Source: a virus. From it: a stretch of DNA of 64,000 bases. The number at the start of each line of letters is the position of its first letter. Within the stretch, counting starts at the first letter, position 1. The stretch covers positions 39,589 through 103,588 of the IMG/VR virus record IMGVR_UViG_3300035117_000094. One strand, given 5' to 3'. A program made the translations under genes and the position numbers. Below are positions 1 to 64,000 of the stretch, in pieces. The notes beneath the pieces are model-generated. The model ran no database searches, was not told the DNA's origin, and was given only the letters and a program-made list of their open reading frames with translations.

Positions 1-1
1 G

Positions 2-577
2 GCGCGCGGCATCTTCGGCAAGGAGTACGAGTTCGAGCCGGTGCACACGCTGCTGATCCTGGTCAACCCCGAGGAGGAGCCGCCGTACACCGACGACGCC
101 GTGGCCTCCCGGATCTGCCGCGTCCACTTTAACGGCGACAAGGAGGCGGTCAAGGAGGTCGCGCGCTTCTACGAGCCGGGCAGCCCGATGTGGGAGGCCG
201 AGACTCCCGGCGTGCTGGCGTTCTTCATCCGGCGCGCCGCGCAGATCCTTCACGAGAAGTCGGACCGGGGCACCAGCTTCGCCAAGCCCGAGTCGGTGCG
301 GGCCGAGCAGGACGGCGTCGCCGGCGAGCAGGACATCGTGCTGGACTGGCTGACCAAGTGCACGGAGCCTGCTGCCGCCGAGGCCGCGTACACCGACGCG
401 GGCACCCTCTACGATCACTTCCTCGCCTGGTCGGCCCGGCGCCGGGAGTCAATCCCGGGCAAGATATCGTTCGGCCTGAAGCTGACGAGGCACGGCGTCC
501 CGGTCATCAGGCCGGGCGGGCGCAACCTGCGCGGCATTACCGTCAGGCAGGCGTGGGCGGGCATAGTCACGCAGTAG
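2..577 (+). CDS. Primase/helicase, C-terminal part (partial, 5' end outside window)
   Basis: This frame is open from the window edge, so only the C-terminus is seen. Its first residues (ARGIFGKEYEFEPVHTLL, then LVNP and DDAVASRICRVHF) match the end of the SF3 helicase domain in D5/P4-type primase-helicases, where a stretch like FEFKPTHTL..NH.P is followed by TD.AIWRRI..IPF. Such proteins unwind and prime DNA at the replication fork. The tail after this (FLAWSARRRESI to GGRNLRGITVRQ) resembles the winged-helix end common in the family. The Walker motifs lie upstream of the window. The gene ends in TAG, directly followed by the recurrent GCCGGGAATAC element. Confidence 0.8.
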   Translation, partial: ARGIFGKEYEFEPVHTLLILVNPEEEPPYTDDAVASRICRVHFNGDKEAVKEVARFYEPGSPMWEAETPGVLAFFIRRAAQILHEKSDRGTSFAKPESVRAEQDGVAGEQDIVLDWLTKCTEPAAAEAAYTDAGTLYDHFLAWSARRRESIPGKISFGLKLTRHGVPVIRPGGRNLRGITVRQAWAGIVTQ

Positions 578-608
578 CCGGGAATACTGGCGGCCACCCG
601 GGCGCTGT
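577..608 (+). promoter_or_regulatory. Recurrent intergenic element, copy 1
   Basis: GCCGGGAATACTGGCGGCC begins on the last base of the TAG stop and continues to GCGCTGT. It matches the element at 13542-13572 nearly base for base. It lies about 60 bp before the gene at 669. GGAATA could serve as a -35 for an alternative sigma factor; this is inference. Confidence 0.45.
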
Positions 609-668
609 ACGAGGCGCACGGCACGACGAGGTAACGGTAACTGCACGATGAGACACTCAGGAGGAGCC

Positions 669-1379
669 ATGCCTAAAGACCGCACTGCCCCCGTGACCCA
701 GCCGGACGGCGACGAGGAGCACCCCGCGTTCGGCGTCATCGGGGTCCACCGGGTCCATTCCACGCCGGGCGAGGTGCTGTTCCAGTCTGACCTGCGCCAC
801 CAGGAGTACATCGTGCTGCGGGTCAGCGAGGCCAGCCGCAAGCGGGACCTGAAGCGCGACTGGGTGCACCCCGGGCGCCGGGTCTGCGAGGTCAGCATGT
901 CGCTGGCGCAGTTCGCCGCGTTCGTGTCCAGCGGCGGCACCGAGGGCGTCCCGTGCACCATCGAGTTCGCGGGGAGCGGCTCGCGCGAGCCGGGCCAGCG
1001 GCCGGGCCTGCTCCCCGCCTCCCGGCTATCGGTCACTAACGCCGAGGTGCGCGATGCGGCGCACAAGGCGTACGAGGGCATCCAGGAGGCGCTGGCGGAG
1101 TACGAGCAGGCGCTCGCGGACCCCCAGTGCCGGGCCGCCGCCCGCCGCTCGGCGCTGGCCACGCTCCGGAACCGGGTGGGCAACGCGGCGGGCAACGTGG
1201 AGTTCGCGGCCCAGGCCCTGGACGAGCATGCCGAGAACGTGGTGGCAACGTCCCGCGCCGACATCGAGGCCATGGCCGCGCAGGCGGCGCAGCGCCTCGG
1301 CCTCCCGTCAGCTGCCCCGCTGGCCATCAGCGGCGCCCCCCGGGCCATCGCGAGCGGGGACGAGTCCGGTGGACGGTAA
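669..1379 (+). CDS. Conserved phage protein with coiled coil, function unknown
   Basis: 236 aa. The ATG at 669 follows an AGGAGG site at the right distance; an upstream in-frame ATG at 648 has none. The first ~110 residues are mixed alpha/beta (VLFQSDLRHQEYIVLRVSEA, then a Q-F-A-A-F-V-S-S segment). From residue ~125 there is a long, alanine-rich amphipathic helix (EALAEYEQAL, then ALATLRNRVGNAAGN), probably a coiled coil. No catalytic motif is visible. It is the first gene after the primase-helicase and overlaps the next gene by 11 bp, so the two are probably co-expressed. Confidence 0.75.
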   Translation: MPKDRTAPVTQPDGDEEHPAFGVIGVHRVHSTPGEVLFQSDLRHQEYIVLRVSEASRKRDLKRDWVHPGRRVCEVSMSLAQFAAFVSSGGTEGVPCTIEFAGSGSREPGQRPGLLPASRLSVTNAEVRDAAHKAYEGIQEALAEYEQALADPQCRAAARRSALATLRNRVGNAAGNVEFAAQALDEHAENVVATSRADIEAMAAQAAQRLGLPSAAPLAISGAPRAIASGDESGGR

Positions 1380-1593
1380 GTGCGCGTGCCGGGAGTACCT
1401 GTACGTGATCAGCGGCGAGGCAGGGCAGCGTATCCTGTTCAGGGACCTGGGCAGCGCAGCCGCTGACGGCGTGCTCATCCGCCCGAAGAAGGACGGCGGC
1501 TACCTCGCGGTGCTGACCTCGGCCCAGGTGATCGCGCTGCTGAAACGGCAGGACGAGTCAGCGGCGCATCACCGGGAGCGGCTGTCCATCTAG
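1369..1593 (+). CDS. Small hypothetical protein
   Basis: 74 aa from GTG 1369, overlapping the previous gene. Near the N-terminus is C-A-C-R, followed by a beta-rich stretch (YLYVISGEAGQRILFRDLG) and a helix with ALLKRQ near the end. The family is not recognised. The TAG stop runs straight into the second copy of the GCCGGGAATAC element. Confidence 0.6.
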   Translation: MDGKCACREYLYVISGEAGQRILFRDLGSAAADGVLIRPKKDGGYLAVLTSAQVIALLKRQDESAAHHRERLSI

Positions 1594-1616
1594 CCGGGAA
1601 TACCAGCGACCGTTAG
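1593..1616 (+). promoter_or_regulatory. Recurrent intergenic element, copy 2
   Basis: GCCGGGAATACCAGCGACCG starts at the last base of a TAG stop, as copy 1 does, and lies about 60 bp before the start at 1655. The core GCCGGGAATAC is identical to copy 1, but the downstream part diverges. Confidence 0.4.
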
Positions 1617-1654
1617 CGCGTTACCGGCCGCGTACCGACGAGACAGGAGACCTC

Positions 1655-2407
1655 ATGACCTCACAGCACCCTCCGGCCCGCGCCGTGCAGCGCGTCATCG
1701 ACCGCGACCTCCTCAGCGAGTGGGGCGTCCCTTTCGCCCTGCCCGCAGCGTCCCTGCCCGGCCCCGGTGTCCCTGACCCGGAACCTGGCAAGGCCGTGGC
1801 CCTGCACCGCTGGACCGCGAGCGTCCCGCCGGACCCTGCGGCGCCGTCACTGCACGGGCTGGTGTTCCGGGCGCCGGACGACGGGCACGCGTGGCGCGTC
1901 AGCTACGTGAAGTCGCGTCCCCTGCGCCCGGCCGTGGACCCGTGGCAGGACGCCGTCTTCGTGACCGCCACCATGGTCGAGCCGGTCTTCGGCGTGGTGG
2001 AGTGGAAGGCCGTGCCCGTGCCGCCGCTGCCCGGCGAGGGCAGCCCGGACCCCGCCCCTTCGCAGGCCAAGCCTGAGCCTGTCCCGCCGGCGGCCCGCTG
2101 GACGGACTGGCGCGGGCAGGAGTACGGCGTAGGCGATACGATCCTGTATCCCTGCGGGCAGGGCAGCTCCAGCGCGTATACCCGCGAGGGCGTCATCCTC
2201 GGCATGTTCCACGTCGCGAGGGACGAGCACTACAGGTGGAAGCCGGTCACCGAGGAGGAGGCGGCCGGACTGGACCGGTGGAGCAAGCAGGCCCGGCTCA
2301 TCGTGCAGGTGACCGGGGACCAGACGGGACTGCGCGACGAGCAGCGCGGCAAGGCCGTCACCCTGCTGAAGCGCGAGCACGTGGTGCTGATCGCGAGGGC
2401 GTCATGA
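1655..2407 (+). CDS. Hypothetical protein, two-part
   Basis: 250 aa; ATG 1655 follows GACAGGAGACCTC, a good ribosome site. The N-terminal ~125 residues hold WTASVPPDP and WRVSYVKSRPLRP. A proline-rich linker (~128-145) leads to a C-terminal part with TDWRGQEYGVGDTILYP and VTLLKREHVVLI, which looks like a small beta-barrel. I do not recognise either part. It overlaps the next gene by ATGA. Confidence 0.65.
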   Translation: MTSQHPPARAVQRVIDRDLLSEWGVPFALPAASLPGPGVPDPEPGKAVALHRWTASVPPDPAAPSLHGLVFRAPDDGHAWRVSYVKSRPLRPAVDPWQDAVFVTATMVEPVFGVVEWKAVPVPPLPGEGSPDPAPSQAKPEPVPPAARWTDWRGQEYGVGDTILYPCGQGSSSAYTREGVILGMFHVARDEHYRWKPVTEEEAAGLDRWSKQARLIVQVTGDQTGLRDEQRGKAVTLLKREHVVLIARAS

Positions 2408-2604
2408 GCACAGGGTGCAGTCACCCGGGCCGGCTGTGCCCGGCCAACGACCCCAACCACTGCCACTGCCCGTGCGAGGGCTGCACGGTAGCCGTGGTAG
2501 GGGCGCAGGTTAAGCGCTCGAAGAAGGCCGCCAGGGGGCGCAAGGGGCAGGCCCCCGTGTTCGCCGAGGACGAGGTCATCAAGGTCCGCTGGTGGCAGCG
2601 ATGA
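2404..2604 (+). CDS. Small cysteine-rich, probably zinc-binding protein
   Basis: 66 aa; ATG 2404 overlaps the previous stop as ATGA. The first 30 residues carry many metal-ligand candidates (CSHPGRLC, then HCHCPCEGC), enough for one or two zinc sites. A lysine/arginine-rich stretch (KRSKKAARGRKGQ) follows and could bind nucleic acid. It is one of several small Cys-rich proteins in this genome. Its role is unknown. Confidence 0.6.
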   Translation: MSTGCSHPGRLCPANDPNHCHCPCEGCTVAVVGAQVKRSKKAARGRKGQAPVFAEDEVIKVRWWQR

Positions 2605-3107
2605 CGGGACAGCAGCCTGAGAAGGGCAAGGACCCGGCCCTGAGCCTGGCCGCAGTGGCGGCGCGGGCGTTCGCGTACGCCCTGAACGACCTGCCGGGCG
2701 AGGTGTACGCGGAGATCCGCCGGCTGCGGCGCGAGGACCTGGCCCGGGTGGCGAAGGCCGCGTCGCTGCTGAGGCAGGCGGCGCAGGCCGAGCTGGACGC
2801 CCGGCCCGAGGTGACTCCGCTCCTGGTCCAGGTGGCGGACGGCTCCCCGGACGGGAACGTCTACGTCATCGCGCCTACCCTGCGCAGGTTCGGTGACTGG
2901 TGCCGCCGTCACGGGATCCGGCCGCAGTCCCCCCGGGTGACCTTCGTCCGGGGGCTTGACGGCCTCACGGCGCTGGAGGGCACCGGGGGCGCGTGGTACG
3001 CGTTCCTCGGCATCCCGGCCGGGCTGGGCTATGACGAGCACCAGGCGTTCTCACGGCGGCTGAGGGCGCTCCAGGAGAACCCCTGGTTCCGCAACGCGGA
3101 AGGATAG
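2601..3107 (+). CDS. Hypothetical protein
   Basis: 168 aa from ATG 2601 (ATGA overlap); a GTG at 2592 is possible. The N-terminal half is helical and charged (EIRRLRREDLARVAKAASLL). The C-terminal half has VYVIAPTLRRFGDWCRRHGI and a compact alpha/beta pattern ending EHQAFSRRLRALQENPWF. No family is recognised. It stands 9 bp before the RlaP-type gene. Confidence 0.6.
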   Translation: MTGQQPEKGKDPALSLAAVAARAFAYALNDLPGEVYAEIRRLRREDLARVAKAASLLRQAAQAELDARPEVTPLLVQVADGSPDGNVYVIAPTLRRFGDWCRRHGIRPQSPRVTFVRGLDGLTALEGTGGAWYAFLGIPAGLGYDEHQAFSRRLRALQENPWFRNAEG

Positions 3108-3116
3108 GAGGCAGGC

Positions 3117-3974
3117 GTGGCTACGGGCAGGCACGGCATACCGGAGTTCAGGGACCTGGCGGAGGCGAACACGATCCTGCGGGTGCAGGTAGGCTCGGGC
3201 GTCCACGGCATAGCGATCGAGGGCACCGATGACCGCGACGAGATGGGCGTGTGCGTCGAGCCGCAGGACTACGTCTTCGGGCTGCTGCCCCTGGGCGTCC
3301 CCGAGCGGTTCGAGCAGTACGAGCACCACACCGCGTGGGAGCGGGAGGGCGGCCTGAAGAACCGGTCCGGCCCCGGCGACCTGGACGTCACCGTCTACTC
3401 GCTGCGCAAGTTCCTCCGGCTGGCGCTCAACGGCAACCCGGCGATCATCGGCACGTTCTTCACCCCGCCCCGGGAAATCATCTCATGCAACGGCCTCGGG
3501 CTGCGGCTCCTGGAGCTGGCCCCGCTGATCGTCAGCAAGGAGGCCGGACCGAAGTACCTCGGCTACCTGAAGGCCCAGCGCCGGTCGATGGAGTCCGGCA
3601 ACGGCAAGGGCCGCGACGTGACCCGCAAGGAGCTGGTCGGGCGGTACGGCTTCGACACCAAGTTCGCCGGGCACATGATCAGGCTGGGCCTCCAGGGCGC
3701 TGAGCTGCTGGAGACGGGCCGGATCACGCTGCCGATGAGGGCGCACGAGCGGGGCATCGTCCGGTCCGTGCGCACGGGGGCCTTCACGATGCAGGCTTGC
3801 CTGGACTTCGCCGGGGACCTGGAGGCGCGCGTCCGGCGCGCGATGGAGGCCAGCGCCCTGCCTGAGCACCCTGACCGGGAGGCCGTGAACAGGTGGCTCG
3901 TGCAGGCGTACCTGGAGCACTGGGGACTGGCCCCGGACAGCGACCCCGGGGCCATGATGAGGTCGTGGGAATAG
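3117..3974 (+). CDS. RlaP-type nucleotidyltransferase (predicted RNA repair)
   Basis: 285 aa; GTG 3117 follows AGGAGGCAGGC. The N-terminus carries the DNA polymerase-beta-superfamily signature GSGVHGIAIEG then DDRDEMGV (residues ~28-44). It is followed by ITVYSL-type and NP motifs (DVTVYSLRKFLRLALNGNPAIIGTFF), as in RlaP (RNA-ligase-associated polymerase, PF10127). The family transfers nucleotides and is predicted to act in RNA end repair with RNA ligases. An RNA ligase gene does occur about 9 kb downstream on the same strand, which supports the call. The substrate cannot be read from sequence. Confidence 0.8.
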   Translation: MATGRHGIPEFRDLAEANTILRVQVGSGVHGIAIEGTDDRDEMGVCVEPQDYVFGLLPLGVPERFEQYEHHTAWEREGGLKNRSGPGDLDVTVYSLRKFLRLALNGNPAIIGTFFTPPREIISCNGLGLRLLELAPLIVSKEAGPKYLGYLKAQRRSMESGNGKGRDVTRKELVGRYGFDTKFAGHMIRLGLQGAELLETGRITLPMRAHERGIVRSVRTGAFTMQACLDFAGDLEARVRRAMEASALPEHPDREAVNRWLVQAYLEHWGLAPDSDPGAMMRSWE

Positions 3975-4000
3975 CGTCCGGGGTACTTGCGGGAGGGGGG

Positions 4001-4006
4001 TAGAGT
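4001..4006 (+). promoter_or_regulatory. Candidate -10 box (TAGAGT) for a leaderless start at 4014
   Basis: TAGAGT is followed by exactly 7 nt (GGGCGTC) and then the ATG of the next gene. The nearest purine-rich stretch is upstream of the hexamer, not between it and the start. No convincing -35 hexamer is seen. Confidence 0.45.
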
Positions 4007-4013
4007 GGGCGTC

Positions 4014-4472
4014 ATGACAGAGACCCCGCTCACTCCCCTCCCGCTTACCGCCGAGCAGATCGACGTTATCCAGTCGCTGTTCCCGCAGGCGTTCCTCATC
4101 GCGCCGATGCCCGCCGTCAAGGCCCCGGCGCGCGTGGTGGTCAAGCCCGCGCCGGACTCCCGGCTGGAGGGGCTGCTCACCCTGTTCAAGTCGCGCCAGG
4201 AGGCGTCGGCGGCGGCCGAGACGGCGTTCAAGGACCTGAAGAGGGCCATCCTCGCCGAGCTGGAGGCGCTGTACCCGGAGGCCGCCCGGCCCACCGAGGC
4301 GTACGAGGTTCCCGCCACCGCGCTGTACCCGCAGCTCACCTTTCAGTACAAGGAGGTCCCGTACCTCCCGGCGCCGAGGATCCGCGAGTTCCTGCCCGCC
4401 GTCTACGACGCGTTCCACGGCGTGAAGCGGTACTGGGAGCTGCGCGAGACGGGCAAGGGCGGCAAGCGGTGA
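4014..4472 (+). CDS. Hypothetical protein with coiled coil
   Basis: 152 aa. ATG 4014 was chosen because the TAGAGT-N7-ATG arrangement points to it; a GTG at 3987 lies upstream of that hexamer. The N-terminus resembles a short helix (TAEQIDVIQSLFPQAF). The middle is a charged helix (ALFKSRQEASAAAETAFKD in style) and the C-terminus is aromatic (FQYKEVPYLPAPRIREFLP). The family is unknown. It overlaps the next gene by GTGA, starting a run of small genes to 7.5 kb. Confidence 0.6.
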   Translation: MTETPLTPLPLTAEQIDVIQSLFPQAFLIAPMPAVKAPARVVVKPAPDSRLEGLLTLFKSRQEASAAAETAFKDLKRAILAELEALYPEAARPTEAYEVPATALYPQLTFQYKEVPYLPAPRIREFLPAVYDAFHGVKRYWELRETGKGGKR

Positions 4473-4921
4473 GCACGGGCTACGCGGATTACGCCAGCGC
4501 GCTCCCGTGGCGCGAGGCGGTGACGCGCGCCCTGGAATCCCGCAGGGCAGGCGTGCTCATGGAGGTCAGCGGGGACTTCCTTCGCGATAGCATCGCCGTG
4601 GAGACGTCGCTGGACCACTTCGCCGACACGCTGCTCGTCAGGCTGTCGGCGCTCGTCCTGGCCGACCAGGTCGTGAGCGAGCGCGACGAGGTGACCGTGG
4701 AAGTCCCGGCTGACTGGTGGCAGCACCTGAAGCGCGACCACGCGGCTCGCTGGTGGATGCGCTGGCTGGTGGCGAGGCACCCGGTGCGGACAGTGACGCT
4801 GCGGAACCTGGTGTCGTTCGACCAGTACCGGATGTACCCCGGGGCCGACGTCGTCCTCCCGAAGCTGCCGTACGGCACGCACCGGGTCCGTGAAGTGCTC
4901 GCGCAGGGAGGCTGGACGTGA
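4469..4921 (+). CDS. Hypothetical protein
   Basis: 150 aa from GTG 4469 (GTGA overlap). The protein is compact alpha/beta. A recognisable feature is VEVPADWWQHLKRDHAARWW followed by arginine/valine strands and YPGADVVLPKLPYGTHRV. Similar W-rich D-H-W-M patterns are common in small actinophage proteins of unknown role, but I cannot name a family. Confidence 0.6.
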   Translation: MSTGYADYASALPWREAVTRALESRRAGVLMEVSGDFLRDSIAVETSLDHFADTLLVRLSALVLADQVVSERDEVTVEVPADWWQHLKRDHAARWWMRWLVARHPVRTVTLRNLVSFDQYRMYPGADVVLPKLPYGTHRVREVLAQGGWT

Positions 4922-5238
4922 GTATCTTCCGCAGGCACCCGCGACCGCCGGCTAAGTTCCAGGAGGACGGCCGGGCCGAGCTGGAGCGCCTCGTGCTCGA
5001 ATGCCTGAAGGTGAGCCTCGTGCAGCAGGTAACCTGGGCGCGCAGGGCCACCGCGCGGAATTCCCGGGATAACTGCTACGAGTGGTTCATGCACCCGGAG
5101 TGGGACCTGTGGTGCCGCAGGCTGGCCGACGACATGCGCATCCCCGGGGACGTCCCCGCCATGTCGCCCGCCGCGTACGCGCTGTTCGGCTACCCGGTGC
5201 ACGCGGGTCCTTCCTACAGCGCACCGGAGCTGAGGTAG
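4918..5238 (+). CDS. Hypothetical protein
   Basis: 106 aa from GTG 4918 (GTGA overlap). A basic N-terminus (FRRHPRPPAKF) precedes a helix with LERLVLECLKVSLV and a tryptophan-rich section (YEWFMHPEWDLWCRRL). No motif is recognised. It is co-transcribed with its neighbours by overlap. Confidence 0.55.
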   Translation: MSIFRRHPRPPAKFQEDGRAELERLVLECLKVSLVQQVTWARRATARNSRDNCYEWFMHPEWDLWCRRLADDMRIPGDVPAMSPAAYALFGYPVHAGPSYSAPELR

Positions 5239-5240
5239 CC

Positions 5241-5495
5241 GTGACGACCCGGAGGAGCGACTGCATCTTTCGCGTCACGCGTTCGAACGGCCGGGTAACT
5301 CTCGGCTACAAGCGTAACCTCACCGCGCAACTCGGCGGCCAGAAGCGCCGTCACTACACGGGCGACATCGTCAAGATCGAGGCCACGAACGCCGACGCTA
5401 CGATCGGGTGGACGGACGTTACCTCCGAGTTCCCGGGAATTTCCCGGCAGCGCAGTCAGTTCCAGGTCATGGAAGACCCGCTAGGAGAGGAGTAG
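5241..5495 (+). CDS. Small basic hypothetical protein
   Basis: 84 aa starting at GTG 5241, 2 bp after the preceding stop. It looks beta-rich and basic (FRVTRSNGRVTLGYKRN, GGQKRRHYTGDIVKIEAT). This would suit a small nucleic-acid-binding barrel, but that is inference. No family is recognised. Confidence 0.5.
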   Translation: MTTRRSDCIFRVTRSNGRVTLGYKRNLTAQLGGQKRRHYTGDIVKIEATNADATIGWTDVTSEFPGISRQRSQFQVMEDPLGEE

Positions 5496-5498
5496 CCC

Positions 5499-5609
5499 GT
5501 GAACATACCCGGCATGATCATGCAGCTCATGGCCACGCAGTTCGGCGCGGGGTTCATCACGGGCGTGTTCCTGGTGCTGCTCCTCATCTTCGTCCGGAAG
5601 GTGCTGTAG
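5499..5609 (+). CDS. Single-pass membrane mini-protein
   Basis: 36 aa; GTG 5499 is preceded by GGAGAGGAGTAGCCC. After a short amphipathic N-terminus (MIMQLMATQF) there is one strongly hydrophobic helix (GVFLVLLLIFV) followed by RKVL. The positive residues at the end suggest N-out/C-in insertion. Its function is unknown; small holin-like or superinfection proteins have this size, but nothing here decides it. Confidence 0.5.
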   Translation: MNIPGMIMQLMATQFGAGFITGVFLVLLLIFVRKVL

Positions 5610-5613
5610 CGCC

Positions 5614-5829
5614 GTGGGACAGAGGATCGCCAAGGGGCCGCCCCCTGCCAGCGTGCCGCCGCTGACGGCCATGCCCCCGGCCGGAACCCGCTTCCGGCGC
5701 GGCGGCTACAGCTCCGGGGACCGTACCGTGTCACAGCTTCCCCCGCCGCCCCCGTCAGTGTGCGAGGAGCCGGACGACCGTGACTTCCTGGTCGCGCCTG
5801 ACCTGCCGCCTGACCTGGACGTGCCGTGA
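5614..5829 (+). CDS. Proline-rich small protein
   Basis: 71 aa from GTG 5614. It is very proline-rich (GPPPASVPPLTAMPP, SQLPPPPPSVCEEP) with an acidic C-terminus (PDDRDFLVAPDLPPDLD). It is probably disordered, with no recognised domain. It overlaps the next gene by GTGA. Confidence 0.45.
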   Translation: MGQRIAKGPPPASVPPLTAMPPAGTRFRRGGYSSGDRTVSQLPPPPPSVCEEPDDRDFLVAPDLPPDLDVP

Positions 5830-6050
5830 CCGCGCCGGCGCCTAGCGACGGGGACAAGTACCTGTGGTGGCAGCGGGGCGCCGAGGACAACGAGAGGATT
5901 CACGCCGAGAAGATGACCGCCGAGGCACGTGAGCTGTGCATGCTCCTGGAAGACCTCGCGAAGCTCCGCAGCCCTGCTACAGCCCTTGACCTGCTCACCT
6001 CAGCGGCCCGTATCTACTGCCCGCACGTACTGAAGAGGAAGTACCGCTGA
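5826..6050 (+). CDS. Small hypothetical protein
   Basis: 74 aa from GTG 5826. It is largely helical (DNERIHAEKMTAEARELCML, LEDLAKLRSPATALDLL) with a basic end (HVLKRKYR). The stop shares bases with the start of the exonuclease gene (TGATG), so translational coupling is likely. No family is recognised. Confidence 0.55.
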   Translation: MTAPAPSDGDKYLWWQRGAEDNERIHAEKMTAEARELCMLLEDLAKLRSPATALDLLTSAARIYCPHVLKRKYR

Positions 6051-6901
6051 TGCCCGGCCCCGTGTTCGGCAGCTTCCGGGACGTCATGATGAGCGTGCCT
6101 AAGTCGGTGCACGGCAACACCCCGTGGGCGGAGGCGTACGGCCGGGAGCAGCGGCGGCTCGTCTCCGACTACGCCGCCCGGGCGCCCCGTTCCCTCCAGA
6201 AGCACCTCGGCCCGTCCGAGCTTGGGGAAGAGTGCGATCGTCAGGTGGTGTTCAAGATGGCGGGCACCCTGGCGAAGACCAACAACGTCTCTGATCCGTG
6301 GGCGTCCGTCATGGGCACCGCCGGCCACGCCTGGGTCGAGGGGATGTACCACTGGGACAACGCCCGGCGCGTCAGCCTCGGCGGCGTGCCCCGGTGGATC
6401 CCCGAGCAGCGCGTCACCCCCGACCCGGGAGCCAGCCCGCACCCCGGCACCGCCGACCTGTACGACATCCCCTGGCAGTCCCTGGTGGACCACAAGTTCC
6501 TCGGCGACAGTTCGCGGGCCAAGCTGGTCTCCAGGGGGCCGAAGCGCGTCTACAAGGTCCAGCTCCTGCTTTACCGGCGCGGCTACCAGGTGATGGGCCT
6601 GCGGGTGGACAGGATCGTGCTGCTCGCGTGGCCGCGCACCAAGTCCAGCCTCGACGAGCTGTACGTGTGGGAGCACGTGCCCACGGCTGAGGACGAGGAG
6701 CTAGTTGACGACGTGCTGGAGCGGACGGGCGCCCGGCAGGCAGTCGCGGGGATGGTGAGGGCCGGGACGGTGAGCATCATGGACGTGCCCGCCACCCCGG
6801 ACGACGATTCCTGCCACTGGTGCCCGCTGTACCGCCCGCAGGCAGCTTACGACAGCTCCTACGGATGCCCGGGAACCCTGACGAGGAAGGCTGCCGCGTG
6901 A
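6050..6901 (+). CDS. Cas4/RecB-like PD-(D/E)XK exonuclease
   Basis: 283 aa. A GTAGHAWVEGMY segment (residues ~85-96) is followed by the nuclease core HPGTADLYD and LVDHKF (D and D-x-K catalytic positions), then a YKVQLLLYRRGY helix (the QxxxY motif of RecB-type nucleases). Cysteines near the C-terminus (CHWCPLYRP, YGCPG), with one near the N-terminus (GEECDRQVVF), are placed as in Cas4-type enzymes that bind an Fe-S cluster. It probably trims DNA ends in recombination or replication. Neighbours are a helicase and a RuvC-like enzyme further on. Confidence 0.75.
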   Translation: MPGPVFGSFRDVMMSVPKSVHGNTPWAEAYGREQRRLVSDYAARAPRSLQKHLGPSELGEECDRQVVFKMAGTLAKTNNVSDPWASVMGTAGHAWVEGMYHWDNARRVSLGGVPRWIPEQRVTPDPGASPHPGTADLYDIPWQSLVDHKFLGDSSRAKLVSRGPKRVYKVQLLLYRRGYQVMGLRVDRIVLLAWPRTKSSLDELYVWEHVPTAEDEELVDDVLERTGARQAVAGMVRAGTVSIMDVPATPDDDSCHWCPLYRPQAAYDSSYGCPGTLTRKAAA

Positions 6902-7254
6902 ACGGGAAGATTACGCACGTCGCTGACGACGGCACGGTGACCGACGTGACCAGCGCCGTGCAGGCGCTCTACGACCTCGCCGTAAGCTCGATGGACTACA
7001 CGTCGGGCTTCTGGTCCTACGAGGACGCGGCCCCCGTCGCGGAGCTGGCGAAGCGCTGCGAGTTCCGGGGCTACGAGGGCATCGAGAAGTACGCCCGCGA
7101 CGAGCTGCACAAGACGGAGGCCAGCGCATGGCAGCGCGACAACCTCAGCGGCGGCGGGAGCTTCGGTTACGAGTGGCGCGTACCGCACGAGCACGCGTTC
7201 TCCGTAGCCGGCCGGTGCATGTGGCCGGGCTGTTACCAGGAGAAGCCCGCGTGA
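6898..7254 (+). CDS. Hypothetical protein
   Basis: 118 aa from GTG 6898 (GTGA overlap with the exonuclease). A tyrosine/aromatic region (YTSGFWSYEDAAP) precedes a helical part with KRCEFRGYEGIEKY. The C-terminal end has EHAFSVAGRCMWPGCYQEK, where H, C and C could bind a metal. The family is unknown. Confidence 0.55.
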   Translation: MNGKITHVADDGTVTDVTSAVQALYDLAVSSMDYTSGFWSYEDAAPVAELAKRCEFRGYEGIEKYARDELHKTEASAWQRDNLSGGGSFGYEWRVPHEHAFSVAGRCMWPGCYQEKPA

Positions 7255-7493
7255 GCGGGTTCAGCGAGGCTGTCACGGACCTGAACCGCCGCATGCTGGC
7301 CACGTTCGGCATCCCGCCGTTCAGCCTCGGGCCGGAGCCGCTGCGATGCCCTGCTGACGGCTGGACCCGGGACAGGTGCCTCGCGGCCTGGGGACGTGAC
7401 CCGGCGCACGAGGAGGCTATACGAGAATCCCTCAGCCTGAGCCGGAATAACCCCGGGAGCGGGTACGCTGTACATGTCGCGGGATGGCCCTGA
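7251..7493 (+). CDS. Hypothetical protein
   Basis: 80 aa from GTG 7251 (GTGA overlap). It has a short helix (SEAVTDLNRRMLATFG), then PPFSLGPEPLRCP and WTRDRCLAAWGRDP. The 3' end of the gene contains a GCCGGAATAACC copy at 7441. Nothing in the protein is recognised. Confidence 0.5.
   Translation: MSGFSEAVTDLNRRMLATFGIPPFSLGPEPLRCPADGWTRDRCLAAWGRDPAHEEAIRESLSLSRNNPGSGYAVHVAGWP
7441..7451 (+). promoter_or_regulatory. Recurrent element GCCGGAATAAC, copy inside a gene end
   Basis: The 11-base core is identical to the copies at 12424, 13542 and 18349. Here it lies in the last codons of the gene ending at 7493, about 190 bp before the start at 7639. The 145 bp of non-coding sequence that follows (7494-7638) contains no other clear feature. 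Confidence 0.35.
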
Positions 7494-7638
7494 GGGACCG
7501 GAGCGCGAGCTGCACGACAAGTGAACCCGGCACAAAGGGCATCCAGGCATTAGAGGGGTAGTGACCCCGCGCCATCAGCCGAGACAGCCGAGACCAGTAG
7601 TTCCAGTCAGTCACGACAACGCCACGAGAGGCACCCAC

Positions 7639-8787
7639 GTGAATTACCCGCAACAGGGCTACCCCCAGCAGGGATATCCGCAGCAGGGCCAGCCCCAGGG
7701 CTACCCGCAGCAGGCACCTCCTCAGGGCTACCCGCCGCAGGCGCAGCCGCAGTTCCCCCCTCAGGGCCAGCCCCAGGGCTACCCGCAGCAGGCACCTCCC
7801 CAGGGTTACCCGCAGCAGGGCTACCCGCAGCAGGGATTCCCGCAGCAGGGCTACCCGCAGGGCTTCCAGGGCCAGCCGGCTCCCGTCGCTCCCCCGGCCG
7901 CGCAGGGCACCGTCGCCGACGCCTACACCCAGGGCGTCAAGGGCGGGCGCTACGGGCCGGCCGTGAAGTTCGAGCAGCAGGGCAACGAGGCTTACGTCAT
8001 CATCGCCCGTGACGTCCTCGACACCGACGTGGTCCAGGAGACGGACCCGAAGACCCGGATGCCGAAGTTCCAGCGGGACAACGTCACCCCGCGCTGGCAG
8101 ATGACCCTGCCGGTGAACCTGAACCCGTCCCCGGCGTTCCCGGAGGGCAAGGGCACGATCTACGCCAAGGGCGGCCTGCTCCAGGCGATCGTCCGGGCGC
8201 TGGTCGCCGCCGGCTATGACGTGCGGAAGGACGAGCGGCTGCACGCCGGGGACATGCTCCACGTCCGCCGCGTCGCCGACCGGCCGACCAACTTCGGCAA
8301 CGCCGCGCACGAGTTCGAGGCGACGGTCACCCGGGGCAGCGCCCCCGCCGTCGTTCCCGGCACCGAGGTCACCACAGGCCCCGGGTACCCGGTCGTCCAC
8401 GAGCCTGTGCCCGCACCGCCGCAGGGACCGCCGCCCGGCTACGCCCCGCAGCAGTTCCCGCAGGCCGTGGCCGACGCTCAGGCGCAGGCCGCCGCGACCG
8501 TGCAGGCGATGCAGGCGGCAGGCTACCAGGGGCCGGCGTACCAGCCCCCGCAGCAGGCTCAGGCAGCCGGCCTGAATTTCACTCAGCTCCAGGGGACTCC
8601 CGCGATTTACCAGCCCCCGGCACCGGCTCAGCAGGCGCCCGTCCAGCAGGCTCCTGCGGCGCCGGGTGCCCCGGTTCCCGCGACGCCGCTTCAGGCGGTC
8701 ATCGTCGCCCGGCTGACGGGGCAGCCCGTCACGGAGCAGATGCTGTCCCTGCTCACCCCCGAGGAGCGGTCCAAGGCAGGGTTCTAG
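7639..8787 (+). CDS. Protein with proline/glutamine repeat and OB-like core, possible ssDNA-binding protein
   Basis: 382 aa from GTG 7639, which has GAGAGG upstream; a GTG at 7561 would add 26 residues. Residues ~2-75 are tandem PQQGY / QPQGYPQQ units. A globular core of about 150 residues follows ([49 protein letters not shown]), which reads as a beta-barrel. A second Pro/Gln/Ala-rich tail leads to a conserved-looking end ([16 protein letters not shown]). The position between exonuclease and helicase and the low-complexity tails suit a single-strand-binding role, but this is inference. A strong terminator follows. Confidence 0.6.
7645..7869 (+). repeat. Tandem codon repeats encoding PQQGYPQQG units
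   Basis: Repeats of CCGCAGCAGGGCTAC and close variants run through the first 225 bases of the gene. A longer unit, including CAGCCCCAGGGCTACCC and CAGGCACCTCC, appears twice (near 7690 and 7770). Copy number is likely to vary between related phages. Confidence 0.7.
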
Positions 8788-8806
8788 CAACCCGCAGGAG
8801 AATCCG

Positions 8807-8861
8807 GCGCCCCTGCCGGGAATTCCCGGACCATCGTCTGGGTTACTCCCGGCAGGGGCGC
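8807..8861 (+). terminator. Strong hairpin terminator
   Basis: A perfect 15-bp inverted repeat, GCGCCCCTGCCGGGA / TCCCGGCAGGGGCGC, has a 25-nt loop and is followed by CTTCCGCTCTC. It lies 20 bp after the stop at 8787 and before a new start at 8895, so it most likely ends the transcript of the upstream genes. The run after it is not purely T, as is usual at high GC. Confidence 0.7.
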
Positions 8862-8894
8862 TTCCGCTCTCATCGCAGACGAAAGGACAGCCGC

Positions 8895-9107
8895 ATGCAC
8901 CTCAACTACGCACAGCTCGCCTGGCGAATCCTCTACGGCCTCGGTACCGTGCTCATGCTGGCCGCTGTAGTCGTATCCGGCTACCGGCGCGCTCAGAAGG
9001 TCGCCGACCGCGTCACGCCGCCCGCCACGGACGCCGTGATGAACGGGGTCATCGTGTTCAACCTGCTCATCTTCGCCCTCCTCGTCCAGGGGTACCTCCG
9101 TGCCTAA
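8895..9107 (+). CDS. Small membrane protein, two TM segments
   Basis: 70 aa; ATG 8895 follows GAAAGGACAGCCGC. TM1 is at ~12-28 (LYGLGTVLMLAAVVVSG) and TM2 at ~49-65 (GVIVFNLLIFALLVQG), with a basic loop between (YRRAQKVADR). The function is unknown. It overlaps the next gene by 8 bp. Confidence 0.6.
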   Translation: MHLNYAQLAWRILYGLGTVLMLAAVVVSGYRRAQKVADRVTPPATDAVMNGVIVFNLLIFALLVQGYLRA

Positions 9108-9360
9108 GGTGGTAGTCCTCCACAAGAGCGACGGGGCCGCGCGGGCAGCCGGCTCGCCAGAGGACGCCACTGAGGTCTTCGAGGGCGTAGCCAGGGTATG
9201 GCGCGAGGAAGGCTGGCTCGTCATCGTCAAGGAGGGCGGCGGCGGTGAGTTCGGCATCAACCGCGATGAGGTCGCCTCGTACTGGCTGGCTGCCGATGAC
9301 GTGTTCGACGCGGCGGCAGCGGCGGAGCTGGCCAAGGAGCAGGCGAGGGAGGGCGCGTGA
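9100..9360 (+). CDS. Small hypothetical protein
   Basis: 86 aa from GTG 9100. A short beta strand (KVVVLHKSDG), a helix, then VARVWREEGWLVIVKEGG and a C-terminal alanine-rich helix (DDVFDAAAAAELAKEQAR). It overlaps the helicase gene by GTGA and may assist it, but no family is recognised. Confidence 0.55.
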   Translation: MPKVVVLHKSDGAARAAGSPEDATEVFEGVARVWREEGWLVIVKEGGGGEFGINRDEVASYWLAADDVFDAAAAAELAKEQAREGA

Positions 9361-11195
9361 TCGTTCCCGTGCTAGGGGAGCTGACGGAGGGCGGCCTGCT
9401 GAAGGTCGCCCTCGGCGGCGGCAACGACTGGGACGCGGAGTTCATGGGCACCCGCCTGCGCAGCCTCACCCCGGCATTCGAGGCGGTGAAGGGCGAGCCG
9501 CTGGCCATGACCACCGGCCTGTCCTGGGCTGCCGTCAACCAGCTTGCCCGCGCCTTCCCCGGCGCCCGCTCAGAGGCGGACAGCCGGCCGCTAGCCTGGA
9601 CTCCCGGCCCGCTGCTGTGCTCGTGGATCATGGGCGAGGCCGTGCGCCGGTCCTGCGAGGGCGACTTCACCGGCCAGCCGCCGGCCCGCGAGCCGATGAC
9701 CCACCAGGTGGCCGGCGCCATCGCCATCGGGATGAACGGCCGGTTCCTGCTCGCCGACGAACCCGGGACGGGCAAGACCCAGACCGCCGCGATGGGGCTG
9801 GCGGAGCTGGACGCCCGGGGCCGCTTCCCCTTCCCGGCGCTCGTCGTCGCGCCCGCCTCCGTCGTTGACTCGTGGCTGGAAGACCTCGCCCTGACCTACC
9901 CGGGCTGGAAGGTGATGCCCTACATGGGGGCGAGCCGGCAGCGGCTGCTCCGGTCCGACGCGCAGGTGCTCGTGACGAGCTGGGAGACCATGCGCAACGA
10001 CACGGGCGACTCCCGGACCCCCGGCCCGCTGATGAGGCACGGGTTCAGCTCCCTGGTCGGCGACGAGGCCCACAAGACCTGCAACTACGAGTCCCGCCAG
10101 AGCGTCCGGTTCCGCCGGCTGGCCAGCCACACCCCTGTCGTGATCGAGGCGACCGGCACGCCGACGAACAACAACGCCGGGAACTTCTGGCCGCTGATCA
10201 ACTCGATGCACCCCTCGGCGTTCCCCAGCCGTGACCGGTACAAGGAGCACTACTGCCTCGGCCGTCGCGCTGACTACGGCGATACCGAGGTGACGGGCCT
10301 GCGGCCGGAGATGGAGCCGGAGTTCCGGGCGGTCATGCAGGGCGCGATGCGCCGCGTGGCCAAGGCCGACGTGCTGGCCGAGCTGCCCCCCAAGACGTAC
10401 CAGACCCGCTGGATGGACATCCCGGCGAAGTACCGCCCGGCCTACGACGAAATGGAGGCGGACATGCTGGCGCACCTCCCGGACACGGAGACGCCGCTGA
10501 CCGCCATGAACACCCTCGCCAAGATGATGCGCCTGTCCCAGCTCGCTCACGCCGCCTGCGACGTCGAGGCGTACACGGAGCTGGACGACAACCCTAAGAG
10601 CCTCACGTACGGCCAGGAAGTAGAGAAGCTGAAGGTGACGATGAGGGAGCCGTCCTGGAAGGTGGACGCCCTCATGGAGATCCTGGACGAGCTGCACGAG
10701 GGCGACGCCCCGCTGACCGCGAAGGGCGACGTGGACCGCAGGCGCCTCGTGCACGGCAGCCGGCCCGTCGTCGCGTTCGCGCCGCTGAAGCAGCTCGTGA
10801 TGCTCGCCGGGGCGCGAGCCGAGGCACAGGGGTACAAGGTGGGGTACATTGTCGGGGGGATGACCGCCGCAGCCCGGACCGCCACCCGGCATGCCTTCCA
10901 GGCGCACGAGCTGGACCTGCTGTGCGTCACCACGGCGGCCGGGGGCGTCGGCCTTACGCTGACCGCCGCCGACACCGCAGTGTTCCTCATGAGGCCGTGG
11001 GGGCTGGTCGAGGCGACGCAGAGCGAGGACCGGCTGCACAGGCGAGGGCAGACCGGGAACGTGCTGATCATAGACCTCGTCACGCGCAAGTCGATCGAGT
11101 CGCGCATCAGGACGGCGCTGAAGGGCAAGGCGCAGAACCTGGCGGAACTCGTCCAGGACCCGAGAATCGCACGGGAACTTTTCGGAGGGGCATGA
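9357..11195 (+). CDS. SNF2-type DEAH-box helicase/ATPase
   Basis: 612 aa from GTG 9357. Helicase motifs in order: Walker A DEPGTGKTQTAAM (~139), motif Ia LVVAPASVVDSWLEDL, Walker B VGDEAHK (~237), motif III EATGTPTNNN, and in the second domain motif V TTAAGGVGLTL and motif VI EDRLHRRGQTGNV. These define a superfamily 2 SNF2-like ATPase that translocates on duplex DNA. The first ~120 residues are unrelated to the core. Phage SNF2 enzymes are thought to act in replication and recombination, consistent with the nuclease and resolvase genes in the same arm. Confidence 0.9.
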   Translation: MIVPVLGELTEGGLLKVALGGGNDWDAEFMGTRLRSLTPAFEAVKGEPLAMTTGLSWAAVNQLARAFPGARSEADSRPLAWTPGPLLCSWIMGEAVRRSCEGDFTGQPPAREPMTHQVAGAIAIGMNGRFLLADEPGTGKTQTAAMGLAELDARGRFPFPALVVAPASVVDSWLEDLALTYPGWKVMPYMGASRQRLLRSDAQVLVTSWETMRNDTGDSRTPGPLMRHGFSSLVGDEAHKTCNYESRQSVRFRRLASHTPVVIEATGTPTNNNAGNFWPLINSMHPSAFPSRDRYKEHYCLGRRADYGDTEVTGLRPEMEPEFRAVMQGAMRRVAKADVLAELPPKTYQTRWMDIPAKYRPAYDEMEADMLAHLPDTETPLTAMNTLAKMMRLSQLAHAACDVEAYTELDDNPKSLTYGQEVEKLKVTMREPSWKVDALMEILDELHEGDAPLTAKGDVDRRRLVHGSRPVVAFAPLKQLVMLAGARAEAQGYKVGYIVGGMTAAARTATRHAFQAHELDLLCVTTAAGGVGLTLTAADTAVFLMRPWGLVEATQSEDRLHRRGQTGNVLIIDLVTRKSIESRIRTALKGKAQNLAELVQDPRIARELFGGA

Positions 11196-11491
11196 TGGCG
11201 GAGATCTACCCGTGCGGGGGCATCGGAAAGCACATAGGAAACTGCGATTGCCTTAACGCGGACGAGTCCCTGCCCCGCCGGCGCCGGAGGAAGCGCGAGC
11301 AGAAGCCCGCCGACCGGGGCAAGCCCCCCGCGACCAGCAGCGAGGAGCTGGAGTGGGTCAAGGTGGACTGCCCCAAGTGCCGTGGCGCCAAGAGCGGGCC
11401 GTGGGGTCGCGGGGGCAAGGTCATCACGTGCCCGGAGTGCAAGGGATCCGGCAGCCGCATGACCCAGAAGCCGAAGCCGAAGGAGAAGTGA
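11195..11491 (+). CDS. Zinc-ribbon protein with DnaJ-type CxxCxG motifs
   Basis: 98 aa. ATG 11195 is preferred to 11192 because it lies at a better distance from GGAGGGG; the stop/start overlap is TGATG. A first Cys group (YPCGGIGKHIGNCDC) and a basic stretch (RRRRRKREQK) come before two CxxCxG motifs (CPKCRGAKSG and CPECKGSGSR), which are typical of DnaJ-like zinc ribbons. It probably binds zinc and nucleic acid or protein. Its role is unknown. Confidence 0.65.
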   Translation: MAEIYPCGGIGKHIGNCDCLNADESLPRRRRRKREQKPADRGKPPATSSEELEWVKVDCPKCRGAKSGPWGRGGKVITCPECKGSGSRMTQKPKPKEK

Positions 11492-11706
11492 TGAGGGTCC
11501 GGATGTGGGGCAGGCCCTCCGTGGAGGAGCAACTGGCGCCGTTCATGGGCAAGGCCGTGACGGTGACGATCCGGATTACGGGCCGGCTAGAGCGCGTCTA
11601 CGGGGACGAGATCCTGGTGGCCGGGCATCGCGGCATGACCCGGTACGTGAAGAAGTCCGATATCGATGAGATCGAGGAGGTTACCCGTGACTTACGTCCG
11701 CGATGA
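11491..11706 (+). CDS. Small hypothetical beta-rich protein
   Basis: 71 aa; ATG 11491 overlaps the previous stop (TGATG). Pattern: AVTVTIRITGRLERVYGDEILVAG then VKKSDIDEIEEV, which reads as a small SH3/Sm-like barrel with an acidic C-terminal helix. The family is not recognised. Confidence 0.55.
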   Translation: MRVRMWGRPSVEEQLAPFMGKAVTVTIRITGRLERVYGDEILVAGHRGMTRYVKKSDIDEIEEVTRDLRPR

Positions 11707-11950
11707 CGAGGCAGCGGCCGAGCTGCGCAGGCGGCTGTCACTCTACGCGCGGCACCAGGGGAGGATGGGGTACCTGTCGCTGCTAGGCCACCTGGGCATG
11801 GCCCCGGGGGAGTTCGACCGCTGGGTGCAGGACGGTATGCTGTCCGAGAGGTGGATCGCCAATCTCAGGAGGATGCCTGATGTCCCTGCCCACGCTGAGG
11901 AGCCTGGAGAAGTACGCAGCGCGCCCGTTCCAGGTCGGCTACCCGGCTGA
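11687..11950 (+). CDS. Small helical protein
   Basis: 87 aa from GTG 11687, preceded by GAGGAGGTTACCC. It is helical: DEAAAELRRRLSLYARHQGR, then LGHLGMAPGEFDRWVQDG and SERWIANLRRMPD, with a spacing reminiscent of a helix-turn-helix. Its last 71 bp overlap the start of the nuclease gene in another frame, so the real C-terminus is uncertain. Confidence 0.5.
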   Translation: MTYVRDDEAAAELRRRLSLYARHQGRMGYLSLLGHLGMAPGEFDRWVQDGMLSERWIANLRRMPDVPAHAEEPGEVRSAPVPGRLPG

Positions 11951-12479
11951 CGACCACGTCACGCTGTACGCGCCCGAGGACAACCTGCACGGCGCGCTGG
12001 TGAGCCTCGTAGGCTCTGCCGAGCACTCCCTCGTCATCGCCATGTACGGCTTCGACGATGATGAGCTGGCGACGGCGATCATGAGCAAGCTGGGAGCGGA
12101 GCACGTCTTCGTGTCCCTGTCGCTCGACTCCACGCAGGCCGCCGGCAAGCACGAGTCCGCACTGCTGGAGCACGCGCGGTTCCCGTCGAACTCCATCGCC
12201 TCCGGCCAGTCCGAGAAGCACGCCATCATGCACCTGAAGACCGTGATCATCGACGGCCTGGACGTGGTCAGCGGGTCCACCAACTGGTCGGACAGCGGCG
12301 AGCGGAAGCAGGACAACGAGCTGTCCGTCACCCGGCACCCCCTCATCGCCGCCCGCGCCCGGGCCAAGCTCGACATCGTCCACCAGTCCATGCTCCTCCA
12401 GATGGCGGCCAGGGCCAGGGAGCGCCGGAATAACGGGCGGCCAGTCACGGTTACCCCGGAGGAGAACGGCACCCCCTAG
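11880..12479 (+). CDS. Phospholipase-D-fold nuclease, single HKD motif
   Basis: 199 aa; ATG 11880 follows AGGAGGATGCCTG. The HKD motif appears once: HLKTVIIDGLDVVSGSTNWSDSG (H, K and D at the expected spacing, then GSTNWS), with an ENE-type end DNELSV. The single motif suggests a dimer like the bacterial Nuc endonuclease. It probably cleaves DNA or RNA phosphodiesters. It ends 14 bp before the RNA ligase gene, which hints at joint nucleic-acid processing. Confidence 0.8.
   Translation: MSLPTLRSLEKYAARPFQVGYPADDHVTLYAPEDNLHGALVSLVGSAEHSLVIAMYGFDDDELATAIMSKLGAEHVFVSLSLDSTQAAGKHESALLEHARFPSNSIASGQSEKHAIMHLKTVIIDGLDVVSGSTNWSDSGERKQDNELSVTRHPLIAARARAKLDIVHQSMLLQMAARARERRNNGRPVTVTPEENGTP
12424..12443 (+). 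promoter_or_regulatory. Recurrent element GCCGGAATAAC, copy in 3' end of nuclease gene
   Basis: GCCGGAATAACGGGCGGCC matches the copy at 13542 except for one base. It sits 70 bp before the RNA ligase start, within the last codons of the nuclease gene. Confidence 0.4.
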
Positions 12480-12493
12480 GCACGGAGGCCCTG

Positions 12494-13183
12494 ATGACGG
12501 ATTTCGGCCCGGAGTACCCGAAGGTACAGACTGCCTTCCTGCGCGACATGACCGTGAAGGGAAGCCCGGTCCTGCCCGGCCAGTGGACGCTCCCGGAGTT
12601 TGCTTACCTCGCAGACAAGCCGTGGCGGTGGACCGAGAAGGTGGACGGCACCAACACGCGGCTGCACTTCGACGGCGGCCAGGTGACCCTCGGCGGCCGG
12701 ACGGGCAACGCCCAGGTTCCCGCGCACCTCATTGACGCCGTCCGGCGCCTCGGCCTGCTCGACGTGGCACGCTGGCAGGAGAAGTTCCCCCTCGTGCCCT
12801 TCGACGGCGGCGTGACCGTCTACGGCGAGGGCTACGGCCCTAAGATCCAGAAGGGCGGTGGCCTGTACCGGGACGACGTGAGCTTCATAGTCTTCGACGT
12901 CCGCGTAGGCGACTGGTGGCTCCAGCCGGACGCCGTCGAGGACGTGGCCTCGTTCCTCGGCCTGGAGACGGTCCCGTACTGGGGCGACGGTACCCCGCGA
13001 GACGTGTGGAACGCCATCATGGACGGGGCGCTCATATCTCACTGGCAGGACCGGGGCGTGCGGATCGAGGGACTGGTGGGCACGCCTGCCGTGCCGCTGT
13101 ACGACCGCCGTGGCCACCGCCTGGTCATGAAGCTGAAGGTCCGGGACGCGGAGGACTTCCGCAGGGCGCGCGGTGATGCCTGA
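12494..13183 (+). CDS. RNA ligase (T4 Rnl2-like nucleotidyltransferase)
   Basis: 229 aa; ATG 12494 follows GGAGGCCCTG. All ligase motifs are visible: I EKVDGTN (lysine ~49 is the predicted AMP acceptor), Ia/III TVYGEGYGPKIQ and VSFIVFDV, IV RIEGLVG, and V RLVMKLKVRD. The family seals nicked or broken RNA using ATP through a lysyl-AMP intermediate. The small size fits the catalytic domain alone. With the RlaP-type gene at 3117 it suggests an RNA repair route, perhaps of tRNA cut by host nucleases. It overlaps the next gene by 1 bp. Confidence 0.9.
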   Translation: MTDFGPEYPKVQTAFLRDMTVKGSPVLPGQWTLPEFAYLADKPWRWTEKVDGTNTRLHFDGGQVTLGGRTGNAQVPAHLIDAVRRLGLLDVARWQEKFPLVPFDGGVTVYGEGYGPKIQKGGGLYRDDVSFIVFDVRVGDWWLQPDAVEDVASFLGLETVPYWGDGTPRDVWNAIMDGALISHWQDRGVRIEGLVGTPAVPLYDRRGHRLVMKLKVRDAEDFRRARGDA

Positions 13184-13542
13184 TGGGCGCCTTCGGCCAG
13201 CCTGAGGCACCGCCCGCTCTCGTGCCCGTGCTGATGCTGGACGGCCCGAAGAAGGGCAAGATACACGTCCTCCCCCAGGACGTCGCGATGCTGCACGATG
13301 GCGAGGTGTACACGATCCCGCGACCCTGGGACGCATCGCTTCCCGACCTGGCGTACACCCGCGTCCGGCAGGTCACCTACTGGTTTTCCGAGGTGGTCGT
13401 GCTGGGGCGGCGGTTCCGGGTAGGGGCGCTGGGAGACGCGCACGGCGCCCCTTCCACGGGCCGGGTTAACGACGCCGCGTGGCTGGTGCTGACCTCGGAG
13501 CTGGCCCGGCAGGCCGAAGACCTCACCGTGAAGATGCGCTAG
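13183..13542 (+). CDS. Hypothetical protein
   Basis: 119 aa; ATG 13183 overlaps the ligase stop (TGATG). It has a beta-rich pattern (PVLMLDGPKKGKIHVLPQD, VYTIPRPWDASLP, VTYWFSEVVVLGRRF) and a C-terminal helix. Short proteins with DGPKKGKIHVLP-like starts occur widely in actinophages, without known function. Translational coupling to the ligase is likely. Confidence 0.55.
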   Translation: MGAFGQPEAPPALVPVLMLDGPKKGKIHVLPQDVAMLHDGEVYTIPRPWDASLPDLAYTRVRQVTYWFSEVVVLGRRFRVGALGDAHGAPSTGRVNDAAWLVLTSELARQAEDLTVKMR

Positions 13543-13572
13543 CCGGAATAACTGGCGGCCAGGGGGCGCTGT
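13542..13572 (+). promoter_or_regulatory. Recurrent intergenic element, best second copy
   Basis: GCCGGAATAACTGGCGGCC then GCGCTGT, starting on the last base of a TAG stop. Apart from small length changes it equals 577-608. It precedes the start at 13607 by about 35-65 bp. Confidence 0.5.
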
Positions 13573-13606
13573 GCCCGGGGACGTGATGACGGCGAAGGGA
13601 GACGCT

Positions 13607-13894
13607 ATGGCGAAGCGTGACGGGCAAGGCAGGAAGCGCTACCGGCAGCGGACCAAGCGGCCGGCAGTGCCTGTGGTCAGCACCTCCGTGCTGTTCACCT
13701 GTGCTTGCGGGAAGCAGGCGTACGCTAGCCGGAGGAGCGCTAAGCAGGTATCCCGGGTAGCGTTCCCCGGCCAGGCCATGCGCGCGTACAGGTGCGAGGA
13801 GGGCGAAGGCGATGCGGCAGTTTATCACCTGACCTCGCTCAGCACGTCTCGCGTGACTGAGAGCCGGTCGTATTTCCAGGGAGGCACGTCATGA
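13607..13894 (+). CDS. Small basic, possibly metal-binding protein
   Basis: 95 aa. Start 13607 has AAGGGAGACGCT upstream; 13571 (GTG) and 13586 (ATG) are possible. A basic N-terminus (KRDGQGRKRYRQRTKRP) precedes LFTCACGKQAYASRRSAKQ, in which C-x-C and later YRC could chelate a metal. It resembles no family I can name. ATGA overlap with the next gene. Confidence 0.5.
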   Translation: MAKRDGQGRKRYRQRTKRPAVPVVSTSVLFTCACGKQAYASRRSAKQVSRVAFPGQAMRAYRCEEGEGDAAVYHLTSLSTSRVTESRSYFQGGTS

Positions 13895-14190
13895 TCGGAC
13901 AGCAGGAAGGCGATGACCCGGGCACGCGCATGGAGCAGGCGATAACCGGGCTGACGGCCTGCGCCGCGCTGTACGGGTCCTTGTCCACGGCGATGACGGT
14001 GCTCTCCACGGCTGCGGCGCAGGCGTCTGCGGTGTTCAGCGACCTGGCAGAGGCCCTGCGCGAGGAGCACGAGGGTGAGGAGCACGAGGGCGAGGCGATT
14101 TCCGCCGAGGAGATTGCCGAGGAAGAGGAAGCGGCGAACAGGGCGCTCACAATGGCGGACGCCTGGGCGGAGGGCTACGATGGCCCTTAA
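13891..14190 (+). CDS. Acidic helical hypothetical protein
   Basis: 99 aa from ATG 13891. An alanine/serine-rich hydrophobic helix (ALYGSLSTAMTVLSTAAAQ) is followed by a strongly acidic tail (REEHEGEEHEGEAISAEEI). It is probably a helical, self-associating protein. The function is unknown. It overlaps the following gene by 11 bp. Confidence 0.5.
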   Translation: MIGQQEGDDPGTRMEQAITGLTACAALYGSLSTAMTVLSTAAAQASAVFSDLAEALREEHEGEEHEGEAISAEEIAEEEEAANRALTMADAWAEGYDGP

Positions 14191-14614
14191 TCCTGACGGG
14201 CACGAGATCGAGGTTATCACCGGCCGCAGGAGCGGAACCGGCGCTTCCCGCCAGGGCGAGGCTAACCCGAACGCCGCCCTGAAGGACAGCGAGGCCCGGG
14301 AGGTGCGGATCCTGCGGTCCAACGGCTGGTCGCACCAGGACATCGCCGTGCTGTACGGCATCTCGGTGGGCCGGTCCTCGGAGATCTGCCGGGGCCGGGC
14401 GTACGCGGGCGCCGGAGGCCCGGTGGAGTCCGGCCGCGAGTACCATATCGCCGCCGCGCGCTACACGGGCGATGCCGCCGTCCTGGAGCGGTCAGTGCTG
14501 GACCTGCACGGCCGGGGCCTGTCACAGCGGGCCATCGCAAGTCGCGTGCAGCGCAGCAAGACGCTCGTCGGCGACATCATCCGCGCCAGCCGGAGGGAGG
14601 CAGCCGGTGCCTGA
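14180..14614 (+). CDS. DNA-binding protein with two helix-turn-helix motifs
   Basis: 144 aa from ATG 14180. The first HTH is ~39-70: DSEAREVRILRSNGWSHQ then DIAVLYGISVGRSSEI, in the style of the modules attached to HNH homing endonucleases (NPNAAL precedes it). The second is ~108-135: LHGRGLSQRAIASRVQRSK then VGDIIRA. No nuclease domain is present. It is probably a transcription or recombination regulator. I prefer this start because it overlaps the preceding stop. Confidence 0.7.
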   Translation: MALNPDGHEIEVITGRRSGTGASRQGEANPNAALKDSEAREVRILRSNGWSHQDIAVLYGISVGRSSEICRGRAYAGAGGPVESGREYHIAAARYTGDAAVLERSVLDLHGRGLSQRAIASRVQRSKTLVGDIIRASRREAAGA

Positions 14615-14828
14615 GGGCGGGGACTACTCCTTTGAGGGGCTGTACCGTGCGCTGGTGGACAAGGAGAAGTCCGGGTTCGGGCAGTGCCGGGAGAAGGCGA
14701 AGGAGTACGTTAAGGCCCGCGTGGCGGCGCTTGAGGCCGAGCGCAAGGGCGTAGGCTGGCTGGACACGTACGGGCGGGGCAGGATGGCCGCGTACGATGA
14801 CATGCTGAGGTTCCTGGGCGGCGAGTGA
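14607..14828 (+). CDS. Small hypothetical protein
   Basis: 73 aa from GTG 14607 with GGAGGGAGGCAGCCG upstream. It is helical: DYSFEGLYRALVDKEKSG, then KEYVKARVAALEAERKG and GRMAAYDDMLRFLGGE. No family is recognised. Confidence 0.55.
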   Translation: MPEGGDYSFEGLYRALVDKEKSGFGQCREKAKEYVKARVAALEAERKGVGWLDTYGRGRMAAYDDMLRFLGGE

Positions 14829-14844
14829 CAGCCCGGCTCCCTGG

Positions 14845-14850
14845 TACGCT
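14845..14850 (+). promoter_or_regulatory. Candidate -10 box (TACGCT) for a leaderless start at 14857
   Basis: TACGCT is followed by 6 nt (itself TACGCT) and ATG. No Shine-Dalgarno is present between the previous stop and this start. Confidence 0.4.
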
Positions 14851-14856
14851 TACGCT

Positions 14857-15186
14857 ATGCCCAAGACGCACCACGCTACGCGCAAGTTCAGGCTGGAGTG
14901 CGGCTGCCTCCGGGACTACCCGGGCATGGCGGCGGGCAAGCGCCATAGCGTGCTGTGCACGTCCTGCGGCAAGGCGTCGGCAACCTTGTTCGCCTACCCG
15001 GACAAGTGCTGCGGGGCCGAGGCCATGGTCGCCCAGGGCAGCCGCAGCACCCGCGTGAGCTGCACGAATGAAGCCGGGAATAGCGAATGCGGAGCCGGGG
15101 TTCACTACGACGAGTACGCCAGCGCCCGGTTTACCGTGACAGTGTCCCTGAAGAGGGGCAACTGGGGTAACACGGGCCGGGCATAG
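14857..15186 (+). CDS. Cysteine-rich, probably zinc-binding protein
   Basis: 109 aa from ATG 14857. There are several Cys groups (LECGCL, LCTSCGK, DKCCGAE, SCTNEAGNSEC) and a beta-like end (ARFTVTVSLKRGNWG). It probably holds two zinc sites. No family is recognised. It lacks a ribosome site and sits 6 nt after a TANNNT hexamer, so its mRNA may be leaderless. Confidence 0.6.
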   Translation: MPKTHHATRKFRLECGCLRDYPGMAAGKRHSVLCTSCGKASATLFAYPDKCCGAEAMVAQGSRSTRVSCTNEAGNSECGAGVHYDEYASARFTVTVSLKRGNWGNTGRA

Positions 15187-15207
15187 CCAAGTGAGAAGGA
15201 GACCCGA

Positions 15208-15642
15208 ATGGCAATCGTAATCCTCATCGGCGTACTGGCAGCGATCCTTGCCGGGGCGTTCCTCGGGCTGATCGAGTGCTACAAGTCGATGATCGTCGTC
15301 CCCGTGCTGATCGTAGCCGGCGCCGTGTTCCTCGGGCAGATGGAGTACGGCACGGTGCGCCACGTGACGTTCACCGTCCGCTCGCTTGACGACCAGGGCG
15401 GATCCCAGCACAAGTACCTGCTGTTCACCACGGACGGGCACGTGTACGAGGACACGGACACGTGGCTTCACGGCAAGACCGACAGCTCGGACGTGTGGGG
15501 CGCCTTCCTGAACGCGGGCACCGGGGCGACGTGGGACTGCCCGGTCTACGGCTACCGGCTCCACTGGCCGACTAGCTACCAGGACGTCCTCGACGGCTGC
15601 AAGCTCCTTCACGCCGGGCACGCAGCCACCCCCGCAGGCTAA
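15208..15642 (+). CDS. Membrane protein, two N-terminal TM helices
   Basis: 144 aa; ATG 15208 follows AGAAGGAGACCCGA. TM1 ~3-22 (IVILIGVLAAILAGAFLGL) and TM2 ~29-44 (IVVPVLIVAGAVFLG) are followed by a ~95-residue globular part (TFTVRSLDDQGGSQHKYLLF, then YRLHWPTSYQDVLDGCKLL). The topology suggests a soluble domain exposed on one side of the membrane. The function is unknown. Confidence 0.6.
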   Translation: MAIVILIGVLAAILAGAFLGLIECYKSMIVVPVLIVAGAVFLGQMEYGTVRHVTFTVRSLDDQGGSQHKYLLFTTDGHVYEDTDTWLHGKTDSSDVWGAFLNAGTGATWDCPVYGYRLHWPTSYQDVLDGCKLLHAGHAATPAG

Positions 15643-15660
15643 GTGACGAGGAGGACCGGG

Positions 15661-15855
15661 ATGCGGGTTGAGGTAGACGCCGACGAGTACAGCGGCGACA
15701 TCGGCATCACGTTCGAGGATGAGAGCGCGTTCCTGCGCGAGTACTGCACGATCGAGGTACCCGATGACGTGGCCGCCCAGTGGAAGGACGCCCGGGACAA
15801 GTACCGGGTCATGCTCAGGCAGGTGAACGAGTATGCCGGGAGGACGCTCATCTGA
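15661..15855 (+). CDS. Small acidic hypothetical protein
   Basis: 64 aa; ATG 15661 with GAGGAGGACCGGG upstream is preferred to GTG 15643. Pattern: MRVEVDADEYSGDIGITF then helix AAQWKDARDKYRVMLRQV. The function is unknown. It sits 10 bp before the sigma-like gene. Confidence 0.55.
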   Translation: MRVEVDADEYSGDIGITFEDESAFLREYCTIEVPDDVAAQWKDARDKYRVMLRQVNEYAGRTLI

Positions 15856-15865
15856 GGACGAGCCT

Positions 15866-16456
15866 GTGCCTCACGGTGACGAGTCCGGAATCCGGGTGCC
15901 ACTGGACTTCGGGGACTACCGCAGGTGGCTGTACAAGACGGCGGCCGACCTGCTGCCGGGCGGCTACTACGACACGGGCATTGACGACCTGGCGCAGGAG
16001 GGCCGGGTGGCCATGTGGCGTGCCCTGGAAACTCATGACCCGGCCAGGGGGGCGCTCGCCCCGTGGGTAACCCGGGCTGCCCGTACCCGGATGCGCGACC
16101 TGGCATGGGGCCACGGGCAGCCTACCGGGCACGAGCCTGTCCGGGGCTTCACGGAGGCCGAGGTAGCCGTTTACATAGACGGGCAGGAATCGCCTGACGA
16201 CCTGGCCCCGGCCGAGGCTGCCGTGGAGATGGCCGAGCCAGCGCTCATGGAGGTGCTGCGGGAGCTGCCCGAGGAGCAGAGGGAGTATATCTGGCTGCGC
16301 TTCTGGTGCGGGATAGAGGTCTCCTCGCGCGTCCCGGGCATCCGCAGCGTGGCGGCCCAGTACCCTATCCTGAGGAAGCGCTGGGTATGGGTGAAGGCAC
16401 GCGAGACGCTGGCTGCCGACCCTCGCGTACGGCAGCTGGCAGAGGTAACCGGATGA
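15866..16456 (+). CDS. Sigma-70-family-like transcription factor
   Basis: 196 aa from GTG 15866 (GAGGA upstream). Region 2 is clear: DDLAQEGRVAMWRAL then HDPARGALAPWVTRAARTR and MRDLAW. After an acidic linker, a region-4-like part follows: LRELPEEQREYIWLRFWCG and later LRKRWVWVKARETL. It has the two-region layout of small sigma factors. It may direct host RNA polymerase to phage promoters; the repeated GCCGGAATAAC elements are candidate targets (inference). It could instead be a non-sigma HTH regulator. Confidence 0.7.
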   Translation: MPHGDESGIRVPLDFGDYRRWLYKTAADLLPGGYYDTGIDDLAQEGRVAMWRALETHDPARGALAPWVTRAARTRMRDLAWGHGQPTGHEPVRGFTEAEVAVYIDGQESPDDLAPAEAAVEMAEPALMEVLRELPEEQREYIWLRFWCGIEVSSRVPGIRSVAAQYPILRKRWVWVKARETLAADPRVRQLAEVTG

Positions 16457-16469
16457 GAGGGCATGCGCG

Positions 16470-16964
16470 ATGATCGTATCCGTCATAGGGATCGACCCGG
16501 GCGCGACGACGGGGCTGGCGTTCCTCGACTACTGCCTCCAGCCGGGCGGGGCGTACCTGCTCGGCAAGCCCGTGCTGCTCCAGGCTGAGGGCGACTCCGC
16601 CGTGCACGTCCTGGAGGCGATGCTCCGCACCTGGTACGGCCCTGACGAGCGGGTCACCGGCCGGTTCGCCGGCGTTGAGCGGTTCGTCACCGGCAGGTCA
16701 GCGGGCACCCGGGGGCCGGCGGCCGAGGTGACCCGGCAGCTCGTCATGGCGCTCGCCGAGTGCTGCCAGGTCGGGGGCTACCGCGTGCAACTGCGCAACG
16801 CCGCCGTCGCCAAGGACTGGGCCACGGACAAGAGGCTCATCAGGGCCGGGATCGCCACGGCGGACTCCGGGATCCACGGCAAGCTCAGGGACGGCTTCGA
16901 TGCCGCCCGCCACGGCCTGTACGCCGCCGTGTGGGACGCTAAGATGAAGGACCCGCTGGCATGA
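16470..16964 (+). CDS. RuvC-like Holliday junction resolvase
   Basis: 164 aa from ATG 16470. The RNase-H-fold signature is present: GIDPGATTGLAF (first Asp), FAGVERFV (Glu after strand 4) and DGFDAARHGLYAAVW (C-terminal Asp/His group). It matches RuvC-type resolvases used by actinophages to resolve recombination junctions and trim DNA before packaging. ATGA overlap with the next gene. Confidence 0.85.
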   Translation: MIVSVIGIDPGATTGLAFLDYCLQPGGAYLLGKPVLLQAEGDSAVHVLEAMLRTWYGPDERVTGRFAGVERFVTGRSAGTRGPAAEVTRQLVMALAECCQVGGYRVQLRNAAVAKDWATDKRLIRAGIATADSGIHGKLRDGFDAARHGLYAAVWDAKMKDPLA

Positions 16965-17242
16965 ACACCGATCGCAAGGGCCTGCTGGGCGTGCTGACCG
17001 GAGACTGGGACTGGCCGGAGGGGGCAGCCGAGGCCGCTGTCCTGGTAGCGGACACCGCCGGCCGGCTGACTATCGCCGTTGGCCCGGAGACGGACCTGGT
17101 CATCTCCGCGCTGGAGCCGTGCGAGGCGTGCGGCAAGGGCGGCGGGTACGACGTGCTCGAAGCGGACCGGAAGGCCGGGGCCGGTGGCTTACACGGCCCT
17201 CGTCAGGACAGGACGTTACCACCAGGGGCACTACGCCTATGA
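16961..17242 (+). CDS. Hypothetical protein
   Basis: 93 aa from ATG 16961. The N-terminal half is alpha/beta (GLLGVLTGDWDWPEGAAEAA, RLTIAVGPETDLVISAL). A CEACGKGGGYDVL motif at ~54-66 could be half of a zinc site. The last 59 bp overlap the next gene in another frame, so the C-terminus may be non-functional. Confidence 0.5.
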   Translation: MNTDRKGLLGVLTGDWDWPEGAAEAAVLVADTAGRLTIAVGPETDLVISALEPCEACGKGGGYDVLEADRKAGAGGLHGPRQDRTLPPGALRL

Positions 17243-17459
17243 TTTCGAGACGCCAGGGGAGCGCAAGGAGTTCGTTAAGTCGCACCCGCAGGTGTGGTGG
17301 TACTTCTTTCCCGAGGAGGACGAGTTCGAGTCGGGCTGGCACAAGGGCGGCGCGTGGAAGGCCCTTGTGCCAGGGCCAGAAGCCCCTGAACCGCCCGTAG
17401 CGGCCCCGGAAGTCCCGCCCCTGGTCCAGGAGCGGCCAGAGCCGGAGGACCGCTGGTGA
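17184..17459 (+). CDS. Small hypothetical protein
   Basis: 91 aa from GTG 17184 (GAAGGCCGGGGCCG upstream). The N-terminal half is aromatic (GRYHQGHYAYDFETPGERK, VWWYFFPEEDEF) and the C-terminus is proline/glutamate-rich and probably disordered. No family is recognised. Confidence 0.5.
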   Translation: MAYTALVRTGRYHQGHYAYDFETPGERKEFVKSHPQVWWYFFPEEDEFESGWHKGGAWKALVPGPEAPEPPVAAPEVPPLVQERPEPEDRW

Positions 17460-17740
17460 GCGGTTACGGCCTCACGTGGAGCGAGCTTAACGACTTCGCC
17501 GCCGGCCTGCCGAAGCTGCGGCGGACCGAGCTGCACTGCCACCCCCTCGTCCTGGCTGCCCTGAAGGAGATCTCGGACAGGGAGCCGTCGTTCAGCGCCC
17601 TTCCCCCGGGCGGCGGCCTTGCCGGCATCCCGGTTTACGAGCACGCGCTCTGGGCGGCGGGGTACTGGGAGCTGCGCGAGGACGGTACAGTGACTGACAG
17701 CGGCACGATCGTGCCGTTGCCCGCCAGGGAGGCCACGTGA
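17456..17740 (+). CDS. Small hypothetical protein
   Basis: 94 aa from GTG 17456 (GTGA overlap). It contains TWSELNDFAAGLPKLRRTEL and HPLVLAALKEI, then PPGGGLAGIPVYEH; the latter resembles short segments of phage structural or inhibitor proteins of unknown function. GTGA overlap with the next gene. Confidence 0.5.
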   Translation: MSGYGLTWSELNDFAAGLPKLRRTELHCHPLVLAALKEISDREPSFSALPPGGGLAGIPVYEHALWAAGYWELREDGTVTDSGTIVPLPAREAT

Positions 17741-17958
17741 AACTGAGGCAGCTAGCCGCGCTGTACGCCAAGACGCGGGTCATCTCGTGGCTGACCACCA
17801 CGAACCAGGCGGTGTGCATCTTCACCACGGACGGCTGCCGTATAAACCTCGCCGAGTTCTGCAACGGCCAGTACCGCGAGTCGCCGCCGCTCATTCCCGA
17901 TTTCATGCCGCCCGAGTGGCAGCAGGGGCAGCAGAAGCCCCCGGGGGAAAGCCCGTAA
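17737..17958 (+). CDS. Small hypothetical protein
   Basis: 73 aa from GTG 17737. Short basic N-terminus, a beta-like centre (VISWLTTTNQAVCIFTTDG) and a proline/glutamine-rich end. No family is recognised. Confidence 0.5.
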   Translation: MKLRQLAALYAKTRVISWLTTTNQAVCIFTTDGCRINLAEFCNGQYRESPPLIPDFMPPEWQQGQQKPPGESP

Positions 17959-17986
17959 CGAGGACAACGCAGTACAAGGAGGGCAC

Positions 17987-18259
17987 ATGAGGCCATGGAA
18001 GGACCCGGGGTCAGCGGGCACCCGGGACGTCACGGGCGATGACATGCCGGGGAGGGGCAGGCTGCGCGTCATGGCCGGCGTCTCCCTGAACGAGGCTGCC
18101 AAGGCCCGGGGCGGGCTGATCGCGGGCGGCAGGCCCGGTGAGGCAGCACGGGTGGAGGCCAGCGCCATCGAGGGCGCCTCCGCGCTGGAGCTGTACGACG
18201 CCAGCCAGAAACCGCCGGTCTTATGCCGGGCGGATCACACGGCCCGCACTGCGGCCTGA
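17987..18259 (+). CDS. Small hypothetical protein
   Basis: 90 aa; ATG 17987 follows AAGGAGGGCAC. It is alanine/glycine-rich with a helix (AGVSLNEAAKARGGLIAG) and LELYDASQKPPVLC near the end. It overlaps the small Cys-rich ORF at 18223. The function is unknown. Confidence 0.5.
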   Translation: MRPWKDPGSAGTRDVTGDDMPGRGRLRVMAGVSLNEAAKARGGLIAGGRPGEAARVEASAIEGASALELYDASQKPPVLCRADHTARTAA

Positions 18260-18348
18260 GCAGCGACGGCAAGTACATGATCTGCTGTGACTGCCCTTCC
18301 TGCCACGGTCCTGTGGAGCCGGCGCCCCTGAAGCCCCCGAGGAAGTAA
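18223..18348 (+). CDS. 41-aa cysteine-rich mini-protein
   Basis: From ATG 18223 in a frame different from the overlapping gene. The protein carries PHCGL, then YMICCDCPSCHGPV, giving four to six cysteines plus histidines in 41 residues, which fits a zinc knuckle. No clear ribosome site is seen, and expression may depend on coupling to the upstream gene. The TAA stop is followed at once by the GCCGGAATAACCC element. Confidence 0.45.
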   Translation: MPGGSHGPHCGLSSDGKYMICCDCPSCHGPVEPAPLKPPRK

Positions 18349-18366
18349 GCCGGAATAACCCGGGAC
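18349..18366 (+). promoter_or_regulatory. Recurrent intergenic element, copy after TAA
   Basis: GCCGGAATAACCCGGGACC follows the TAA stop at 18348 without a gap and precedes the start at 18387 by about 20 bp. Confidence 0.4.
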
Positions 18367-18386
18367 CACAGGAGGTTCACCAGGGC

Positions 18387-18626
18387 ATGCCGAACAACAT
18401 GAGCCAGCGACAGAAAAAAGGACGACCGCCTCGCGGCAAGCCGGTGAGCGAGGATGGCCGCATGGCGAACTACGAGCGTCAGGCTTACGCGCTCAGCGGC
18501 GGCAGGAGCGGGCACCGGGCTACCCGTGACGGGTTCACCGGGCCGCAGCGGCGCCGCCTCACCCACAAGGACAACCACGCCAGTGCTTCGTTCGGGGCAG
18601 GGGCAGGACAGGAGGCCGCAGCATGA
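18387..18626 (+). CDS. Small basic hypothetical protein
   Basis: 79 aa from ATG 18387 (AGGAGG lies about 10 nt upstream; ATG 18399 is possible). It is rich in Lys/Arg/Gln (SQRQKKGRPPRGKPV, GPQRRRLTHKDNH), possibly nucleic-acid binding and disordered. ATGA overlap with the following gene. Confidence 0.5.
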   Translation: MPNNMSQRQKKGRPPRGKPVSEDGRMANYERQAYALSGGRSGHRATRDGFTGPQRRRLTHKDNHASASFGAGAGQEAAA

Positions 18627-19348
18627 GCGGAGACTACGACGATTACGAGCGGGCGAGTTACCCGATCTCGGCTTTCCTCCCGACGCGCCGGTCCGTGGCC
18701 TGTGACGTCATGGCGGACAGCGATGCCGTGGTCGCTACGGTGTCTTACTCGTACAGGGGCGGTCGCAGCGAGTTTCCGCTAGCGTATACGATGACCGGCT
18801 CCTCCAAGCGCGAGCGCGGCGACGCCTGTGACGCGGAGGTGGGCGAGCTGCTCGCCGTGTCCCGCGCCCTGGCCAAGCTGGCGGCCCGCCTGGAGAAGCG
18901 GGCACAGGGCCGGATGCGGCAGCTAGCCGCCATTAAGCGGCATAAGGCCGAGATCAGGGCGCGTAAGGCGGCCAGCTCGCCTCCCGTGGACACGGCCTCT
19001 GCGACGGCGCTGTTCACCAGCTTTAGCGGGTTCAGCCTGCGGATGCCCGTCATCAGCTTCGGCTTCGTCCCGGTTAAGCCGGAAGAAGAGGCGACCATGG
19101 CGGCCGGGCAGGCTGCGCACGACGCGGCGCTAGCGGGCGGCGATACCGCGTTCGGGGAGAGCGTGACCGCGAAAGGCGGCGGTAAGCCGGCAGGAGGCGA
19201 GTACGCGGCGGAGACGGTGTTCCCGGTTCGCGCCCGGTTCACGGATCGCTATTCCGGGCGGGCGCGCCTGCTGGTGCTGAGCGCGCAGGGGTACGTGACG
19301 ATGTACGACGAGGAGTCGGGCAGCAAGATACGCTCTTACTATGCCTGA
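18623..19348 (+). CDS. Hypothetical protein with central coiled coil
   Basis: 241 aa from ATG 18623. The first ~50 residues are beta-rich (VVATVSYSYRGGRSEFP). A long helix follows at ~75-115 (ELLAVSRALAKLAARLEKR, MRQLAAIKRHKAEIR), then a hydrophobic part with FTSFSGFSLRMPVISFGF. The C-terminal ~50 residues have FPVRARFTDRYSGRARLLV. It probably forms oligomers. No family is recognised. Confidence 0.55.
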   Translation: MSGDYDDYERASYPISAFLPTRRSVACDVMADSDAVVATVSYSYRGGRSEFPLAYTMTGSSKRERGDACDAEVGELLAVSRALAKLAARLEKRAQGRMRQLAAIKRHKAEIRARKAASSPPVDTASATALFTSFSGFSLRMPVISFGFVPVKPEEEATMAAGQAAHDAALAGGDTAFGESVTAKGGGKPAGGEYAAETVFPVRARFTDRYSGRARLLVLSAQGYVTMYDEESGSKIRSYYA

Positions 19349-19607
19349 CAAGCATCGTCGCGACGGGATAGCGATCGACCCTGAGAAGGTCCGCTACTTC
19401 CTCAGCCTGCGGGCGCTCAGCCGTAACTCGCTGAGCGCCCGCTCTGGCATCCCGTACCGGGTGCTCACCTTCTACCTGTCCGGGGAGCGACGGCCGAGGG
19501 TGGCTAATTTCCGGAGGCTGTACACCGCCCTCGGCTGTGGTCCCGAGGACTTGCTGAAGGCCCGGCACGGCAGGAAGCACCTCATCGATCATGACGTGAC
19601 GGAGTAG
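19341..19607 (+). CDS. Cro/CI-type helix-turn-helix protein
   Basis: 88 aa from ATG 19341, overlapping the previous gene by 8 bp. The HTH_3/XRE pattern is clear: KVRYFLSLRALSRNSLSAR, SGIPYRVLTFYLSG (recognition helix) and RRLYTALGCGPEDLL. It is probably a small repressor or antirepressor acting on phage promoters. No partner is encoded next to it; the DUF397 gene at 60.7-61.0 kb would be the natural partner class in actinobacteria (inference). Confidence 0.75.
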   Translation: MPDKHRRDGIAIDPEKVRYFLSLRALSRNSLSARSGIPYRVLTFYLSGERRPRVANFRRLYTALGCGPEDLLKARHGRKHLIDHDVTE

Positions 19608-19672
19608 CTGTGCCGCGTTACCGCCCGGTAGGCTAGGTAGCGGAGTGGATCCCTACTAGACCTGGGCGTTCG

Positions 19673-20272
19673 GTGGATGCTAGCGCGTGGCTTACCGTTA
19701 TCACGGCTGTCGCCTCAGTGGCGGCCAACTTCGTCGCCTACGTGGCGTGGCGGGATGGCCGCAAGAAGGACGATGGCACGGCGCTGAAGGAGCAGGTCCA
19801 GGGGCAGATCGCTACCGCCCTGGAACCTGCCGCCTTGCTTATCAGCGGGCTTAGCCAGAAGTTCGAGGCCCATCTCGGGCACGAGCCGGTTATCCTGGAC
19901 GCAGCGCTAGCGCGGTCCCTACAGCCCGTGCGCGAGGACATAGCCGTGCTCAAGAGCCAGGTCGAGGTGTTCTGGAAGCAGGTGGGCTTCAACATGGCGA
20001 CGACCCTTCACCAGCCCGACCCGGCGCGCAAGCACGTTGACACGCTGCTTGAGGCGTTCATGGCCATGCTCGACGACGGGCCGCCGATGGGACCGGGGGA
20101 GGTAGAGGAGCTACGGCGCCTGCTCGTGGTCATACGTGACTGGGAGCCGGGGCAGCGGATAGACTTTCCAGTGCGGCAGGGGGAACAGGCCGCAGCCGGC
20201 CTCCTGCTCAGCGTGATGAGTCACGTGATCCCGCCCCGCGAGCTGGTAAACGGAGGTAAGCAGCATGCCTGA
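19673..20272 (+). CDS. Membrane-anchored helical protein
   Basis: 199 aa from GTG 19673. One N-terminal TM (residues ~4-24: AWLTVITAVASVAANFVAY) is followed by basic RDGRKKDDG and long helices (LKEQVQGQIATALEP, REDIAVLKSQVEVFWKQVG), then ELRRLLVVIRDWEPGQ. The layout is of a membrane-anchored coiled-coil protein. The 65 bp before it are non-coding and contain several TA-rich hexamers. Function unknown. Confidence 0.6.
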   Translation: MDASAWLTVITAVASVAANFVAYVAWRDGRKKDDGTALKEQVQGQIATALEPAALLISGLSQKFEAHLGHEPVILDAALARSLQPVREDIAVLKSQVEVFWKQVGFNMATTLHQPDPARKHVDTLLEAFMAMLDDGPPMGPGEVEELRRLLVVIRDWEPGQRIDFPVRQGEQAAAGLLLSVMSHVIPPRELVNGGKQHA

Positions 20273-20816
20273 AGACGAGAGCAAGCTAACGGAAGTGCCC
20301 GGGTTCCCGGCGGATCCGGTGATTGCCCTTGCCGTGCGCAAGGCCACCGAGCGCCTGGAGAACGTCATCGGCGGCATGAAGGAGGAGCTGCGGCTGGCCC
20401 AGCGGGCGGCGCGCTGGCGCACGCTCTGGGTATGCCTGCTCGGCCTCGCCTGCACGGGCGTGGCCTTCGTCGCGGTACTCGCGCTTACCACGGCCAGCCA
20501 GGAGCGCGCCACGGCCGGCCAGGCACGCGCCGCAGCACGGCAGGCGCAGGCAATTACCCAGCAGGTAGTCCAGGGGTCGCTGCGATCGTGCCTGGACGGC
20601 AACGCTAATCGCGCGGGCACCGTGCTGGCCATCGACCGGCTGGTCACGCTGCTCGTCAACGGCAGCAAGGACCCGGCCACGCTGAAGGCTGAGCGCACTT
20701 ACGAGGCGTACGTCCTTGCCGTCAACGCGCCCCAGAACTGCTACGCGGTCTACCACGTGAAGCCCCCGGTACCCGGCGTCCCGGCTGGCGCTGCGGGTGC
20801 CAGTGCCCTACCCTGA
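20265..20816 (+). CDS. Single-TM protein with flanking coiled coils
   Basis: 183 aa from ATG 20265, overlapping the previous gene by 8 bp. A helix with RKATERLENVIGGMKEELR precedes one TM (~50-72: WVCLLGLACTGVAFVAVLAL), and an Ala/Gln-rich helix follows (GQARAAARQAQAITQQVV). The C-terminal part contains two cysteines (SLRSCLDGN, PQNCYAVYH). It may pair with the preceding membrane protein. No family is recognised. Confidence 0.6.
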   Translation: MPEDESKLTEVPGFPADPVIALAVRKATERLENVIGGMKEELRLAQRAARWRTLWVCLLGLACTGVAFVAVLALTTASQERATAGQARAAARQAQAITQQVVQGSLRSCLDGNANRAGTVLAIDRLVTLLVNGSKDPATLKAERTYEAYVLAVNAPQNCYAVYHVKPPVPGVPAGAAGASALP

Positions 20817-20831
20817 GCACAGGAGGTAGTC

Positions 20832-20984
20832 ATGAAGGACGTTAGCGGGCTGAACGGCATGCTCGGGGACGGCGAGGGGCAGTGGCCGCGCATCGGCGAG
20901 GTCGCCCCTGACCCGGTCCCGGAGTGGCCGCTGGTGGACACGGCAGACAGGGGTCCGCAGGATCCCCGGTGGGAGAAGCTGTAG
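20832..20984 (+). CDS. 50-aa hypothetical protein
   Basis: ATG 20832 follows AGGAGGTAGTC, a strong ribosome site. The protein (start MKDVSGLNGMLG; end DPRWEKL) is acidic and Pro/Gly-rich. It ends 6 bp before the first tRNA-like element. The N-terminal MKDVSG also begins the protein at 50160-50357, which may be chance. Confidence 0.55.
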   Translation: MKDVSGLNGMLGDGEGQWPRIGEVAPDPVPEWPLVDTADRGPQDPRWEKL

Positions 20985-20990
20985 CAGGCA

Positions 20991-21063
20991 CGGCCGGTAG
21001 CTCAACGGCAGAGCGCCCCGGGAGGAACCGGGGAAGACCTAGGTTCGAGTCCTGGCCGGCCAC
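20991..21063 (+). tRNA. tRNA-like element 1, aberrant anticodon loop
   Basis: Acceptor CGGCCGG / CCGGCCA forms six pairs with a C-A mismatch at the end. Position 8-9 is TA, the D stem is GCTC/GAGC, and the T arm is CTAGG-TTCGAGT-CCTGG. The anticodon stem CCCCG/CGGGG is perfect but closes an 8-nt loop, GGAGGAAC, with no U33. The length of 73 nt is normal and no CCA is encoded. A true tRNA would normally have a 7-nt loop with U33, so the decoding role is doubtful and no amino acid is assigned. Confidence 0.5.
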
Positions 21064-21066
21064 TGG

Positions 21067-21072
21067 TAGAAT
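21067..21072 (+). promoter_or_regulatory. Candidate -10 box (TAGAAT) before mini-ORF 21080
   Basis: TAGAAT-N7-ATG with spacer GGGCTTC, the same layout as at 4001 and 49076. A TTCGAG hexamer (from the T-loop of tRNA-like element 1) lies 17 nt upstream and could act as -35. Confidence 0.4.
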
Positions 21073-21079
21073 GGGCTTC

Positions 21080-21145
21080 ATGTCAAAGCTGCACGCGCGC
21101 CCGTCACTCCAGTACCGGTACGAGCACTACGACCCCCGGGAATAA
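21080..21145 (+). CDS. 21-aa mini-ORF, possibly translated leader
   Basis: ATG 21080 to TAA encodes MSKLHARPSLQYRYEHYDP plus two residues. It has no Shine-Dalgarno but sits exactly 7 nt after TAGAAT. Its stop codon lies inside the GGGAATAAC element that begins the duplicated leader. It may be a leader peptide or chance. Confidence 0.3.
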   Translation: MSKLHARPSLQYRYEHYDPRE

Positions 21146-21183
21146 CCGCAGCGTACCTGCGCTGCACGCGAAGACCGGGCCGG
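21138..21183 (+). repeat. Duplicated tRNA leader, copy A
   Basis: GGGAATAAC is followed by the hairpin GCAGCG-TACCTG-CGCTGC, then ACGC and GAAGACCGGGCCGG. It matches copy B (21272-21318) in sequence and spacing. The stem differs from B by a compensatory G-C to A-T change, which suggests an RNA structure under selection. Confidence 0.6.
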
Positions 21184-21241
21184 GCGGAACTGGCTGCACC
21201 GGGTCAAGGGGAGTTCGAGCCTCCCTCCCGGGCCGGTCTTC
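21170..21241 (+). tRNA. tRNA-like element 2, lacking an anticodon arm
   Basis: A 15-bp stem with one mismatch (GAAGACCGGGCCGGG / CCCGGGCCGGTCTTC) encloses a canonical T arm, GGGAG-TTCGAGC-CTCCC. A D-loop-like AACTGGCT occurs 5' of it, but no anticodon arm can be drawn in the remaining ~15 nt. It may be a truncated tRNA, a tRNA-like structural RNA or a processing signal. Confidence 0.35.
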
Positions 21242-21271
21242 GTGCCAGCAGGTACCGGGGCAGCGAGGCCG

Positions 21272-21318
21272 GGGAATAAGCGCAACGTGCCTTGCGTTAC
21301 ACGTGAAGACCGGGCCGG
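21272..21318 (+). repeat. Duplicated tRNA leader, copy B
   Basis: GGGAATAAG, then CGCAACGTGCCTTGCG and ACACGT, ending in GAAGACCGGGCCGG as in copy A. The distance from GGGAATA to GAAGACC is 33 nt here and 32 nt in copy A. Confidence 0.6.
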
Positions 21319-21409
21319 TAGCTCAGCGGATCAGAGCAGCAGTGGCCACTGTGGCGATTCGTCGTCATGACAAGAGAGCAGGACGCGGGTTCGAGTCCCG
21401 CCCGGCCCG
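21312..21409 (+). tRNA. tRNA-like element 3 with expanded anticodon region
   Basis: The acceptor GGGCCGG/CCGGCCC is perfect (7 bp). TA at 8-9, D stem GCTC/GAGC and T arm GCGGG-TTCGAGT-CCCGC are all canonical. Between D and T arms are 47 nt instead of ~23, starting with the palindrome CAGTGGCCACTG (21340-21351), and no 5-bp/7-nt anticodon arm is found. It could contain an insertion or a long variable arm, or be a degenerate tRNA. No identity is assigned. Confidence 0.5.
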
Positions 21410-21412
21410 GTC

Positions 21413-23185
21413 CTAAGCGAACTTCCCTGGATACAGCATGCTTATGATGGACGCCAAGTCTGTTCTCGCGCTCTGGTAGGGCGTGATGGTGGCCGTCTGG
21501 GAGTTGTCGCTGAACTCGTACTCCCCTATTACGAACGAGATGGGGGCGAAGCCGACCTCGCCGCCGAAGGCGTAGTTGATGCCCAGCACGTCAGTGGTAT
21601 GGCCGCCCCAGTTGCAGCCGAGGTCCACGGGCACGCCGCCGTCGCTGACGAGCTGCCCCGGCTGGACGGTGAACGGCGCCGAGAAGTTAGCCCTGATGTA
21701 CTTGTTCAGGATGTTCTTCGCCACTGCCTGCGCGCCGCCCCGGGAGTAGACGCCGCCGTTGCTTATGTCGATGAAGTACTCCATGCGCCCGTGAAGCGCC
21801 ACGGACCCCGGCACGTCGGCGAAGGTGGTCCTGTAGGTAGCGGCCACGGCCTTCTTCGTGGCGGTGGCCACCACGTCAGGGGTTGCCTGGTAGTAGACGA
21901 CTATCGTGTTGTAGTCGCCTACGATCGAGCGCTGGACCGGGTTAGTGTTGATGATGTGGAGCTGGGGCGGCACGCGCGGCTCCACTGCCAGCCGGTCCAC
22001 GCGCTTCCACTTGTGCCCGACGAGTACCCGGGTCTCCAGCTTCTGCACCGGCCCGGCCTGGAGCGGGTTGCCGGAGAAGTCCTGCGGGAGCGCGACGATC
22101 TTCAGCTCCCACGGGCCGGGCGGGAACGAGCTTGCCGAAGCCGGGGGGACCAGCTCCCAGGTCAGGGAGCCGCCCGTGCACAGCAGGTTAAGGAAGTCCG
22201 TGACGGTCAGCGATCCCGGGTTCTGCACGGGGCCGAGGTAGATGCCGGGCGGGCTGCCGATGCCCCTGTTCACCCAGCGCAGGCCCCGGGCGATGGCGAG
22301 GTCCACGGGCGCGTCGGCGGTCCAGCCCGACGACCCCTTAGTCGGCCCTGCCCCCGGCTGCCACCAGGCCGCGAAGTTAGTGCCGTACGTGCCGACGCCG
22401 TTGGCGGTGAGCGTCCAGCCCGTCGAGGCGGGCACAGGCTCGGTGAGGATGCCCTCCCAGATGCACGAGCCGCCCTTGTGCACGGTAACGACCCGGCCGG
22501 GGTTCATGGCGTCCGTGCGGAAGTTCGGCTCAACCTGGAGCGTGGCGGTGAGCTGGTCCGGGCCGCCTGGCAGCGAGTACGTGTAGTTGAGGTCGGCGAC
22601 GTGCCCTATGCGCCCCAGCCAGCGCGGGCTGTACGGCTGCGGGACGGTGATGATACCGGACTGCCCCGCCGATATCAGCTCGCCGTGCGCCGGCGGCGGC
22701 GCGAAGTACACCTCCCAGGACGCGGGGGACTCCTGCTGCACGGCGATCACGGTGCAGAGCTGCGGGTCCTGGAGGAGGTACGGCGCCGGCTGGCCGGCCG
22801 TCTCGCGCGTGATCGTGAACGGGTAGACCGAGAACAGGTCGGGAGCCTCGTTCAGCCCCTGGTAAGCGGGGGCGCCCGGCTCTACGTTATCCCCGGCGAA
22901 GACGGGCGGGTTCGGGAACGCGGAGTACGTGCTCGCGGGGTTGACCTTCCAGAGCTGGAACTTCTCCCCGGCCGACACGGGCGGCGTGTGCTGCCCCTCG
23001 ACGGACGCCCACTGGCTGGTGCTGACCGTGTACCAGCCGTAGCGCGTGCCGTCCGGCCCCGTGCCCGCCCCGGCGCTTGCCGGGAGGTCGGTAGTGGAGC
23101 CTGCCTCCACGACGGGGAAGGCGCGCTGGGGCAGCGGCGGCGCCCACGTGACTACCTGGCCCGCGTTCCCCTTCTCGAATGCCAT
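21413..23185 (-). CDS. Minor tail protein, Gp37-like tail-tip component
   Basis: 590 aa. The middle and C-terminal parts (LTVTDFLNLLCTGGSLTWEL, VVYYQATPDVVATATKKAV, FIDISNGGVYSRGGAQAVA, ILNKYIRANFSAPFTVQPG) match the siphovirus Gp37-like family (type member from phage ReqiPepy6). These proteins sit at the tail tip after the distal tail protein. The N-terminal ~180 residues are different and Pro/Gly-rich. It is the last gene of the minus-strand structural block and ends 4 bp from tRNA-like element 3, which points the other way. Confidence 0.75.
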   Translation of the reverse strand: MAFEKGNAGQVVTWAPPLPQRAFPVVEAGSTTDLPASAGAGTGPDGTRYGWYTVSTSQWASVEGQHTPPVSAGEKFQLWKVNPASTYSAFPNPPVFAGDNVEPGAPAYQGLNEAPDLFSVYPFTITRETAGQPAPYLLQDPQLCTVIAVQQESPASWEVYFAPPPAHGELISAGQSGIITVPQPYSPRWLGRIGHVADLNYTYSLPGGPDQLTATLQVEPNFRTDAMNPGRVVTVHKGGSCIWEGILTEPVPASTGWTLTANGVGTYGTNFAAWWQPGAGPTKGSSGWTADAPVDLAIARGLRWVNRGIGSPPGIYLGPVQNPGSLTVTDFLNLLCTGGSLTWELVPPASASSFPPGPWELKIVALPQDFSGNPLQAGPVQKLETRVLVGHKWKRVDRLAVEPRVPPQLHIINTNPVQRSIVGDYNTIVVYYQATPDVVATATKKAVAATYRTTFADVPGSVALHGRMEYFIDISNGGVYSRGGAQAVAKNILNKYIRANFSAPFTVQPGQLVSDGGVPVDLGCNWGGHTTDVLGINYAFGGEVGFAPISFVIGEYEFSDNSQTATITPYQSARTDLASIISMLYPGKFA

Positions 23186-23193
23186 GACGACTC

Positions 23194-26142
23194 CTAGGTG
23201 AGGTTCAGCGGGATGTCAGCGTCAAACACCACGGCTCCCGTGCCAGTGGTCGCGTTGATGATGCTGATGTTGCCCGAGGTGTCGATCCGGCCGAACGCCG
23301 CCTGAGTGTAGCCCGTGCTCGTGTGGAAGGTCACGCCGAAGTCCACGCCGGTTGCCGACGTAGGCCAGTAGTTGCTGTCCGGCAGCGTGTAGAAGGTGGT
23401 GCCCGTCATGGCGCCCGAGCTGATGATGCCCCTGACGATCAGGTGGTTGCCCTCGGCGTTCATCCGGTACTGGAACGCGGGAGACTGCTGCGTCCAGCCG
23501 TTGAGGAGGCTGACGGGCTTGTGCCAGGTTTCCGGCTTGGCCGGGGTGGCGCCCGGCTGGAACGGCGTGATGGTGCCCGTGAAGCCCTGCGCGAACTTGT
23601 TCCCGCCCGGGTCCGTCACCGCGAACGCCTCGACGGCGGCCACGGCGACGCCGGCCGGGTTCACGTAGGTGACGTACAGGCCGCCGGGGGCACCGGGGGC
23701 AGCGTAGTCCGGCGGCGGGCTGCCCGCCGCGAGCGCGGAGTACGTGAGCGTCAGGAACGGGGCGACGGAGCTGCCGTCTGGCGCGGCGGACCCCGGCCCG
23801 TAGACCTCGCAGTTGAACGCCTGGGCCGTGGGCTGGCCGTACGCCTCGAAGGTAGGGGACGCCCCCGGCCCGAGGATGATGGCCCCGGCGCGGTCCGGGT
23901 AGTTCAGCCCGATGAGGGAGTCGTAGAAGCCCGTCTGGGTAAGGTCCATGGTCGCCGAGGCCGCCCCGGCCGGGATCACGAGCTGCCCGAGGCTCTGCTG
24001 GATGGTGCTGCCCGTGTAGCTGCCGGGCAGGACCGTGTCGAAGGAGTAGCTGACTTCGAGGATCACGGGGGCGGGATTCAGCGGGTTGGCGTTGAACACC
24101 GTCAGCGATACCTGCGTCACGTAATTGCTGACGTCGAAGAAGGTGAGGCTAGGGTCCGGGGTGAAGCCCAGCAGCGTGTACAGCGACGGGTCCAGCACGA
24201 GCATGCTGTTCTTCGCGCCGGTAGCGTAGTCGTTCGGCCCGGCGCCCGTGAACAGCAGCGAGTTAGTGCCCTGCTGGCCCGGGTTGTAGAGCGCCCCGGA
24301 GGCCGTGCCCCCGTTCGCGTCGGTGCCGTTGTAAGACGCCGCGCTGGTGAACCCGAACGTGGCCGCGCCGCCCGCCCCGGGGCTGGGAGTGCTGCCGCAG
24401 CCGCCGCCTCCGCCTGCCGTCGCGGCGAAGCTGGTGGCATTGTCCGTGGCGCTGTTAGAGCCTGCGGCGCCCGCGCTGCCGCCCGTAGTCCACTGCGCGA
24501 TGCTCGCCCCCACGGCGTGAGGCGTGCCCCCCGCGCCGCCCGTGGCCCCGCTGGAGGACGCGCCGTTGCCGCCGGCCCCGCCCGAGCCGCCGCTCGCCCC
24601 GCCGCCCGCCCCGCCCTGCGCGGGAACCGCGCCGAACGCCTCCGCGACGCCCGTGGCGTTCAGCGCGTCAGTGCCGAACCAGACATTGGACAGGTAGCCG
24701 AAGTAGCCGGCGACGTGCGGGCCGTCCGGGCTGGCGCCGATGGCGACGTCGTGGCCGGAGGCCGGGATCACGCTGATGCTCGCGCTGCCCGAGGCGACGA
24801 GGGAGCCGTTGATGTACAGGGCCATGGCCCCGGCGTGGAAGGTGGCCACGACGTGGTTCCACGCGCCCGCGTTCAGGAGGCCCTGAGCGGAGGTGACGTG
24901 GCTGTTGGAGGCGTCGCCCACCTTGAACTCGGCTACCCAGGACGGGGCGCTGGCGGTGCCCTTGTTGATCAGGCCGAGGGCGAAGCCCGTGATGTTCCCG
25001 CTGCCAGAGTAAGCTTTGCCCCGGGCGTTAGCGGCGATCGTCCCCCACGAGCCGGGGGCCGTGTCGCTGAACACGCCGCCCGCCTGAGGGCTTTGCGCGA
25101 TCCACGCCGAGATAGTGCACGCCCCGACGTTAGCCAGCCCGATGGGGGGCAGCGTTATCACCGCCGTGGTAGTGGTGAGCGACGCCACGGGGATCGTGCC
25201 GTTGTCGCCCTTGGCCGTGGCGTTGGTGACCGCGCTTCCGGCAGCCGAGGTGAACGTGGGCACCTGCACGGGCGCCGGGTTACTGCGAGTGTAGAAGGAC
25301 CCGCTGCCCGCCAGGTAGTCGATGGCGGCGTCTAGGCCGGACCCGGAGAAGTCGCTGAGGACGGTATTGCCCGAGTTGAGGGGGATAACGTCGCACATCA
25401 TGTACTGGGCCGCCGGCTGGAAGGTGGCGGCCCCGTTAGCCCACAGGGCGGGGTTGCTGCTGAGGGCGGCCGGGTCGTCGGAACCGATCCCGGACACGAC
25501 GGTCCCCCCGTTGCCGCCGTTGCAGTGCACGGTGTTGGCGCTGCCGGTACCGCCCCGGCCGCCCTCGCCCGTGGCGACCGCGTCGCCGGCTATCCCGCCG
25601 TGGGCGGTGACGCCGCCGGGAAGGCCGACTCCGAGAAGGTCGAAGATGGTAGGGCCGGCGCTGACCCCGGGCGTTACGGCCCCGGCTACGGCGCTGCCCC
25701 CGGAGCTGACGTCGCTGACTACCCAGACGTAGGACTTGCCCGGCTTCACGGCGTAGGAAGGCTCCGCAGCGTACTCGCCGGCGCCGCCGCCCCCGCCGCC
25801 CGTCGTCGTGCTGCCGCCCCCGCCGCCCGCGCCGCCGCCGAAGCACTCTACCTGGACCTGGTAGTCCGACCCGTCGCCGTTGGCGTCAGGGGCCACCCAC
25901 ACGCCCAGCAGCGGGAACGCGGGCACCGACTGGTTGTCCCCGGTGCCGCCGAGCAGGACGTTTCCTGTCCCGGACACGTTCGTGCCCCAGGTCACGGCGG
26001 TTGGCAGCGGCTGGTAGGCGGTGACGGGCGACAGGCTGGTGGTCAGCGTGGGCACGAGGGCCTGGACCCTTGCCGCGAGGGACTGCGCCATCGCGAGGGC
26101 CGTGGTCCTGGTCAGCCGGGGGCTGGGTGCTGAGCTTGCCAT
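23194..26142 (-). CDS. Minor tail protein with glycine-rich and LamG-like domains
   Basis: 982 aa. Near residue 125 a glycine-rich block (FGGGAGGGGGSTTTGGGG, then AGEYAAEPSYAV) resembles glycine-rich domains of phage tail-tip proteins. A concanavalin/LamG-type module follows at ~330-520 (ITLPPIGLANVGACTISAW, GAWNHVVATFHAGAMALYI). A second Gly-rich tract sits near 525-590. The C-terminal ~100 residues (FQYRMNAEGNHLIVRGIIS, FGRIDTSGNISIIN) look like a receptor-binding tip. It probably binds cell-surface glycans. It is translated just after the 1978-aa protein. Confidence 0.75.
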   Translation of the reverse strand: MASSAPSPRLTRTTALAMAQSLAARVQALVPTLTTSLSPVTAYQPLPTAVTWGTNVSGTGNVLLGGTGDNQSVPAFPLLGVWVAPDANGDGSDYQVQVECFGGGAGGGGGSTTTGGGGGGAGEYAAEPSYAVKPGKSYVWVVSDVSSGGSAVAGAVTPGVSAGPTIFDLLGVGLPGGVTAHGGIAGDAVATGEGGRGGTGSANTVHCNGGNGGTVVSGIGSDDPAALSSNPALWANGAATFQPAAQYMMCDVIPLNSGNTVLSDFSGSGLDAAIDYLAGSGSFYTRSNPAPVQVPTFTSAAGSAVTNATAKGDNGTIPVASLTTTTAVITLPPIGLANVGACTISAWIAQSPQAGGVFSDTAPGSWGTIAANARGKAYSGSGNITGFALGLINKGTASAPSWVAEFKVGDASNSHVTSAQGLLNAGAWNHVVATFHAGAMALYINGSLVASGSASISVIPASGHDVAIGASPDGPHVAGYFGYLSNVWFGTDALNATGVAEAFGAVPAQGGAGGGASGGSGGAGGNGASSSGATGGAGGTPHAVGASIAQWTTGGSAGAAGSNSATDNATSFAATAGGGGGCGSTPSPGAGGAATFGFTSAASYNGTDANGGTASGALYNPGQQGTNSLLFTGAGPNDYATGAKNSMLVLDPSLYTLLGFTPDPSLTFFDVSNYVTQVSLTVFNANPLNPAPVILEVSYSFDTVLPGSYTGSTIQQSLGQLVIPAGAASATMDLTQTGFYDSLIGLNYPDRAGAIILGPGASPTFEAYGQPTAQAFNCEVYGPGSAAPDGSSVAPFLTLTYSALAAGSPPPDYAAPGAPGGLYVTYVNPAGVAVAAVEAFAVTDPGGNKFAQGFTGTITPFQPGATPAKPETWHKPVSLLNGWTQQSPAFQYRMNAEGNHLIVRGIISSGAMTGTTFYTLPDSNYWPTSATGVDFGVTFHTSTGYTQAAFGRIDTSGNISIINATTGTGAVVFDADIPLNLT

Positions 26143-29100
26143 TTACTGTGTCCTGTCCAGGTACCACCTGGGCGCGTAGCGCACCCCTATGTTGGGCGCT
26201 CCGGCCGGGGAGTAGGCCAGCAGGAGGTTGTCCCCTGGCATGATGTAGAGGGGGCCGCCTGACGGCATCGCGTACTCCAGCACGCTCACCTGGCGCTGCC
26301 GCCCGCCCGTGGTCGCCCCGACGAAGCCCATGGCACGGTCGGCGGGAGGCTCGTCAACGTAGTAGCTGACGTACTGGCCGTAGCCGGGCGTGCCGGGGGC
26401 GATGTTGATCAGGACCGTCTGGCCCCGGGTGTCGAGGAACAGCACGTCCTGGAACGAGTCGCCCTGGTCAGAGTCAGAAATCGAAACCGTGAAGTAGGAC
26501 TGGTCGTTGTGCGCGGCGTAGTCCTTCAGCGGCAGGGTCACCTCGCCGAGGTTGACGATGCCGTTGACCACGTCGATCGCGGGGGTGACTGCCCGGCTGG
26601 CCTGCACGGAGTAGCGAGGGCCGCCCGGGTACTCGTACTGGTTGATGCTCACGGTCAGCGTCCGCACGCTGCCTGCGGTGGCCGCGTTCCAGGCGTAGGC
26701 GGCGGCCAGCACCGTGTACGTGCCGTCGAACTCCGCGTTCAGGTAGGGAACCTGCGACGGGACGGCTATCGTGTACTCGGTGTTGTTCGGGATGTCGGTC
26801 ACGGGGATCGGCACCAGCGGCGAGAAGTTCGGCGGTGCCGTCTCGCCCGGCCGGTGCAGGATGAGCGTGTTGAACGGCGTGAGCGGCGGCTGCCACGTGA
26901 TGCGGATAAGCCCCTGGCCGCCCGCCCCGCCGTTGAACGTGCTCGTGCTGAACACCGACGAGTAGGCACCGCCGCCCCCGCCGCCTGGCAGGGCGCCGTT
27001 GCCGCCCGGGGCGCTGGCTGCCTGCGCCCCGTTGCCGCCGTGCGCGCCGCCGGCGTAACCGGGAGCGCCGAGGCTGCTCATCGCGGGGTAGCCCGTGCCG
27101 CTCGCCCCGCCCGCCGCGCCGCCTCCGTTGCCGAGCGGGGCCTGGGTGAAGCCGACCATCGACAGCGCCCAGTTAACGGCGGACGGGTACGCGCCCGTTA
27201 CCGACAGCGCCTGGTTGTCCGTGCCCTGGGCGAGGAACAGGTCCGTGGACAGGTTCGCCTGGGCGTTGTCGAAGTCCACGTAGTTCCACGGCGCCCCGGG
27301 CCGGCTGCCCGCAGGGGTGAGGTGGACGCCCGCGCTTGGCAGGAAGTTCGAGGCCATGGCCATGATCTGGTCGTTAGCCGCGAAAGGCTGGTAGCTTCCC
27401 GAGACAGCGGTGCCGGTGCCGGTTACCGAGGTGACGAGCGCGCTGTCCAGCCCGGTGGCGTTCGGCAGCCAGTAAACGTCGTACATGTACTGCGGGCTGG
27501 CCGACGCGCCTCCCCAGTGCACCGTGCCGTTCGACCCCTGCGGCAGGGCCGCCGTCACGGGCGCGGTGAAGATCCACTGGTGCGCGTTGAACCCGGCCGT
27601 CTGGACGTTAGAGCGCTGGGCGTAGGCGTTCCCGGACACGTCCACTATCCCGGTCGGCGCCGCGCTCAGGGAGATGCCCATCACGGCGATCGTCCCGTTA
27701 GCCGAGATGGCGCCGCCGTTGGCCCAGTTCGTCGAGGCCCCGGGGGTGGTGCCGTTAACGCGGGCCAGCTTGACGGCGGTCGCGTCCTGCGCGGCGGCCA
27801 CGAGCGGGACGCACAGCAGTGACCAGTTCGAGGACGCGGACATCCCGCAGGAGAACGCGTCGCCGGCTGCCCCCTGGAGCGCCGTGCCGCCCCCCTGGTT
27901 AAGGGCGACGAATGCCTGGATGATCCCGGCGGAGTCCGTCGCGCTGCTGGTGGCGTTCGGGGCGAACCACATCGTGTTGTTGTTCGACGGCTGGCCGCCG
28001 GACGGCGTGGCCCCGGCGTCGTTCGACATGACGATCAGCTCGTACTGCATGCTCTGCTGGTCGCCGGCGCCGAAGGTGCCCGTGATGGTGCTGCCCGTGC
28101 CGGCGTTCGACGACTGGTTGGGCGCGCTCACGCCCGTGGACAGGGTCGGCGAGGTGTACCAGAGGTAGCCGTACGCCTGCGCCGTGCCGGACGTTATCGT
28201 GATCGTCGTGGCGGTGGTGACGGGGTTCGCTATGTTCGCGGTGAAAGCGTACGTGGTGATGCCGTTGTGCGCTGACCCGCCGGCTTGCTGGGCCGCTAGC
28301 GTGTACAGGTTCCCGGACGTGTCAGTCACGGTCAGGTCACTGACGGCGGCCCTCGACCGCACGAGCACCACCGATACGCCCTGGGCGCAGGAGGCCGCAG
28401 CCGTGCTGCTCGTGCCGCTGGCCGTGACGTAAGTGCCGCTGCCGCCGAGCTGGAAGGCGAAGGCCGTGCTCGTCCGGGCGGTGAACGGCGAGGTGTACCA
28501 GGAACCCTGCGGCCCGGAGGTGTACAGGCCGCCGATGCCTCCCGGGCTGTGCACCGTGTTGGAGCTGCCGGCGCCGCCCGTGGTAGCGGCCTCGCTGTTA
28601 GCGGCGGCCGAGGCCCCGCCGTGCGCCGTGACGGTCGTGCCCGTGGTCCCGGCTGAGCCGAAGGAGGTAGTCCCCCCGTTGACGGCTGCGCCGTTGCTCA
28701 CGGAGTAGCTGAGCTGGACCTCGCCGTCAGCTCCGTCAGCGCCGAGGTAGTTGCCGTCAGGAACGAGCGGGCCGCCCGCCGGCTGGATCGTCCGGAAGAT
28801 CACGGGGCCGGAGTAGCCTCCGCCGCCGCCGCCGCCCGGCGCCAGCCCCCTGGCCGGGAAGCCCGGTGCCGGCGACCCGTTGCCGCCGTTGCCGCCTGAG
28901 CTGTTGCCCTCAGGTGACCCGGTGCCGCCCGTGCCGCCGCCGGCCAGCCGGCCGAACGCCGACGTGGCGGGCGAGTCGCCGCCGTTGCCGCCGGCCCCGG
29001 CGTTACCGCCTGCCCCGCCGCCGCCGCCGCCGCCCGTTCCCGGGGACGCGCCGCCGTTGCCGCCGTTGTGGTGAACCGGGGCGGTCGAGCCGGAGCCGCC

Positions 29101-32079
29101 CTGGCCGCCCGGGGTAGCGCCCGTCAGCGGGGACTTGCCGCCGTGGGCCGCGAGCAGCGCCCCGGCCGCGTTCTTCGTGCCCGAGTTGCCGAACCAGGAG
29201 TCCTGCCCGGCGCGGGAACTGTTGCTGGCGGAGCTGGTGCCCGAGTTGGCGACGCCCCCGGCCCCGGCGTAAATCCAGTAAGTGACGCCCGGCGTGACGC
29301 TGAAGACCTGGGCCGCGTACTCGCCTGCCCCGCCGCCGCCCGCGCCAGCCGCCCCGGCCGCGCCCGCGCCCCAGTCCTCAACCAGGACGCTGGTGACGCC
29401 GGCCGGGCACAGCCAGTGGGAGACTACGCCTGCCTTGGTGAAGCTGATGACGGTCGGGGAAAGCTGGGCCGGAGTGCCGCCAGCGCCTACTGACCAGGGG
29501 ACCTTGGTTCCCGGGGTGACGGCGAGGGAAGGCTCGGCCGCGTACTCCCCGCCTGCCCCGCCGCCGCCGATGGCCGCGCCGGAAGCGGCGAGCACCGTCA
29601 CCTGGGCTGCCGTCAGCGCCTCGTTCATGATGGCCGCGCCCTCGATCAGGCCCGCGAAGAAGTCGGAGGGGCCGTACGCGCCGTAACCGACGCTGACGAG
29701 GTTCTGGAAGCCGGGGGCGACGGCACCGGACAGGGAGGCCGTGGCGACGGACGCGCCGTCAAGGTACAGGGTGACGGTCGTGCCGTCGTAGGTAGCCGCG
29801 CCGTGGTGCCAGCCGCTGGACGGCAGCGTGGACCCGGCCGTAGCCACGGCGTTGGCCGTGCCGGACCCGAACGCGGCGACGAGCTGGTGAGAGCTGTTGG
29901 CGTACAGCTCGAACCCGGCCTTGTCAGTGCCGGAGTCGGTGTGGCTGCTGGCGATCAGCCGGCCCACGGGCGCCGTGCCGTTGCCGTTGAACCAGGCGGA
30001 GATCGTCATCGTCTTGGCCCCGTACGGGTTCACGGGGAAGGTGATGCCGGAGGTCGTGCCGTTGAACAGGGCGGAGTGCTGCCCGGCGAGGCCCGAGTTG
30101 TCCTGGCTGAAGGTGACGGCGGTGGCCGTGCCGTTGAACCCGTTGCCCGAGGCGTCATTGGCATTGGCGCTGAGCGGCGCGTACAGGACAGGGTTGTACT
30201 CCAGCACGAGAGCGCCGTAGGATCCCGTCGAGGCGCCTGCCCCGCCCCCGGCCCAGCATTCGGCCGCGACGTTATAGACGCCTCCCGGCACCGGCCACGT
30301 GCCCAGCCCGGCGGCGGTGAACTCCCGGGTGACGGGGACTGCCGCCGGGAGCTGTGCCTGGACGGAGATCGGCGCCCGGGCGGACCCGGGAAGGCCGAAC
30401 AGGTTGTAGACGGCCCCGCGCGGCGATGCGGGGTTGGTGATGGTCTGCGGCTGCGCCAGGACGCTGTTCAGCCAGCAGTGCATCCGCGCGTAGCCGGGCG
30501 TGGCGCTGGCCGCCGAGTTGGTGACCTGAAGCGCGTAGGACGCCACGGCAGCGTAATTGAACCGGGGGCTGTTCTGCGGGATGGCCGTGTTCAGCTGCGT
30601 CCAGTAAGGGTTGCGGATGTCGGTAGCCCAGCGGACGCCCTTCTGCACTGAGCTGAACCGCAGCTTGTTCCCGTGGTTGTCCGTGAGGGTCCAGTTGAGG
30701 GTGACGTTGGACTTGAACGCGGGCGTCGGCACCCACCGGCCGTCGTAGACCTGCCCGAACCATACCGACAGCGTGGGCAGCCCGGCGACGCTCACGCTGC
30801 CCGCCATCGAGGAGGCGTAGGCGGCGGCGGTGTACGGCAGCTTCACGGGCGACGGCGACTGGAACCTGACGGACGTGCCGCCGAGCGGGCTGTAGGTGAC
30901 GCTGTCCTGTGCCCAGTCCGGGTTGGCCCCGGCGTTGAAGCTGGTGAAGTTGTCCACCGTGACGGCACCGGGCAGCGACGGCCCGCTGACGAGGCCGTTG
31001 GTGAACAGGAGATCCTGCGCCCCGTCTACGTCAGACTTACCGTAGGGCAGCGCCTGGATGGTCAGGGTAATCAGGCCGATGGGGTAGTTCGCGTCGGCGG
31101 CCTCACTCTGCGTGGCCGACCCGCCGGCTGAGTAGTTGAACCCGTAGACGGGAACGCTCGGCAGTGCGCGGAAGCAGTCGAACAGCATGGGCAGGCCCGT
31201 GTCGGCCGAGGTCCACCTGATCGACCAGGACTGCTGGTCGATGATGGCCATCAGGTACTCACGGGCGGCGAGCACCTGCGCCATGCCGCCGGCCTCCGTG
31301 CCGAAGATCACGATCGGCAGCGACATCTGCCGGTTGCTCGCCCGGCTGCCGAAGGGCCGCTCGCCGTCGAGCAGCATCGAGGCGACGACGTCCTGCGTGG
31401 GCTGCGGGGCGTTCAGGTCGTAGCTGCCCTGGTAGCCGAGGGCGGCCGAGTTACCGGACGGGGGAGCGAGGAGCCGGAACCTCGGGCCGGCGCCGTTAGA
31501 GTCCAGCAGCGCGGGGATGGTGCACGGGACGCCGGGCGTGCCGCCCATCAGCTCTATCTGCCCGTCGAGCACGAGCGAGTCGAAGTCCCCCGGCAGGACC
31601 GGGTTGTAATTCCACGACAGCAGCGCGTTGCTCAGGGCCGACCACGGCCAGTAGTTCCAGGTGAAGGCGTAGTTGGCATTTACGGCGGTGCCGGTCTGGT
31701 CACTGACCAGCCCCTGGAAGACGGACAGGATGTTGCTCACGGCGGGCAGCCCGGCCTGCGTCACCGTGGCGACGGCGTACGAGGCCCCGGCAGGCGCTGT
31801 CACGGTGCCCGAGTTCGCCGTGTAGTTCTGGCCGCCCGTCATGTTCGTCACGGTGGCGCCGGCTGCCGCCGCCAGCTGGACCCCGACGCTGCTGAAGATG
31901 GCGAGGGTGATGCTCGCGCCGGGCGCGTAGGTCGCCGCGTACGAGAGGGTGGCGGTGAAGTTGTAAGTGCTGCCGACGACGACGGGGACCTGCTCGGACT
32001 GCATGCCCGCGTTCGAGGTCGAGCCGTTGTTCTGGATCTCGGTCCAGTAGGGCAGCTGACCGGGGCCAGAGTATGGCAT
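26143..32079 (-). CDS. Giant minor tail protein, Dit-like start plus glycan-binding modules
   Basis: 1978 aa; ATG 32079 follows ACGGAGGCCCGCGC. The first ~120 residues look like a jelly-roll (YNFTATLSYAATYAPGASI). Residues ~150-360 resemble a distal tail protein (PIVIFGTEAGGMAQVLAAR, YPIGLITLTIQALPYGKSD). A LamG-like module lies at ~645-850 (MTISAWFNGNGTAPVG, SGWHHGAATYDGTTVTLYL). Several Gly-rich tracts (AGGGGAGEYAAQVFSV type) and beta-sandwich units follow, ending near 1720-1978 with a further tail domain. It directly follows the tape measure gene and probably forms the tail tip and host-contact structure. Confidence 0.8.
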   Translation of the reverse strand: MPYSGPGQLPYWTEIQNNGSTSNAGMQSEQVPVVVGSTYNFTATLSYAATYAPGASITLAIFSSVGVQLAAAAGATVTNMTGGQNYTANSGTVTAPAGASYAVATVTQAGLPAVSNILSVFQGLVSDQTGTAVNANYAFTWNYWPWSALSNALLSWNYNPVLPGDFDSLVLDGQIELMGGTPGVPCTIPALLDSNGAGPRFRLLAPPSGNSAALGYQGSYDLNAPQPTQDVVASMLLDGERPFGSRASNRQMSLPIVIFGTEAGGMAQVLAAREYLMAIIDQQSWSIRWTSADTGLPMLFDCFRALPSVPVYGFNYSAGGSATQSEAADANYPIGLITLTIQALPYGKSDVDGAQDLLFTNGLVSGPSLPGAVTVDNFTSFNAGANPDWAQDSVTYSPLGGTSVRFQSPSPVKLPYTAAAYASSMAGSVSVAGLPTLSVWFGQVYDGRWVPTPAFKSNVTLNWTLTDNHGNKLRFSSVQKGVRWATDIRNPYWTQLNTAIPQNSPRFNYAAVASYALQVTNSAASATPGYARMHCWLNSVLAQPQTITNPASPRGAVYNLFGLPGSARAPISVQAQLPAAVPVTREFTAAGLGTWPVPGGVYNVAAECWAGGGAGASTGSYGALVLEYNPVLYAPLSANANDASGNGFNGTATAVTFSQDNSGLAGQHSALFNGTTSGITFPVNPYGAKTMTISAWFNGNGTAPVGRLIASSHTDSGTDKAGFELYANSSHQLVAAFGSGTANAVATAGSTLPSSGWHHGAATYDGTTVTLYLDGASVATASLSGAVAPGFQNLVSVGYGAYGPSDFFAGLIEGAAIMNEALTAAQVTVLAASGAAIGGGGAGGEYAAEPSLAVTPGTKVPWSVGAGGTPAQLSPTVISFTKAGVVSHWLCPAGVTSVLVEDWGAGAAGAAGAGGGGAGEYAAQVFSVTPGVTYWIYAGAGGVANSGTSSASNSSRAGQDSWFGNSGTKNAAGALLAAHGGKSPLTGATPGGQGGSGSTAPVHHNGGNGGASPGTGGGGGGGAGGNAGAGGNGGDSPATSAFGRLAGGGTGGTGSPEGNSSGGNGGNGSPAPGFPARGLAPGGGGGGGYSGPVIFRTIQPAGGPLVPDGNYLGADGADGEVQLSYSVSNGAAVNGGTTSFGSAGTTGTTVTAHGGASAAANSEAATTGGAGSSNTVHSPGGIGGLYTSGPQGSWYTSPFTARTSTAFAFQLGGSGTYVTASGTSSTAAASCAQGVSVVLVRSRAAVSDLTVTDTSGNLYTLAAQQAGGSAHNGITTYAFTANIANPVTTATTITITSGTAQAYGYLWYTSPTLSTGVSAPNQSSNAGTGSTITGTFGAGDQQSMQYELIVMSNDAGATPSGGQPSNNNTMWFAPNATSSATDSAGIIQAFVALNQGGGTALQGAAGDAFSCGMSASSNWSLLCVPLVAAAQDATAVKLARVNGTTPGASTNWANGGAISANGTIAVMGISLSAAPTGIVDVSGNAYAQRSNVQTAGFNAHQWIFTAPVTAALPQGSNGTVHWGGASASPQYMYDVYWLPNATGLDSALVTSVTGTGTAVSGSYQPFAANDQIMAMASNFLPSAGVHLTPAGSRPGAPWNYVDFDNAQANLSTDLFLAQGTDNQALSVTGAYPSAVNWALSMVGFTQAPLGNGGGAAGGASGTGYPAMSSLGAPGYAGGAHGGNGAQAASAPGGNGALPGGGGGGAYSSVFSTSTFNGGAGGQGLIRITWQPPLTPFNTLILHRPGETAPPNFSPLVPIPVTDIPNNTEYTIAVPSQVPYLNAEFDGTYTVLAAAYAWNAATAGSVRTLTVSINQYEYPGGPRYSVQASRAVTPAIDVVNGIVNLGEVTLPLKDYAAHNDQSYFTVSISDSDQGDSFQDVLFLDTRGQTVLINIAPGTPGYGQYVSYYVDEPPADRAMGFVGATTGGRQRQVSVLEYAMPSGGPLYIMPGDNLLLAYSPAGAPNIGVRYAPRWYLDRTQ

Positions 32080-32160
32080 GCGCGGGCCTCCGTGAGTTGG
32101 CGTTCAGGGCCAGCTTACCGGGAAGGGAATAGCCAGGCGATAGCCCGCGCTATAGCAGGG

Positions 32161-35100
32161 TTAGCCCCCGGTGGCGAAGAACGCGTGCCGGGTACCCGAG
32201 GCGAGGCTGCCGTTGATCACGGTGCCAAGGGCGTGAGGCTGCTGCTGCATCAGCCTGACGAGCTGCTGGAGGAGCTGGATGAGCAGCGTGCCCTGAACCT
32301 GGGTTACCGGCTGGGACTGCGGGCCGCTGACAGCGCTGTCAGCCGGGGCCAGCAGCGGGTTGAGGGAGTTCGCGCCGAAGCTGAACACGGAACCCGCCAG
32401 CAGCGCGCTCAGCGTCTGCGAGGCACCGGTAGTGCGCAGGGAGCTGACTGAGCCGCCGCCCTGTAGGCCGGGCACGCCCGCGCGCTTGGCCATGTCCTTG
32501 AACGCGGGCGCGTGGCTCGTCGGGATCACCAGCTCTCCCGGTGCCAGGGCGCGCAGCGTGGAGTCCTGCCCGGACGGCCCGCTGCCGCGCACGATGTAGG
32601 CGCCCGCTGCGTGATGGGGGAACAGGCCCGGCGCCGACACGCCCGGGATAGGCCCCTGCACGGTGCCGGGGATGCTTATCATCTCCTGGATGCGCACCGT
32701 GTAAGTCTGGGCCGTGAGCGCCTGGATGGCTGCCGCTGCGGCATCGGCCTTCTGCTGGAGCTGGTCTAGCTGGGCGTTGACTGCCGCGAGGGCGCCCGGG
32801 GCCACGCCGAGCTTCTGGAGCAGCGCGTCCGTCATCGCCTTGGCCTGGTCAGTGCCGATGCCCGCCGACACCATCGCCTGGTAGTACTGCCCTGCCAGCG
32901 TGGTCGCCAGCCCGGTCAGCTTGCCGTGCGTCTTGCCCAGCGTGTTGATCAGGTTGTTCTGGATCGCGTTGAACCGGCTGCTGGACAGGATCGCCTGCGC
33001 CTGTGACTGGGTGACGTCCTGCACCAGGGCGTTGCCGAGGTTCCTGGCCGCCTTGGACAGCTCGGCGGCGGTCCGGGCGAGGGCCTGCTGCTGCTTGTCC
33101 AGGTCAGCGGTAGCGTTCTTCGCGTTGCCGACCCACTTGGCCAGCGCGGCGAAGCTGTTGGCGCCACGGTACCCGGCCACCTGGGCAAGCCCGTACAGTG
33201 ACGTGGTCGCGTGAGCCGACCCCTTGGCGAACGGCAGCAGCGTGGCGATGATGTCGCGGCCGGCCTGGTTCAGGTGCTGCTGCGAGGCAGCGGTGTTCCC
33301 CGAGGCCGCCGCCAGCATCTGGAGGCTGCCGTACAGGGTGCCGGCGGCGGTTATCTGGGAGGTGAACGCCTGCCGGACTGCCAGGGCCGCCTGCGAGGTG
33401 CCGTTCATGGCCGCGCCGGTAGCGTCGTACTTCTGCTTCAGGCCGCCGACCTTGACGGTGAAGTTCGTGGCGGAGTTAGCGCCGTTCTTCAGCGTGTCGG
33501 CCAGCGTCTGGTTGCCCTGGATGAACGCAGTGAACGCCGCCTCGCCGCCCGTGATGATGCCGAGCCAGTTCTGCTCGGCGGACGTGAGCGTCTGCACGGC
33601 CTGCGCGGTGGTCCCGGTGGAGATGTTCAGCGTGTCAAGCTGGTTGCCCAGGGTGCCCGCCTGCTGGCCGATGAACCCGTAGGCCGCCGCCGTCGCCAGG
33701 AGCTTCTGCTGGTCCAGCGCCCACGCCTGCGCGTTGGCCGTCGCGATGTCGCCCTGCTTCACCCCGGCCAGGTTGAACAGCTGGAGCAGGCTGGCGGTGT
33801 CCCCGTAGGACTTGCCGAGGGAGTTCAGCCGCAGCGCGGCGGTGGCCGACTGGTCAGCGTACTGCTGGAGGGCCGCCGTGTTCGCCTGGATCTGGCCCTT
33901 CTGCTGGCCGATGGCGTGCGAGACGCCAGCCGAGGTGTAGCGGTTGCTGTCACGGGTGAGCTGCGTGATGGCTACCCGCTCGCCCTGGATAGCCGCCGTG
34001 GTGGCCTTCATGGCGGCGGCGACGCTGAACTGCACGTTGATGATGCTCGACGCCGATATAGTCTTCTCCAGCTGCGCGTTCAGCTGCGCGGCGGCGTCCG
34101 TGGAACTCCTGAACGCGAGGAACAGCACCCCGCCGATGGCCACGGCGGCGACGCCCGCCGCAAGCCCGGCCGGCCCGAACGGGATGGCGCCGAGGGCGTC
34201 CCGGAATACGGCGGTGGCGCCTGCGGCGACGCCCTCGGCCTTGGTGATGTAGAGGATGTCAGCGCCCCACGCGACGGCGGCCTTGCCCGCGCTGACCAGT
34301 GCCCCGGCCGCGCTGCCGACAGCGGCGCCCCACGCGGAGATCTTCCCGCTGGTGGCCACGGCTGCCTCGCCAGCCGCCACGGCACGGAACGCCGTCACCG
34401 CCGCGCGGCTGAACGTGCCGAGGATGGTGGCGGCCAGGCCCAGGTAGAAGATGGCGCCGTGAATGGCCAGGAACTTGGCGATGATCGGCTGCGCGGCCTG
34501 GATGACGTCAGCCGAGACGGTCAGCGCGGCAGTGCCCAGCTTCAGCAGGATCTCCGCGTACCCGGGCACGGACTTCAGCAGCGTGTTAACGATGCGGCCT
34601 ACCTGCTGGAAGGACTGCCCGAGCAGGTTGATGTCGCCGGCTGCCTTGTTCAGGAACGTGCCGCCCGTATTGGAGTTGAGCGCTACGACGGCCTTGGCCG
34701 CGAAGTTGTCCAGCACGCCGCCGATGTTCTTCAGCACGGTCGCGAAGTGACTGCCCTTGTTGCTGCTGATCGTCAGCCAGTCGCCCCAGAGCTGGAGCGC
34801 CTGCGGCTTGACTGCTACTGACAGCTTGTTCATGCCCGCGTTCACGTGGTCGAAGCTCTGCCCCGCTGCGGTAACTTCGGTGCGCACGTTCTTGAACTGC
34901 GCGTAAACGTCCCTGGCGATCGGGTACGCGGCTAGGCCGAACGCCGTGAGGCCGATGATGGCCGGACCCCAGACGGCGGTGAACTCAATGACGGCCTCGG
35001 CTACGAGGTGGAAGCCTGAGGCGGTGGTGATGAAGTTCTTGCCGAGGTTCGCCAGTCCCTTGTCCAGGATGTCCGCGTCCTTGGCGTACTGCATGGACGT

Positions 35101-35478
35101 GGCGAACAGCGGGATGTGCGTGTTCTGTATGGCGGCCAGCGCCCGGCCGAAGATGCCGAACCCCTTCGCCGCCCGCGTGGCGGAGGCGCCTGACTGGTCA
35201 GCGGCGCCGCTCAGGCCGTTGAGGGCGCTGGTGGCGTTACGGGCGGCGGCAGCCACGCCGGCCGTGCCGGAGGCGTTAGCGCTGACGTTGACCTTGCCGC
35301 CCTTGGCCAGCGCGTTAAGGGCCTTGATCTTGGCAGCGGCCCCGGCCGTGTTCGCGCCGATGTTGATGCTCGGGTTGATCCCCGTCAGCGCGGCCCGGAT
35401 CTTGGTGTTGGCCTGGCGCTCGAACTTGGTGGTGTCCGGGAGGATGGCTACGTAAGCCTCGCCGATGAGCCGTGGCAC
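32161..35478 (-). CDS. Tape measure protein
   Basis: 1105 aa; GTG 35478 follows AGGAGGATGCCCG. The start RLIGEAYVAILPDTTKFER and the coiled-coil N-terminus are typical of siphovirus tape measures. Three hydrophobic stretches occur (GPAIIGLTAFGLAAYPI, FYLGLAATILGTF and AGLAAGVAAVAIGGVLFLAF). Helical Ala/Gln-rich sequence makes up most of the rest, with an IPGVSAPGLFPHHAAGAYIV segment near the end. Length sets the tail length, here at roughly 160 nm by the usual 1.5 A per residue rule. It lies after the chaperone pair, as expected. Confidence 0.9.
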   Translation of the reverse strand: MPRLIGEAYVAILPDTTKFERQANTKIRAALTGINPSINIGANTAGAAAKIKALNALAKGGKVNVSANASGTAGVAAAARNATSALNGLSGAADQSGASATRAAKGFGIFGRALAAIQNTHIPLFATSMQYAKDADILDKGLANLGKNFITTASGFHLVAEAVIEFTAVWGPAIIGLTAFGLAAYPIARDVYAQFKNVRTEVTAAGQSFDHVNAGMNKLSVAVKPQALQLWGDWLTISSNKGSHFATVLKNIGGVLDNFAAKAVVALNSNTGGTFLNKAAGDINLLGQSFQQVGRIVNTLLKSVPGYAEILLKLGTAALTVSADVIQAAQPIIAKFLAIHGAIFYLGLAATILGTFSRAAVTAFRAVAAGEAAVATSGKISAWGAAVGSAAGALVSAGKAAVAWGADILYITKAEGVAAGATAVFRDALGAIPFGPAGLAAGVAAVAIGGVLFLAFRSSTDAAAQLNAQLEKTISASSIINVQFSVAAAMKATTAAIQGERVAITQLTRDSNRYTSAGVSHAIGQQKGQIQANTAALQQYADQSATAALRLNSLGKSYGDTASLLQLFNLAGVKQGDIATANAQAWALDQQKLLATAAAYGFIGQQAGTLGNQLDTLNISTGTTAQAVQTLTSAEQNWLGIITGGEAAFTAFIQGNQTLADTLKNGANSATNFTVKVGGLKQKYDATGAAMNGTSQAALAVRQAFTSQITAAGTLYGSLQMLAAASGNTAASQQHLNQAGRDIIATLLPFAKGSAHATTSLYGLAQVAGYRGANSFAALAKWVGNAKNATADLDKQQQALARTAAELSKAARNLGNALVQDVTQSQAQAILSSSRFNAIQNNLINTLGKTHGKLTGLATTLAGQYYQAMVSAGIGTDQAKAMTDALLQKLGVAPGALAAVNAQLDQLQQKADAAAAAIQALTAQTYTVRIQEMISIPGTVQGPIPGVSAPGLFPHHAAGAYIVRGSGPSGQDSTLRALAPGELVIPTSHAPAFKDMAKRAGVPGLQGGGSVSSLRTTGASQTLSALLAGSVFSFGANSLNPLLAPADSAVSGPQSQPVTQVQGTLLIQLLQQLVRLMQQQPHALGTVINGSLASGTRHAFFATGG

Positions 35479-35542
35479 CGGGCATCCTCCTCTTGCGCTG
35501 GACCGTCAATCCAGCCTAACGACTGCGATCCTGATTGCACAG

Positions 35543-35899
35543 TCAGACGCTGGCCGCGCTGAGCGCCATGCTCAGGAAGGGCTTGCGGTCTCGGGCGCCC
35601 TCCAGCCAGACAGTCGGGGCGTAGGGCGCGTTGGTGCCCGCGAACAGGTGGCCCGCCCCGTCGATGGAGGCCATGTGCACGTGCGTCCGGCTCTTGGTGA
35701 ACCCGCCCGCCCAGGGCATGTAGGACGTAGAGCCGTGCAGGCTCCAGGAGTAGGATTTCGGACCCTGCACGGGGGCGAATCCCTTAGCCCGGGCCGTCAT
35801 GCGCACGGCAAGCTCGTCCAGCAGCCCGCCGACAGGGCCGTCCGGGTCGTGGAGCAGGTCCTCGATGGCGAAGCCGTAGAGGTTGAGCAGGAAGGCCAT
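35543..35899 (-). CDS. Hypothetical tail-region protein
   Basis: 118 aa from ATG 35899. It starts FLLNLYGFAIEDLLHDP and contains LDELAVRMTARAKGFAP and SYSWSLHGSTSYMPWAGG. It lies between the chaperone pair and the tape measure, where siphophages sometimes carry a small tail or host-adapted gene. No family is recognised. Confidence 0.6.
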   Translation of the reverse strand: MAFLLNLYGFAIEDLLHDPDGPVGGLLDELAVRMTARAKGFAPVQGPKSYSWSLHGSTSYMPWAGGFTKSRTHVHMASIDGAGHLFAGTNAPYAPTVWLEGARDRKPFLSMALSAASV

Positions 35900-35901
35900 G
35901 A

Positions 35902-36761
35902 CTACACCTTACGCGTCAGCTTCCGGTTAAGGTCGTCCATGGACTTGTACTCCACGTCCTGGTCCCACCAGCGGTCAGCCTGCTTCCCGGTAACCGGCGT
36001 GTCGTCCCACTCCTTGCCCTGCTGCCTCATCCACTCCTTGTGCATGGCGAGGGCCAGCTCCTCCGCGTTAGCGCCGCCGCGCAGGCCGATGGACTCCTCG
36101 AACGCGCGGATCTCGTCGCCGAGAGGGTCCTGCGCCTCGAACTTCTCGCCCCTGGACACGCGGGCGCGGAAGGTCAGCACCATCTCGTCGTAGACCAGCG
36201 AGTAGGCGATGTTGCAGAGCTGCCGGATCGTGAATCCCTCGACCCCGCGCCCCGTCTGCCGGAGCTGCTGCCCGTCAATCCTCCGCAGGTTCGCCAGGAA
36301 GTACCTGCTGAGGAAGCGGACTACTCGGTAGGGTTTCCGCTCAGCGCCTCGAAGGACGCGTTCTGGAAGTCCACCAGCTCCTTGAACCCCACGTTGTGGT
36401 CCCGGGCGTACTTCTTGAACTCGGGGAACTGCTCGCGGTCTACGACAGCCTCCAGGACGTGGTAGGCCGCCCGCAGGTTCTCGAAGGCGCTGTTATCGCC
36501 GCTGCCGTCCCCTGCCGCCGCCCACTCCATGAGCGCCATCGCGCCCACGTCGTCGGCCATCCGGAACTCCTCGCGGCCCGTCTCCTTGCCTTCCTTGTCC
36601 AGGGTGATGAGCGGGACGTAGATGCCGGGCTTGCGCGCCGGCGGCGCCTTCTCCCCGCCCTGCTGGCCCGGGGGAAGCTGCGCTCCCTGCTCGGTGGCGG
36701 CGGCCTGGATCCGCGCAAGCTCGCGGTCGTCCTCGATGTCGGTGGCGGGGGCGTCAGTCAT
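35902..36761 (-). CDS. Tail assembly chaperone, frameshifted long form (gpGT)
   Basis: The short chaperone frame (from ATG 36761) shifts -1 at AAACCCT (36330-36336) and continues through a frame with no start of its own until 35902, giving about 286 aa. The extension begins YRVVRFLSRYFLANLRR and ends DLNRKLTRKV. As in lambda gpG/gpGT, the long form is expected to bring tail tube protein to the tape measure. The open -1 frame and the position between the major tail and tape measure genes support this. Confidence 0.75.
36321..36761 (-). CDS. Tail assembly chaperone, short form (gpG)
   Basis: 146 aa from ATG 36761 (CAGGAGCAGCC upstream); an ATG at 36800 is less likely. Disordered acidic N-terminus, then GIYVPLITLDKEGKETGRE and helices (FENLRAAYHVLEAVVDREQ, FPEFKKYARDHNVGFKELV), typical of phage tail chaperones. 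It ends LSGNPTE then TAG, with the slippery site in codons 143-144. Confidence 0.8.
   Translation of the reverse strand: MTDAPATDIEDDRELARIQAAATEQGAQLPPGQQGGEKAPPARKPGIYVPLITLDKEGKETGREEFRMADDVGAMALMEWAAAGDGSGDNSAFENLRAAYHVLEAVVDREQFPEFKKYARDHNVGFKELVDFQNASFEALSGNPTE
36330..36336 (-). other. Programmed -1 frameshift site AAACCCT
   Basis: Read on the minus strand, A AAC CCT fits the canonical X XXY YYZ heptamer in the gpG frame, three codons before its TAG stop. After slipping, the frame stays open for 143 codons. Confidence 0.75.
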
Positions 36762-36837
36762 GGCTGCTCCTGGTAAGCGCGATACGGTGTCAGGTGTCAT
36801 CCTAGCCGGCCGGCCGGGCGTGTAAAGGCACGCTGAA

Positions 36838-36863
36838 GGGGCGGTCGCCGTGACGACCGCCCC
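36838..36863 (-). terminator. Hairpin terminator after major tail protein
   Basis: A perfect 10-bp stem, GGGGCGGTCG / CGACCGCCCC, with a 6-nt loop lies 14 bp past the stop of the major tail gene and before the chaperone start. On the minus strand TTCAGCG follows. It probably reduces read-through into the chaperones. Confidence 0.7.
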
Positions 36864-36876
36864 TCCCGCTCCGGGC

Positions 36877-37341
36877 TTAGGTGCCGGAGATGCCCGCTGC
36901 CGGGTACCGCTGGACCTGCGCTGCCGCGTTCCAGCTCGACTTCATCGTGACCGCGCTGGCCACGCCACCGGAGGCGGCGTAGTCAGGGAGGATCAAGCCG
37001 AAGAAGTACTCTCCGGAGCTGATCGTCGCGTTGCCGGGGCCGCCGTTCACGGCGACGAGCGTCGGGTACAGGTACATCGCCCGTGGCTGGCCGTCTACGG
37101 CTGCCTGGTACGTCTGGGCAGACGCGGTGTCCATGAACCCGGTGAAGTCGCCGCTCGCATCGGGCAGGCCGGCCACCCAGATGAGGTTGGTGTCGCCGAG
37201 GGCGGTCACGTCCACCTTGGCAACCGTGAAGTTTATTGTCCAGTCCGAGACGAAAGACATGGGCGTCGCCGGGTTGGCGCCGTTGTTCCATGGCTGGACG
37301 CTCAGGTAGACCATGCCGTTGCGACCGTGTATCCGGCCCAT
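36877..37341 (-). CDS. Major tail (tube) protein
   Basis: 154 aa from ATG 37341. Pattern: NGMVYLSVQPWNNGANPAT, SFVSDWTINFTVAKVDVTA, LGDTNLIWVAGLPDASGDF, then FTGFMDTASAQTYQAAVDG; this is typical of actinophage tail tube proteins (beta-barrel with a D-V-T-x-L-G-D motif). It has its own 137-bp upstream region and a terminator, consistent with high expression. Confidence 0.85.
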   Translation of the reverse strand: MGRIHGRNGMVYLSVQPWNNGANPATPMSFVSDWTINFTVAKVDVTALGDTNLIWVAGLPDASGDFTGFMDTASAQTYQAAVDGQPRAMYLYPTLVAVNGGPGNATISSGEYFFGLILPDYAASGGVASAVTMKSSWNAAAQVQRYPAAGISGT

Positions 37342-37411
37342 TGCGTGTAGTCACCCTCTCGCGAAGAGATTCCAGGATGACCAGACGGCTCCGTACGCGG
37401 CTCTTTCCGCG

Positions 37412-37424
37412 CGCCGGCCTCGGC
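37412..37424 (-). promoter_or_regulatory. Shared 13-bp leader element (tail copy)
   Basis: On the minus strand it reads GCCGAGGCCGGCG, 71 nt before the major tail start. The same 13 bases occur in the capsid leader at 52841-52853. Upstream lies TACACT (37437-37442), a candidate -10. Confidence 0.5.
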
Positions 37425-37478
37425 TGCTCCTTTTTAGTGTAGGGTGCGCTCTCGGCAACAGGAAAGCGGCAAGAGATC

Positions 37479-37826
37479 CTATACGGCAGCGCCCGCGCTG
37501 TCCACGGGTCCGAGGCCGCGCGCTATGATGGCCTGCACCAGGGCCTGCGCCGTGACCTCGTCAAGGGCGGCGAGGTACCCGTCAGGGTCGATGACGCCTG
37601 CTACCAGGTCCGCTTCAACGAGTGCCAGGTACACGTCAGCCTGCCACCCGGAGTAGCCGAACGGCCTCTTGGCGCTGAACTTCTCGCCCCGGCGCCACAG
37701 TGTGGCGAACAGCGCCCGCAAGTACGCGCCGACCGTCTCGCCATCGGACTCCCCCGTGACGGGCCGTCCTTCCGGGACGCGGATCCTCGCCGCCGCAGCG
37801 GCCCGCACCATCTCGTCGCTGATCAT
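37479..37826 (-). CDS. Hypothetical protein
   Basis: 115 aa from ATG 37826, overlapping the glycosyltransferase stop (ATGA). Helical: ISDEMVRAAAAARIRVPEG, GAYLRALFATLWRRGEKF, then YSGWQADVYLALVEADLV. Actinophages often carry a similar small protein near structural genes, without assigned role. The 137 bp after it form the leader of the major tail gene. Confidence 0.55.
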   Translation of the reverse strand: MISDEMVRAAAAARIRVPEGRPVTGESDGETVGAYLRALFATLWRRGEKFSAKRPFGYSGWQADVYLALVEADLVAGVIDPDGYLAALDEVTAQALVQAIIARGLGPVDSAGAAV

Positions 37827-39001
37827 ACGGTCAGCCCCGCGTCCTCTAGCCAGCCCATGATCTTCAGGGCGTTGTTGCCGAACGTGCGGTCCAGGATCTT
37901 CTCGCGTGCCTGCCGGGCGCGCTCCTCGCGCAGGGAGTCCAGCTTAGACCAGTGCCGGATCAGCTCCGCCGCCTCTTCCGGCGAGCTGAAAGTAGGCAGG
38001 ATCCCGTCGAACAGCTCGTCGCCCTCGCCGCGCGGGTCGCGGATGAAGAACGTGCCGCAGGCGGCCAGCTCGACTTCACGCGGACCCATGGACCAGCCCG
38101 CGTAGTCGGTGCCGTCCTCGCCCTCGCGCCGGTACAGGTTCAGGCTCGTCTTCGCGATCCGGTACTGGCGCGCGGTCTCCTCGTTGTCAACGCACAGCTC
38201 CGGGTGGTGCCCCATGTAGTCGAGGAGGTGCGCGTTGGCCGGCTCGGTGACGGCCTCACCCCAGCCGCCGCCGCCGATCGACCACCGGACGCCCGTTAGG
38301 TCCATCTGGCCGAAGAAGTCCCGGCGTGACTTGAACCCGGTGCCGATGAACGTGAAGTCGGACTCGTAAGGCTCGGAGCGCGCGAACTTGCGCTCGCGGT
38401 CCCCCAGTTGCGTGACCTCCGCGACGGTCACCGGGTAGTGGACCTCCGGGTCGTAGGCGTGCGGCAGGTAGTGCGTGCGAAGGCCGGCGGCCCGCCACGC
38501 CGCCAGGTTCACCGGGTCGTTGATGAGGTTGAGGTCCATGTGCGCGCCGATGGCCATCTGGCGCTCGTCCTCGTACGGGCTTTCGGTGTGGATCATGGCG
38601 AGCTTCATCCCGCGCGCCCGCAGCACCTCGAAGATCGCCTCGTCATAGAAGAACCCCGAGGTGAACACGATGACGTTCGGCCAGAACACGAAGGCGTCCT
38701 CGAAGATCTGCCGGGTGACGATCGTGGTGACCTGCTCGTCGGTGAGCGCCTTCTTGAACGGCTCCTGGCCGCACGCCTCGCAGGAGGGGAGCTTGCGCGA
38801 CCCGTCCCAGTCCTCCGGGTAGTCCTTCAGGTAGGTGTTGCCGTGGTACATCAGCCGGTGGTTCATGTTGAACGTGATCACCGGGTGCCCCAGCTTGCGG
38901 AACGCCTTCTCATAGCCACGCCAGACATCGTGGACGGAGAACTCGGGACCGGGGTGCGTCAGGAGGATGCGCAGGTGCTCAGGGTCATTGGCGAGGCTCA
39001 C
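37823..39001 (-). CDS. Glycosyltransferase, CgeB-like GT-B fold
   Basis: 392 aa from GTG 39001. The N-terminal half (LRILLTHPGPEFSVHDVWR, GYEKAFRKLGH) and the C-terminal domain (SLNLYRREGEDGTDYAG, MGPREVELAACGTFFIRDP, GDELFDGILPTFSSPEEAA) match CgeB/GT1-type transferases, where a G-P-R-x-x-E motif recurs. The start has no ribosome site but lies 7 nt after TAAACT, so it may use a leaderless mRNA. It is separated from the main sugar island by the connector and tail genes. It may glycosylate virion proteins. Confidence 0.75.
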   Translation of the reverse strand: MSLANDPEHLRILLTHPGPEFSVHDVWRGYEKAFRKLGHPVITFNMNHRLMYHGNTYLKDYPEDWDGSRKLPSCEACGQEPFKKALTDEQVTTIVTRQIFEDAFVFWPNVIVFTSGFFYDEAIFEVLRARGMKLAMIHTESPYEDERQMAIGAHMDLNLINDPVNLAAWRAAGLRTHYLPHAYDPEVHYPVTVAEVTQLGDRERKFARSEPYESDFTFIGTGFKSRRDFFGQMDLTGVRWSIGGGGWGEAVTEPANAHLLDYMGHHPELCVDNEETARQYRIAKTSLNLYRREGEDGTDYAGWSMGPREVELAACGTFFIRDPRGEGDELFDGILPTFSSPEEAAELIRHWSKLDSLREERARQAREKILDRTFGNNALKIMGWLEDAGLTV

Positions 39002-39008
39002 GACGGCA

Positions 39009-39014
39009 AGTTTA
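39009..39014 (-). promoter_or_regulatory. Candidate -10 box (TAAACT) for leaderless start at 39001
   Basis: On the minus strand: TAAACT, 7 nt (TGCCGTC), GTG. No Shine-Dalgarno is present. It lies in the 30-bp gap after the tail terminator gene. Confidence 0.5.
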
Positions 39015-39031
39015 CACGAGGCCGGGGGAGG

Positions 39032-39502
39032 CTAGACCAGGCCGATGGTGAAGTGGATCCGGGCGCCGAAGTACATGACGCCGTTGTAGTCGAGCGGCGC
39101 GTAGGAGTCCGCCGTGACCGGCTCGCACCACTGCACGACCCCGCCAAGGGTATCGTCCATCGCGACGGCCATCGGGATGCTCACCGTGACGCCGGGGATA
39201 AGCTCGTAGCCGAACCACTGGTCGAGGGTCTGCTGCACGGTATCGATGTCGGCGTTCCGGGCGATGGCCACCATCACGTCCAGGCTGAAGGACGACGCGG
39301 CGTAGGGACTGCGGGTGACCGGGTCCATGTACGCGCCGCCGAGGGTCTCCCCGTACTTCGCGAAGGTCCCGTGCGCGGGCAGCACCAGCGCCACGGGCGG
39401 GCTTATCTGGTCGGCGGGGTTACCCTCCGCCTGGATGGCCGGGAACGCGTTGGCCGCTATCTGCGCCGCCAGCGCCGTCCGCACTGCCCTCAGGCTTGCC
39501 AT
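39032..39502 (-). CDS. Tail terminator / tail completion protein
   Basis: 156 aa; ATG 39502 follows GGAGGTAGTCC. It starts SLRAVRTALAAQIAANAFP, then PPVALVLPAHGTFAKYGET, FSLDVMVAIARNADIDTVQ and FTIGLV at the end. This matches the small alpha/beta tail terminators that cap siphovirus tails, and the place between connector and major tail genes is as expected. It overlaps the end of the channel-like gene by 83 bp. Confidence 0.7.
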   Translation of the reverse strand: MASLRAVRTALAAQIAANAFPAIQAEGNPADQISPPVALVLPAHGTFAKYGETLGGAYMDPVTRSPYAASSFSLDVMVAIARNADIDTVQQTLDQWFGYELIPGVTVSIPMAVAMDDTLGGVVQWCEPVTADSYAPLDYNGVMYFGARIHFTIGLV

Positions 39503-39857
39503 GGACTACCTCCGTCAGGTGCTGCTTCAGTTCCTCGTGGCGCGTGTCAACGTGCGTGACCATGCTGGCCTTCAGCTCCTCGTGGCGCGCGTCCACGTGG
39601 CCGGCCGTCAGCTCCGTGGTGAAGAAGCTGAACACGGAGGCCAGCAGCGGCACCACGGTTACCATCATAGCGGCGATAAGCCAGTACCCCGCCGGGTTGT
39701 CCGGCAGCACGTCACAGCCGACCGTGGTCGAGGTGCCCAGGGCGCAGTACAGGCCCTTCCACACGGCGATGTGCTCAGACGCGCTGTACGCCAGCCCGAA
39801 CGCGACGTTCAGGGTCACGGTGGCGATCAGCACCCTGAATGCCCGCTTGTGCTGCAC
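39420..39857 (-). CDS. Potassium-channel-like two-TM membrane protein
   Basis: 145 aa from GTG 39857, 2 bp after the preceding stop. M1 is ~7-24 (FRVLIATVTLNVAFGLAY). A pore-helix and filter stretch follows at 33-52 (WKGLYCALGTSTTVGCDV, then LP), close to the WxxLYFxxxTxTTVGYGDxxP pattern of K+ channels. M2 is ~58-80 (YWLIAAMMVTVVPLLASVF). The filter reads TVGC-D instead of TVGYGD, so tyrosine is replaced and one glycine is missing. The C-tail has two copies of HVDxRHEELK, a likely coiled coil. It could be an ion channel, a holin-like protein or a non-conducting relative. Confidence 0.65.
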   Translation of the reverse strand: MQHKRAFRVLIATVTLNVAFGLAYSASEHIAVWKGLYCALGTSTTVGCDVLPDNPAGYWLIAAMMVTVVPLLASVFSFFTTELTAGHVDARHEELKASMVTHVDTRHEELKQHLTEVVHGKPEGSADGAGGADSGQRVPGHPGGG

Positions 39858-39859
39858 GG

Positions 39860-40906
39860 CTACCCCGCCACCTTCCAGCTCACGGCCCACGCTTCCTCGG
39901 TGGTGCCCTCGTACGGCAGTTCCTGGCCCCAGGATATGACCCGGCGGCCAGGCAGGGATACTGCCGCGTGCGGGCCGAGCGGCGCCCGGAAGCCGATGAC
40001 GTGGCCGGGCACGAGGCCGAGCGCCGCCGGCACGCGCGTTACCCCGGCGACCCGGACCGGGTGGCCCGCGACGGCGAGCACGTCCCCCAGGACCGCGAGT
40101 CCCTGCGGTATCGTCGCCCCGGGGCCGCACGCCCGCTCCAGCCGGCGGAACATCAGCGGGGGCACGCGGTAGCCGGTGTGCAGCAGCATCGCGTTGGCCA
40201 CGGCCACGGGCACGCAGTTCGCGTCCTCCGGCCGGCCGAGCCACGGCCCCTGGTCCTTTCCCGTCGCGACGAGGGAGGACGGGGCCTGCCGCCCGGCCGG
40301 GGCCTTCCTTGCCGCCGCCAGCCCCGCCGCTACCACCGAAGCCTGCTGCGCGGCGGTGAACTTCGACCTGTTCCGGCCACTGCCGGGGCTGGCCTGCACG
40401 GACCTGCTCGCCTTGCCGGCCGCCCGCCGCGCGTGCGCGAACACCTGCTTCTCGTGGGCCACGGCCTGCGACTGGGTGACGGTGCGGAGCACGGCTTTCG
40501 TCACGTACTTCCGCTCGCCCGCCTGCGCGAACTGGAGGCGCCCGAGGATCTTCGCGTGCCGGAAGTAGTCTGCCTTGATCCGGTTCTGGAGGCTGGCGTT
40601 CTGGTGGCCGCGCACGCTCTGGAGGTAGGACTGCTTGACCGCGAACGCGGCGACGGCTGCCGTCTGGGCTGAGTGGTAGACGGCGTTGTACTTCTTCGCC
40701 GTGGAGTAAGCGGCGGCCAGCCGCGACCTGCGGAAGCCCGAGGCAGCGCGCGAGATCGCGATCTGCCTGCTCTTGGCCGCCGCGCCGGCGCGGTACGCCT
40801 TCCACTGGGCCGCGCTGAGCTGGAGTCCACGGGCTGTCTTCTTCCCGGTCTTGGACCCGGCCGGCCGGCCGCGCTTGCCCTTCGGTGCCTTGCTCGCGGC
40901 AGCCAC
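39860..40906 (-). CDS. Head/tail-region protein with C-terminal papain-like (C39-type) domain
   Basis: 348 aa from GTG 40906. Residues 1-~190 are very basic and helical (KAPKGKRGRPAGSKTGKK, SAAQWKAYRAGAAAKSRQI). Residues ~215-348 look like a cysteine-peptidase fold: EDANCVPVAVANAMLLHTG (candidate Cys), MFRRLERACGPGATIPQGL, GHVIGFRAPLGPHAAVSLP (candidate His) and RRVISWGQELPYEG. This resembles C39/bacteriocin-processing-type domains. It could be a virion-ejected or maturation enzyme. The activity is inferred from two residues only. Confidence 0.55.
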   Translation of the reverse strand: MAAASKAPKGKRGRPAGSKTGKKTARGLQLSAAQWKAYRAGAAAKSRQIAISRAASGFRRSRLAAAYSTAKKYNAVYHSAQTAAVAAFAVKQSYLQSVRGHQNASLQNRIKADYFRHAKILGRLQFAQAGERKYVTKAVLRTVTQSQAVAHEKQVFAHARRAAGKASRSVQASPGSGRNRSKFTAAQQASVVAAGLAAARKAPAGRQAPSSLVATGKDQGPWLGRPEDANCVPVAVANAMLLHTGYRVPPLMFRRLERACGPGATIPQGLAVLGDVLAVAGHPVRVAGVTRVPAALGLVPGHVIGFRAPLGPHAAVSLPGRRVISWGQELPYEGTTEEAWAVSWKVAG

Positions 40907-40907
40907 G

Positions 40908-41930
40908 CTACACCCCGGCTTTGCGCCTCATATTGACGTAGTCCTTCATCAGCTCGACGACCCACGGGTTCGACTGGACCTTGACGATGCCCAGGTCGGA
41001 GACGCCGGCGACGCCCCACGGCGCGTCCTTGCTTTTATACAGGTCCACCGCCAGCAGCATTGCCGCCTGCGAGATCGCCGGGGGAACCGAGTTCCAGCCC
41101 CACGTGCCGGTTACCTGCACGCGGTTCAGGTAGGTGTACGGCCAGATCCACGGCAGCCAGCCGCCGCCCGGGATGGCAGACACGCCGGCTACCCCGGTAA
41201 GCACCTGAAGCTGCCGGTAAGGGCGCGGGACGCCGGCGGCGTTGATGTTGTAGTTGTCCTCGCTGTTGCCCATGCCGCCGAGCTTGAGCTGGTAGTTGAC
41301 CCCGAGCGCCCAGGACACGTCATAGACGCCGTTGCCGTTGTAGTCGAGGTTTACCTGCGTACCGGACACCACCGCCGGGTCGGATACCAGGTCGTCCAGC
41401 GGGCACCCCCAGACGCTCTCCGGGATGAACGTCCGGGCCTCGTGCAGCCGGTAGAAGTGACGACCGCAGTAGTTGTTGACCCAGTTGGCGACTACCTGGA
41501 TGGCGAGCTGCGCCTCGTAGTCGTAGCGGTTGTCACTGATGTTCAGCCGGTGCTTCAGCTCGTCGAGGCCGGTATACCAGAACTGCGCGCCCGTGCCCAC
41601 GTCGGACAGGGGGATCAGCCGGAAGGTGCCGGGCGTGACCTGCTGGACGCCGTTGCCGGTGCCGACCCACGTGAAGCTGTACAGCCCGGAGACGGTCAGG
41701 CCGTCCACGGTCAGGGCGTAGTTGCCGGCCGACTCCTTCTCGACGTGCCCGATACCCGTGTTCGAGGGGTTATACACGTAGCTCGTGATCGTGCCCGCAG
41801 GGTCCGTCACCACGCACGTGATCGAGCTGGGGTCGGCCAGCTGGCCGGTGGTCGCGTCCACGAAGGCCACGGGCGTCACCGCCGCTGCCTCGCTGGGGCT
41901 GGAGTAGTAAATCTGCACTCCGCTGCTCAC
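40908..41930 (-). CDS. Head-tail connector (adaptor) with N-terminal Ig-like domain
   Basis: 340 aa from GTG 41930. The first ~105 residues are a beta-sandwich (VTPVAFVDATTGQLADPSS, GNYALTVDGLTVSGLYSFT). Helices then follow, with LDELKHRLNISDNRYDYEA, QLAIQVVANWVNNYCGRHF and PPAISQAAMLLAVDLYKSK, as in gp6-type adaptors that join portal to tail. The insert of ~120 residues between helices is beta-rich and carries RTFIPESVWGCPLDDLV. The N-terminal domain is an unusual addition. Confidence 0.7.
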   Translation of the reverse strand: MSSGVQIYYSSPSEAAAVTPVAFVDATTGQLADPSSITCVVTDPAGTITSYVYNPSNTGIGHVEKESAGNYALTVDGLTVSGLYSFTWVGTGNGVQQVTPGTFRLIPLSDVGTGAQFWYTGLDELKHRLNISDNRYDYEAQLAIQVVANWVNNYCGRHFYRLHEARTFIPESVWGCPLDDLVSDPAVVSGTQVNLDYNGNGVYDVSWALGVNYQLKLGGMGNSEDNYNINAAGVPRPYRQLQVLTGVAGVSAIPGGGWLPWIWPYTYLNRVQVTGTWGWNSVPPAISQAAMLLAVDLYKSKDAPWGVAGVSDLGIVKVQSNPWVVELMKDYVNMRRKAGV

Positions 41931-41951
41931 CTGGCCACCTCCGGTTCAATG

Positions 41952-42053
41952 CTATCTAGCGCCGGAGGCCGCCGCCACCCGCAGTGACGACGGCCTCGCG
42001 ACGAGATGTAACCGGACCACCTCCCGGATCGCAGTGCTACCGTTCACCAGCAC
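41952..42053 (-). CDS. Possible 33-aa mini-protein
   Basis: An open frame from GTG 42053 (GGGGAGGTG upstream) to TAG encodes VLVNGSTAIREVVRLHLVA and a basic end. It is short, and the 5' site is ambiguous. It fills the gap between the sugar island and the connector gene; otherwise this 150-bp stretch shows no feature. Confidence 0.3.
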   Translation of the reverse strand: MLVNGSTAIREVVRLHLVARPSSLRVAAASGAR

Positions 42054-42087
42054 CACCTCCCCGGGAGAAGAAGATCCTGTCCTCAGG

Positions 42088-42303
42088 CTATCCGGTACCC
42101 TCCGGGTTCCGCCAGATCATCTTGGCCTGCGTGAAGGCGTACCCGGCCGCCGCGCTGCCGAACGGGCTGCTGACCGCTTCGAGGATGCCACTGACGGCGA
42201 GCCTCGTGGACCCGTGCGTCTCTGTCCTGACGACGTTGCTGAACACCGCCATCTCGTCCTCGGTCAGGGTCGTGGTCTCCAGGTCGTAGGTGAACGCCCT
42301 CAT
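42088..42303 (-). CDS. Small hypothetical protein
   Basis: 71 aa from ATG 42303, overlapping the preceding stop as ATGA. It contains FTYDLETTTLTEDEMAVFS and FGSAAAGYAFTQAKMIWRN. Co-translation with the papain-like gene is likely. No family is recognised. Confidence 0.6.
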   Translation of the reverse strand: MRAFTYDLETTTLTEDEMAVFSNVVRTETHGSTRLAVSGILEAVSSPFGSAAAGYAFTQAKMIWRNPEGTG

Positions 42304-43001
42304 TGCCGGGACGCCGCCGTGGCCTGCCGTAGCCGGTGGTCTTCCAGGTACAGGTCCATGGGCATGACGTAACCGGGCCACCGGCCGTCGTTGAATACGT
42401 GCAGGTCCCGCCGCTCGTACGAGGCGTCCGCAAGCTGAGAGCAGATGACGTGCCCCTGGTCCTCGATGAAGCCCTTCAGCCCTGGTGCCGGGACGTGCAG
42501 GCGGTGCAGCGCGAGCGCCTCGTAGTCGAGGAAGGCGTAGCCTACGCCCTCGAACTCACGGGCAGCGTCGGCTACCCCGGTCAGCTCGTACGCCGTGAAC
42601 TTGGAGGCGATGCCGTAGCACCAGTAGACGGACGGGTACTTGCTGACGTTCACGATCTCCGCGCCGCCCGGCTCCGCCTCGATGCAGGTGCCCTCGGTGT
42701 CCAGGGCGACGAGGGCGTGCTCGTAGCGGGGCAGGTCGTTCCTGCGCAGCCAGCGGTCCATAGGCGTTTCCGCCAGGTACTGGCCGAGGTGGATGAGGCG
42801 GCCTACCTCGCCGCCGATCTCCGTTAGCCCGATAAGCCCCGGGGCGGGCGCCTCGCCGAAGAGGCCGTTGCTGGGGGGTGCCATGGCATCCAGGGTACGC
42901 GGTGCGGCCTTAGCCCACTTCGGCGGCAGCTCGGGCACGGAGTGGATTCCGTGCCAGGGCACCCGGCGGTCGTCGTCGTCGTCGTCGTCTTGTTCGCTCA
43001 T
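42300..43001 (-). CDS. Permuted papain-like hydrolase (YiiX/NlpC-P60 type)
   Basis: 233 aa from ATG 43001. An acidic start (SEQDDDDDDDRR) precedes the enzyme-like part: RYEHALVALDTEG (His), CIEAEPGGAEIVNVSKYP (Glu-Ala), GVGYAFLDYEALALHRL and GHVICSQLADASYERR (Cys). This H...E...C order is that of the circularly permuted NlpC/P60 fold. Related proteins cut amide or thioester bonds in peptidoglycan or lipids. It stands among sugar-modifying genes and may act on the cell envelope or on a virion modification. Confidence 0.55.
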   Translation of the reverse strand: MSEQDDDDDDDRRVPWHGIHSVPELPPKWAKAAPRTLDAMAPPSNGLFGEAPAPGLIGLTEIGGEVGRLIHLGQYLAETPMDRWLRRNDLPRYEHALVALDTEGTCIEAEPGGAEIVNVSKYPSVYWCYGIASKFTAYELTGVADAAREFEGVGYAFLDYEALALHRLHVPAPGLKGFIEDQGHVICSQLADASYERRDLHVFNDGRWPGYVMPMDLYLEDHRLRQATAASRQ

Positions 43002-43016
43002 GCCCTGTGCAACGCG

Positions 43017-43583
43017 CTAGAAGGCTGGTTTCATCCAGGCGCCGCGCGGTGCGTCCCACTCATCGACTACCGGTATCCACCGCGTCATGTCCGTGGTCTC
43101 CCAGCCGCCGCCGGCCAGGATCGCGCCGGGCTTCATCGCGGCCATGATCTTGCGCTCCAGCTCGGCTTCCAGGTGAACGTCCCGGAACGGCATGTACAGC
43201 CAGATGATGTCGTAGCTGCCGTAGTCCTCGAAGTCCAGGGCGTCCTTCGCGAATACGGTGGAGTGCGCGCTGGCCACTCGCGCCATGGCCAGGTCCACCT
43301 CGATGCCGGCTACGTCCAGCCCGAATATCTCGCGGGCAAGCGTGCCCTTGGTGGCCGGCCCGCAGCCCACGTCGAGGAACCTGGCGCCGTTCGCCTCCGC
43401 GACGACCTCGGCCATGATAGACATGAACTCGCCTACCTGGAACGGCATCCACGGCGTGTACACGGGGTCTTGCCGGTTGCTGCCGTGGGACTTGTACAGG
43501 TGCTCCGTCTGCATGGCGTTTCGCAGGGCAGTCTGGACGTGCCCTGCGCGCCAGCTAGCGGCGTCACTCGTGCTGGGGATCAT
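43017..43583 (-). CDS. Class I SAM-dependent methyltransferase
   Basis: 188 aa from ATG 43583. Motif I is FLDVGCGPATKGTLA, motif II IEVDLA, and the post-motif region SYDIIWLYMPFRDVHLEA. It begins with a region typical of sugar- or small-molecule methyltransferases (LYKSHGSNRQDPVYTPWMP). It overlaps the upstream small gene by 20 bp. It is one of four methyltransferase-type genes in this part of the genome, probably modifying sugars. Confidence 0.8.
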   Translation of the reverse strand: MIPSTSDAASWRAGHVQTALRNAMQTEHLYKSHGSNRQDPVYTPWMPFQVGEFMSIMAEVVAEANGARFLDVGCGPATKGTLAREIFGLDVAGIEVDLAMARVASAHSTVFAKDALDFEDYGSYDIIWLYMPFRDVHLEAELERKIMAAMKPGAILAGGGWETTDMTRWIPVVDEWDAPRGAWMKPAF

Positions 43584-43791
43584 GCTGGCTCTCCGGGGGG
43601 TCTGGGGGCAGGGCAGTCGGGCGGGTAACGGCGGCCATGGCCGCGCACCAGTGACGACGCGTCTCCGGGGGCAGGTCACGCCATTTCGGCATGGGGCCGT
43701 CCCAGTGGTCCTTCCACCCGGCATCCTCACCATAGCCGTCGTAGGCGCGGTGAGCCAGCCCGGAGATCACGTCGTCCCAGGTGCGCGGCAT
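43564..43791 (-). CDS. Small hypothetical protein
   Basis: 75 aa from ATG 43791. It contains RTWDDVISGLAHRAYDGYG, WDGPMPKWRDLPPETRRHW and a proline-rich end. Its W-x(2)-LPPETR(R)HW segment recalls short actinophage proteins of unknown role. Confidence 0.55.
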   Translation of the reverse strand: MPRTWDDVISGLAHRAYDGYGEDAGWKDHWDGPMPKWRDLPPETRRHWCAAMAAVTRPTALPPDPPESQHDPQHE

Positions 43792-43793
43792 GG

Positions 43794-43976
43794 CTATTCC
43801 GGGTCCGGCCAGAACTTCAGGCTCGGGTCGGCGGTGATGCGGGTGCCAGCCAGGGCGGACGGCATGACCTCATCAGGCAGGGCGTCCTCGCCGGGCACGA
43901 AGTCCGACAAGCGGTCACCGCCACGGAGTTCGATTGGCCGGACGGGGAATTCCGGCTCGGTAGCGTCAGCTTCCAT
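43794..43976 (-). CDS. Small acidic protein
   Basis: 60 aa; ATG 43976 follows GAGGAGAACCTG, a strong ribosome site. Sequence ADATEPEFPVRPIELRGGD then LPDEVMPSALAGTRITADP. Probably unstructured. Function unknown. Confidence 0.55.
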   Translation of the reverse strand: MEADATEPEFPVRPIELRGGDRLSDFVPGEDALPDEVMPSALAGTRITADPSLKFWPDPE

Positions 43977-44029
43977 CAGGTTCTCCTCTCGCGTCAGGGT
44001 CACCCTACCACCTGCGCGCCGTGCGGGGA

Positions 44030-44656
44030 CTACGGGCAGGCGTAGGTGAAGGAGGGCCACACGTCGATGGTCACCTCTTCCACCCGGGCGAACTTAACGC
44101 CGGCCCGCAGCCACGCGCTGACGATCTCCCAGTCCTCGGTAGCGGACGGCGGACCCCAGGTGGCCACGCTTTCCAGCTCGCGCCTGTGCAGGATCATGGG
44201 CGTCCCGATATTGCAGGAGGCCGGGTACTGCCCTGTCCCCACGATGGACTCGCCGGGGACCGGGTGCTCGTAAGTCATCATCCAGGAGTACGCGAACCCC
44301 GCTTCCGGCTCGGCTTCCAGCGCGGCGGCCAGGAGGCTCACGTGGCGGGGCCGCAGGGCGTCGTCGCTGTCCACGTACCCGATCAGCTCCCCGGCAGCGT
44401 GCGCCAGCCCTTCCCTGCGGCCCGGGCCGCCCCAGTGGCGCTCCGGGTCGTGCTCCGGCAGCTCGAAGTACCGGACGGGGTGCCGCAGGCCGCCCAGCGC
44501 GTCCACGGCCTCGCGCAGCACGGGGTCAGGGCCGTCACTGACGATGACGTGCTCGACGGCCGGGTACTCCTGCGCCTGCACGCTGGGAACGCACCGGCCC
44601 AGCAGCAGCTCGTGGCGCCCCCAGGCAGGCGTGATAACGGTGACCAGCGGCGTCAT
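44030..44656 (-). CDS. Family-2 (GT-A) glycosyltransferase
   Basis: 208 aa from ATG 44656 (GGAGGGTTCGCTGAC upstream). Pattern: PLVTVITPAWGRHELLLGR, HVIVSDGPD, then GELIGYVDSDDALRPRHVS (the DxD-type DSDD) and a C-terminal ATEDWEIVSAWLRAG, where ED(W) would be the base. It is short but complete for a GT2 catalytic domain. It lies next to the epimerase and probably uses the sugar nucleotide made by the island or by the host. Confidence 0.85.
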   Translation of the reverse strand: MTPLVTVITPAWGRHELLLGRCVPSVQAQEYPAVEHVIVSDGPDPVLREAVDALGGLRHPVRYFELPEHDPERHWGGPGRREGLAHAAGELIGYVDSDDALRPRHVSLLAAALEAEPEAGFAYSWMMTYEHPVPGESIVGTGQYPASCNIGTPMILHRRELESVATWGPPSATEDWEIVSAWLRAGVKFARVEEVTIDVWPSFTYACP

Positions 44657-44657
44657 G

Positions 44658-45560
44658 TCAGCGAACCCTCCTGGCGCGCAGGGCGCGGTCGATGCCCTCT
44701 TCCAGTGATACCCTCGGCTCGTAGAACTCTCGCAGCAGCGACGGGTCGCACACCCGGTACGCCGCGCCCTCCGGGGTGCCGGGCACCAGGCGGATAGCCG
44801 GGCTGTAGCCTGCGGCGCTCGTCACCATGACCGCCAGCTCCCGCATCGTCACCGCGCGGCCCGTGCCCAGGTTCACTGGCCCGTCCATGCCGAGGTTAAC
44901 CATGCCGTAAGACGCCCTGACGATGTCCTCGATGTGGATGAAGTCCCGTGCCTGCTCGCCCGATCCCCAGACGTCGAAGGGGTCCTCGCGGCTGGCAGCC
45001 CGCGCGATGAAGGCCGGGAACGGGTAGCTGGGGTCCTGGTCGGTACCGTAGCCGGAAAATGGCCTGACCACCGTGACGTTCAGGCCCTCCTGCCGCGCCC
45101 GGTACGCCAGGTTCTCCCCCGTCAGCTTGGTCCAGCCGTAAAGCTGGTCGGGAACGCCGGCTACGGGGCCTGCGAATGACGGGTCGATGAAGTCCTCGTA
45201 CAGCCTCTGCCGGGCGGTCTGGCGCTGGAAGTGGAGCGGGTAGGCGGCCGAGCTGGAGAAGTACAGGATCCGGCCGGGGCGGTTGCGCAGCGCCCACTGG
45301 AACAGGCCCGCGTCCAGCTCCAGGTTGGAGGCCAGCGCCAGCGGCGCCCCGTCGATGAGCTTCCGGCCGCCGACTATCGCGGCAGCGTGCACGACGAGGT
45401 CAAACTTGCCCGTGCTGCCGAGCCGGAAGAACTCGCGGGCGTCCTGGTCCGGGTGACGCCGGATATCCAGGGTCAGCAGCTCGAAGCCCCGGGCCGCCAG
45501 GTAGGCCGTGAAGTGCCTGCCGACGAACCCGGCGCTGCCGGTGATGAGGGCGCGCTTCAT
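44658..45560 (-). CDS. NAD-dependent sugar epimerase/dehydratase (extended SDR)
   Basis: 300 aa from ATG 45560. The cofactor motif is LITGSAGFVGRHF (GxxGxxG), the active site YGWTKLTGE (Y-x3-K) with SSSAAYPL before it, then RPFSGYGTDQDPSY and FIHIEDIVRASYG. These are typical of GalE/RmlB-like enzymes acting on nucleotide sugars. ATGA overlap with the preceding methyltransferase. Confidence 0.9.
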   Translation of the reverse strand: MKRALITGSAGFVGRHFTAYLAARGFELLTLDIRRHPDQDAREFFRLGSTGKFDLVVHAAAIVGGRKLIDGAPLALASNLELDAGLFQWALRNRPGRILYFSSSAAYPLHFQRQTARQRLYEDFIDPSFAGPVAGVPDQLYGWTKLTGENLAYRARQEGLNVTVVRPFSGYGTDQDPSYPFPAFIARAASREDPFDVWGSGEQARDFIHIEDIVRASYGMVNLGMDGPVNLGTGRAVTMRELAVMVTSAAGYSPAIRLVPGTPEGAAYRVCDPSLLREFYEPRVSLEEGIDRALRARRVR

Positions 45561-46156
45561 GCCCGCTCCGCCGCGATGACCTGGAACCCGGCCACCTGCT
45601 CGTGCCGGATGACGCGCCACCCGCCCTGCTCCAGCAGGTTCCGGTAGCCGGCCATGTCCCAGGCCCAGGCGTGGAACTCGTAGTGCGACCACAGGCTCTC
45701 GTTGGCCGGGGACGAGGCGACGAGGTAGCGCGTTTCCCGCGCCATGCGGGTGACGAACGCGTGCGGGTCCGTCAGGTGCTCCAGGATCTCCGTGACCACG
45801 GTGATGTCCCCGTACTCCGGGTTCCCGGTCACCACGTCCAGCACCCCGGCGGTCATCCCGCGCTCGCAGGCGCCCTCGACGGCGGCGTGGCACAGGTCAT
45901 AGCCCCAGCAGCGGGTCAGCCCGGCCGTGCAGTCTACGAGGGACATGAGGCCGCCGTCGCCGCAGCCGAAGTCGGACAGGGTACGGCAGCCGTTCGCTGC
46001 TGCCAGCATCCGGACGAACTCCGTCGCGAGGAACAGCCGGTCACGGTGGGCGGCCTGCTCCAGGTGAGGAGCGCGCTCGCGGCCCGCGTACCATTCCGCC
46101 GTGGTGAACTCGGGAACCGTCCCCTCGGGGAACAGCCGCCACTCAGTCATGCGCAT
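45557..46156 (-). CDS. SAM-dependent methyltransferase
   Basis: 199 aa from ATG 46156. Motif I is TLSDFGCGDGGLMSLV, followed by WGYDLCHAAVEGACERG and ITVVTEILEHLTDPHAFV (the EILEHL pattern of UbiE/CmoM-type enzymes). It belongs to the same sub-type as the next gene upstream, perhaps after duplication. Likely target: a sugar or glycan. Confidence 0.8.
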   Translation of the reverse strand: MRMTEWRLFPEGTVPEFTTAEWYAGRERAPHLEQAAHRDRLFLATEFVRMLAAANGCRTLSDFGCGDGGLMSLVDCTAGLTRCWGYDLCHAAVEGACERGMTAGVLDVVTGNPEYGDITVVTEILEHLTDPHAFVTRMARETRYLVASSPANESLWSHYEFHAWAWDMAGYRNLLEQGGWRVIRHEQVAGFQVIAAERA

Positions 46157-46695
46157 CTCCAGACCTGGAAGGTGTAGTAGGCGTTCGACTCCGCCGTGAA
46201 CAGCGTAACGTCACGGGCCGTCCAGCCGGCCGCCGCGAGCATGGCGTCCAGGTCGCTGGTGTCCCAGCCCCAGTAGTGCTGCGGGTTGCGGGCGTCAGAC
46301 TCGCCGCAGGGGGTGGTCAGCAGCAGGCGGCGGGCCTTGCCCCTGATCGCCCGCAGCAGGGCATCAGGGTCCTCGATGTGCTCCAGCGTCTCCGAGCACA
46401 CGAACACGTCCACCGGGGGGATCTCCTCGATGGTGCGCTCGATCGGCCCGGTGAAGTCCCGGCCGCCCGTGTAGTCGCCCAGGAACGCGATGTCGCTGAG
46501 CTGGGCCATGCCGACGACGGCCCCGTCACCACAGCTCAGGTCGGCCACGTTATGAGGGGACATCGCGCGCAGGAGCCGGGCCGTGTACGCCACCCGCTCG
46601 ACGTGATCAGGCCAGTCGGTGTGGTCGTAAGGCCGGGCGTACACCTGCGCTAGCTGCGCCGGGCTGTGGAACGGCCGGAGCTGGACCCTGGTCAC
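46147..46695 (-). CDS. SAM-dependent methyltransferase
   Basis: 182 aa from GTG 46695 (GTGA overlap). Motif I is NVADLSCGDGAVVGMAQL, then VDVFVCSETLEHIEDPDAL and RRLLLTTPCGESDARNPQH. It shares the CGDG and E(T/I)LEH(I/L) patterns with the neighbour at 45557. It overlaps it by 10 bp. Confidence 0.8.
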   Translation of the reverse strand: MTRVQLRPFHSPAQLAQVYARPYDHTDWPDHVERVAYTARLLRAMSPHNVADLSCGDGAVVGMAQLSDIAFLGDYTGGRDFTGPIERTIEEIPPVDVFVCSETLEHIEDPDALLRAIRGKARRLLLTTPCGESDARNPQHYWGWDTSDLDAMLAAAGWTARDVTLFTAESNAYYTFQVWRCA

Positions 46696-47375
46696 AGGCC
46701 GAGCGCCTTCCTGAGCCGGGCCAGCTCGCCGGGCCACTCGTCCGCCACGTACTGCGCGTAGCGCCGTCCGTCCAGCGCGTACTGCGCGCCGTTGTTGGCG
46801 CTGGCGTACGTCTCGTCCCACGCGGCCTGGCCCACAGTGGGGTGCATGTGCTCGATGATCACGTCGTCCTGGTAGGCCAGGTTGCCGACGCCCTCGCCCA
46901 GCTTCTTCCAGAAGTCGTCCAGGTACAGGTGCTCCAGGGCGGCCGGGACTAGGTAGCCGAGGGCCAGGATGATGTCCGAGGACATCACGACCGCCGTGGG
47001 CAGCTCGGCTCCCTTGATCAGGTCGTTCCCGTAGGCGACGCCCGGCTTGCCGTCGAGGGCCGCGATCAGCTTCTCGTCCCAGCCGGGCGTGCGGGGCAGG
47101 TGGTCGTCGCCCATGAACCCGGTGTGCGTGCTGAACAGGGCTTCCTTCGGCGCGTAGTGGTTCAGGATCGGCCCGATGCGCCGCAGCCCGGGGGCCACGA
47201 CCTCCAGGGGCCAGCCAAGCGCGAGCGCGGCGTACTCCTCGCGGGCCGGGTCGTCATGGTCCACGAGGAACACGAGGTGGGTGTCCGTTGACGAGGCCGT
47301 GTCGAGCGCTGCCTCGGCTAGCCGCGTAGCGTTCCCGGGCCGGCCACGCGTGGGCACCATTATCGTCAGGCTCAC
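46692..47375 (-). CDS. Glycosyltransferase, GT-A type
   Basis: 227 aa from GTG 47375. It starts SLTIMVPTRGRPGNATRLA, with VFLVDHDDPAREEYAALA, RIGPILNHYAPKEALFS and FMGDDHLPRTPGWDEKLIA, where GDD(H) is the metal-binding position. The C-terminal VVMSSDIILALGYLVPAAL and YQDDVIIEHMHPTVG fit phage GT-A enzymes. GTGA overlap with the downstream methyltransferase. Confidence 0.75.
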   Translation of the reverse strand: MSLTIMVPTRGRPGNATRLAEAALDTASSTDTHLVFLVDHDDPAREEYAALALGWPLEVVAPGLRRIGPILNHYAPKEALFSTHTGFMGDDHLPRTPGWDEKLIAALDGKPGVAYGNDLIKGAELPTAVVMSSDIILALGYLVPAALEHLYLDDFWKKLGEGVGNLAYQDDVIIEHMHPTVGQAAWDETYASANNGAQYALDGRRYAQYVADEWPGELARLRKALGL

Positions 47376-47680
47376 CGGATCTCCTCGGGGGGAAGCTCAG
47401 TCAGGGCCATGGTGACGGGCTGGGCAAGCGCTACGCCCCGGTGCTCGGCGCCCGCGCCGTCCCGGACGGTTATCATGCGCCGCGCGCCGTCAACAGGCAG
47501 GTACGAGTGCACGGTGACGTCCGCCCGGCCGTCCTCGTAGCGACGGAACTCTGCCTTGAACACGTACTTCAGCGGCCTGCCATCCGGGGCAAGGAACCGC
47601 TCGCACCACGCGGTCAGCTCACGCGATGGCAGCGCGCCCGCGCTGATGTCGAAGCCGAAGGTCTCGGCTACTCCATTCAT
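47372..47680 (-). CDS. Small hypothetical protein
   Basis: 102 aa; ATG 47680 follows GGGAGGAAAGGC. It has KYVFKAEFRRYEDGRADVT and VHSYLPVDGARRMITVRDG, a beta-rich pattern. It lies between two glycosyltransferases with ATGA and GTGA overlaps. No family is recognised. Confidence 0.55.
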   Translation of the reverse strand: MNGVAETFGFDISAGALPSRELTAWCERFLAPDGRPLKYVFKAEFRRYEDGRADVTVHSYLPVDGARRMITVRDGAGAEHRGVALAQPVTMALTELPPEEIR

Positions 47681-48750
47681 GCCTTTCCTCCCTGGAACTG
47701 CCATCCTACGGGGAACAGCGCCTTGTACGTGTCCTCCCATTCCCGCCAGTGGCCCTCGATCGTGTTAGCGCGGGCCGTCTCCAGCGCGGCGGCCTTCATG
47801 CTGAAGCGAAGTTCATCATCGCCGGCCAGCAGGCTCAGGTAATTAAGCCACTCATGCTCCCGCTTAACCAGGAAGCCGTTCTCGCCGTGGCGGATGAAGC
47901 GCCTGTACGGCTCCACGTCGCTCGCGATGACGACGGCGCCGCGCGCCATGTACTCCAGCGCCTTGACGGGGGACTTGGCCCGGTTGAACTCCGTGCCGGC
48001 CAGCGGGGCGATGCCGATGTCGAAGTCGATCGCGCGGTAGTAGAGCTTCGGCCGCATGCACACCGGCAGCCACGGGACGTGGAAGGTCCGGTCGAACGGC
48101 GTCCCGGCCTCGCGGCGGAAGTCCACGCCGTTCACCCAGCAGTGCCACTGCGGGAACCGCTTCATGAACCGCGCCAGCGAGTTGCCGGGCACCGCCAGGT
48201 CCTTCTTGTGCGAGCTGCCGCCGGCCCAGCCGACCCTGGGGTGGCCCTGCCGGTCGTCGCTGGCCAGTCCCAGCACCCACTCCGGGATGTAGTTGGGCAG
48301 CACCGTGACGGGCACGTGCGGGGACATCTCGCGGTGCAGGTCGCCGAGGTACGGCGTCGTCACGGTGATCAGCGAGGCCGTGTCGCAGTACCGCTGGACC
48401 GCCTCGCGGATGTCGCCGCCCTCCTCGTAATGCTTGTACGCCGGGTTGCTGGGGTCGATGTGCCACACGTCGTCGTCGTTCTCGTACACCGTGCGCCGCT
48501 GCGGCGTGACCATCCGCCGCCACATGCCCAGCCCCTTGTAGCTGTTGACCCGCTGGGCGAGGAAGACGTCCGCCCCCTCGGCCTGGCCCGGGGAAGTCAG
48601 CAGCGGGTCGCCGGTTATCTCGTCACCGGCCAGGGCTGAGCAGAACGAGACGCTGGTATCCTCGCTGTGCTCGTTAACGGCCTTCAGCGGGACGTAGACA
48701 CGGTACCAGGTGCACCCGGAGCCGCCGTCGTGGGCCGCAAGGATCTTCAC
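47677..48750 (-). CDS. GT-B glycosyltransferase (GT4-like)
   Basis: 357 aa from ATG 48750. N-terminal domain MKILAAHDGGSGCTWYRVY and RRTVYENDDDVWHID; C-terminal domain PRVGWAGGSSHKKDL, FDIGIAPLAGTEFNRAKSP, VKALEYMARGAVVIASDVE (E-x7-E-type motif) and NGFLVK. This is the first gene of the minus-strand sugar island; a TAGCAT hexamer lies 12 nt upstream. Confidence 0.85.
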   Translation of the reverse strand: MKILAAHDGGSGCTWYRVYVPLKAVNEHSEDTSVSFCSALAGDEITGDPLLTSPGQAEGADVFLAQRVNSYKGLGMWRRMVTPQRRTVYENDDDVWHIDPSNPAYKHYEEGGDIREAVQRYCDTASLITVTTPYLGDLHREMSPHVPVTVLPNYIPEWVLGLASDDRQGHPRVGWAGGSSHKKDLAVPGNSLARFMKRFPQWHCWVNGVDFRREAGTPFDRTFHVPWLPVCMRPKLYYRAIDFDIGIAPLAGTEFNRAKSPVKALEYMARGAVVIASDVEPYRRFIRHGENGFLVKREHEWLNYLSLLAGDDELRFSMKAAALETARANTIEGHWREWEDTYKALFPVGWQFQGGKA

Positions 48751-48787
48751 ACGGGAATGCTACCCGACGACAGGTCGTTACCGGGAC

Positions 48788-49078
48788 ATGAGCATGAGCA
48801 CCTGCCCGCGCTGCGGGTACGAGGACCCGGACGCCCTCCGGGCGGGAGACACCCTGTACGGGTACTGCGGCGGCGAGTTCGGCCGGGACTCCTACGAGGA
48901 CAAGAAGGTGCTGGCCATCGGCGCTACCTGGGTCCTCGTGCAGTACGGCAGCGGGGCCACGGCCACCCGGGACGGCGACCCGCAGGAGCTGGCGCAGTAC
49001 CGGGTGAAGCGCTGCTGGTCATGCGATGAGCCAGTTCCTGCGGGCGGCGAGTGCCTGAACGGGTGCGACGGAGGGTAG
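48788..49078 (+). CDS. Zinc-ribbon-like protein on the opposite strand
   Basis: 96 aa from ATG 48788 (ATG 48794 is possible). Cys pairs occur at both ends: STCPRCGYEDPDALRAGD and KRCWSCDEPVPAGGECLNG. The centre is beta-rich (KVLAIGATWVLVQYGSGAT). The direction is opposite to all neighbours, and it is followed 10 bp later by a methyltransferase-like gene in the same direction, so the two form a small inserted unit. Confidence 0.6.
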   Translation: MSMSTCPRCGYEDPDALRAGDTLYGYCGGEFGRDSYEDKKVLAIGATWVLVQYGSGATATRDGDPQELAQYRVKRCWSCDEPVPAGGECLNGCDGG

Positions 49079-49081
49079 GCT
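49076..49081 (+). promoter_or_regulatory. Candidate -10 box (TAGGCT) for leaderless start at 49089
   Basis: TAGGCT, 7 nt (GGCCGTC), ATG. This hexamer partly overlaps the stop region of the preceding gene. Confidence 0.45.
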
Positions 49082-49088
49082 GGCCGTC

Positions 49089-49706
49089 ATGGAGATCATG
49101 ACCCTGGCGCAGCATCACGACGCGTGGCAGGCCCTCGTCGCCGGCCGGCTGTCCGGCCGTGCTGCCTGGCGCGGCGTAACCTGTCACCAGCACCCGGCTG
49201 ACCTGGCCCGCTGCGCGCGGCGCATCCGTGAGCTGAAGCCGCCGTGGCTGCTCCGGACCGCGATAGGCCGGGGCGGGACGATGGCGTTCCTCGCCGACAC
49301 GATGCGCAAGGTGAACCCGGAGAGCCGGTGCATGTTCGCGGACACTGAGCTGGAGCTGGTGAAGTGCCGCGTTAGCACGGGCACCCTGCCCGGCGCCGAG
49401 GTCTACATGGGCAGCACCGTCAGCCCCGTGCTTTTCCGGGAGTTCGCCAGGTTCGCGGGGGGCGAGCGCGGTATCGTCTTCCTCGGCGGTAACCGGGACG
49501 CGGGGCAGGTTACCGCCGAGCTGGACTTGTACGCGGCGCACGCGAGCTACCTGGTAGCAGAGGGCACTGCATGGGATAACCGCGTGACGGAGGCCCTCAG
49601 CACGTGGCTGGAGTCGCACCCTGAGTTCGCCGCCGACCCTGACCCGCAGCCGAGCCAGCACCCGGGCGGCTGGCTGCGACGGGTAAGCGACAGCGCGAGG
49701 GGCTAG
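49089..49706 (+). CDS. CmcI-like (cephalosporin hydroxylase / sugar O-methyltransferase family) protein
   Basis: 205 aa from ATG 49089. The order of segments resembles CmcI: PPWLLRTAIGRGGTMAFLA (normally IIE-G-GGS), SRCMFADTELELVKCRVST, YMGSTVSPVLFREFARF, then GIVFLGGNRDAGQVTAELD, LYAAHASYLVAEGTAW, and PEFAADP. In the family the last strand has D-x-D/H metal ligands; here it reads GGNRD, so the catalytic site is divergent. It is on the plus strand inside the minus-strand region; stop codons overlap with the next gene. Confidence 0.6.
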   Translation: MEIMTLAQHHDAWQALVAGRLSGRAAWRGVTCHQHPADLARCARRIRELKPPWLLRTAIGRGGTMAFLADTMRKVNPESRCMFADTELELVKCRVSTGTLPGAEVYMGSTVSPVLFREFARFAGGERGIVFLGGNRDAGQVTAELDLYAAHASYLVAEGTAWDNRVTEALSTWLESHPEFAADPDPQPSQHPGGWLRRVSDSARG

Positions 49707-49912
49707 GTCTGGCGCCAGGTCCCGGGGCCGTCAGGGAAACGCGAGACGGCTTCCAGGTCGTCGTGCTGGACAGGGCCGGAGCGCGCGTCCACCGACGCCC
49801 AGGGGCCGTAGCCCGTCTCCCTGTTGTGACGGCTGTCCGTGGCGCTGTAATGCGCCGTGTGCAGCTCGTGCCCGGGACCGGGGCGCCGGATGTGGCCTGC
49901 TACTTCAGCCAT
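49703..49912 (-). CDS. Small hypothetical protein
   Basis: 69 aa from ATG 49912. Polar with many His/Arg/Asp (GHIRRPGPGHELHTAHYSA, then TDSRHNRETGYGPWASVDA). Its stop overlaps that of the converging methyltransferase-like gene. Unknown function. Confidence 0.5.
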   Translation of the reverse strand: MAEVAGHIRRPGPGHELHTAHYSATDSRHNRETGYGPWASVDARSGPVQHDDLEAVSRFPDGPGTWRQT

Positions 49913-50206
49913 CTACTTCACCGTCTTCCACGCTGCCGCTGCCGGAGCGTAAGTCGTGTCCGAGCGGCTGGCCGTCCGCGCGGTCGTCGAGGAGCAGTCG
50001 TCGGCCTCCCCGGGCGTGAAGTCCAGGTCAGGGGAGACGTGCGGCTCGATGCTGATAGCCTGCGCGGAAAGCTCGGTCTGCTCCGACTCGGTGCCGGGGG
50101 CCTTGCCCCACGGGACCGCGTTGTCCACAGTGGCGCCAGCCGCCATGGACGCGCCGTAGCTAGGCCAACCCTTGCTCAGGTGCGATAGATCCTGGATCGG
50201 ACTCAC
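49913..50206 (-). CDS. Hypothetical head-region protein
   Basis: 97 aa from GTG 50206. It contains SHLSKGWPSYGASMAAGAT and AQAISIEPHVSPDLDFTPG, and ends in AYAPAAAAWKTVK-like sequence. It overlaps the upstream frame by 47 bp. Possibly a minor head protein by position. Confidence 0.5.
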   Translation of the reverse strand: MSPIQDLSHLSKGWPSYGASMAAGATVDNAVPWGKAPGTESEQTELSAQAISIEPHVSPDLDFTPGEADDCSSTTARTASRSDTTYAPAAAAWKTVK

Positions 50207-50357
50207 CTCCGTCAGGTGCTGGTTCGGGCGTGTTGCCGGGCGTAGGGCTGAAGGAGTCCGGGATGGCCGCGACCGGGTCCTGGCGGCCGAACAGCGGGCC
50301 GAACCCGCCGACGTGCGCGCCCGGAACCGCCCACTTCACCCCGGATACGTCCTTCAT
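50160..50357 (-). CDS. Small hypothetical protein
   Basis: 65 aa from ATG 50357. It starts MKDVSGVKWAVPGAHVGGF and is proline/glycine-rich after that. Its 5' end lies 3 bp after the next structural-region gene. The GVKWAVPGAHVGGFGPLFG stretch resembles small capsid-associated peptides, but no family is assigned. Confidence 0.5.
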   Translation of the reverse strand: MKDVSGVKWAVPGAHVGGFGPLFGRQDPVAAIPDSFSPTPGNTPEPAPDGGESDPGSIAPEQGLA

Positions 50358-50360
50358 GGC

Positions 50361-50882
50361 CTACAGGCCCTTCCCTGCGCCCCGGAGGCGCCCGTGGCCC
50401 AGGCCGCTGCTCGTCGGCCGGTTGCCCGCAAGTCCCGGAAGGGTCGGGCCGGTGGCGTACTTGGCCGACCCCTGGGTCCAGTCCTCGTCGCCGTCCACGT
50501 GCGCCTGCACGGTCACGTCCCGGTTGACGCCGCCGATGACCCCGAAGGGGTCGGTATAGGTGACGGACTCGCCGCCGCGAGCGGGCTGGGCGCCCGGGGT
50601 TCCGTCGAGCGTGGTCTGCGAGTGCTCGACCGTCTGCCCCGAGATGCCCTCGTAGGTCTGGTCGCTGACCTGGGTCACGTCGCCGGGGGTCCGCGAGCCG
50701 GCGGTGCCGGGAAGCCCGGTGCCCCCCAGGGCGGTATTCGCGCCGAAGATCGTGGCGGGCGTCGGGTCAGACGGAATGGTCGGCTCGGAGTTAACGCCCC
50801 GGCCGGAGTTCTTGCGAGCGGGAGCCTGCCGGGCAGGCTGGCCCATGCGCCCGGGGTTCTGCCCGTCCTGCACGGTTGCCAT
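50361..50882 (-). CDS. Structural-region protein, possibly decoration or scaffold-like
   Basis: 173 aa from ATG 50882. A disordered basic N-terminus (GRMGQPARQAPARKN) precedes Ser/Thr/Gly-rich sequence and a beta-like part (GVIGGVNRDVTVQAHVDGD). It lies two genes downstream of the capsid gene. A TACGCT hexamer lies 39 nt before its start (50921-50926), so it may have its own promoter. Function unknown. Confidence 0.5.
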   Translation of the reverse strand: MATVQDGQNPGRMGQPARQAPARKNSGRGVNSEPTIPSDPTPATIFGANTALGGTGLPGTAGSRTPGDVTQVSDQTYEGISGQTVEHSQTTLDGTPGAQPARGGESVTYTDPFGVIGGVNRDVTVQAHVDGDEDWTQGSAKYATGPTLPGLAGNRPTSSGLGHGRLRGAGKGL

Positions 50883-50920
50883 CGTGGTCGTTCCTTCCCT
50901 TGACAGGTGGTCCTACGACA

Positions 50921-50926
50921 AGCGTA
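50921..50926 (-). promoter_or_regulatory. Candidate -10 box (TACGCT) upstream of 50882 gene
   Basis: On the minus strand TACGCT is preceded at 17 nt by TTTCCC, a weak -35. It lies in the 70-bp gap between two head-region genes. Confidence 0.3.
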
Positions 50927-50952
50927 GCTGAGGTGCCCGTGACGGGAAAGCT

Positions 50953-51336
50953 CTAAAGCCGCTCGCCGTACTTGGTCATGAGCTGGACCTTCGACATGTC
51001 CCCTGCCGCCTCCGCCGTAAGCTCCGGGTCCTGGTGCAGCGCCCACCGGACCCAGGCGGCCTTCGTCGCGTTGCCCCACGGGCGCTTCATCGGCTCGTCG
51101 TCTTCCGGCACCGCCGGCTGCTGCTCTCCGGGCAGGCTGCCCCCGGGCGGTACCTCGCCCATGTACCAGGACGGCGGCTCGGCGGGAAGCTCCGCGACCG
51201 GCTCGCCCTCGGTGATGACCGCGTTGCCGAGGCGGACGATGTCATCCGCGATATGGTCGGGAACGCCCGTGATCACCATGTCGCAGTCGGCGGGGAACGG
51301 CACCATGAACGCGCACGTTGTGCGGATAGTCTTCAC
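50953..51336 (-). CDS. Hypothetical head protein
   Basis: 127 aa from GTG/ATG near 51336. Starts KTIRTTCAFMVPFPADCDM; the C-terminal ~35 residues (WGNATKAAWVRWALHQDPE, LTAEAAGDMSKVQLMTKYG) resemble a helix-extended SAP- or Rho-N-like module. It sits just after the capsid terminator, the usual place of head completion or decoration genes. Confidence 0.5.
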   Translation of the reverse strand: MKTIRTTCAFMVPFPADCDMVITGVPDHIADDIVRLGNAVITEGEPVAELPAEPPSWYMGEVPPGGSLPGEQQPAVPEDDEPMKRPWGNATKAAWVRWALHQDPELTAEAAGDMSKVQLMTKYGERL

Positions 51337-51361
51337 GCCTGGTCCTTTCAGGGGAAAGCAG

Positions 51362-51396
51362 GAGGCCCAGCACCAGGCTACCTGGTGCCGGGCCTC
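51362..51396 (-). terminator. Hairpin terminator after the major capsid gene
   Basis: A long stem, GAGGCCC(A)GCACCAGG / CCTGGTGC(C)GGGCCTC, with a 3-nt loop and one A-C mismatch. It lies 18 bp past the capsid stop. Confidence 0.75.
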
Positions 51397-51413
51397 GCAG
51401 CCAGCCGTGGGGC

Positions 51414-52787
51414 TTAGGTCGCGCCGCCCTGGAACAGCATGACCGGCTGGGACCGGGTGATGTTCGTCGGGGGGTTGAGCAGGTTCGCGTCCACGCGGAT
51501 CACGGCCCGGAACGAGACCAGGTCGGTCCCGAACGCGAAGTCGTCGCTGCGCTCGAAGCGCATGTCGCCGACAAGCCGGATCGCGTACTGCGAGAAGTCG
51601 CCGAAGGCCACCGACTTGTTGCCCACGCCGATGAGCGGCATGAACGGGTCGGCCACGATCGGCTTGCCGAGCAGCAGGTCCGGGGCGCCGAGGATGGTGC
51701 TCGGCTCCCAGATCGGCCGGCCGACGTTGTCGGTCAGCAACCGGAGCTGGCCGAGCGACTGGTCAGCGGCCAGCCAGTAGCAGGAGCGGCTCTGGCGGTA
51801 GGGCGCGATCACCGAGTACTGCAAGGTGACCAGGTCCTGGTAGCGGGGGCCGCCCTCGACCACGCCGTTGGCCGACGCGGCAGTACCGGAGATCGCGGCG
51901 ACGCCGGTCACCGCGACGGGTGCCTGCGTCAGCAGCGGGCCGGTGATGCCGGACCCTCCGTTGACCAGGACGTTGCCGACGATGTTGCCGAGCGAGCGCC
52001 CGGCCGAGGTCGCCAGGTAGCCGAGCAGGTTGACGCCCGTGTCGTCCAGCAGCTCGCGCGGCACCTGAACCAGGATGCCGAACTTGTTGGCGGTCAGGGT
52101 CTTCTGCGAGAAGACCGGGTCCGCTGCCTGGAGAGGGGCCGCCTGCTGGGCGGACAGGTTGGCGTACTGGTTGGCGCCCGTGAGCTGCCCGGTGTGCAGC
52201 GACACGACCGGCATCTGGATCGGCTCGCCGCCCTGGGTGTTCAGGACGGTCGGCCCGGTCTGCATGATGCCGCTGACCTCGACCAGGTAGCTGATGATCT
52301 GGTCGTAGAAGTCGATCGGCACGATGCCGGCGCCGGACGGGTTGGTGAACGACCCCGGGGTGCCGCCCGGGATGTAGTTGTCCAGGATGGTCCGGACCTC
52401 GGTCGGGTTGACCGGGCGGCCACTGGACAGGCGCCGGATCAGGCGGGAGTCGGCGGCCGGGATCGCGAAGCCCTCAGACTCGCGCTTCCAGACCTTGCGG
52501 ACTTCCTCGTTAAAGCGCCGCTCGACGGGAACGGCGCCAGCGACAGGCGCCCGTGAGCCGAAGTCCGCGTAAGCGGTAGTGGCCGCAGCCATCCGCTTCT
52601 CGTCTTCCATGATCTCGCGCTTGCGCTTGTCAAGGCTGTCGATCTCGGTGTGGAGGTTGCCGTACCGGACCTGCTCGTCGGGGGTCAGGCTGCGGTTCTC
52701 CGCCACCTGGACCTCGTGGAGGGCCTTGACCTGCTCCCACAGACCGAGTTCCTGCTCGTGGAGTCGCCGGGCGACATCGAGTGCCAC
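51414..52787 (-). CDS. Major capsid protein, HK97 fold
   Basis: 457 aa from GTG/ATG 52787. Residues 1-~105 form a coiled-coil delta domain (ARRLHEQELGLWEQVKALH, YGNLHTEIDSLDKRKREIM). The shell domain follows: FTNPSGAGIVPIDFYDQII, QMPVVSLHTG, VPRELLDDTGVNLLGYLAT, ACYWLAADQSL-type strand and KPIVADPFMPLIGVGNKSV, AFGDFSQYAIRLVGDMRFE. Terminators flank the gene on both sides. The protease upstream likely removes the delta domain. Confidence 0.9.
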   Translation of the reverse strand: MALDVARRLHEQELGLWEQVKALHEVQVAENRSLTPDEQVRYGNLHTEIDSLDKRKREIMEDEKRMAAATTAYADFGSRAPVAGAVPVERRFNEEVRKVWKRESEGFAIPAADSRLIRRLSSGRPVNPTEVRTILDNYIPGGTPGSFTNPSGAGIVPIDFYDQIISYLVEVSGIMQTGPTVLNTQGGEPIQMPVVSLHTGQLTGANQYANLSAQQAAPLQAADPVFSQKTLTANKFGILVQVPRELLDDTGVNLLGYLATSAGRSLGNIVGNVLVNGGSGITGPLLTQAPVAVTGVAAISGTAASANGVVEGGPRYQDLVTLQYSVIAPYRQSRSCYWLAADQSLGQLRLLTDNVGRPIWEPSTILGAPDLLLGKPIVADPFMPLIGVGNKSVAFGDFSQYAIRLVGDMRFERSDDFAFGTDLVSFRAVIRVDANLLNPPTNITRSQPVMLFQGGAT

Positions 52788-52840
52788 GGTGGATCCTTTC
52801 GATGAGGCATCTCGTCGCCGGCTCCATGCGAGCGGGTGCC

Positions 52841-52853
52841 CGCCGGCCTCGGC
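52841..52853 (-). promoter_or_regulatory. Shared 13-bp leader element (capsid copy)
   Basis: GCCGAGGCCGGCG on the minus strand, 54 nt before the capsid start, identical to 37412-37424 in the major tail leader. TACTCT lies upstream of it at 52869-52874 as a candidate -10. Confidence 0.5.
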
Positions 52854-52930
52854 AGTCTTACACTCTCAAGAGTAGGAACAGCGTCACGCTAGGCATAGAG
52901 CCGCAATAAAGTTACCTGACCGAGATATGA

Positions 52931-52967
52931 GGAAGCCCCGTGACGGTGCTCCCGTCACGGGGCTTCC
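52931..52967 (-). terminator. Hairpin terminator between protease and capsid genes
   Basis: A perfect 16-bp stem, GGAAGCCCCGTGACGG / CCGTCACGGGGCTTCC, with a 5-nt loop. It starts 7 bp after the protease stop. It isolates the capsid transcription unit from its upstream neighbour. Confidence 0.75.
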
Positions 52968-52973
52968 AGTGTC

Positions 52974-54494
52974 CTACGCGCTCATCAGCTCGCGCTCGAA
53001 CTCCATCTGCCGCTGCCGCATCCGCGCGATGTCCAGCCCCATCTGCGCCGGGGTGATCCCGCGCTCAGCCGGGGCCGCCGGCTTGTGGCCGTCCTCGTGG
53101 CCGTAGGGCAGCGCGCACGGCTGGCCGCCCGCGTCCTGGTCGCAGGTCGTGCCGTCAGCGGCGCCCTCGATCTCGGCGCCGTCCCGCGTCTCTGCGCCCT
53201 CCTGGCCGCCGGCGTCGCGCGAACCGGAGATTCGCATCGGCTCGTGCTCGCCCTCGTGGCCCATCACGCGACTGCACGGCAGCCCGCCAGAGCGCATCCA
53301 GCATGCCGGGGCACAGCCGTCCTCGTCGTCATGCCCCTTCGGCCGGACGCACGGCTCGCCGCCCGTCCACATGCGGCACAGGTCGTCGTAGCCGGTCAGC
53401 GCCGCGCGCAGCTCGGCCTCGGCCGGCGCGACGCGCTCGGCCGTTCCGGTGCCGGGGTCTCCGGCGCCCGGGGAAGCCTCTTCCGCCGCCACGGCCGGGG
53501 CATCGTCGTCGAACCGCCAGTTGCGCAGCGCCACGGCGGTGTCGTCCATCATGCGGCCCTCGGCCGACGCGTGGTCCAGCACCGGGATGGCGGACGGCCG
53601 GTCGGTGCGCCGGAAGAACTTGACTGCCTGCCCGGCAGCGAGGTAACTGCGGGCCTCGTCAACGGGGACGTCCACCCACCGGGCCAGCGACTCGACGGCG
53701 CCGGTCATGGACCGGGCAGCGGCGCTGGTGTCGAAGTAAGCGGGGTCCAGCACGGGGGCCGTGTCCTTGACGTTCACCTTGCGCAGGCTCCGGAGCGGGA
53801 AGTCGCCTAGCGTGACGCCCCAGGAGTCATCCTCGCCGGGAACCTCGCAGACGAAGGCGAACGAGCTGTACCGCACGTCGCGCCGCTCGACCAGCTCCAG
53901 CACGTCGGCCCGGGTCTTCGGGGGGTCCACGTCGTAGTGCATGCCGCGCTCATCGACCTCGATGCGCAGCGTGCCGGCGTCCGTAGTGCCCAGGACCATG
54001 TCATCGCGGTGGTTGTACCGGCAGACCACGCCGGGGAAGCCCGCATCCCGGGAGGCGTCGAACGCCCGAGGCTCGATGACCTCCATGAAGCCGCCGAGGC
54101 GACGGGACAGCTTGCCGAACACCGCCGCGTAACCGGTGATGTGCGGGGTGCCGCCCCCTTCGACCATGCGGAACTCGGGGGCCTCCTTGATGAACCGGAC
54201 CTCGGGGAACAGGCTCTCCAGTGACCGGCCGGTCTCCGAGGACTCGTCGTGATCGACGCCGTGCGCCTTGGCCGCCGCCAGCACCTTCGCCTTGGCCTGG
54301 CTGCCGAAGCGCGTCCCCTGGGCGATCCGCGAGAGGGCGTTGCGGACGTGAGGCGCGTCGTGGACGGGATAGTGCCGCCACTTGTCCGGCGTCTTGCCGC
54401 CCACCTTCTCGCCCTCGTGCCCCGGCTCGATGTAAGCGAATGCGGAGTCTGGCAGCGCAGCGCGCCCCTTGCCGCTTAGTACCGCCACCGTCAT
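52974..54494 (-). CDS. Prohead protease with N-terminal and C-terminal extra domains
   Basis: 506 aa from ATG 54494. Residues ~1-80 match a phage-associated helical domain (WRHYPVHDAPHVRNALSRI). The protease core is ~105-255: HITGYAAVFGKLSRR, VVCRYNHRDDMVLGTT (candidate His 162), DVRYSSFAFVCEVP (candidate Ser ~210), as in HK97 gp4-type peptidases (U35). The C-terminal ~140 residues carry three copies of C-x(3-4)-GGxPC-x(4)-GHxxxH (near 373, 394 and 451), probably zinc sites. The protease matures the capsid. Confidence 0.85.
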   Translation of the reverse strand: MTVAVLSGKGRAALPDSAFAYIEPGHEGEKVGGKTPDKWRHYPVHDAPHVRNALSRIAQGTRFGSQAKAKVLAAAKAHGVDHDESSETGRSLESLFPEVRFIKEAPEFRMVEGGGTPHITGYAAVFGKLSRRLGGFMEVIEPRAFDASRDAGFPGVVCRYNHRDDMVLGTTDAGTLRIEVDERGMHYDVDPPKTRADVLELVERRDVRYSSFAFVCEVPGEDDSWGVTLGDFPLRSLRKVNVKDTAPVLDPAYFDTSAAARSMTGAVESLARWVDVPVDEARSYLAAGQAVKFFRRTDRPSAIPVLDHASAEGRMMDDTAVALRNWRFDDDAPAVAAEEASPGAGDPGTGTAERVAPAEAELRAALTGYDDLCRMWTGGEPCVRPKGHDDEDGCAPACWMRSGGLPCSRVMGHEGEHEPMRISGSRDAGGQEGAETRDGAEIEGAADGTTCDQDAGGQPCALPYGHEDGHKPAAPAERGITPAQMGLDIARMRQRQMEFERELMSA

Positions 54495-54525
54495 TCCTTC
54501 CGTCAGCCTACGGCTATCGCTTTCC

Positions 54526-54554
54526 AGCGTAGGAACTAGTTACCCGTCGTGCAA
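54526..54554 (-). promoter_or_regulatory. Promoter: TTGCAC - 17 nt - TACGCT
   Basis: On the minus strand the -35 TTGCAC (54549-54554) and -10 TACGCT (54526-54531) have ideal 17-nt spacing. They lie between the portal stop and the protease start, leaving a leader of about 25 nt that contains GGAAGGA. Confidence 0.6.
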
Positions 54555-54562
54555 TGCCCTGC

Positions 54563-56200
54563 TCACGCGGAGAGCACGATCTCCTGCGCGTGGTTGCTGA
54601 CCCACGGCGCCAGCATGTCGCTCGCCGTGACCGTCCCGGCTTCCCGCCTGTCCTGCGCGAGCCGGGCAGCGCGCGTGAGGATGCTGATGTACGCCGCCCG
54701 GGCCGCCTCGCGCGCCTCGTACGGCGCTCCCATGTCCCGCTGCACGCTGATGAGCGAGGCCAGGAACGACGCCGGGTCCTGCGCGAGGGGAAGCGGAGCC
54801 GGGGGCTGCCCGATCGGCACGTCCTGGATCGTGGTCGCGCCGGTCGGCTTGCCCGTGACCGGGTCGGTGACAGGGACGGCCTGCTTGGCGAAGGTCTTCT
54901 CCAGCTTGATGAGCCGGTCGGTGGCCACGTCCATCTCCAGCACGACGGACTTCATCAGGGACTTGGGGATCGCGCCGGCGCGGGTGCCCAGGGCCTTCAG
55001 CAGCTCCAGCGCGATGCCCTCGGCGCCGATGCCGTCCGGGAGGGGCGCCAGGTCGTCCAGGGCGCGCAGCTCGTCGGCAGTGCGGAAGCCGATCTCCCGC
55101 TGGACCTGGTAGATCTGCATGCGGGTCTGGAGGTCCACCTTCAGCAGGGCGTCAGTGTAGAACGCGGTCTCCCGGTTGCGGGGGAGGATCAGGCTGAACG
55201 CCTGCTCGAACCTCACCAGCCACGGGCGCAGCGCCTCGATGATCTGGAGGGCGTCCTGGGCCTGCGAGCTGTAGTGCAGCGAGTCGCCCGAAAGGCCGCC
55301 GAGCCGGTTAGGGGGCAGCCCCAGCACGGAGGCAACCTGGGTGGCGGTGAGCTGCTGGGTCTCGATGAACTGCGCTTCGGCGGCCGGCACGGTGACGGGC
55401 TTGTAATCCCAGTCCCGGCCGTAGACCAGGGGCTGGCGGGCACGGAGCACCTTGACCAGCTCGGCGCGCATGTCCGCCGCCTGCTCCTTGTTGACCTCGA
55501 TCTCGGCGTTCTGGAACGTGCCGATCGCGAAGCCGCCGTTCTTGAACCAGTCGGAGCCGTACCGCTGGGCCTCATGGCCAGAGGACAGCACCAGGGCCAT
55601 CGCGCGGATAAGCGACAGCCCCTCCAGTCGGCCGGGAAGCCCGAACGCCTTAACGTGGAACAGCTCAGCGTCCGGCCCGTACCACGTGGCGTCCCGGCCG
55701 TAGACGAACACCTTGGCGTCCAGGGGGTTCATGGAGCGCTGGTCCCTGGCCTCCTGGACGAACACGTCCTCCGGGGGGATCCACTCGATGCCCGTAGGGT
55801 AGCCGAAGCCGTCCCGGCCGGTGATCCAGCCCCACGCGTTGCCCTGGAGGATGCAGGAGACCATGGCGCAGAAGATCCAGTCGAACTGCGTCCCGACGAG
55901 GGAGGGCCGGTCGAACATGGACGGGCCGGTGTACAGCTTGCGGGCCGGCATGCCGACAGCGTCGGTGTACTTCGCGTAGACCCGCAGCGGCAGGGACGCG
56001 GCGCTGTCGGCGAGCAGCTTGGCCCCCGCGTACAGGGCGGGCAGCCCGAGCGCGGCCTCCGGGGAGTTGTAGAAGCGGCTCGGGTGAGCGGGGCCGCCAA
56101 GGTCAAAGCGGAAGTAGGGGTTGTTCCACGGCATCCACGGGACGCCGCCGATGACACGCTGCTCCTCGCGAGCGGCGCGGATATTGTCCAGGTACCTCAC
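54563..56200 (-). CDS. Portal protein
   Basis: 545 aa from GTG 56200. Pattern of HK97/phage_portal family: ALGLPALYAGAKLLADSAASL, QGNAWGWITGRDGFGYPTG, PLDAKVFVYGRDATWYGPD, LFHVKAFGLPGRLEGLSLI, then ETQQLTATQVASVLGLPPN. The ring of this protein forms the DNA gate in the capsid. It lies between terminase and protease as in most siphophages. The final ~100 residues are helical. Confidence 0.9.
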   Translation of the reverse strand: MRYLDNIRAAREEQRVIGGVPWMPWNNPYFRFDLGGPAHPSRFYNSPEAALGLPALYAGAKLLADSAASLPLRVYAKYTDAVGMPARKLYTGPSMFDRPSLVGTQFDWIFCAMVSCILQGNAWGWITGRDGFGYPTGIEWIPPEDVFVQEARDQRSMNPLDAKVFVYGRDATWYGPDAELFHVKAFGLPGRLEGLSLIRAMALVLSSGHEAQRYGSDWFKNGGFAIGTFQNAEIEVNKEQAADMRAELVKVLRARQPLVYGRDWDYKPVTVPAAEAQFIETQQLTATQVASVLGLPPNRLGGLSGDSLHYSSQAQDALQIIEALRPWLVRFEQAFSLILPRNRETAFYTDALLKVDLQTRMQIYQVQREIGFRTADELRALDDLAPLPDGIGAEGIALELLKALGTRAGAIPKSLMKSVVLEMDVATDRLIKLEKTFAKQAVPVTDPVTGKPTGATTIQDVPIGQPPAPLPLAQDPASFLASLISVQRDMGAPYEAREAARAAYISILTRAARLAQDRREAGTVTASDMLAPWVSNHAQEIVLSA

Positions 56201-56218
56201 GGTACTACCGCCCTCGGC

Positions 56219-56241
56219 CTTGACACTCGGTACACGTCAAG
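56219..56241. promoter_or_regulatory. Inverted repeat before the portal gene
   Basis: CTTGAC-N11-GTCAAG. The left half continues as CTTGACACTC, which is like part of the cluster A mycobacteriophage stoperator. It may be an operator; a matching promoter is not clear. Confidence 0.35.
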
Positions 56242-56261
56242 TACCAGGATACGGGCGCCGC

Positions 56262-56522
56262 CTACTGCTGGCGAGGAGGTTCGGGCTGCTTCCGGCGCCG
56301 CTGCTCCGGGGGGATCTTCGCGCCGTTCCAGTAACCGACCCGGAATGCCACGGCGCAGAACGCCCCGAGGAACCAGGCACGGCCGATTACCCAGCCGAGC
56401 AGGCTGAAGACGCCGAGGAACGCGGCCAGCAGCATCTCGGCCGGCGAGGCGCTGGCGGCCAGGGCCGCTGCCTCGTCGCGAACGTCAGCGAGGGTCGGCC
56501 GCTCGGCCGTCATGGTGCTCAT
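56262..56522 (-). CDS. Small membrane protein
   Basis: 86 aa from ATG 56522. Two hydrophobic segments close together (EMLLAAFLGVFSLLGWVIG and FLGAFCAVAFRVGYW), followed by a basic Pro/Gln tail (PPEQRRRKQPEPPRQQ). A TACGCT hexamer 7 nt upstream suggests a leaderless start. Unknown function, between terminase and portal. Confidence 0.6.
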   Translation of the reverse strand: MSTMTAERPTLADVRDEAAALAASASPAEMLLAAFLGVFSLLGWVIGRAWFLGAFCAVAFRVGYWNGAKIPPEQRRRKQPEPPRQQ

Positions 56523-56529
56523 GGTCCTG

Positions 56530-56535
56530 AGCGTA
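56530..56535 (-). promoter_or_regulatory. Candidate -10 box (TACGCT) for start at 56522
   Basis: TACGCT, 7 nt (CAGGACC), ATG on the minus strand. The AGGA within the spacer could also serve as a weak ribosome site. Confidence 0.4.
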
Positions 56536-56540
56536 CCACG

Positions 56541-56639
56541 CTACTTAGAGCAGGAGTGCCCGTCCTTCACCCAGTAGACCTCGCCGCACTTCCCGCAGGC
56601 CGCCGTCATCTGCCACAGCGCGCGTGCCAGGGCGCTCAC
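56541..56639 (-). CDS. 32-aa zinc-ribbon mini-protein
   Basis: From GTG 56639 (GTGA overlap) to TAG. It encodes ALARALWQMTAACGKCGEV then YWVKDGHSCSK, with C-x2-C and H-x2-C spaced as in a short zinc ribbon. The tight overlap with the upstream gene supports expression. Confidence 0.55.
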   Translation of the reverse strand: MSALARALWQMTAACGKCGEVYWVKDGHSCSK

Positions 56640-57037
56640 CGGTCACCGTCCGGGTCCTCGCGCAGCAGGTGCCGCACTCCGAGGACCCCGGCCTCGTCAA
56701 GCCGGTCCCAGTACGCGGTAGCCTCGCCCCTCGTAGGCCACGGGCCAGCTACCGCCCGCTCGTGCGGGAACTCCGGCAGCCCGTGCGTCGTCATGACGTA
56801 CCAGTCGCCCTTCTCGTCCTCCGGCGCCGGGTCCGGCTTCGCGGCCTCGGTCAGGGCCTTGCTCGCCGCCCACCGGTCCGTCATGGACTGTAGCTGGCTG
56901 ACCATCTCCGGCGTGAAGGACCCGAAGGGCGCGTCCGCCTGGTTCCAGTGGTCGCCCGGGTTGGCCTTGAACACGACGTGGACGTAGTCCTTGTGCGAGT
57001 AGCCCTTGAACAGCTCAGTCTCGAAGTCAGCGCTCAC
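56636..57037 (-). CDS. Hypothetical protein
   Basis: 133 aa from GTG 57037 (GTGA overlap). It has two parts: a first with FKGYSHKDYVHVVFKANPG and SQLQSMTDRWAASKALTEA, and a second with DWYVMTTHGLPEFPHERAV, GPWPTRGEATAYWDRLDEA. No family is recognised. Confidence 0.6.
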   Translation of the reverse strand: MSADFETELFKGYSHKDYVHVVFKANPGDHWNQADAPFGSFTPEMVSQLQSMTDRWAASKALTEAAKPDPAPEDEKGDWYVMTTHGLPEFPHERAVAGPWPTRGEATAYWDRLDEAGVLGVRHLLREDPDGDR

Positions 57038-57357
57038 CAGTCGTTCCTCCAGTCACTCTTCCAGTTGCTTCGCCAGTTGTAGCCGTAGTGCTCCCTTGTC
57101 ACCAGGCATCCGCACCACAGCGGGCTTCCGTACTTGCGCAGCTCCAGCCGGCCGCGCGCTTCCCCGCCCTCGGGCAGGTAATGCAGCGGGCACATGTGCG
57201 AGAGCCGGACCTCGCCGTCGTGCATAATCCGCAGGGTTTCCCGCCATGCCCATTCCCGGTGAACCCGGTGCCTCACGACGAGGTAGCGGGCTGCCTGCCA
57301 GCACTCGCGGGCCAGGTACAGCGGAGCGTAGGGCGTAGTCAGCGCGGCGAGGTCCAT
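57034..57357 (-). CDS. Hypothetical protein
   Basis: 107 aa from ATG 57357 (ATGA overlap). Aromatic and basic: YAPLYLARECWQAARYLVV, RHRVHREWAWRETLRIM. Cys/His residues (HMCPLHYLP, LWCGCLVTREHYG) may bind a metal. Unknown function. Confidence 0.55.
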   Translation of the reverse strand: MDLAALTTPYAPLYLARECWQAARYLVVRHRVHREWAWRETLRIMHDGEVRLSHMCPLHYLPEGGEARGRLELRKYGSPLWCGCLVTREHYGYNWRSNWKSDWRNDW

Positions 57358-57707
57358 CAGGAGAAATCGTAGTACGCGAACGTGCAGCCCTCGTCGTCGA
57401 ACGGCCATTCTGCGCCAGTCCAGTAACGTCGCTGCACTGACGTGAGCGGAAAGTGGCTTTTCTTGTCACGCCGGGCCTCGACGTACTCCAGGAACTCGTC
57501 TGCGGAGTACGGCGCCCCGTACTCGTCAGTGATCAGGAAGAAGCCGTCTAGCTGGCGCAGCCACGACTGGATGCCCGTGATGCCACGATCGCGGTCCGCC
57601 TGGAACAGGAACTGCCAGCCCATCGAGGACAGCCCGAGGTGCACCTTCTCCTCGGTGACCGTGACGAGGTCCGTGCTCCTGCGGTACCCGTAGAAGTTGG
57701 CGCCCAT
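57357..57707 (-). CDS. Hypothetical protein
   Basis: 116 aa from ATG 57707 (TGATG overlap). It starts GANFYGYRRSTDLVTVTEE and contains KVHLGLSSMGWQFLFQADR, then FFLITDEYGAPYSADEFLE, YVEARRDKKSHFP. The same overall pattern (GxxL/IGxSSxGWxF) occurs in many actinophage proteins of unknown function. Confidence 0.65.
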   Translation of the reverse strand: MGANFYGYRRSTDLVTVTEEKVHLGLSSMGWQFLFQADRDRGITGIQSWLRQLDGFFLITDEYGAPYSADEFLEYVEARRDKKSHFPLTSVQRRYWTGAEWPFDDEGCTFAYYDFS

Positions 57708-57913
57708 CAGAGGCCATCTCCCGGGTACCGCGCCGGCTCGGGCAGGATCTCGCCCTTCTCGCCGTAGTTCCAGGGGTCGTGCAGCTTCAGCGCGACGGAA
57801 TGCCGGAGGGCGCCGGAGTCTCCCTCGTCGTAACGTCGCCGGGCGTCAGCGGCGAGCGCGCCGACGATGGCTAGCTGCTTGTCCGTCAGGGCGTACCCCT
57901 GGTAATCCGTCAT
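57707..57913 (-). CDS. Small hypothetical protein
   Basis: 68 aa from ATG 57913 (TAGGAGGCAGGC upstream). It contains LTDKQLAIVGALAADARRR and HSVALKLHDPWNYGEKG. Unknown. Confidence 0.55.
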   Translation of the reverse strand: MTDYQGYALTDKQLAIVGALAADARRRYDEGDSGALRHSVALKLHDPWNYGEKGEILPEPARYPGDGL

Positions 57914-57922
57914 GCCTGCCTC

Positions 57923-59590
57923 CTACGCTACGGTCTTGCCGAGGTCATAGCCCCTGTGCCGCCTGTTGAGCACGTACGCCGCCAGGGTGCCGCTTGTCAC
58001 GGGCGTGATGTCCGACTCGCTGTCGCGCCGCGACCACGCCTTGCCGCCGTCACCGAGTACCCGGGTCTGCGCCCGGCCCATCGCGTGCCACAGGGTCGGG
58101 GCGCCCTCCTCGCCGAAGTGGGAGATCATCCCCGCCTTGACCTGCTGCATGAACCAGGCGAAGGCCGCCGCCTCTTCAGCGGCCCCGATCTCTATAAGCC
58201 GGTCGCCCCACTTTTTCTTCCCTTCCTGGATGATTCCCGCCGCCGGCCCGCTCTTGGGCATCGCGACGCCGATCGGGTGCCACTTCCGGTAGAGCCGGTC
58301 CAGCTCGTCCAGCACCCAGTCCGACCCGGAGCGGGAGTCGTCGCGGGGGATCTCGATGACGACGGGGTCCTTAACGCTGCGCGACCAGGCGGAGGAGATG
58401 GTGGCGCTCTTGCCGTCCTCGTCGATGTCGCAGGCGAAGGCGATCGGCTGGACGGGGAAGCCCGGGTTCGCTACGGTGAGGGACTTCCACTTCTCCTGGC
58501 TGATGACGGACCAGGCTTCCTCGTCGGCTGGCCACTCGCCGACGCCGTTCCGCTCGCGGTCGAACTCGCCCTCGGGCATCTTGTGCAGCTCGCGGCGGGT
58601 GAACGACGTCCGGATCCGGTAGCCGGTGCCCGGGTTGGACTTGGCCCAGGACCGGGGATCGTCACGGTCGTCGTGCTTAGCGCACGTGATGTAGTAGTTG
58701 GTGCGGCGCCCGTTAACCTCGTCGCGGGGGCAGTCATCGGTGTGGGGGCTGATGCTGTACTCGGCGCCGAACATCTCCGGGGCCTTGCGGAGCATGTCCT
58801 TGCGGGCCTTGGCCAGCTGGAACGAGTCCTTCAGGCCAGCGGACCCGGCGAGGATGGTCTGCGGGTTCGGCATGGCGGACATGGTGGGCATGCTGGCCCC
58901 GACCTGCTCGTCCGTCAGGATCATCGCCTCGTCGTAGATGAGGCAGTCAGCGCTGAACCCCCGGCCGCCGCTCGACCCCTGCCGGGCGTGGAAGTACAGG
59001 GTGCTGGCCACCCGGCGACGGATCTGCCGTCCCCCGGAGCCGAAGATCAGGGTCGGCTGGGCGAACAGCTCGATGGCCTCCTCGCCGTGCGACCCGGCGA
59101 TCCTCTTCACGCGGCGCCGGAGGGCCGGGTACTCGTTCAGCACCTTCTTCAGCCGGCGGAAGTGGTTGAGGGAGGTCTTGAACTGGTGACTAGTGTGAAT
59201 AAGCGTTTCCTCGCCGATCACGAACATGCCCGCCAGCTCGCGTACTTCGAGGATCGTACCCTTCCCGTTCTGGCGGGGTACTATAAGCAGGCAGTCAGGA
59301 GCGGCCCACGTGCCATCCGGCTTCACCGACAGGATGTTCGTGACGGACCACTTCTGCCACGGGTCCAGCTCGTAGCCGAAGCCCTCTGCCCAGGCAAGCG
59401 CGTCCACGGCCTGAGCCTCGCCGCAGCCAGTCTCGCGGCGCTTCTCGTTAGCCTCAATGAGGCACATGACGCAGTCTTCGGCCGGGAGCTTGTGCCGGTC
59501 CGGCTCGACGAAGAAACGGGGAACCTGGCTGCCGAACAGCGGGCCGTCGATCGTAGTGCCGTCCGGCAGCTCGATCAGCTCAGCCTTCAC
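57923..59590 (-). CDS. Terminase large subunit
   Basis: 555 aa from GTG 59590; an upstream ATG at 59659 falls inside another gene. ATPase: LLIVPRQNGKGTILEVREL (Walker A, RQNGKG), SADCLIYDEAMIL (Walker B, YDEA), AGSAGLKD motif III. The nuclease domain holds QPIAFACDIDEDGKSATIS (first Asp), SDWVLDELDRLYRKWHPIG and SDITPVTSGTLAAYVLNRR. It packages DNA through the portal. The Walker A form is of the HK97/P. acnes-phage type. A candidate HNH partner is just upstream. Confidence 0.9.
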   Translation of the reverse strand: MKAELIELPDGTTIDGPLFGSQVPRFFVEPDRHKLPAEDCVMCLIEANEKRRETGCGEAQAVDALAWAEGFGYELDPWQKWSVTNILSVKPDGTWAAPDCLLIVPRQNGKGTILEVRELAGMFVIGEETLIHTSHQFKTSLNHFRRLKKVLNEYPALRRRVKRIAGSHGEEAIELFAQPTLIFGSGGRQIRRRVASTLYFHARQGSSGGRGFSADCLIYDEAMILTDEQVGASMPTMSAMPNPQTILAGSAGLKDSFQLAKARKDMLRKAPEMFGAEYSISPHTDDCPRDEVNGRRTNYYITCAKHDDRDDPRSWAKSNPGTGYRIRTSFTRRELHKMPEGEFDRERNGVGEWPADEEAWSVISQEKWKSLTVANPGFPVQPIAFACDIDEDGKSATISSAWSRSVKDPVVIEIPRDDSRSGSDWVLDELDRLYRKWHPIGVAMPKSGPAAGIIQEGKKKWGDRLIEIGAAEEAAAFAWFMQQVKAGMISHFGEEGAPTLWHAMGRAQTRVLGDGGKAWSRRDSESDITPVTSGTLAAYVLNRRHRGYDLGKTVA

Positions 59591-59753
59591 GGGTGACCGC
59601 CGTGAGCCGCAGTTCCTGGATCCTGCGCACGGCGGCCCGCGCGAGGCCCCTGTAAGCATCCGGGAGCAGCGGCACGCCGCGCCTGTCGCACAGCCACAGG
59701 TTCTCGTCTATCAGCGCGCAGGCTACCGCCTCAACGACCTCGTCCGTTGTCAC
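59580..59753 (-). CDS. 57-aa hypothetical protein upstream of terminase
   Basis: From GTG 59753 (no good ribosome site) to TGA. Encodes TTDEVVEAVACALIDENLW, then LLPDAYRGLARAAVRRIQE. The amphipathic helices with RAAVRRIQEL resemble short actinophage proteins encoded before terminase. It overlaps the terminase start by 11 bp. It could be a short small-terminase-like or regulatory protein, unproven. Confidence 0.6.
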   Translation of the reverse strand: MTTDEVVEAVACALIDENLWLCDRRGVPLLPDAYRGLARAAVRRIQELRLTAVTREG

Positions 59754-59778
59754 GGAGCCATTCTACGAGCACGTACGG

Positions 59779-59925
59779 CTAGACCGCGTCGTCCAGCTCG
59801 AACAGCCCTAGCGGAACGTGGTAGACAGCGGTTACCGTACCCGCGTCATCGCGCAGCACCTTGTAGTAGGCATTGCCCGTCAGCAGCATCTCCAGGGCCT
59901 CAGCGCTCCCGTTGTCAGCCTGCAT
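59779..59925 (-). CDS. 48-aa hypothetical protein
   Basis: ATG 59925 to TAG; encodes QADNGSAEALEMLLTGNAY, then YKVLRDDAGTVTAVYHVPL and GLFELDD. Its start overlaps the HNH gene end by 11 bp, so it is probably coupled to it. No family is recognised. Confidence 0.5.
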   Translation of the reverse strand: MQADNGSAEALEMLLTGNAYYKVLRDDAGTVTAVYHVPLGLFELDDAV

Positions 59926-60241
59926 AGCGAGCGCCCTTGATGAGGTTGCACTCCCGGCACAGCAGCTGAAGGTTGGCCATCTCAGTCGGCCCGCCCCACG
60001 ACCAGGGTGTCACGTGATCGAAGTGAGCCTGACAGGGAACGGGGTGCCGGGTCCTGGTGACGCCGCGCCCGCAGTGCCTGCACCGGGCGCCGTCGCGACG
60101 GAAGACCAGGCGCTTCTGCTCGTCAGTGGCGAAGCGCTGCGGCAGGGCCGGAGGCGAGTCCGGGGTGATAACGCGCTCACGCGCCCTGCTGACGAGGCAG
60201 ACCAGGACGATGAGCACGATCACCGTGAGCACGGCACTCAC
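59915..60241 (-). CDS. HNH endonuclease with N-terminal membrane anchor
   Basis: 108 aa from GTG 60241 (GTGA overlap). Residues 2-18 are a hydrophobic helix (SAVLTVIVLIVLVCLVS), followed by RARERV. The HNH core is CRHCGRGVTRTRHPV, AHFDHVTPWSWGGPTEMA (H-x2-H type), then NLQLLCRECNLIKGA; two CxxC pairs hold zinc. HNH proteins beside the large terminase help cut cos or packaging DNA. The TM segment is unusual for this role. Confidence 0.75.
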   Translation of the reverse strand: MSAVLTVIVLIVLVCLVSRARERVITPDSPPALPQRFATDEQKRLVFRRDGARCRHCGRGVTRTRHPVPCQAHFDHVTPWSWGGPTEMANLQLLCRECNLIKGARYAG

Positions 60242-60666
60242 CGGCCCCACAGCCCCGCGAACTTCCACAAGACGATCGCGACAGGCGTCATGCCGTGGCG
60301 GGTGCACCACGTGCCCGTCCTGTCGATCCGGCTGGTGACCGCGAGCCGGACGCGGATGCGCCGGGGCAGCGGCGTCAGGAGCACGGGAGGCTTCCCCGCG
60401 ACCTCACTGAGCGCCCTTGCCATGGCGTAGCCCAGGTCTTCCATGGTGCGCTGCGGAGGTTCGAACCGGAGCCGGATCTCCTGGCCTTCCCGGAGGTTCT
60501 TCTCGAACATGTCGTTGAGGCTGCCGGTAAGCGGAGCGGATTCCAGGCTGGCCAGGGCGCCCATCACGTCCTCGCCCGGCCGGGCGCCCGATCCGCGCAA
60601 TGACTCCGTCCTCATCCAGATGCCGAAGTCGCCCGCTTCCGCAGCGGCCTTCTCGTCTTCGTCCAC
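60238..60666 (-). CDS. Hypothetical protein
   Basis: 142 aa from GTG 60666 (CGGAGGTAGCC upstream). Acidic start (DEDEKAAAEAGDFGIWMRT), then LSEVAGKPPVLLTPLPRRI and RVRLAVTSRIDRTG. The C-terminal VAIVLWKFAGLWGR is hydrophobic. Unknown role; it overlaps the HNH gene. Confidence 0.55.
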   Translation of the reverse strand: MDEDEKAAAEAGDFGIWMRTESLRGSGARPGEDVMGALASLESAPLTGSLNDMFEKNLREGQEIRLRFEPPQRTMEDLGYAMARALSEVAGKPPVLLTPLPRRIRVRLAVTSRIDRTGTWCTRHGMTPVAIVLWKFAGLWGR

Positions 60667-60668
60667 GG

Positions 60669-60836
60669 CTACCTCCGGGGGATCGGGTTAGGCACCGGAA
60701 TGTTCCACTCCGGGCACTTCAGGGCCGCTGGCAGGAACCGGCTGAATACCCGGCACAGCCTCACGTGGCGCGGGGGCGCGCAGTGCGGGCGCAGCGGCCA
60801 GCGCTTGTACGCCGCTAGCAGCGTCTTCATGGTCAT
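60669..60836 (-). CDS. 55-aa basic protein, overlapping DUF397 gene
   Basis: ATG 60836 follows GGAGGGTGACG, a strong ribosome site, in a frame different from the overlapping gene. It encodes KTLLAAYKRWPLRPHCAPP, then RHVRLCRVFSRFLPAALKC and a Pro-rich end. Highly basic. Unknown function. Confidence 0.5.
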   Translation of the reverse strand: MTMKTLLAAYKRWPLRPHCAPPRHVRLCRVFSRFLPAALKCPEWNIPVPNPIPRR

Positions 60837-61035
60837 CGTCACCCTCCTGGAGTAGCCCGGTGAACGCACGCCAGGCTTGAGCCGGGTAGCGCACTCGCGG
60901 GCCGGCCGGGTTTACCGAGTCGCGCACCATGACGGCGCCCGTAGCGGGAGCCACTTCGACGCACGCGCCGTTGTGAATGCTCCGGCGCGACTTGCGCCAG
61001 CCGGCGTCCTTGCGGCGCGTGCTGCCCATGCTCAC
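60688..61035 (-). CDS. DUF397-domain protein
   Basis: 115 aa from GTG 61035 (CGGAGGTTGCA upstream). The domain at ~11-60 reads GWRKSRRSIHNGACVEVAP, GAVMVRDSVNPAGPRVRYP, QAWRAFTGLL, a clear DUF397 pattern (W-x-KS-S, CVEVA, VRDS, W-x-AF). In actinobacteria these small proteins usually pair with XRE-type regulators. The remaining 50 residues are Pro/Ala-rich and overlap another ORF. Confidence 0.75.
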   Translation of the reverse strand: MSMGSTRRKDAGWRKSRRSIHNGACVEVAPATGAVMVRDSVNPAGPRVRYPAQAWRAFTGLLQEGDDDHEDAASGVQALAAAPALRAPAPREAVPGIQPVPASGPEVPGVEHSGA

Positions 61036-61055
61036 TGCAACCTCCGGGCTATCGG

Positions 61056-61472
61056 CTATATTCCGCTCTGCTCGCGCATGCGGCGCTCGCGGTCCTCGCG
61101 GGCCTTGGTGGTGGGGTCGTCAGCCTCCTGGGCGGGGAACAGGTCCCGGAGCTGCATGTACCCGAGGCGGATGTCCTTGGTGTAGAGGGTCATCTCGCGC
61201 GGCGGTACCTCGTCGGCGTCCACCTGCGCGGCCAGCTTCACCATGGACTGGGCGATGGCCGTCTTAGCCGCCTCGGGCGGCAGCGTGTCCAGGTCATCCT
61301 GAACGGCCTGCCCGAGCGGCCCGAGGATCACCGGCTCGTTCTCGGCGAGCAGGCCGCAGTCACCGCACAGGTAGACGCCGGCGGACTTGCGGAACACGTG
61401 GTCGCCGGAGTCGATCTTCTTCTTGCACCAGCGGCAGGAAGTCGCCCGGGCCACGTCCATCCAGTTGGCCAT
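61056..61472 (-). CDS. Zinc-finger-containing hypothetical protein
   Basis: 138 aa from ATG 61472. A Cys4 site near the start (TSCRWCKKKIDSGDHV, YLCGDCGLL) is typical of short treble-clef/zinc-ribbon domains. The rest is helical (VQDDLDTLPPEAAKTAIAQ). A TAGCAT hexamer 6 nt upstream suggests its own, possibly leaderless transcript. Confidence 0.65.
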   Translation of the reverse strand: MANWMDVARATSCRWCKKKIDSGDHVFRKSAGVYLCGDCGLLAENEPVILGPLGQAVQDDLDTLPPEAAKTAIAQSMVKLAAQVDADEVPPREMTLYTKDIRLGYMQLRDLFPAQEADDPTTKAREDRERRMREQSGI

Positions 61473-61478
61473 GACCTA

Positions 61479-61484
61479 ATGCTA
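61479..61484 (-). promoter_or_regulatory. Candidate -10 box (TAGCAT) for start at 61472
   Basis: TAGCAT, 6 nt (TAGGTC), ATG on the minus strand. A 7-bp hairpin, AGCCTGA-CGGCCA-TCAGGCT, lies directly upstream (61483-61502) and may end the preceding gene's transcript. Confidence 0.35.
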
Positions 61485-61504
61485 GCCTGACGGCCATCAG
61501 GCTG

Positions 61505-61678
61505 TCAGTCCTCGTCGTCCTCAATGATCGTCTCGCCGGTCACGGTGACGACGTCGTGCGATCCCTCGCGGAAAACCCGGTCATCCTCCCCCAGCTTAAC
61601 CACCCTGGCCCCGGTACGACGGTTAACCGTCTCACGGTGAAGCTTCTCCTGGCGCACTACCGGGTGCTTGTTCCACAT
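61505..61678 (-). CDS. 57-aa hypothetical protein
   Basis: ATG 61678 has AGAAGGAGCAGGCC upstream. Encodes WNKHPVVRQEKLHRETVNR, then RVVKLGEDDRVFREGSHDV and an acidic end (ETIIEDDED). Unknown family. Confidence 0.6.
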   Translation of the reverse strand: MWNKHPVVRQEKLHRETVNRRTGARVVKLGEDDRVFREGSHDVVTVTGETIIEDDED

Positions 61679-61862
61679 GGCCTGCTCCTTCTCGTTGCGC
61701 GGTCGCTCCCGCTCCTGGTACCTCTCGCCGGGCAGCCAGCAGCCGGTCGTGCTCTGCCCGCGCCCGGGCGCCCTCAGCGTGGTACGGCCCGTTGCCCCCG
61801 GTACCGAAGTACCCCCTGTAGTACTCGCTGCGCCGGTTACCGCTCTTGCCCGACGCGCTCAT
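61632..61862 (-). CDS. Small hypothetical protein
   Basis: 76 aa from ATG 61862. Basic, Ser/Gly/Tyr-rich (SASGKSGNRRSEYYRGYFG) with an Ala/Arg helix (EGARARAEHDRLLAARREV). The last 47 bp overlap the next gene. The C-terminal part may not be maintained. Confidence 0.45.
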   Translation of the reverse strand: MSASGKSGNRRSEYYRGYFGTGGNGPYHAEGARARAEHDRLLAARREVPGAGATAQREGAGHVEQAPGSAPGEASP

Positions 61863-61863
61863 G

Positions 61864-62499
61864 TCAGAGCCTCGTCCGGGCTGGGCTGGCGACGGGGCCG
61901 CCGCTGAACGTCAGGGGGCCGCTCAGCACGTGCACGCTGTCGCCTGCGCGGACGAGTTCCAGGCCGACCGTCCCTGTTGTACCGGCGTCCACCATCTCAG
62001 CTACCTGCACGAACTCCGCCAGCGATGCTTCCTCGCCCGCCATGCGCAGGCTGAACGCGCCCGGGTTACCGAACTCCAAGCCGTGGACCACGTAGTCCTT
62101 CAGGGAGCCAATCGTCAGCGAGCCGTCTACCGCCTCCGTAAGGACGCGCGTGCCCCACGGGTCATCGTCGCCGGCCGGCACGTAGCGGACGGTCACCGTG
62201 ACTAGGTCGAGGCCGCGCTCCTCCGCGATAGCGGCTGTGGCCTCCGGGTCCGCGAGGATGGCCTCGGTCTCGGCCGCCGATTCGAGAACCCGGATCTCCT
62301 GCTGGAGGTAGAAGACCGCCTGCTTCAGGTCTTGCAGGTGACGGCCTTTCGCTGGCCGGCCGATGTACTTCAGCACGTTGAACAGGTAGGCGTTCCTGTG
62401 CAGGCCCCACGCCTCGGCCACCTTGATGACCTCGTACGGGTTGTCCTTGCCGCCGTAGTAGGGCGGGTGGTTCACCGGGTCGAACTCGCCGTTGCTCAT
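61864..62499 (-). CDS. DUF3310-domain protein with C-terminal extension
   Basis: 211 aa from ATG 62499 (CGGAGGACGCG upstream). The first ~70 residues read FDPVNHPPYYGGKDNPYEV, IKVAEAWGLHRNAYLFNVL, KYIGRPAKGRHLQDLKQAV, the DUF3310 pattern found in many phages (no known activity). The C-terminal ~110 residues are beta-rich (DLVTVTVRYVPAGDDDPWG, GTVGLELVRAGDSVHVLSG). It is probably a small metabolic or regulatory phage enzyme partner. Confidence 0.7.
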   Translation of the reverse strand: MSNGEFDPVNHPPYYGGKDNPYEVIKVAEAWGLHRNAYLFNVLKYIGRPAKGRHLQDLKQAVFYLQQEIRVLESAAETEAILADPEATAAIAEERGLDLVTVTVRYVPAGDDDPWGTRVLTEAVDGSLTIGSLKDYVVHGLEFGNPGAFSLRMAGEEASLAEFVQVAEMVDAGTTGTVGLELVRAGDSVHVLSGPLTFSGGPVASPARTRL

Positions 62500-62540
62500 C
62501 GCGTCCTCCGGGTCGTCAGCTATCTGGTGCTGATCGTCAA

Positions 62541-62993
62541 CTAGCTGACGGTGCTGTCTATTCCGGGCGGGTCCGTATGCGCCCACCGCGCGTGCACCTC
62601 GGCTGCCCGGGCGGCGAGGCCCGGATCTGGCTCCTCGTTGCGGCCCGCCCCGGTGATGACGGCGATGTCGGCGCCGAGCAGGGCGGCAAGGACGTTCTCG
62701 GCGCCGTCCACGGCGATCTTCAGGCGCCGCCGCTCAGCGCGCAGGAGGGCATGCCCATTGCCGGCTACCCAGCCGCGAACGTGCATGACGTGCTCACGCA
62801 GGAGCCGGCGGCACTCGATCAGGTCCAGGTCCTGGCGGCGCTCCCGGAGCAGGGGCAGCAGCTCGTGCTTCCGCATGTCAGCTAGCGAGGCGGTCTCCGT
62901 CAGGATCACCCGGCCCGCAGGATCGTCAAGCCACCACTGGCTTACCTGGTAAGTCTTGCCGTACTGCCGGGGCCAGACCAGCCAGCGGATCAT
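62541..62993 (-). CDS. Small P-loop (Walker A) protein
   Basis: 150 aa from ATG 62993. The N-terminus holds VWPRQYGKTYQVSQWWLDD, a Walker-A-like RQxGKT as in terminases, then GRVILTETASLADMRKHEL. No Walker B or nuclease part is clear. The C-terminal half is helical (ARAAEVHARWAHTDPP). It may be a truncated terminase-like or kinase-like ATPase. Confidence 0.55.
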   Translation of the reverse strand: MIRWLVWPRQYGKTYQVSQWWLDDPAGRVILTETASLADMRKHELLPLLRERRQDLDLIECRRLLREHVMHVRGWVAGNGHALLRAERRRLKIAVDGAENVLAALLGADIAVITGAGRNEEPDPGLAARAAEVHARWAHTDPPGIDSTVS

Positions 62994-63211
62994 GCCCGGC
63001 CGCCTGACCCGTGCTCGCGCCGGCGCTGGTCGGGCACGTTGTCCTGCACTTCCAGCGGCTCGACGTGGACGCCCTTGAAAGTCTTGCGGAGACGGCCGGC
63101 TTCCTCATCGGCGCTGCCCCGGGTGACGTGCGGGTTGACCAGCTCATCAGTCTCGACCCCGGTGCCGTTCTTGTCCCTGATGAACGTCCCGAAGATCTTC
63201 GGCTTCGCCAT
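62990..63211 (-). CDS. Small basic hypothetical protein
   Basis: 73 aa; ATG 63211 follows GAGAGGAGCACGAC. Encodes KPKIFGTFIRDKNGTGVET, then GRLRKTFKGVHVEPLEVQD and a basic end. Unknown. ATGA overlap with the P-loop gene. Confidence 0.55.
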   Translation of the reverse strand: MAKPKIFGTFIRDKNGTGVETDELVNPHVTRGSADEEAGRLRKTFKGVHVEPLEVQDNVPDQRRREHGSGGRA

Positions 63212-63242
63212 GTCGTGCTCCTCTCTCGGCGCCTGTCCTGCG

Positions 63243-63324
63243 TGGAGCTGCCGGGAGTCGAACCCGGGTGCGGTCCGGGCCTCCGACGTGCGGCTTTAAC
63301 CCGGCGACGAATCCGTCCAGCCCC
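63243..63324 (-). tRNA. tRNA-like element with enlarged middle arm
   Basis: On the minus strand the acceptor GGGGCTG/CAGCTCC pairs fully (one G-U) and the T arm is CCGGG-TTCGACT-CCCGG, with A73. Length is 82 nt. The D arm would be GACG-GATT-CGTC with a loop too short for a normal tRNA. The middle arm can pair as CCGGG/CCCGG around 20 nt. A TAA triplet after T occurs but the stem next to it does not close. No amino acid is assigned. Non-coding sequence surrounds it from 63212 to 63412. Confidence 0.4.
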
Positions 63325-63412
63325 CTGCTACCATTGCCGCCCGGATTCGAACCGGTCCCCTCCGTGAGGGGCGTGCCATCCCTGATGCACCGGGCTGATC
63401 CCGTGAGCGTGG

Positions 63413-63592
63413 TCAGCGCTCCCAAGCCCGGACTGCTAGCGCCGGACCTTCAGCATACCCGGCCCTGCGCAGTACCTCGCGCGCCACGGCGGCAGCCTCG
63501 TCCCGCTCGTCGGCGGCGATTTGCCCGGGGCTGCGCAGCGGCAGGTAGTCCAGCAGGAAGATCCCGGAGTCGTAGAGCAGGTCAGCGGCCAT
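63413..63592 (-). CDS. 59-aa hypothetical protein, first gene of the minus-strand block
   Basis: ATG 63592 to TGA. Encodes AADLLYDSGIFLLDYLPLR, then SPGQIAADERDEAAAVARE. No ribosome site is seen; TACACT lies 6 nt upstream. It would be the first gene read leftwards after the large non-coding region. Confidence 0.5.
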   Translation of the reverse strand: MAADLLYDSGIFLLDYLPLRSPGQIAADERDEAAAVAREVLRRAGYAEGPALAVRAWER

Positions 63593-63598
63593 GAGGGC

Positions 63599-63604
63599 AG
63601 TGTA
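63599..63604 (-). promoter_or_regulatory. Candidate -10 box (TACACT) for start at 63592
   Basis: TACACT, 6 nt (GCCCTC), ATG on the minus strand; TATACA overlaps it one frame away. It is the likely start of leftward transcription. No clear -35 is seen. Confidence 0.4.
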
Positions 63605-64000
63605 TAACGGCCTGGCAAGCCCTCGCGAAAGCCCCGGAAACCAGGCACATTCGCGTGAATTACCCTGGATAATGGCTAGCCCGGCAGGATCCGACGAATT
63701 ACCCGGAGATCCGTAAAGAGACTGATACGGAGCGTTACTAGCAGGGCAAGACTGCCGAGCTGGTCGTTGTCACGCTGCGCTGACCTGGCGTTACGACGAG
63801 TGCTCGAACAAAAGTAGGACGGTTTGCGGACTGATTAAGCTACGGTGGCGTAACCTACGATAGCGTAAGTAGTTGCACGTGCATCTATGCAGGTCAGAGG
63901 CCCGTTTGGAAATCAAACTCGCCAGGATGTCACTGCCTGCGACGAGGGGCGACCCTCTGTTGTCGAAGGGGCTTTCGAATCGGGGAGAGAAAACCGTCAC
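63605..64000. other. Non-coding region, AT-richer, with degenerate repeats
   Basis: No convincing gene is present. The base composition is clearly lower in GC than the rest. GAATTACCC(T/G)GG occurs twice (near 63657 and 63698). It contains the tandem repeat listed at 63840. It is a plausible control region for the leftward genes and for genes beyond the window. Confidence 0.5.
63840..63869. repeat. Tandem 15-bp repeat, possible operator or iteron
   Basis: CTACGGTGGCGTAAC directly followed by CTACGATAGCGTAAG (12 of 15 identical). Related strings, TACGGAGCGTTAC near 63725 and GGCGTTACGACGAG near 63787, lie in the same region. Confidence 0.45.

Follow-up and report, generated by a model that had tools for sequence, protein, structure and literature searches.

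Phage channels of the P-loop superfamily with a shortened, cysteine-containing filter of the AMPA-receptor type

Glutamate receptors are thought to be descended from K+-channel-like pores, and the intermediates GluR0 and AvGluR1 keep K+ filters (PMC12332018). A glutamate-receptor filter has been placed in a two-helix pore by engineering: in NaK C-DI, the DGNF of NaK is replaced by the C-DI of the AMPA receptor, with monovalent ions bound at S3/S4 and Ca2+ bound below the filter, in the vestibule and at the mouth Asp (PMC9976283). In KcsA, Y78 is a hub that joins the filter to the pore helix of the adjacent subunit via W68, T72 and the E71 carbonyl (PMC9250420); E71 also coordinates the backbone of Y78, and with a small residue at the E71 position the cavity that backs the filter becomes larger (PMC6328603). 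K+-channel-domain proteins have been annotated in Streptomyces, Acinetobacter, Lactobacillus and Pseudomonas phages and also occur as BFVD entries, and a literature search, with most subscription journals outside its coverage, returned nothing on phage ion channels and no paper containing TVGCD.

The window (the whole stretch analysed, 64,000 nucleotides) comprises bases 39589-103588 of a 103.6 kb IMG/VR virus record with 69% GC. A sequence-only reading had proposed a 145-residue K+-channel-like protein among structural genes in this window; the open reading frame is present, on the minus strand, which that reading omitted, and its surroundings are indeed those of a siphophage structural cassette, which also includes a protease.
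39420..39857, minus strand: channel gene, 145 aa, GTG start (open reading frame and relatives)
39860..40906, minus strand: upstream gene, 348 aa, function unassigned
39032..39502, minus strand: downstream tail-terminator gene (phrog_17840, E 4.1e-9)
40908-41930: head-tail adaptor
36877-37341: major tail protein
32161-35478: tape measure
51414-52787: capsid
54563-56200: portal
57923-59659: TerL

The GTG start of the channel gene sits 2 nt past the stop of the upstream gene. The order of channel then tail terminator recurs in four related loci (L058-L061), where the slot before the tail terminator holds a canonical TVGYGD form, and in three of these (L058, L059 and L060) a gene similar to the upstream 348-aa gene lies ahead of both the channel and its partner gene, which is described below. 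Because the closest TerL relatives are found in actinophages (Rhodococcus, Arthrobacter and Mycobacterium phages, at about 30% identity), the host is likely actinobacterial. Elsewhere in the window, several glycosyltransferase-like genes and a nucleotide-sugar epimerase-like gene lie among the head and tail genes (37823-48750, minus strand), and ARAGORN predicted a tRNA-like gene whose anticodon appears to have four bases (agga; 20991-21063, plus strand), adjoining a tRNA-Gln at 21311-21410.

The M1-pore-M2 layout was borne out by an AlphaFold2 monomer prediction from a 27-sequence alignment, which places helices at residues 2-28, 32-43 and 55-119 with core pLDDT > 90. This is the predicted fold of a K+-channel pore, with a pore helix and filter loop set between two membrane helices. 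Residues 33-48 read WKGLYCALGTSTTVGC.
39774..39854, minus strand: M1 helix, residues 2-28 (AlphaFold2 helix, pLDDT 88-95)
39729..39764, minus strand: pore helix, residues 32-43 (AlphaFold2 helix, pLDDT > 90)
39711..39728, minus strand: selectivity filter TTVGC-D, residues 44-49 (motif as in engineered NaK C-DI)
39714-39716, minus strand: C48, at the KcsA Y78 position, the next residue (G79) being deleted
39501..39695, minus strand: M2 running into a long C-terminal helix, residues 55-119 (AlphaFold2; P70 invariant in the family)
39570..39599, minus strand: repeat 1, HVDARHEELK, residues 87-96
39525..39554, minus strand: repeat 2, HVDTRHEELK, residues 102-111
39420..39502, minus strand: low-confidence C-tail, sharing 83 nt with the start of the tail-terminator gene

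The altered filter seen in the sequence-only reading is real: the K+ channel signature (TxGYG/TVGYGD) is absent, and relative to TVGYGD the filter codons (ACC ACG GTC GGC TGT GAC GTG) represent an in-frame change that leaves M2 intact, with no frameshift. The two repeats, with a period of 15 residues (starts at 87 and 102), fall within one long predicted helix that could serve assembly, as had been suggested.

Foldseek searches of the PDB returned the C-DI and S-DI mutants of NaK as the first matches, followed by other NaK structures, KcsA, MthK and AMPA receptors, all with probability 1.00 and a best E of 1.8e-3. In a viral structure library the top matches were K+-channel-domain proteins of giant viruses and of an uncultured Caudovirales phage, with holins far below them in score. 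The phage K+-channel-domain family phrog_14690 matches residues 8-94 at E 4.2e-5. Against Pfam Ion_trans_2 (cut-off 22.5 bits) the window protein scores 15.6 bits; canonical relatives with 36-38% identity exceed the cut-off at 36-40 bits, L041 and the cysteine-class channel L051 also exceed it, and E is 0.01 or lower for 19 of 27 family members. The family profile matches NaK C-DI at 1e-9 and KcsA at about 1e-7, and a member with a TTDGCD filter has the same predicted fold (pLDDT 94) and matches both. As the window protein lies under the Pfam cut-off and its Foldseek E is about 2e-3, the case for a channel rests on the family, whose place in the P-loop cation channel superfamily is secure.

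The family was assembled from one IMG/VR relative followed by motif scans, profile scans and a scan with one neighbouring gene as query, the last of which samples channels irrespective of filter type, and a hidden Markov model run over all open reading frames of the fetched loci yielded 37 distinct channels from phage contigs, the window's included. The TVGYGD filter is kept in 18 of the 37, with Phe or Trp in the pore helix (canonical class). Another 17 have a filter that is one residue shorter and contains Cys (cysteine class), and two belong to neither class.
TTVGCD: window, L016, L025, L026, L036
TSLGCD: L033
STVGCD: L051
STVGCN: L048, L052
ATAGCD: L037
TTAGCD: L096
TTDGCD: L047, L050, L082, L092
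TTDGCP: L042
TEGACT: L038
TTVGAD, shortened without Cys, pore-helix Tyr (neither class): L041:1264-1590
TTSGNSPAVP, pore-helix Tyr (neither class): L045:4375-4734

The filters of L041 and L045 are possibly intermediates or further selectivity types. The last filter Gly is kept in 37/37 channels and the Thr before it in 36/37, and the Val position, invariant in the 18 canonical members, is variable in the cysteine class (V in 8, D in 5, A in 2, E and L in one each). Conservation of TTVG, the lack of which among homologues the sequence-only reading would have taken as refutation, holds in only part of the cysteine class, with TTDG, TTAG, TSLG, STVG and VTEG elsewhere, which argues against K+ selectivity and not against the channel fold. 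The closest relatives, 47-55% identical to the window channel, share its pore helix and filter type (canonical relatives are 36-48% identical), and dN/dS in close cysteine-class pairs is 0.09-0.41, excluding the L052/L051 pair as an ungapped comparison across an indel; these pairs are under purifying selection. Given this sharing and the low dN/dS, the filter is more than a chance observation.

A scan for TxTTVGCD returned 28 stretches, of which only those in L016, L025, L026 and L028 were channels and the others were rejected as chance matches or unrelated frames. No relative was found in cellular genome contigs (genome_contigs), and the pattern Y-C-x2-G-x2-T-T-x-G-C had no match among 397 genomes from the phylum to which a Nocardioides MAG belongs; a cellular origin of the cysteine form was accordingly dropped. 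Searches of isolated phages and plasmids gave no close relative.

A column-by-column comparison identified two further positions that fully separate the classes, C38 and G41, which we take to be the equivalents of KcsA W68 and E71 from an alignment on TxTTVG to the KcsA sequence.
39744..39746, minus strand: C38, KcsA W68 position (Cys in 17/17 cysteine-class and 0/18 canonical members)
39735..39737, minus strand: G41, KcsA E71 position (Gly in 17/17 cysteine-class and 0/18 canonical members)

The KcsA contacts tie W68, E71, Y78 and G79 into one network, whose members differ together between the classes. In L038 the filter Cys lies one residue later, and the pore-helix Cys is still present.

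How often the cysteine class arose depends on the columns used. In a tree of all columns it forms one side of a branch, a grouping that is suspect since those columns contain the trait itself. With the pore columns removed, the class requires four changes and the hypothesis of a single clade fails (AU p = 0.0115); in 4/4 independent pairs the two Cys differ jointly. With M1 and M2 only, three changes are required and the two Cys are concordant in 3/3 independent pairs, three to four pairs being too few for significance. One clade for the class was thus abandoned once the pore columns were removed, with the qualification that M1 and M2 only do not reject it (p = 0.09). The C-tails of L051:4519-5100 and L048:4513-5091 are nearly identical and their pore domains clearly different, which suggests that pore modules have been exchanged between phages, and such segment exchange could mimic repeated gain of the cysteine form. 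There were probably two to four conversions. It is possible, though we consider it doubtful, that phages have repeatedly converted a minimal K+ channel into a cation channel of the AMPA-receptor type through a single coupled change (loss of one filter residue and replacement of Tyr by Cys, with Cys at the W68 position and Gly at the E71 position) and that the two Cys staple or redox-gate the filter, possibly across subunits. In KcsA the W68-Y78 contact spans two long side chains, and a pair of Cys might be too short to meet unless the backbone shifts.

From the computed fold, filter, coupled residues, purifying selection and late-cassette position, we infer with a probability of roughly two in three that the protein is a minimal two-helix P-loop cation channel, tetrameric, with weak selectivity, and made late to depolarise the host. 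The K+ filter TTVGYGD would have been rebuilt by deletion of one residue and replacement of Tyr by Cys, with C38 and G41 packing behind it, giving an AMPA-receptor-type filter (LG...GCD) in this phage and 16 relatives. Four subunits would form the pore, probably aided by the C-terminal helical repeats; in the family these recur every 11 or 15 residues, a spacing seen in right-handed coiled coils, which points to a tetramer. The pore may retain the inner S3/S4 ion sites below a wide outer vestibule and would pass monovalent cations with little selectivity, perhaps also Ca2+. Weak selectivity is suggested by the loss of the outer filter sites and the freely varying Val position, and by analogy with engineered NaK C-DI; the TTV part could retain a K+ preference. 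Made late beside head and tail proteins, the channel would depolarise the host membrane and thereby block superinfection or set the timing of lysis.

In relatives, the channel gene is usually preceded, often with an overlap of a few bases, by a gene for a conserved small membrane protein with a CH...C...C..H motif.
L025:1706-2095, minus strand: partner CHxxxC...C..H protein
L001:7630-7998, plus strand: partner CHxxxC...C..H protein
L036:5603-5992, plus strand: partner CHxxxC...C..H protein
About 20 further loci: partner CHxxxC...C..H protein

The partner has no Pfam or PHROG match, and its gene also occurs without a channel in a few bacterial MAG contigs. It perhaps binds zinc and is perhaps an accessory subunit of the channel. 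A search of the window phage's record, run without a positive control, found no partner gene. Two of the phages have a VIT-family gene (vacuolar iron/manganese transporter) close to the channel: L001 (8371-8826, plus strand; Pfam VIT1, E 1.2e-9) and L038 (4598-5059, plus strand; E 2.4e-4, below the cut-off).

Four rival explanations were weighed. The Cys and Gly changes might only repack the filter of a channel that remains K+-selective through the S3/S4 sites of its TTV part; TTV is retained in the window protein and in 8/17 cysteine-class members, and canonical relatives occupy the same locus, but the outer half of the K+ filter (Y78 and G79) is missing and the Val position is free where canonical members hold it invariant, making this unlikely. 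The description as K+-channel-like stands for the fold, and the shortened filter is better described as of the ionotropic glutamate receptor (iGluR) type, with GCD and a one-residue deletion; the channel reading is well supported and K+ selectivity is not. The fold might also have been kept as a membrane scaffold or sensor in a non-conducting descendant, with the filter changes marking lost conduction. The diversity of cysteine-class filters (TTDGCP, TEGACT) on a constant architecture fits such a loss, which we regard as quite improbable given the same coupled changes in 17 members, the retained filter Thr and Gly, and purifying selection.

A small two-helix membrane protein within a late cassette could be a holin or lysis-timing pore making lesions and not a selective pore; no Amidase_2 endolysin turned up in the record, nor could lysis genes be placed, the search outside the window covering Amidase_2 only. 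No holin match rose above noise, however (phrog_6116, E 1.1), holin structures score far below K+-channel proteins, and the pore helix, filter Gly and P70 conserved in 37 members would be unneeded by a lesion-former, so this explanation is improbable. A decayed pseudogene or sequencing artefact, which the deviation from the K+ signature might bring to mind, is hardly credible: it is contradicted by an intact frame, by matched pore-helix changes, by the low dN/dS of close pairs and by independent contigs, 47-55% identical, that carry the same type of filter.

As to novelty, which the sequence-only reading had tentatively suggested for a siphophage channel with a shortened filter, phage K+-channel-domain proteins were already annotated; what appears to be undescribed is the iGluR-type filter together with the pore-helix changes coupled to it, present in 17 channels from phage contigs and absent from the cellular genomes searched. 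Both filter types and two in-between forms (L041 and L045) occur within a single family of very small phage channels, in which two pore-helix positions change along with the filter, so that the transition becomes testable by swapping a few residues between the 18 canonical and the 17 cysteine-type members. The family also highlights phage proteins with a possible role in controlling the membrane potential of the host. Should phages have made this conversion repeatedly, the channels would provide a natural, stand-alone, ligand-free pore carrying the filter of glutamate receptors, and would illustrate how a K+ channel can give rise to that filter.

Among known channels, the algal-virus Kcv-type and giant-virus K+-channel-domain proteins are likewise minimal viral M1-P-M2 channels, but they have, according to published work, K+ filters, belong to eukaryotic viruses and are 9-18% identical in sequence to the phage channel. 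KcsA has the same M1-P-M2 fold with a C-terminal helix and differs in its TVGYGD filter, in W68 and E71 instead of C38 and G41, and in being K+-selective. The phage K+-channel-domain proteins (phrog_14690 and the canonical relatives) belong to the same family, in one branch in the same genomic slot, with TVGYGD and with Phe/Trp and Thr/Val in the pore helix.

With AMPA-type iGluRs (GluA2 M2 loop) the phage channel shares LG...GCD[I/V]xP, the deletion of one residue and a Gly where KcsA has E71. In an hhalign comparison (probability 60, E 8e-5; GluA2 letters checked against PDB chains), GLYCALGTSTTVGCDVLPDNPAG and GluA2 have in common the pore-helix Leu-Gly, GCD, Pro and the deletion. The GCD filter with one residue deleted relative to K+ channels, a mark of iGluRs, is thus found in the window protein. 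GluA2 has Phe where the phage has Cys and QQ where it has TV, the iGluR pore is inverted in the membrane relative to the phage channel, and the ligand-binding and M4 domains of iGluRs are absent from the phage channel, including the split ligand-binding domain, the 145-aa protein being a pore module and tail. The window protein had no match to Pfam Lig_chan (L051 scored 17.8 bits, under the cut-off of 30.8). The phage channel is not an iGluR, and the likeness of the filters is most simply convergent. The best match by sequence, profile and structure is to the NaK C-DI mutants (PDB 7OOR, 7PA0, 8AYP, 8AYQ), which share the two-TM pore and the filter TVGC-D[I/V]xP and differ in lacking the Cys and Gly changes in the pore helix and the long C-terminal repeat helix. 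NaK C-DI is engineered whereas the phage form is natural, and the cysteine-type phage channels are thus natural counterparts of a pore that had previously only been engineered.
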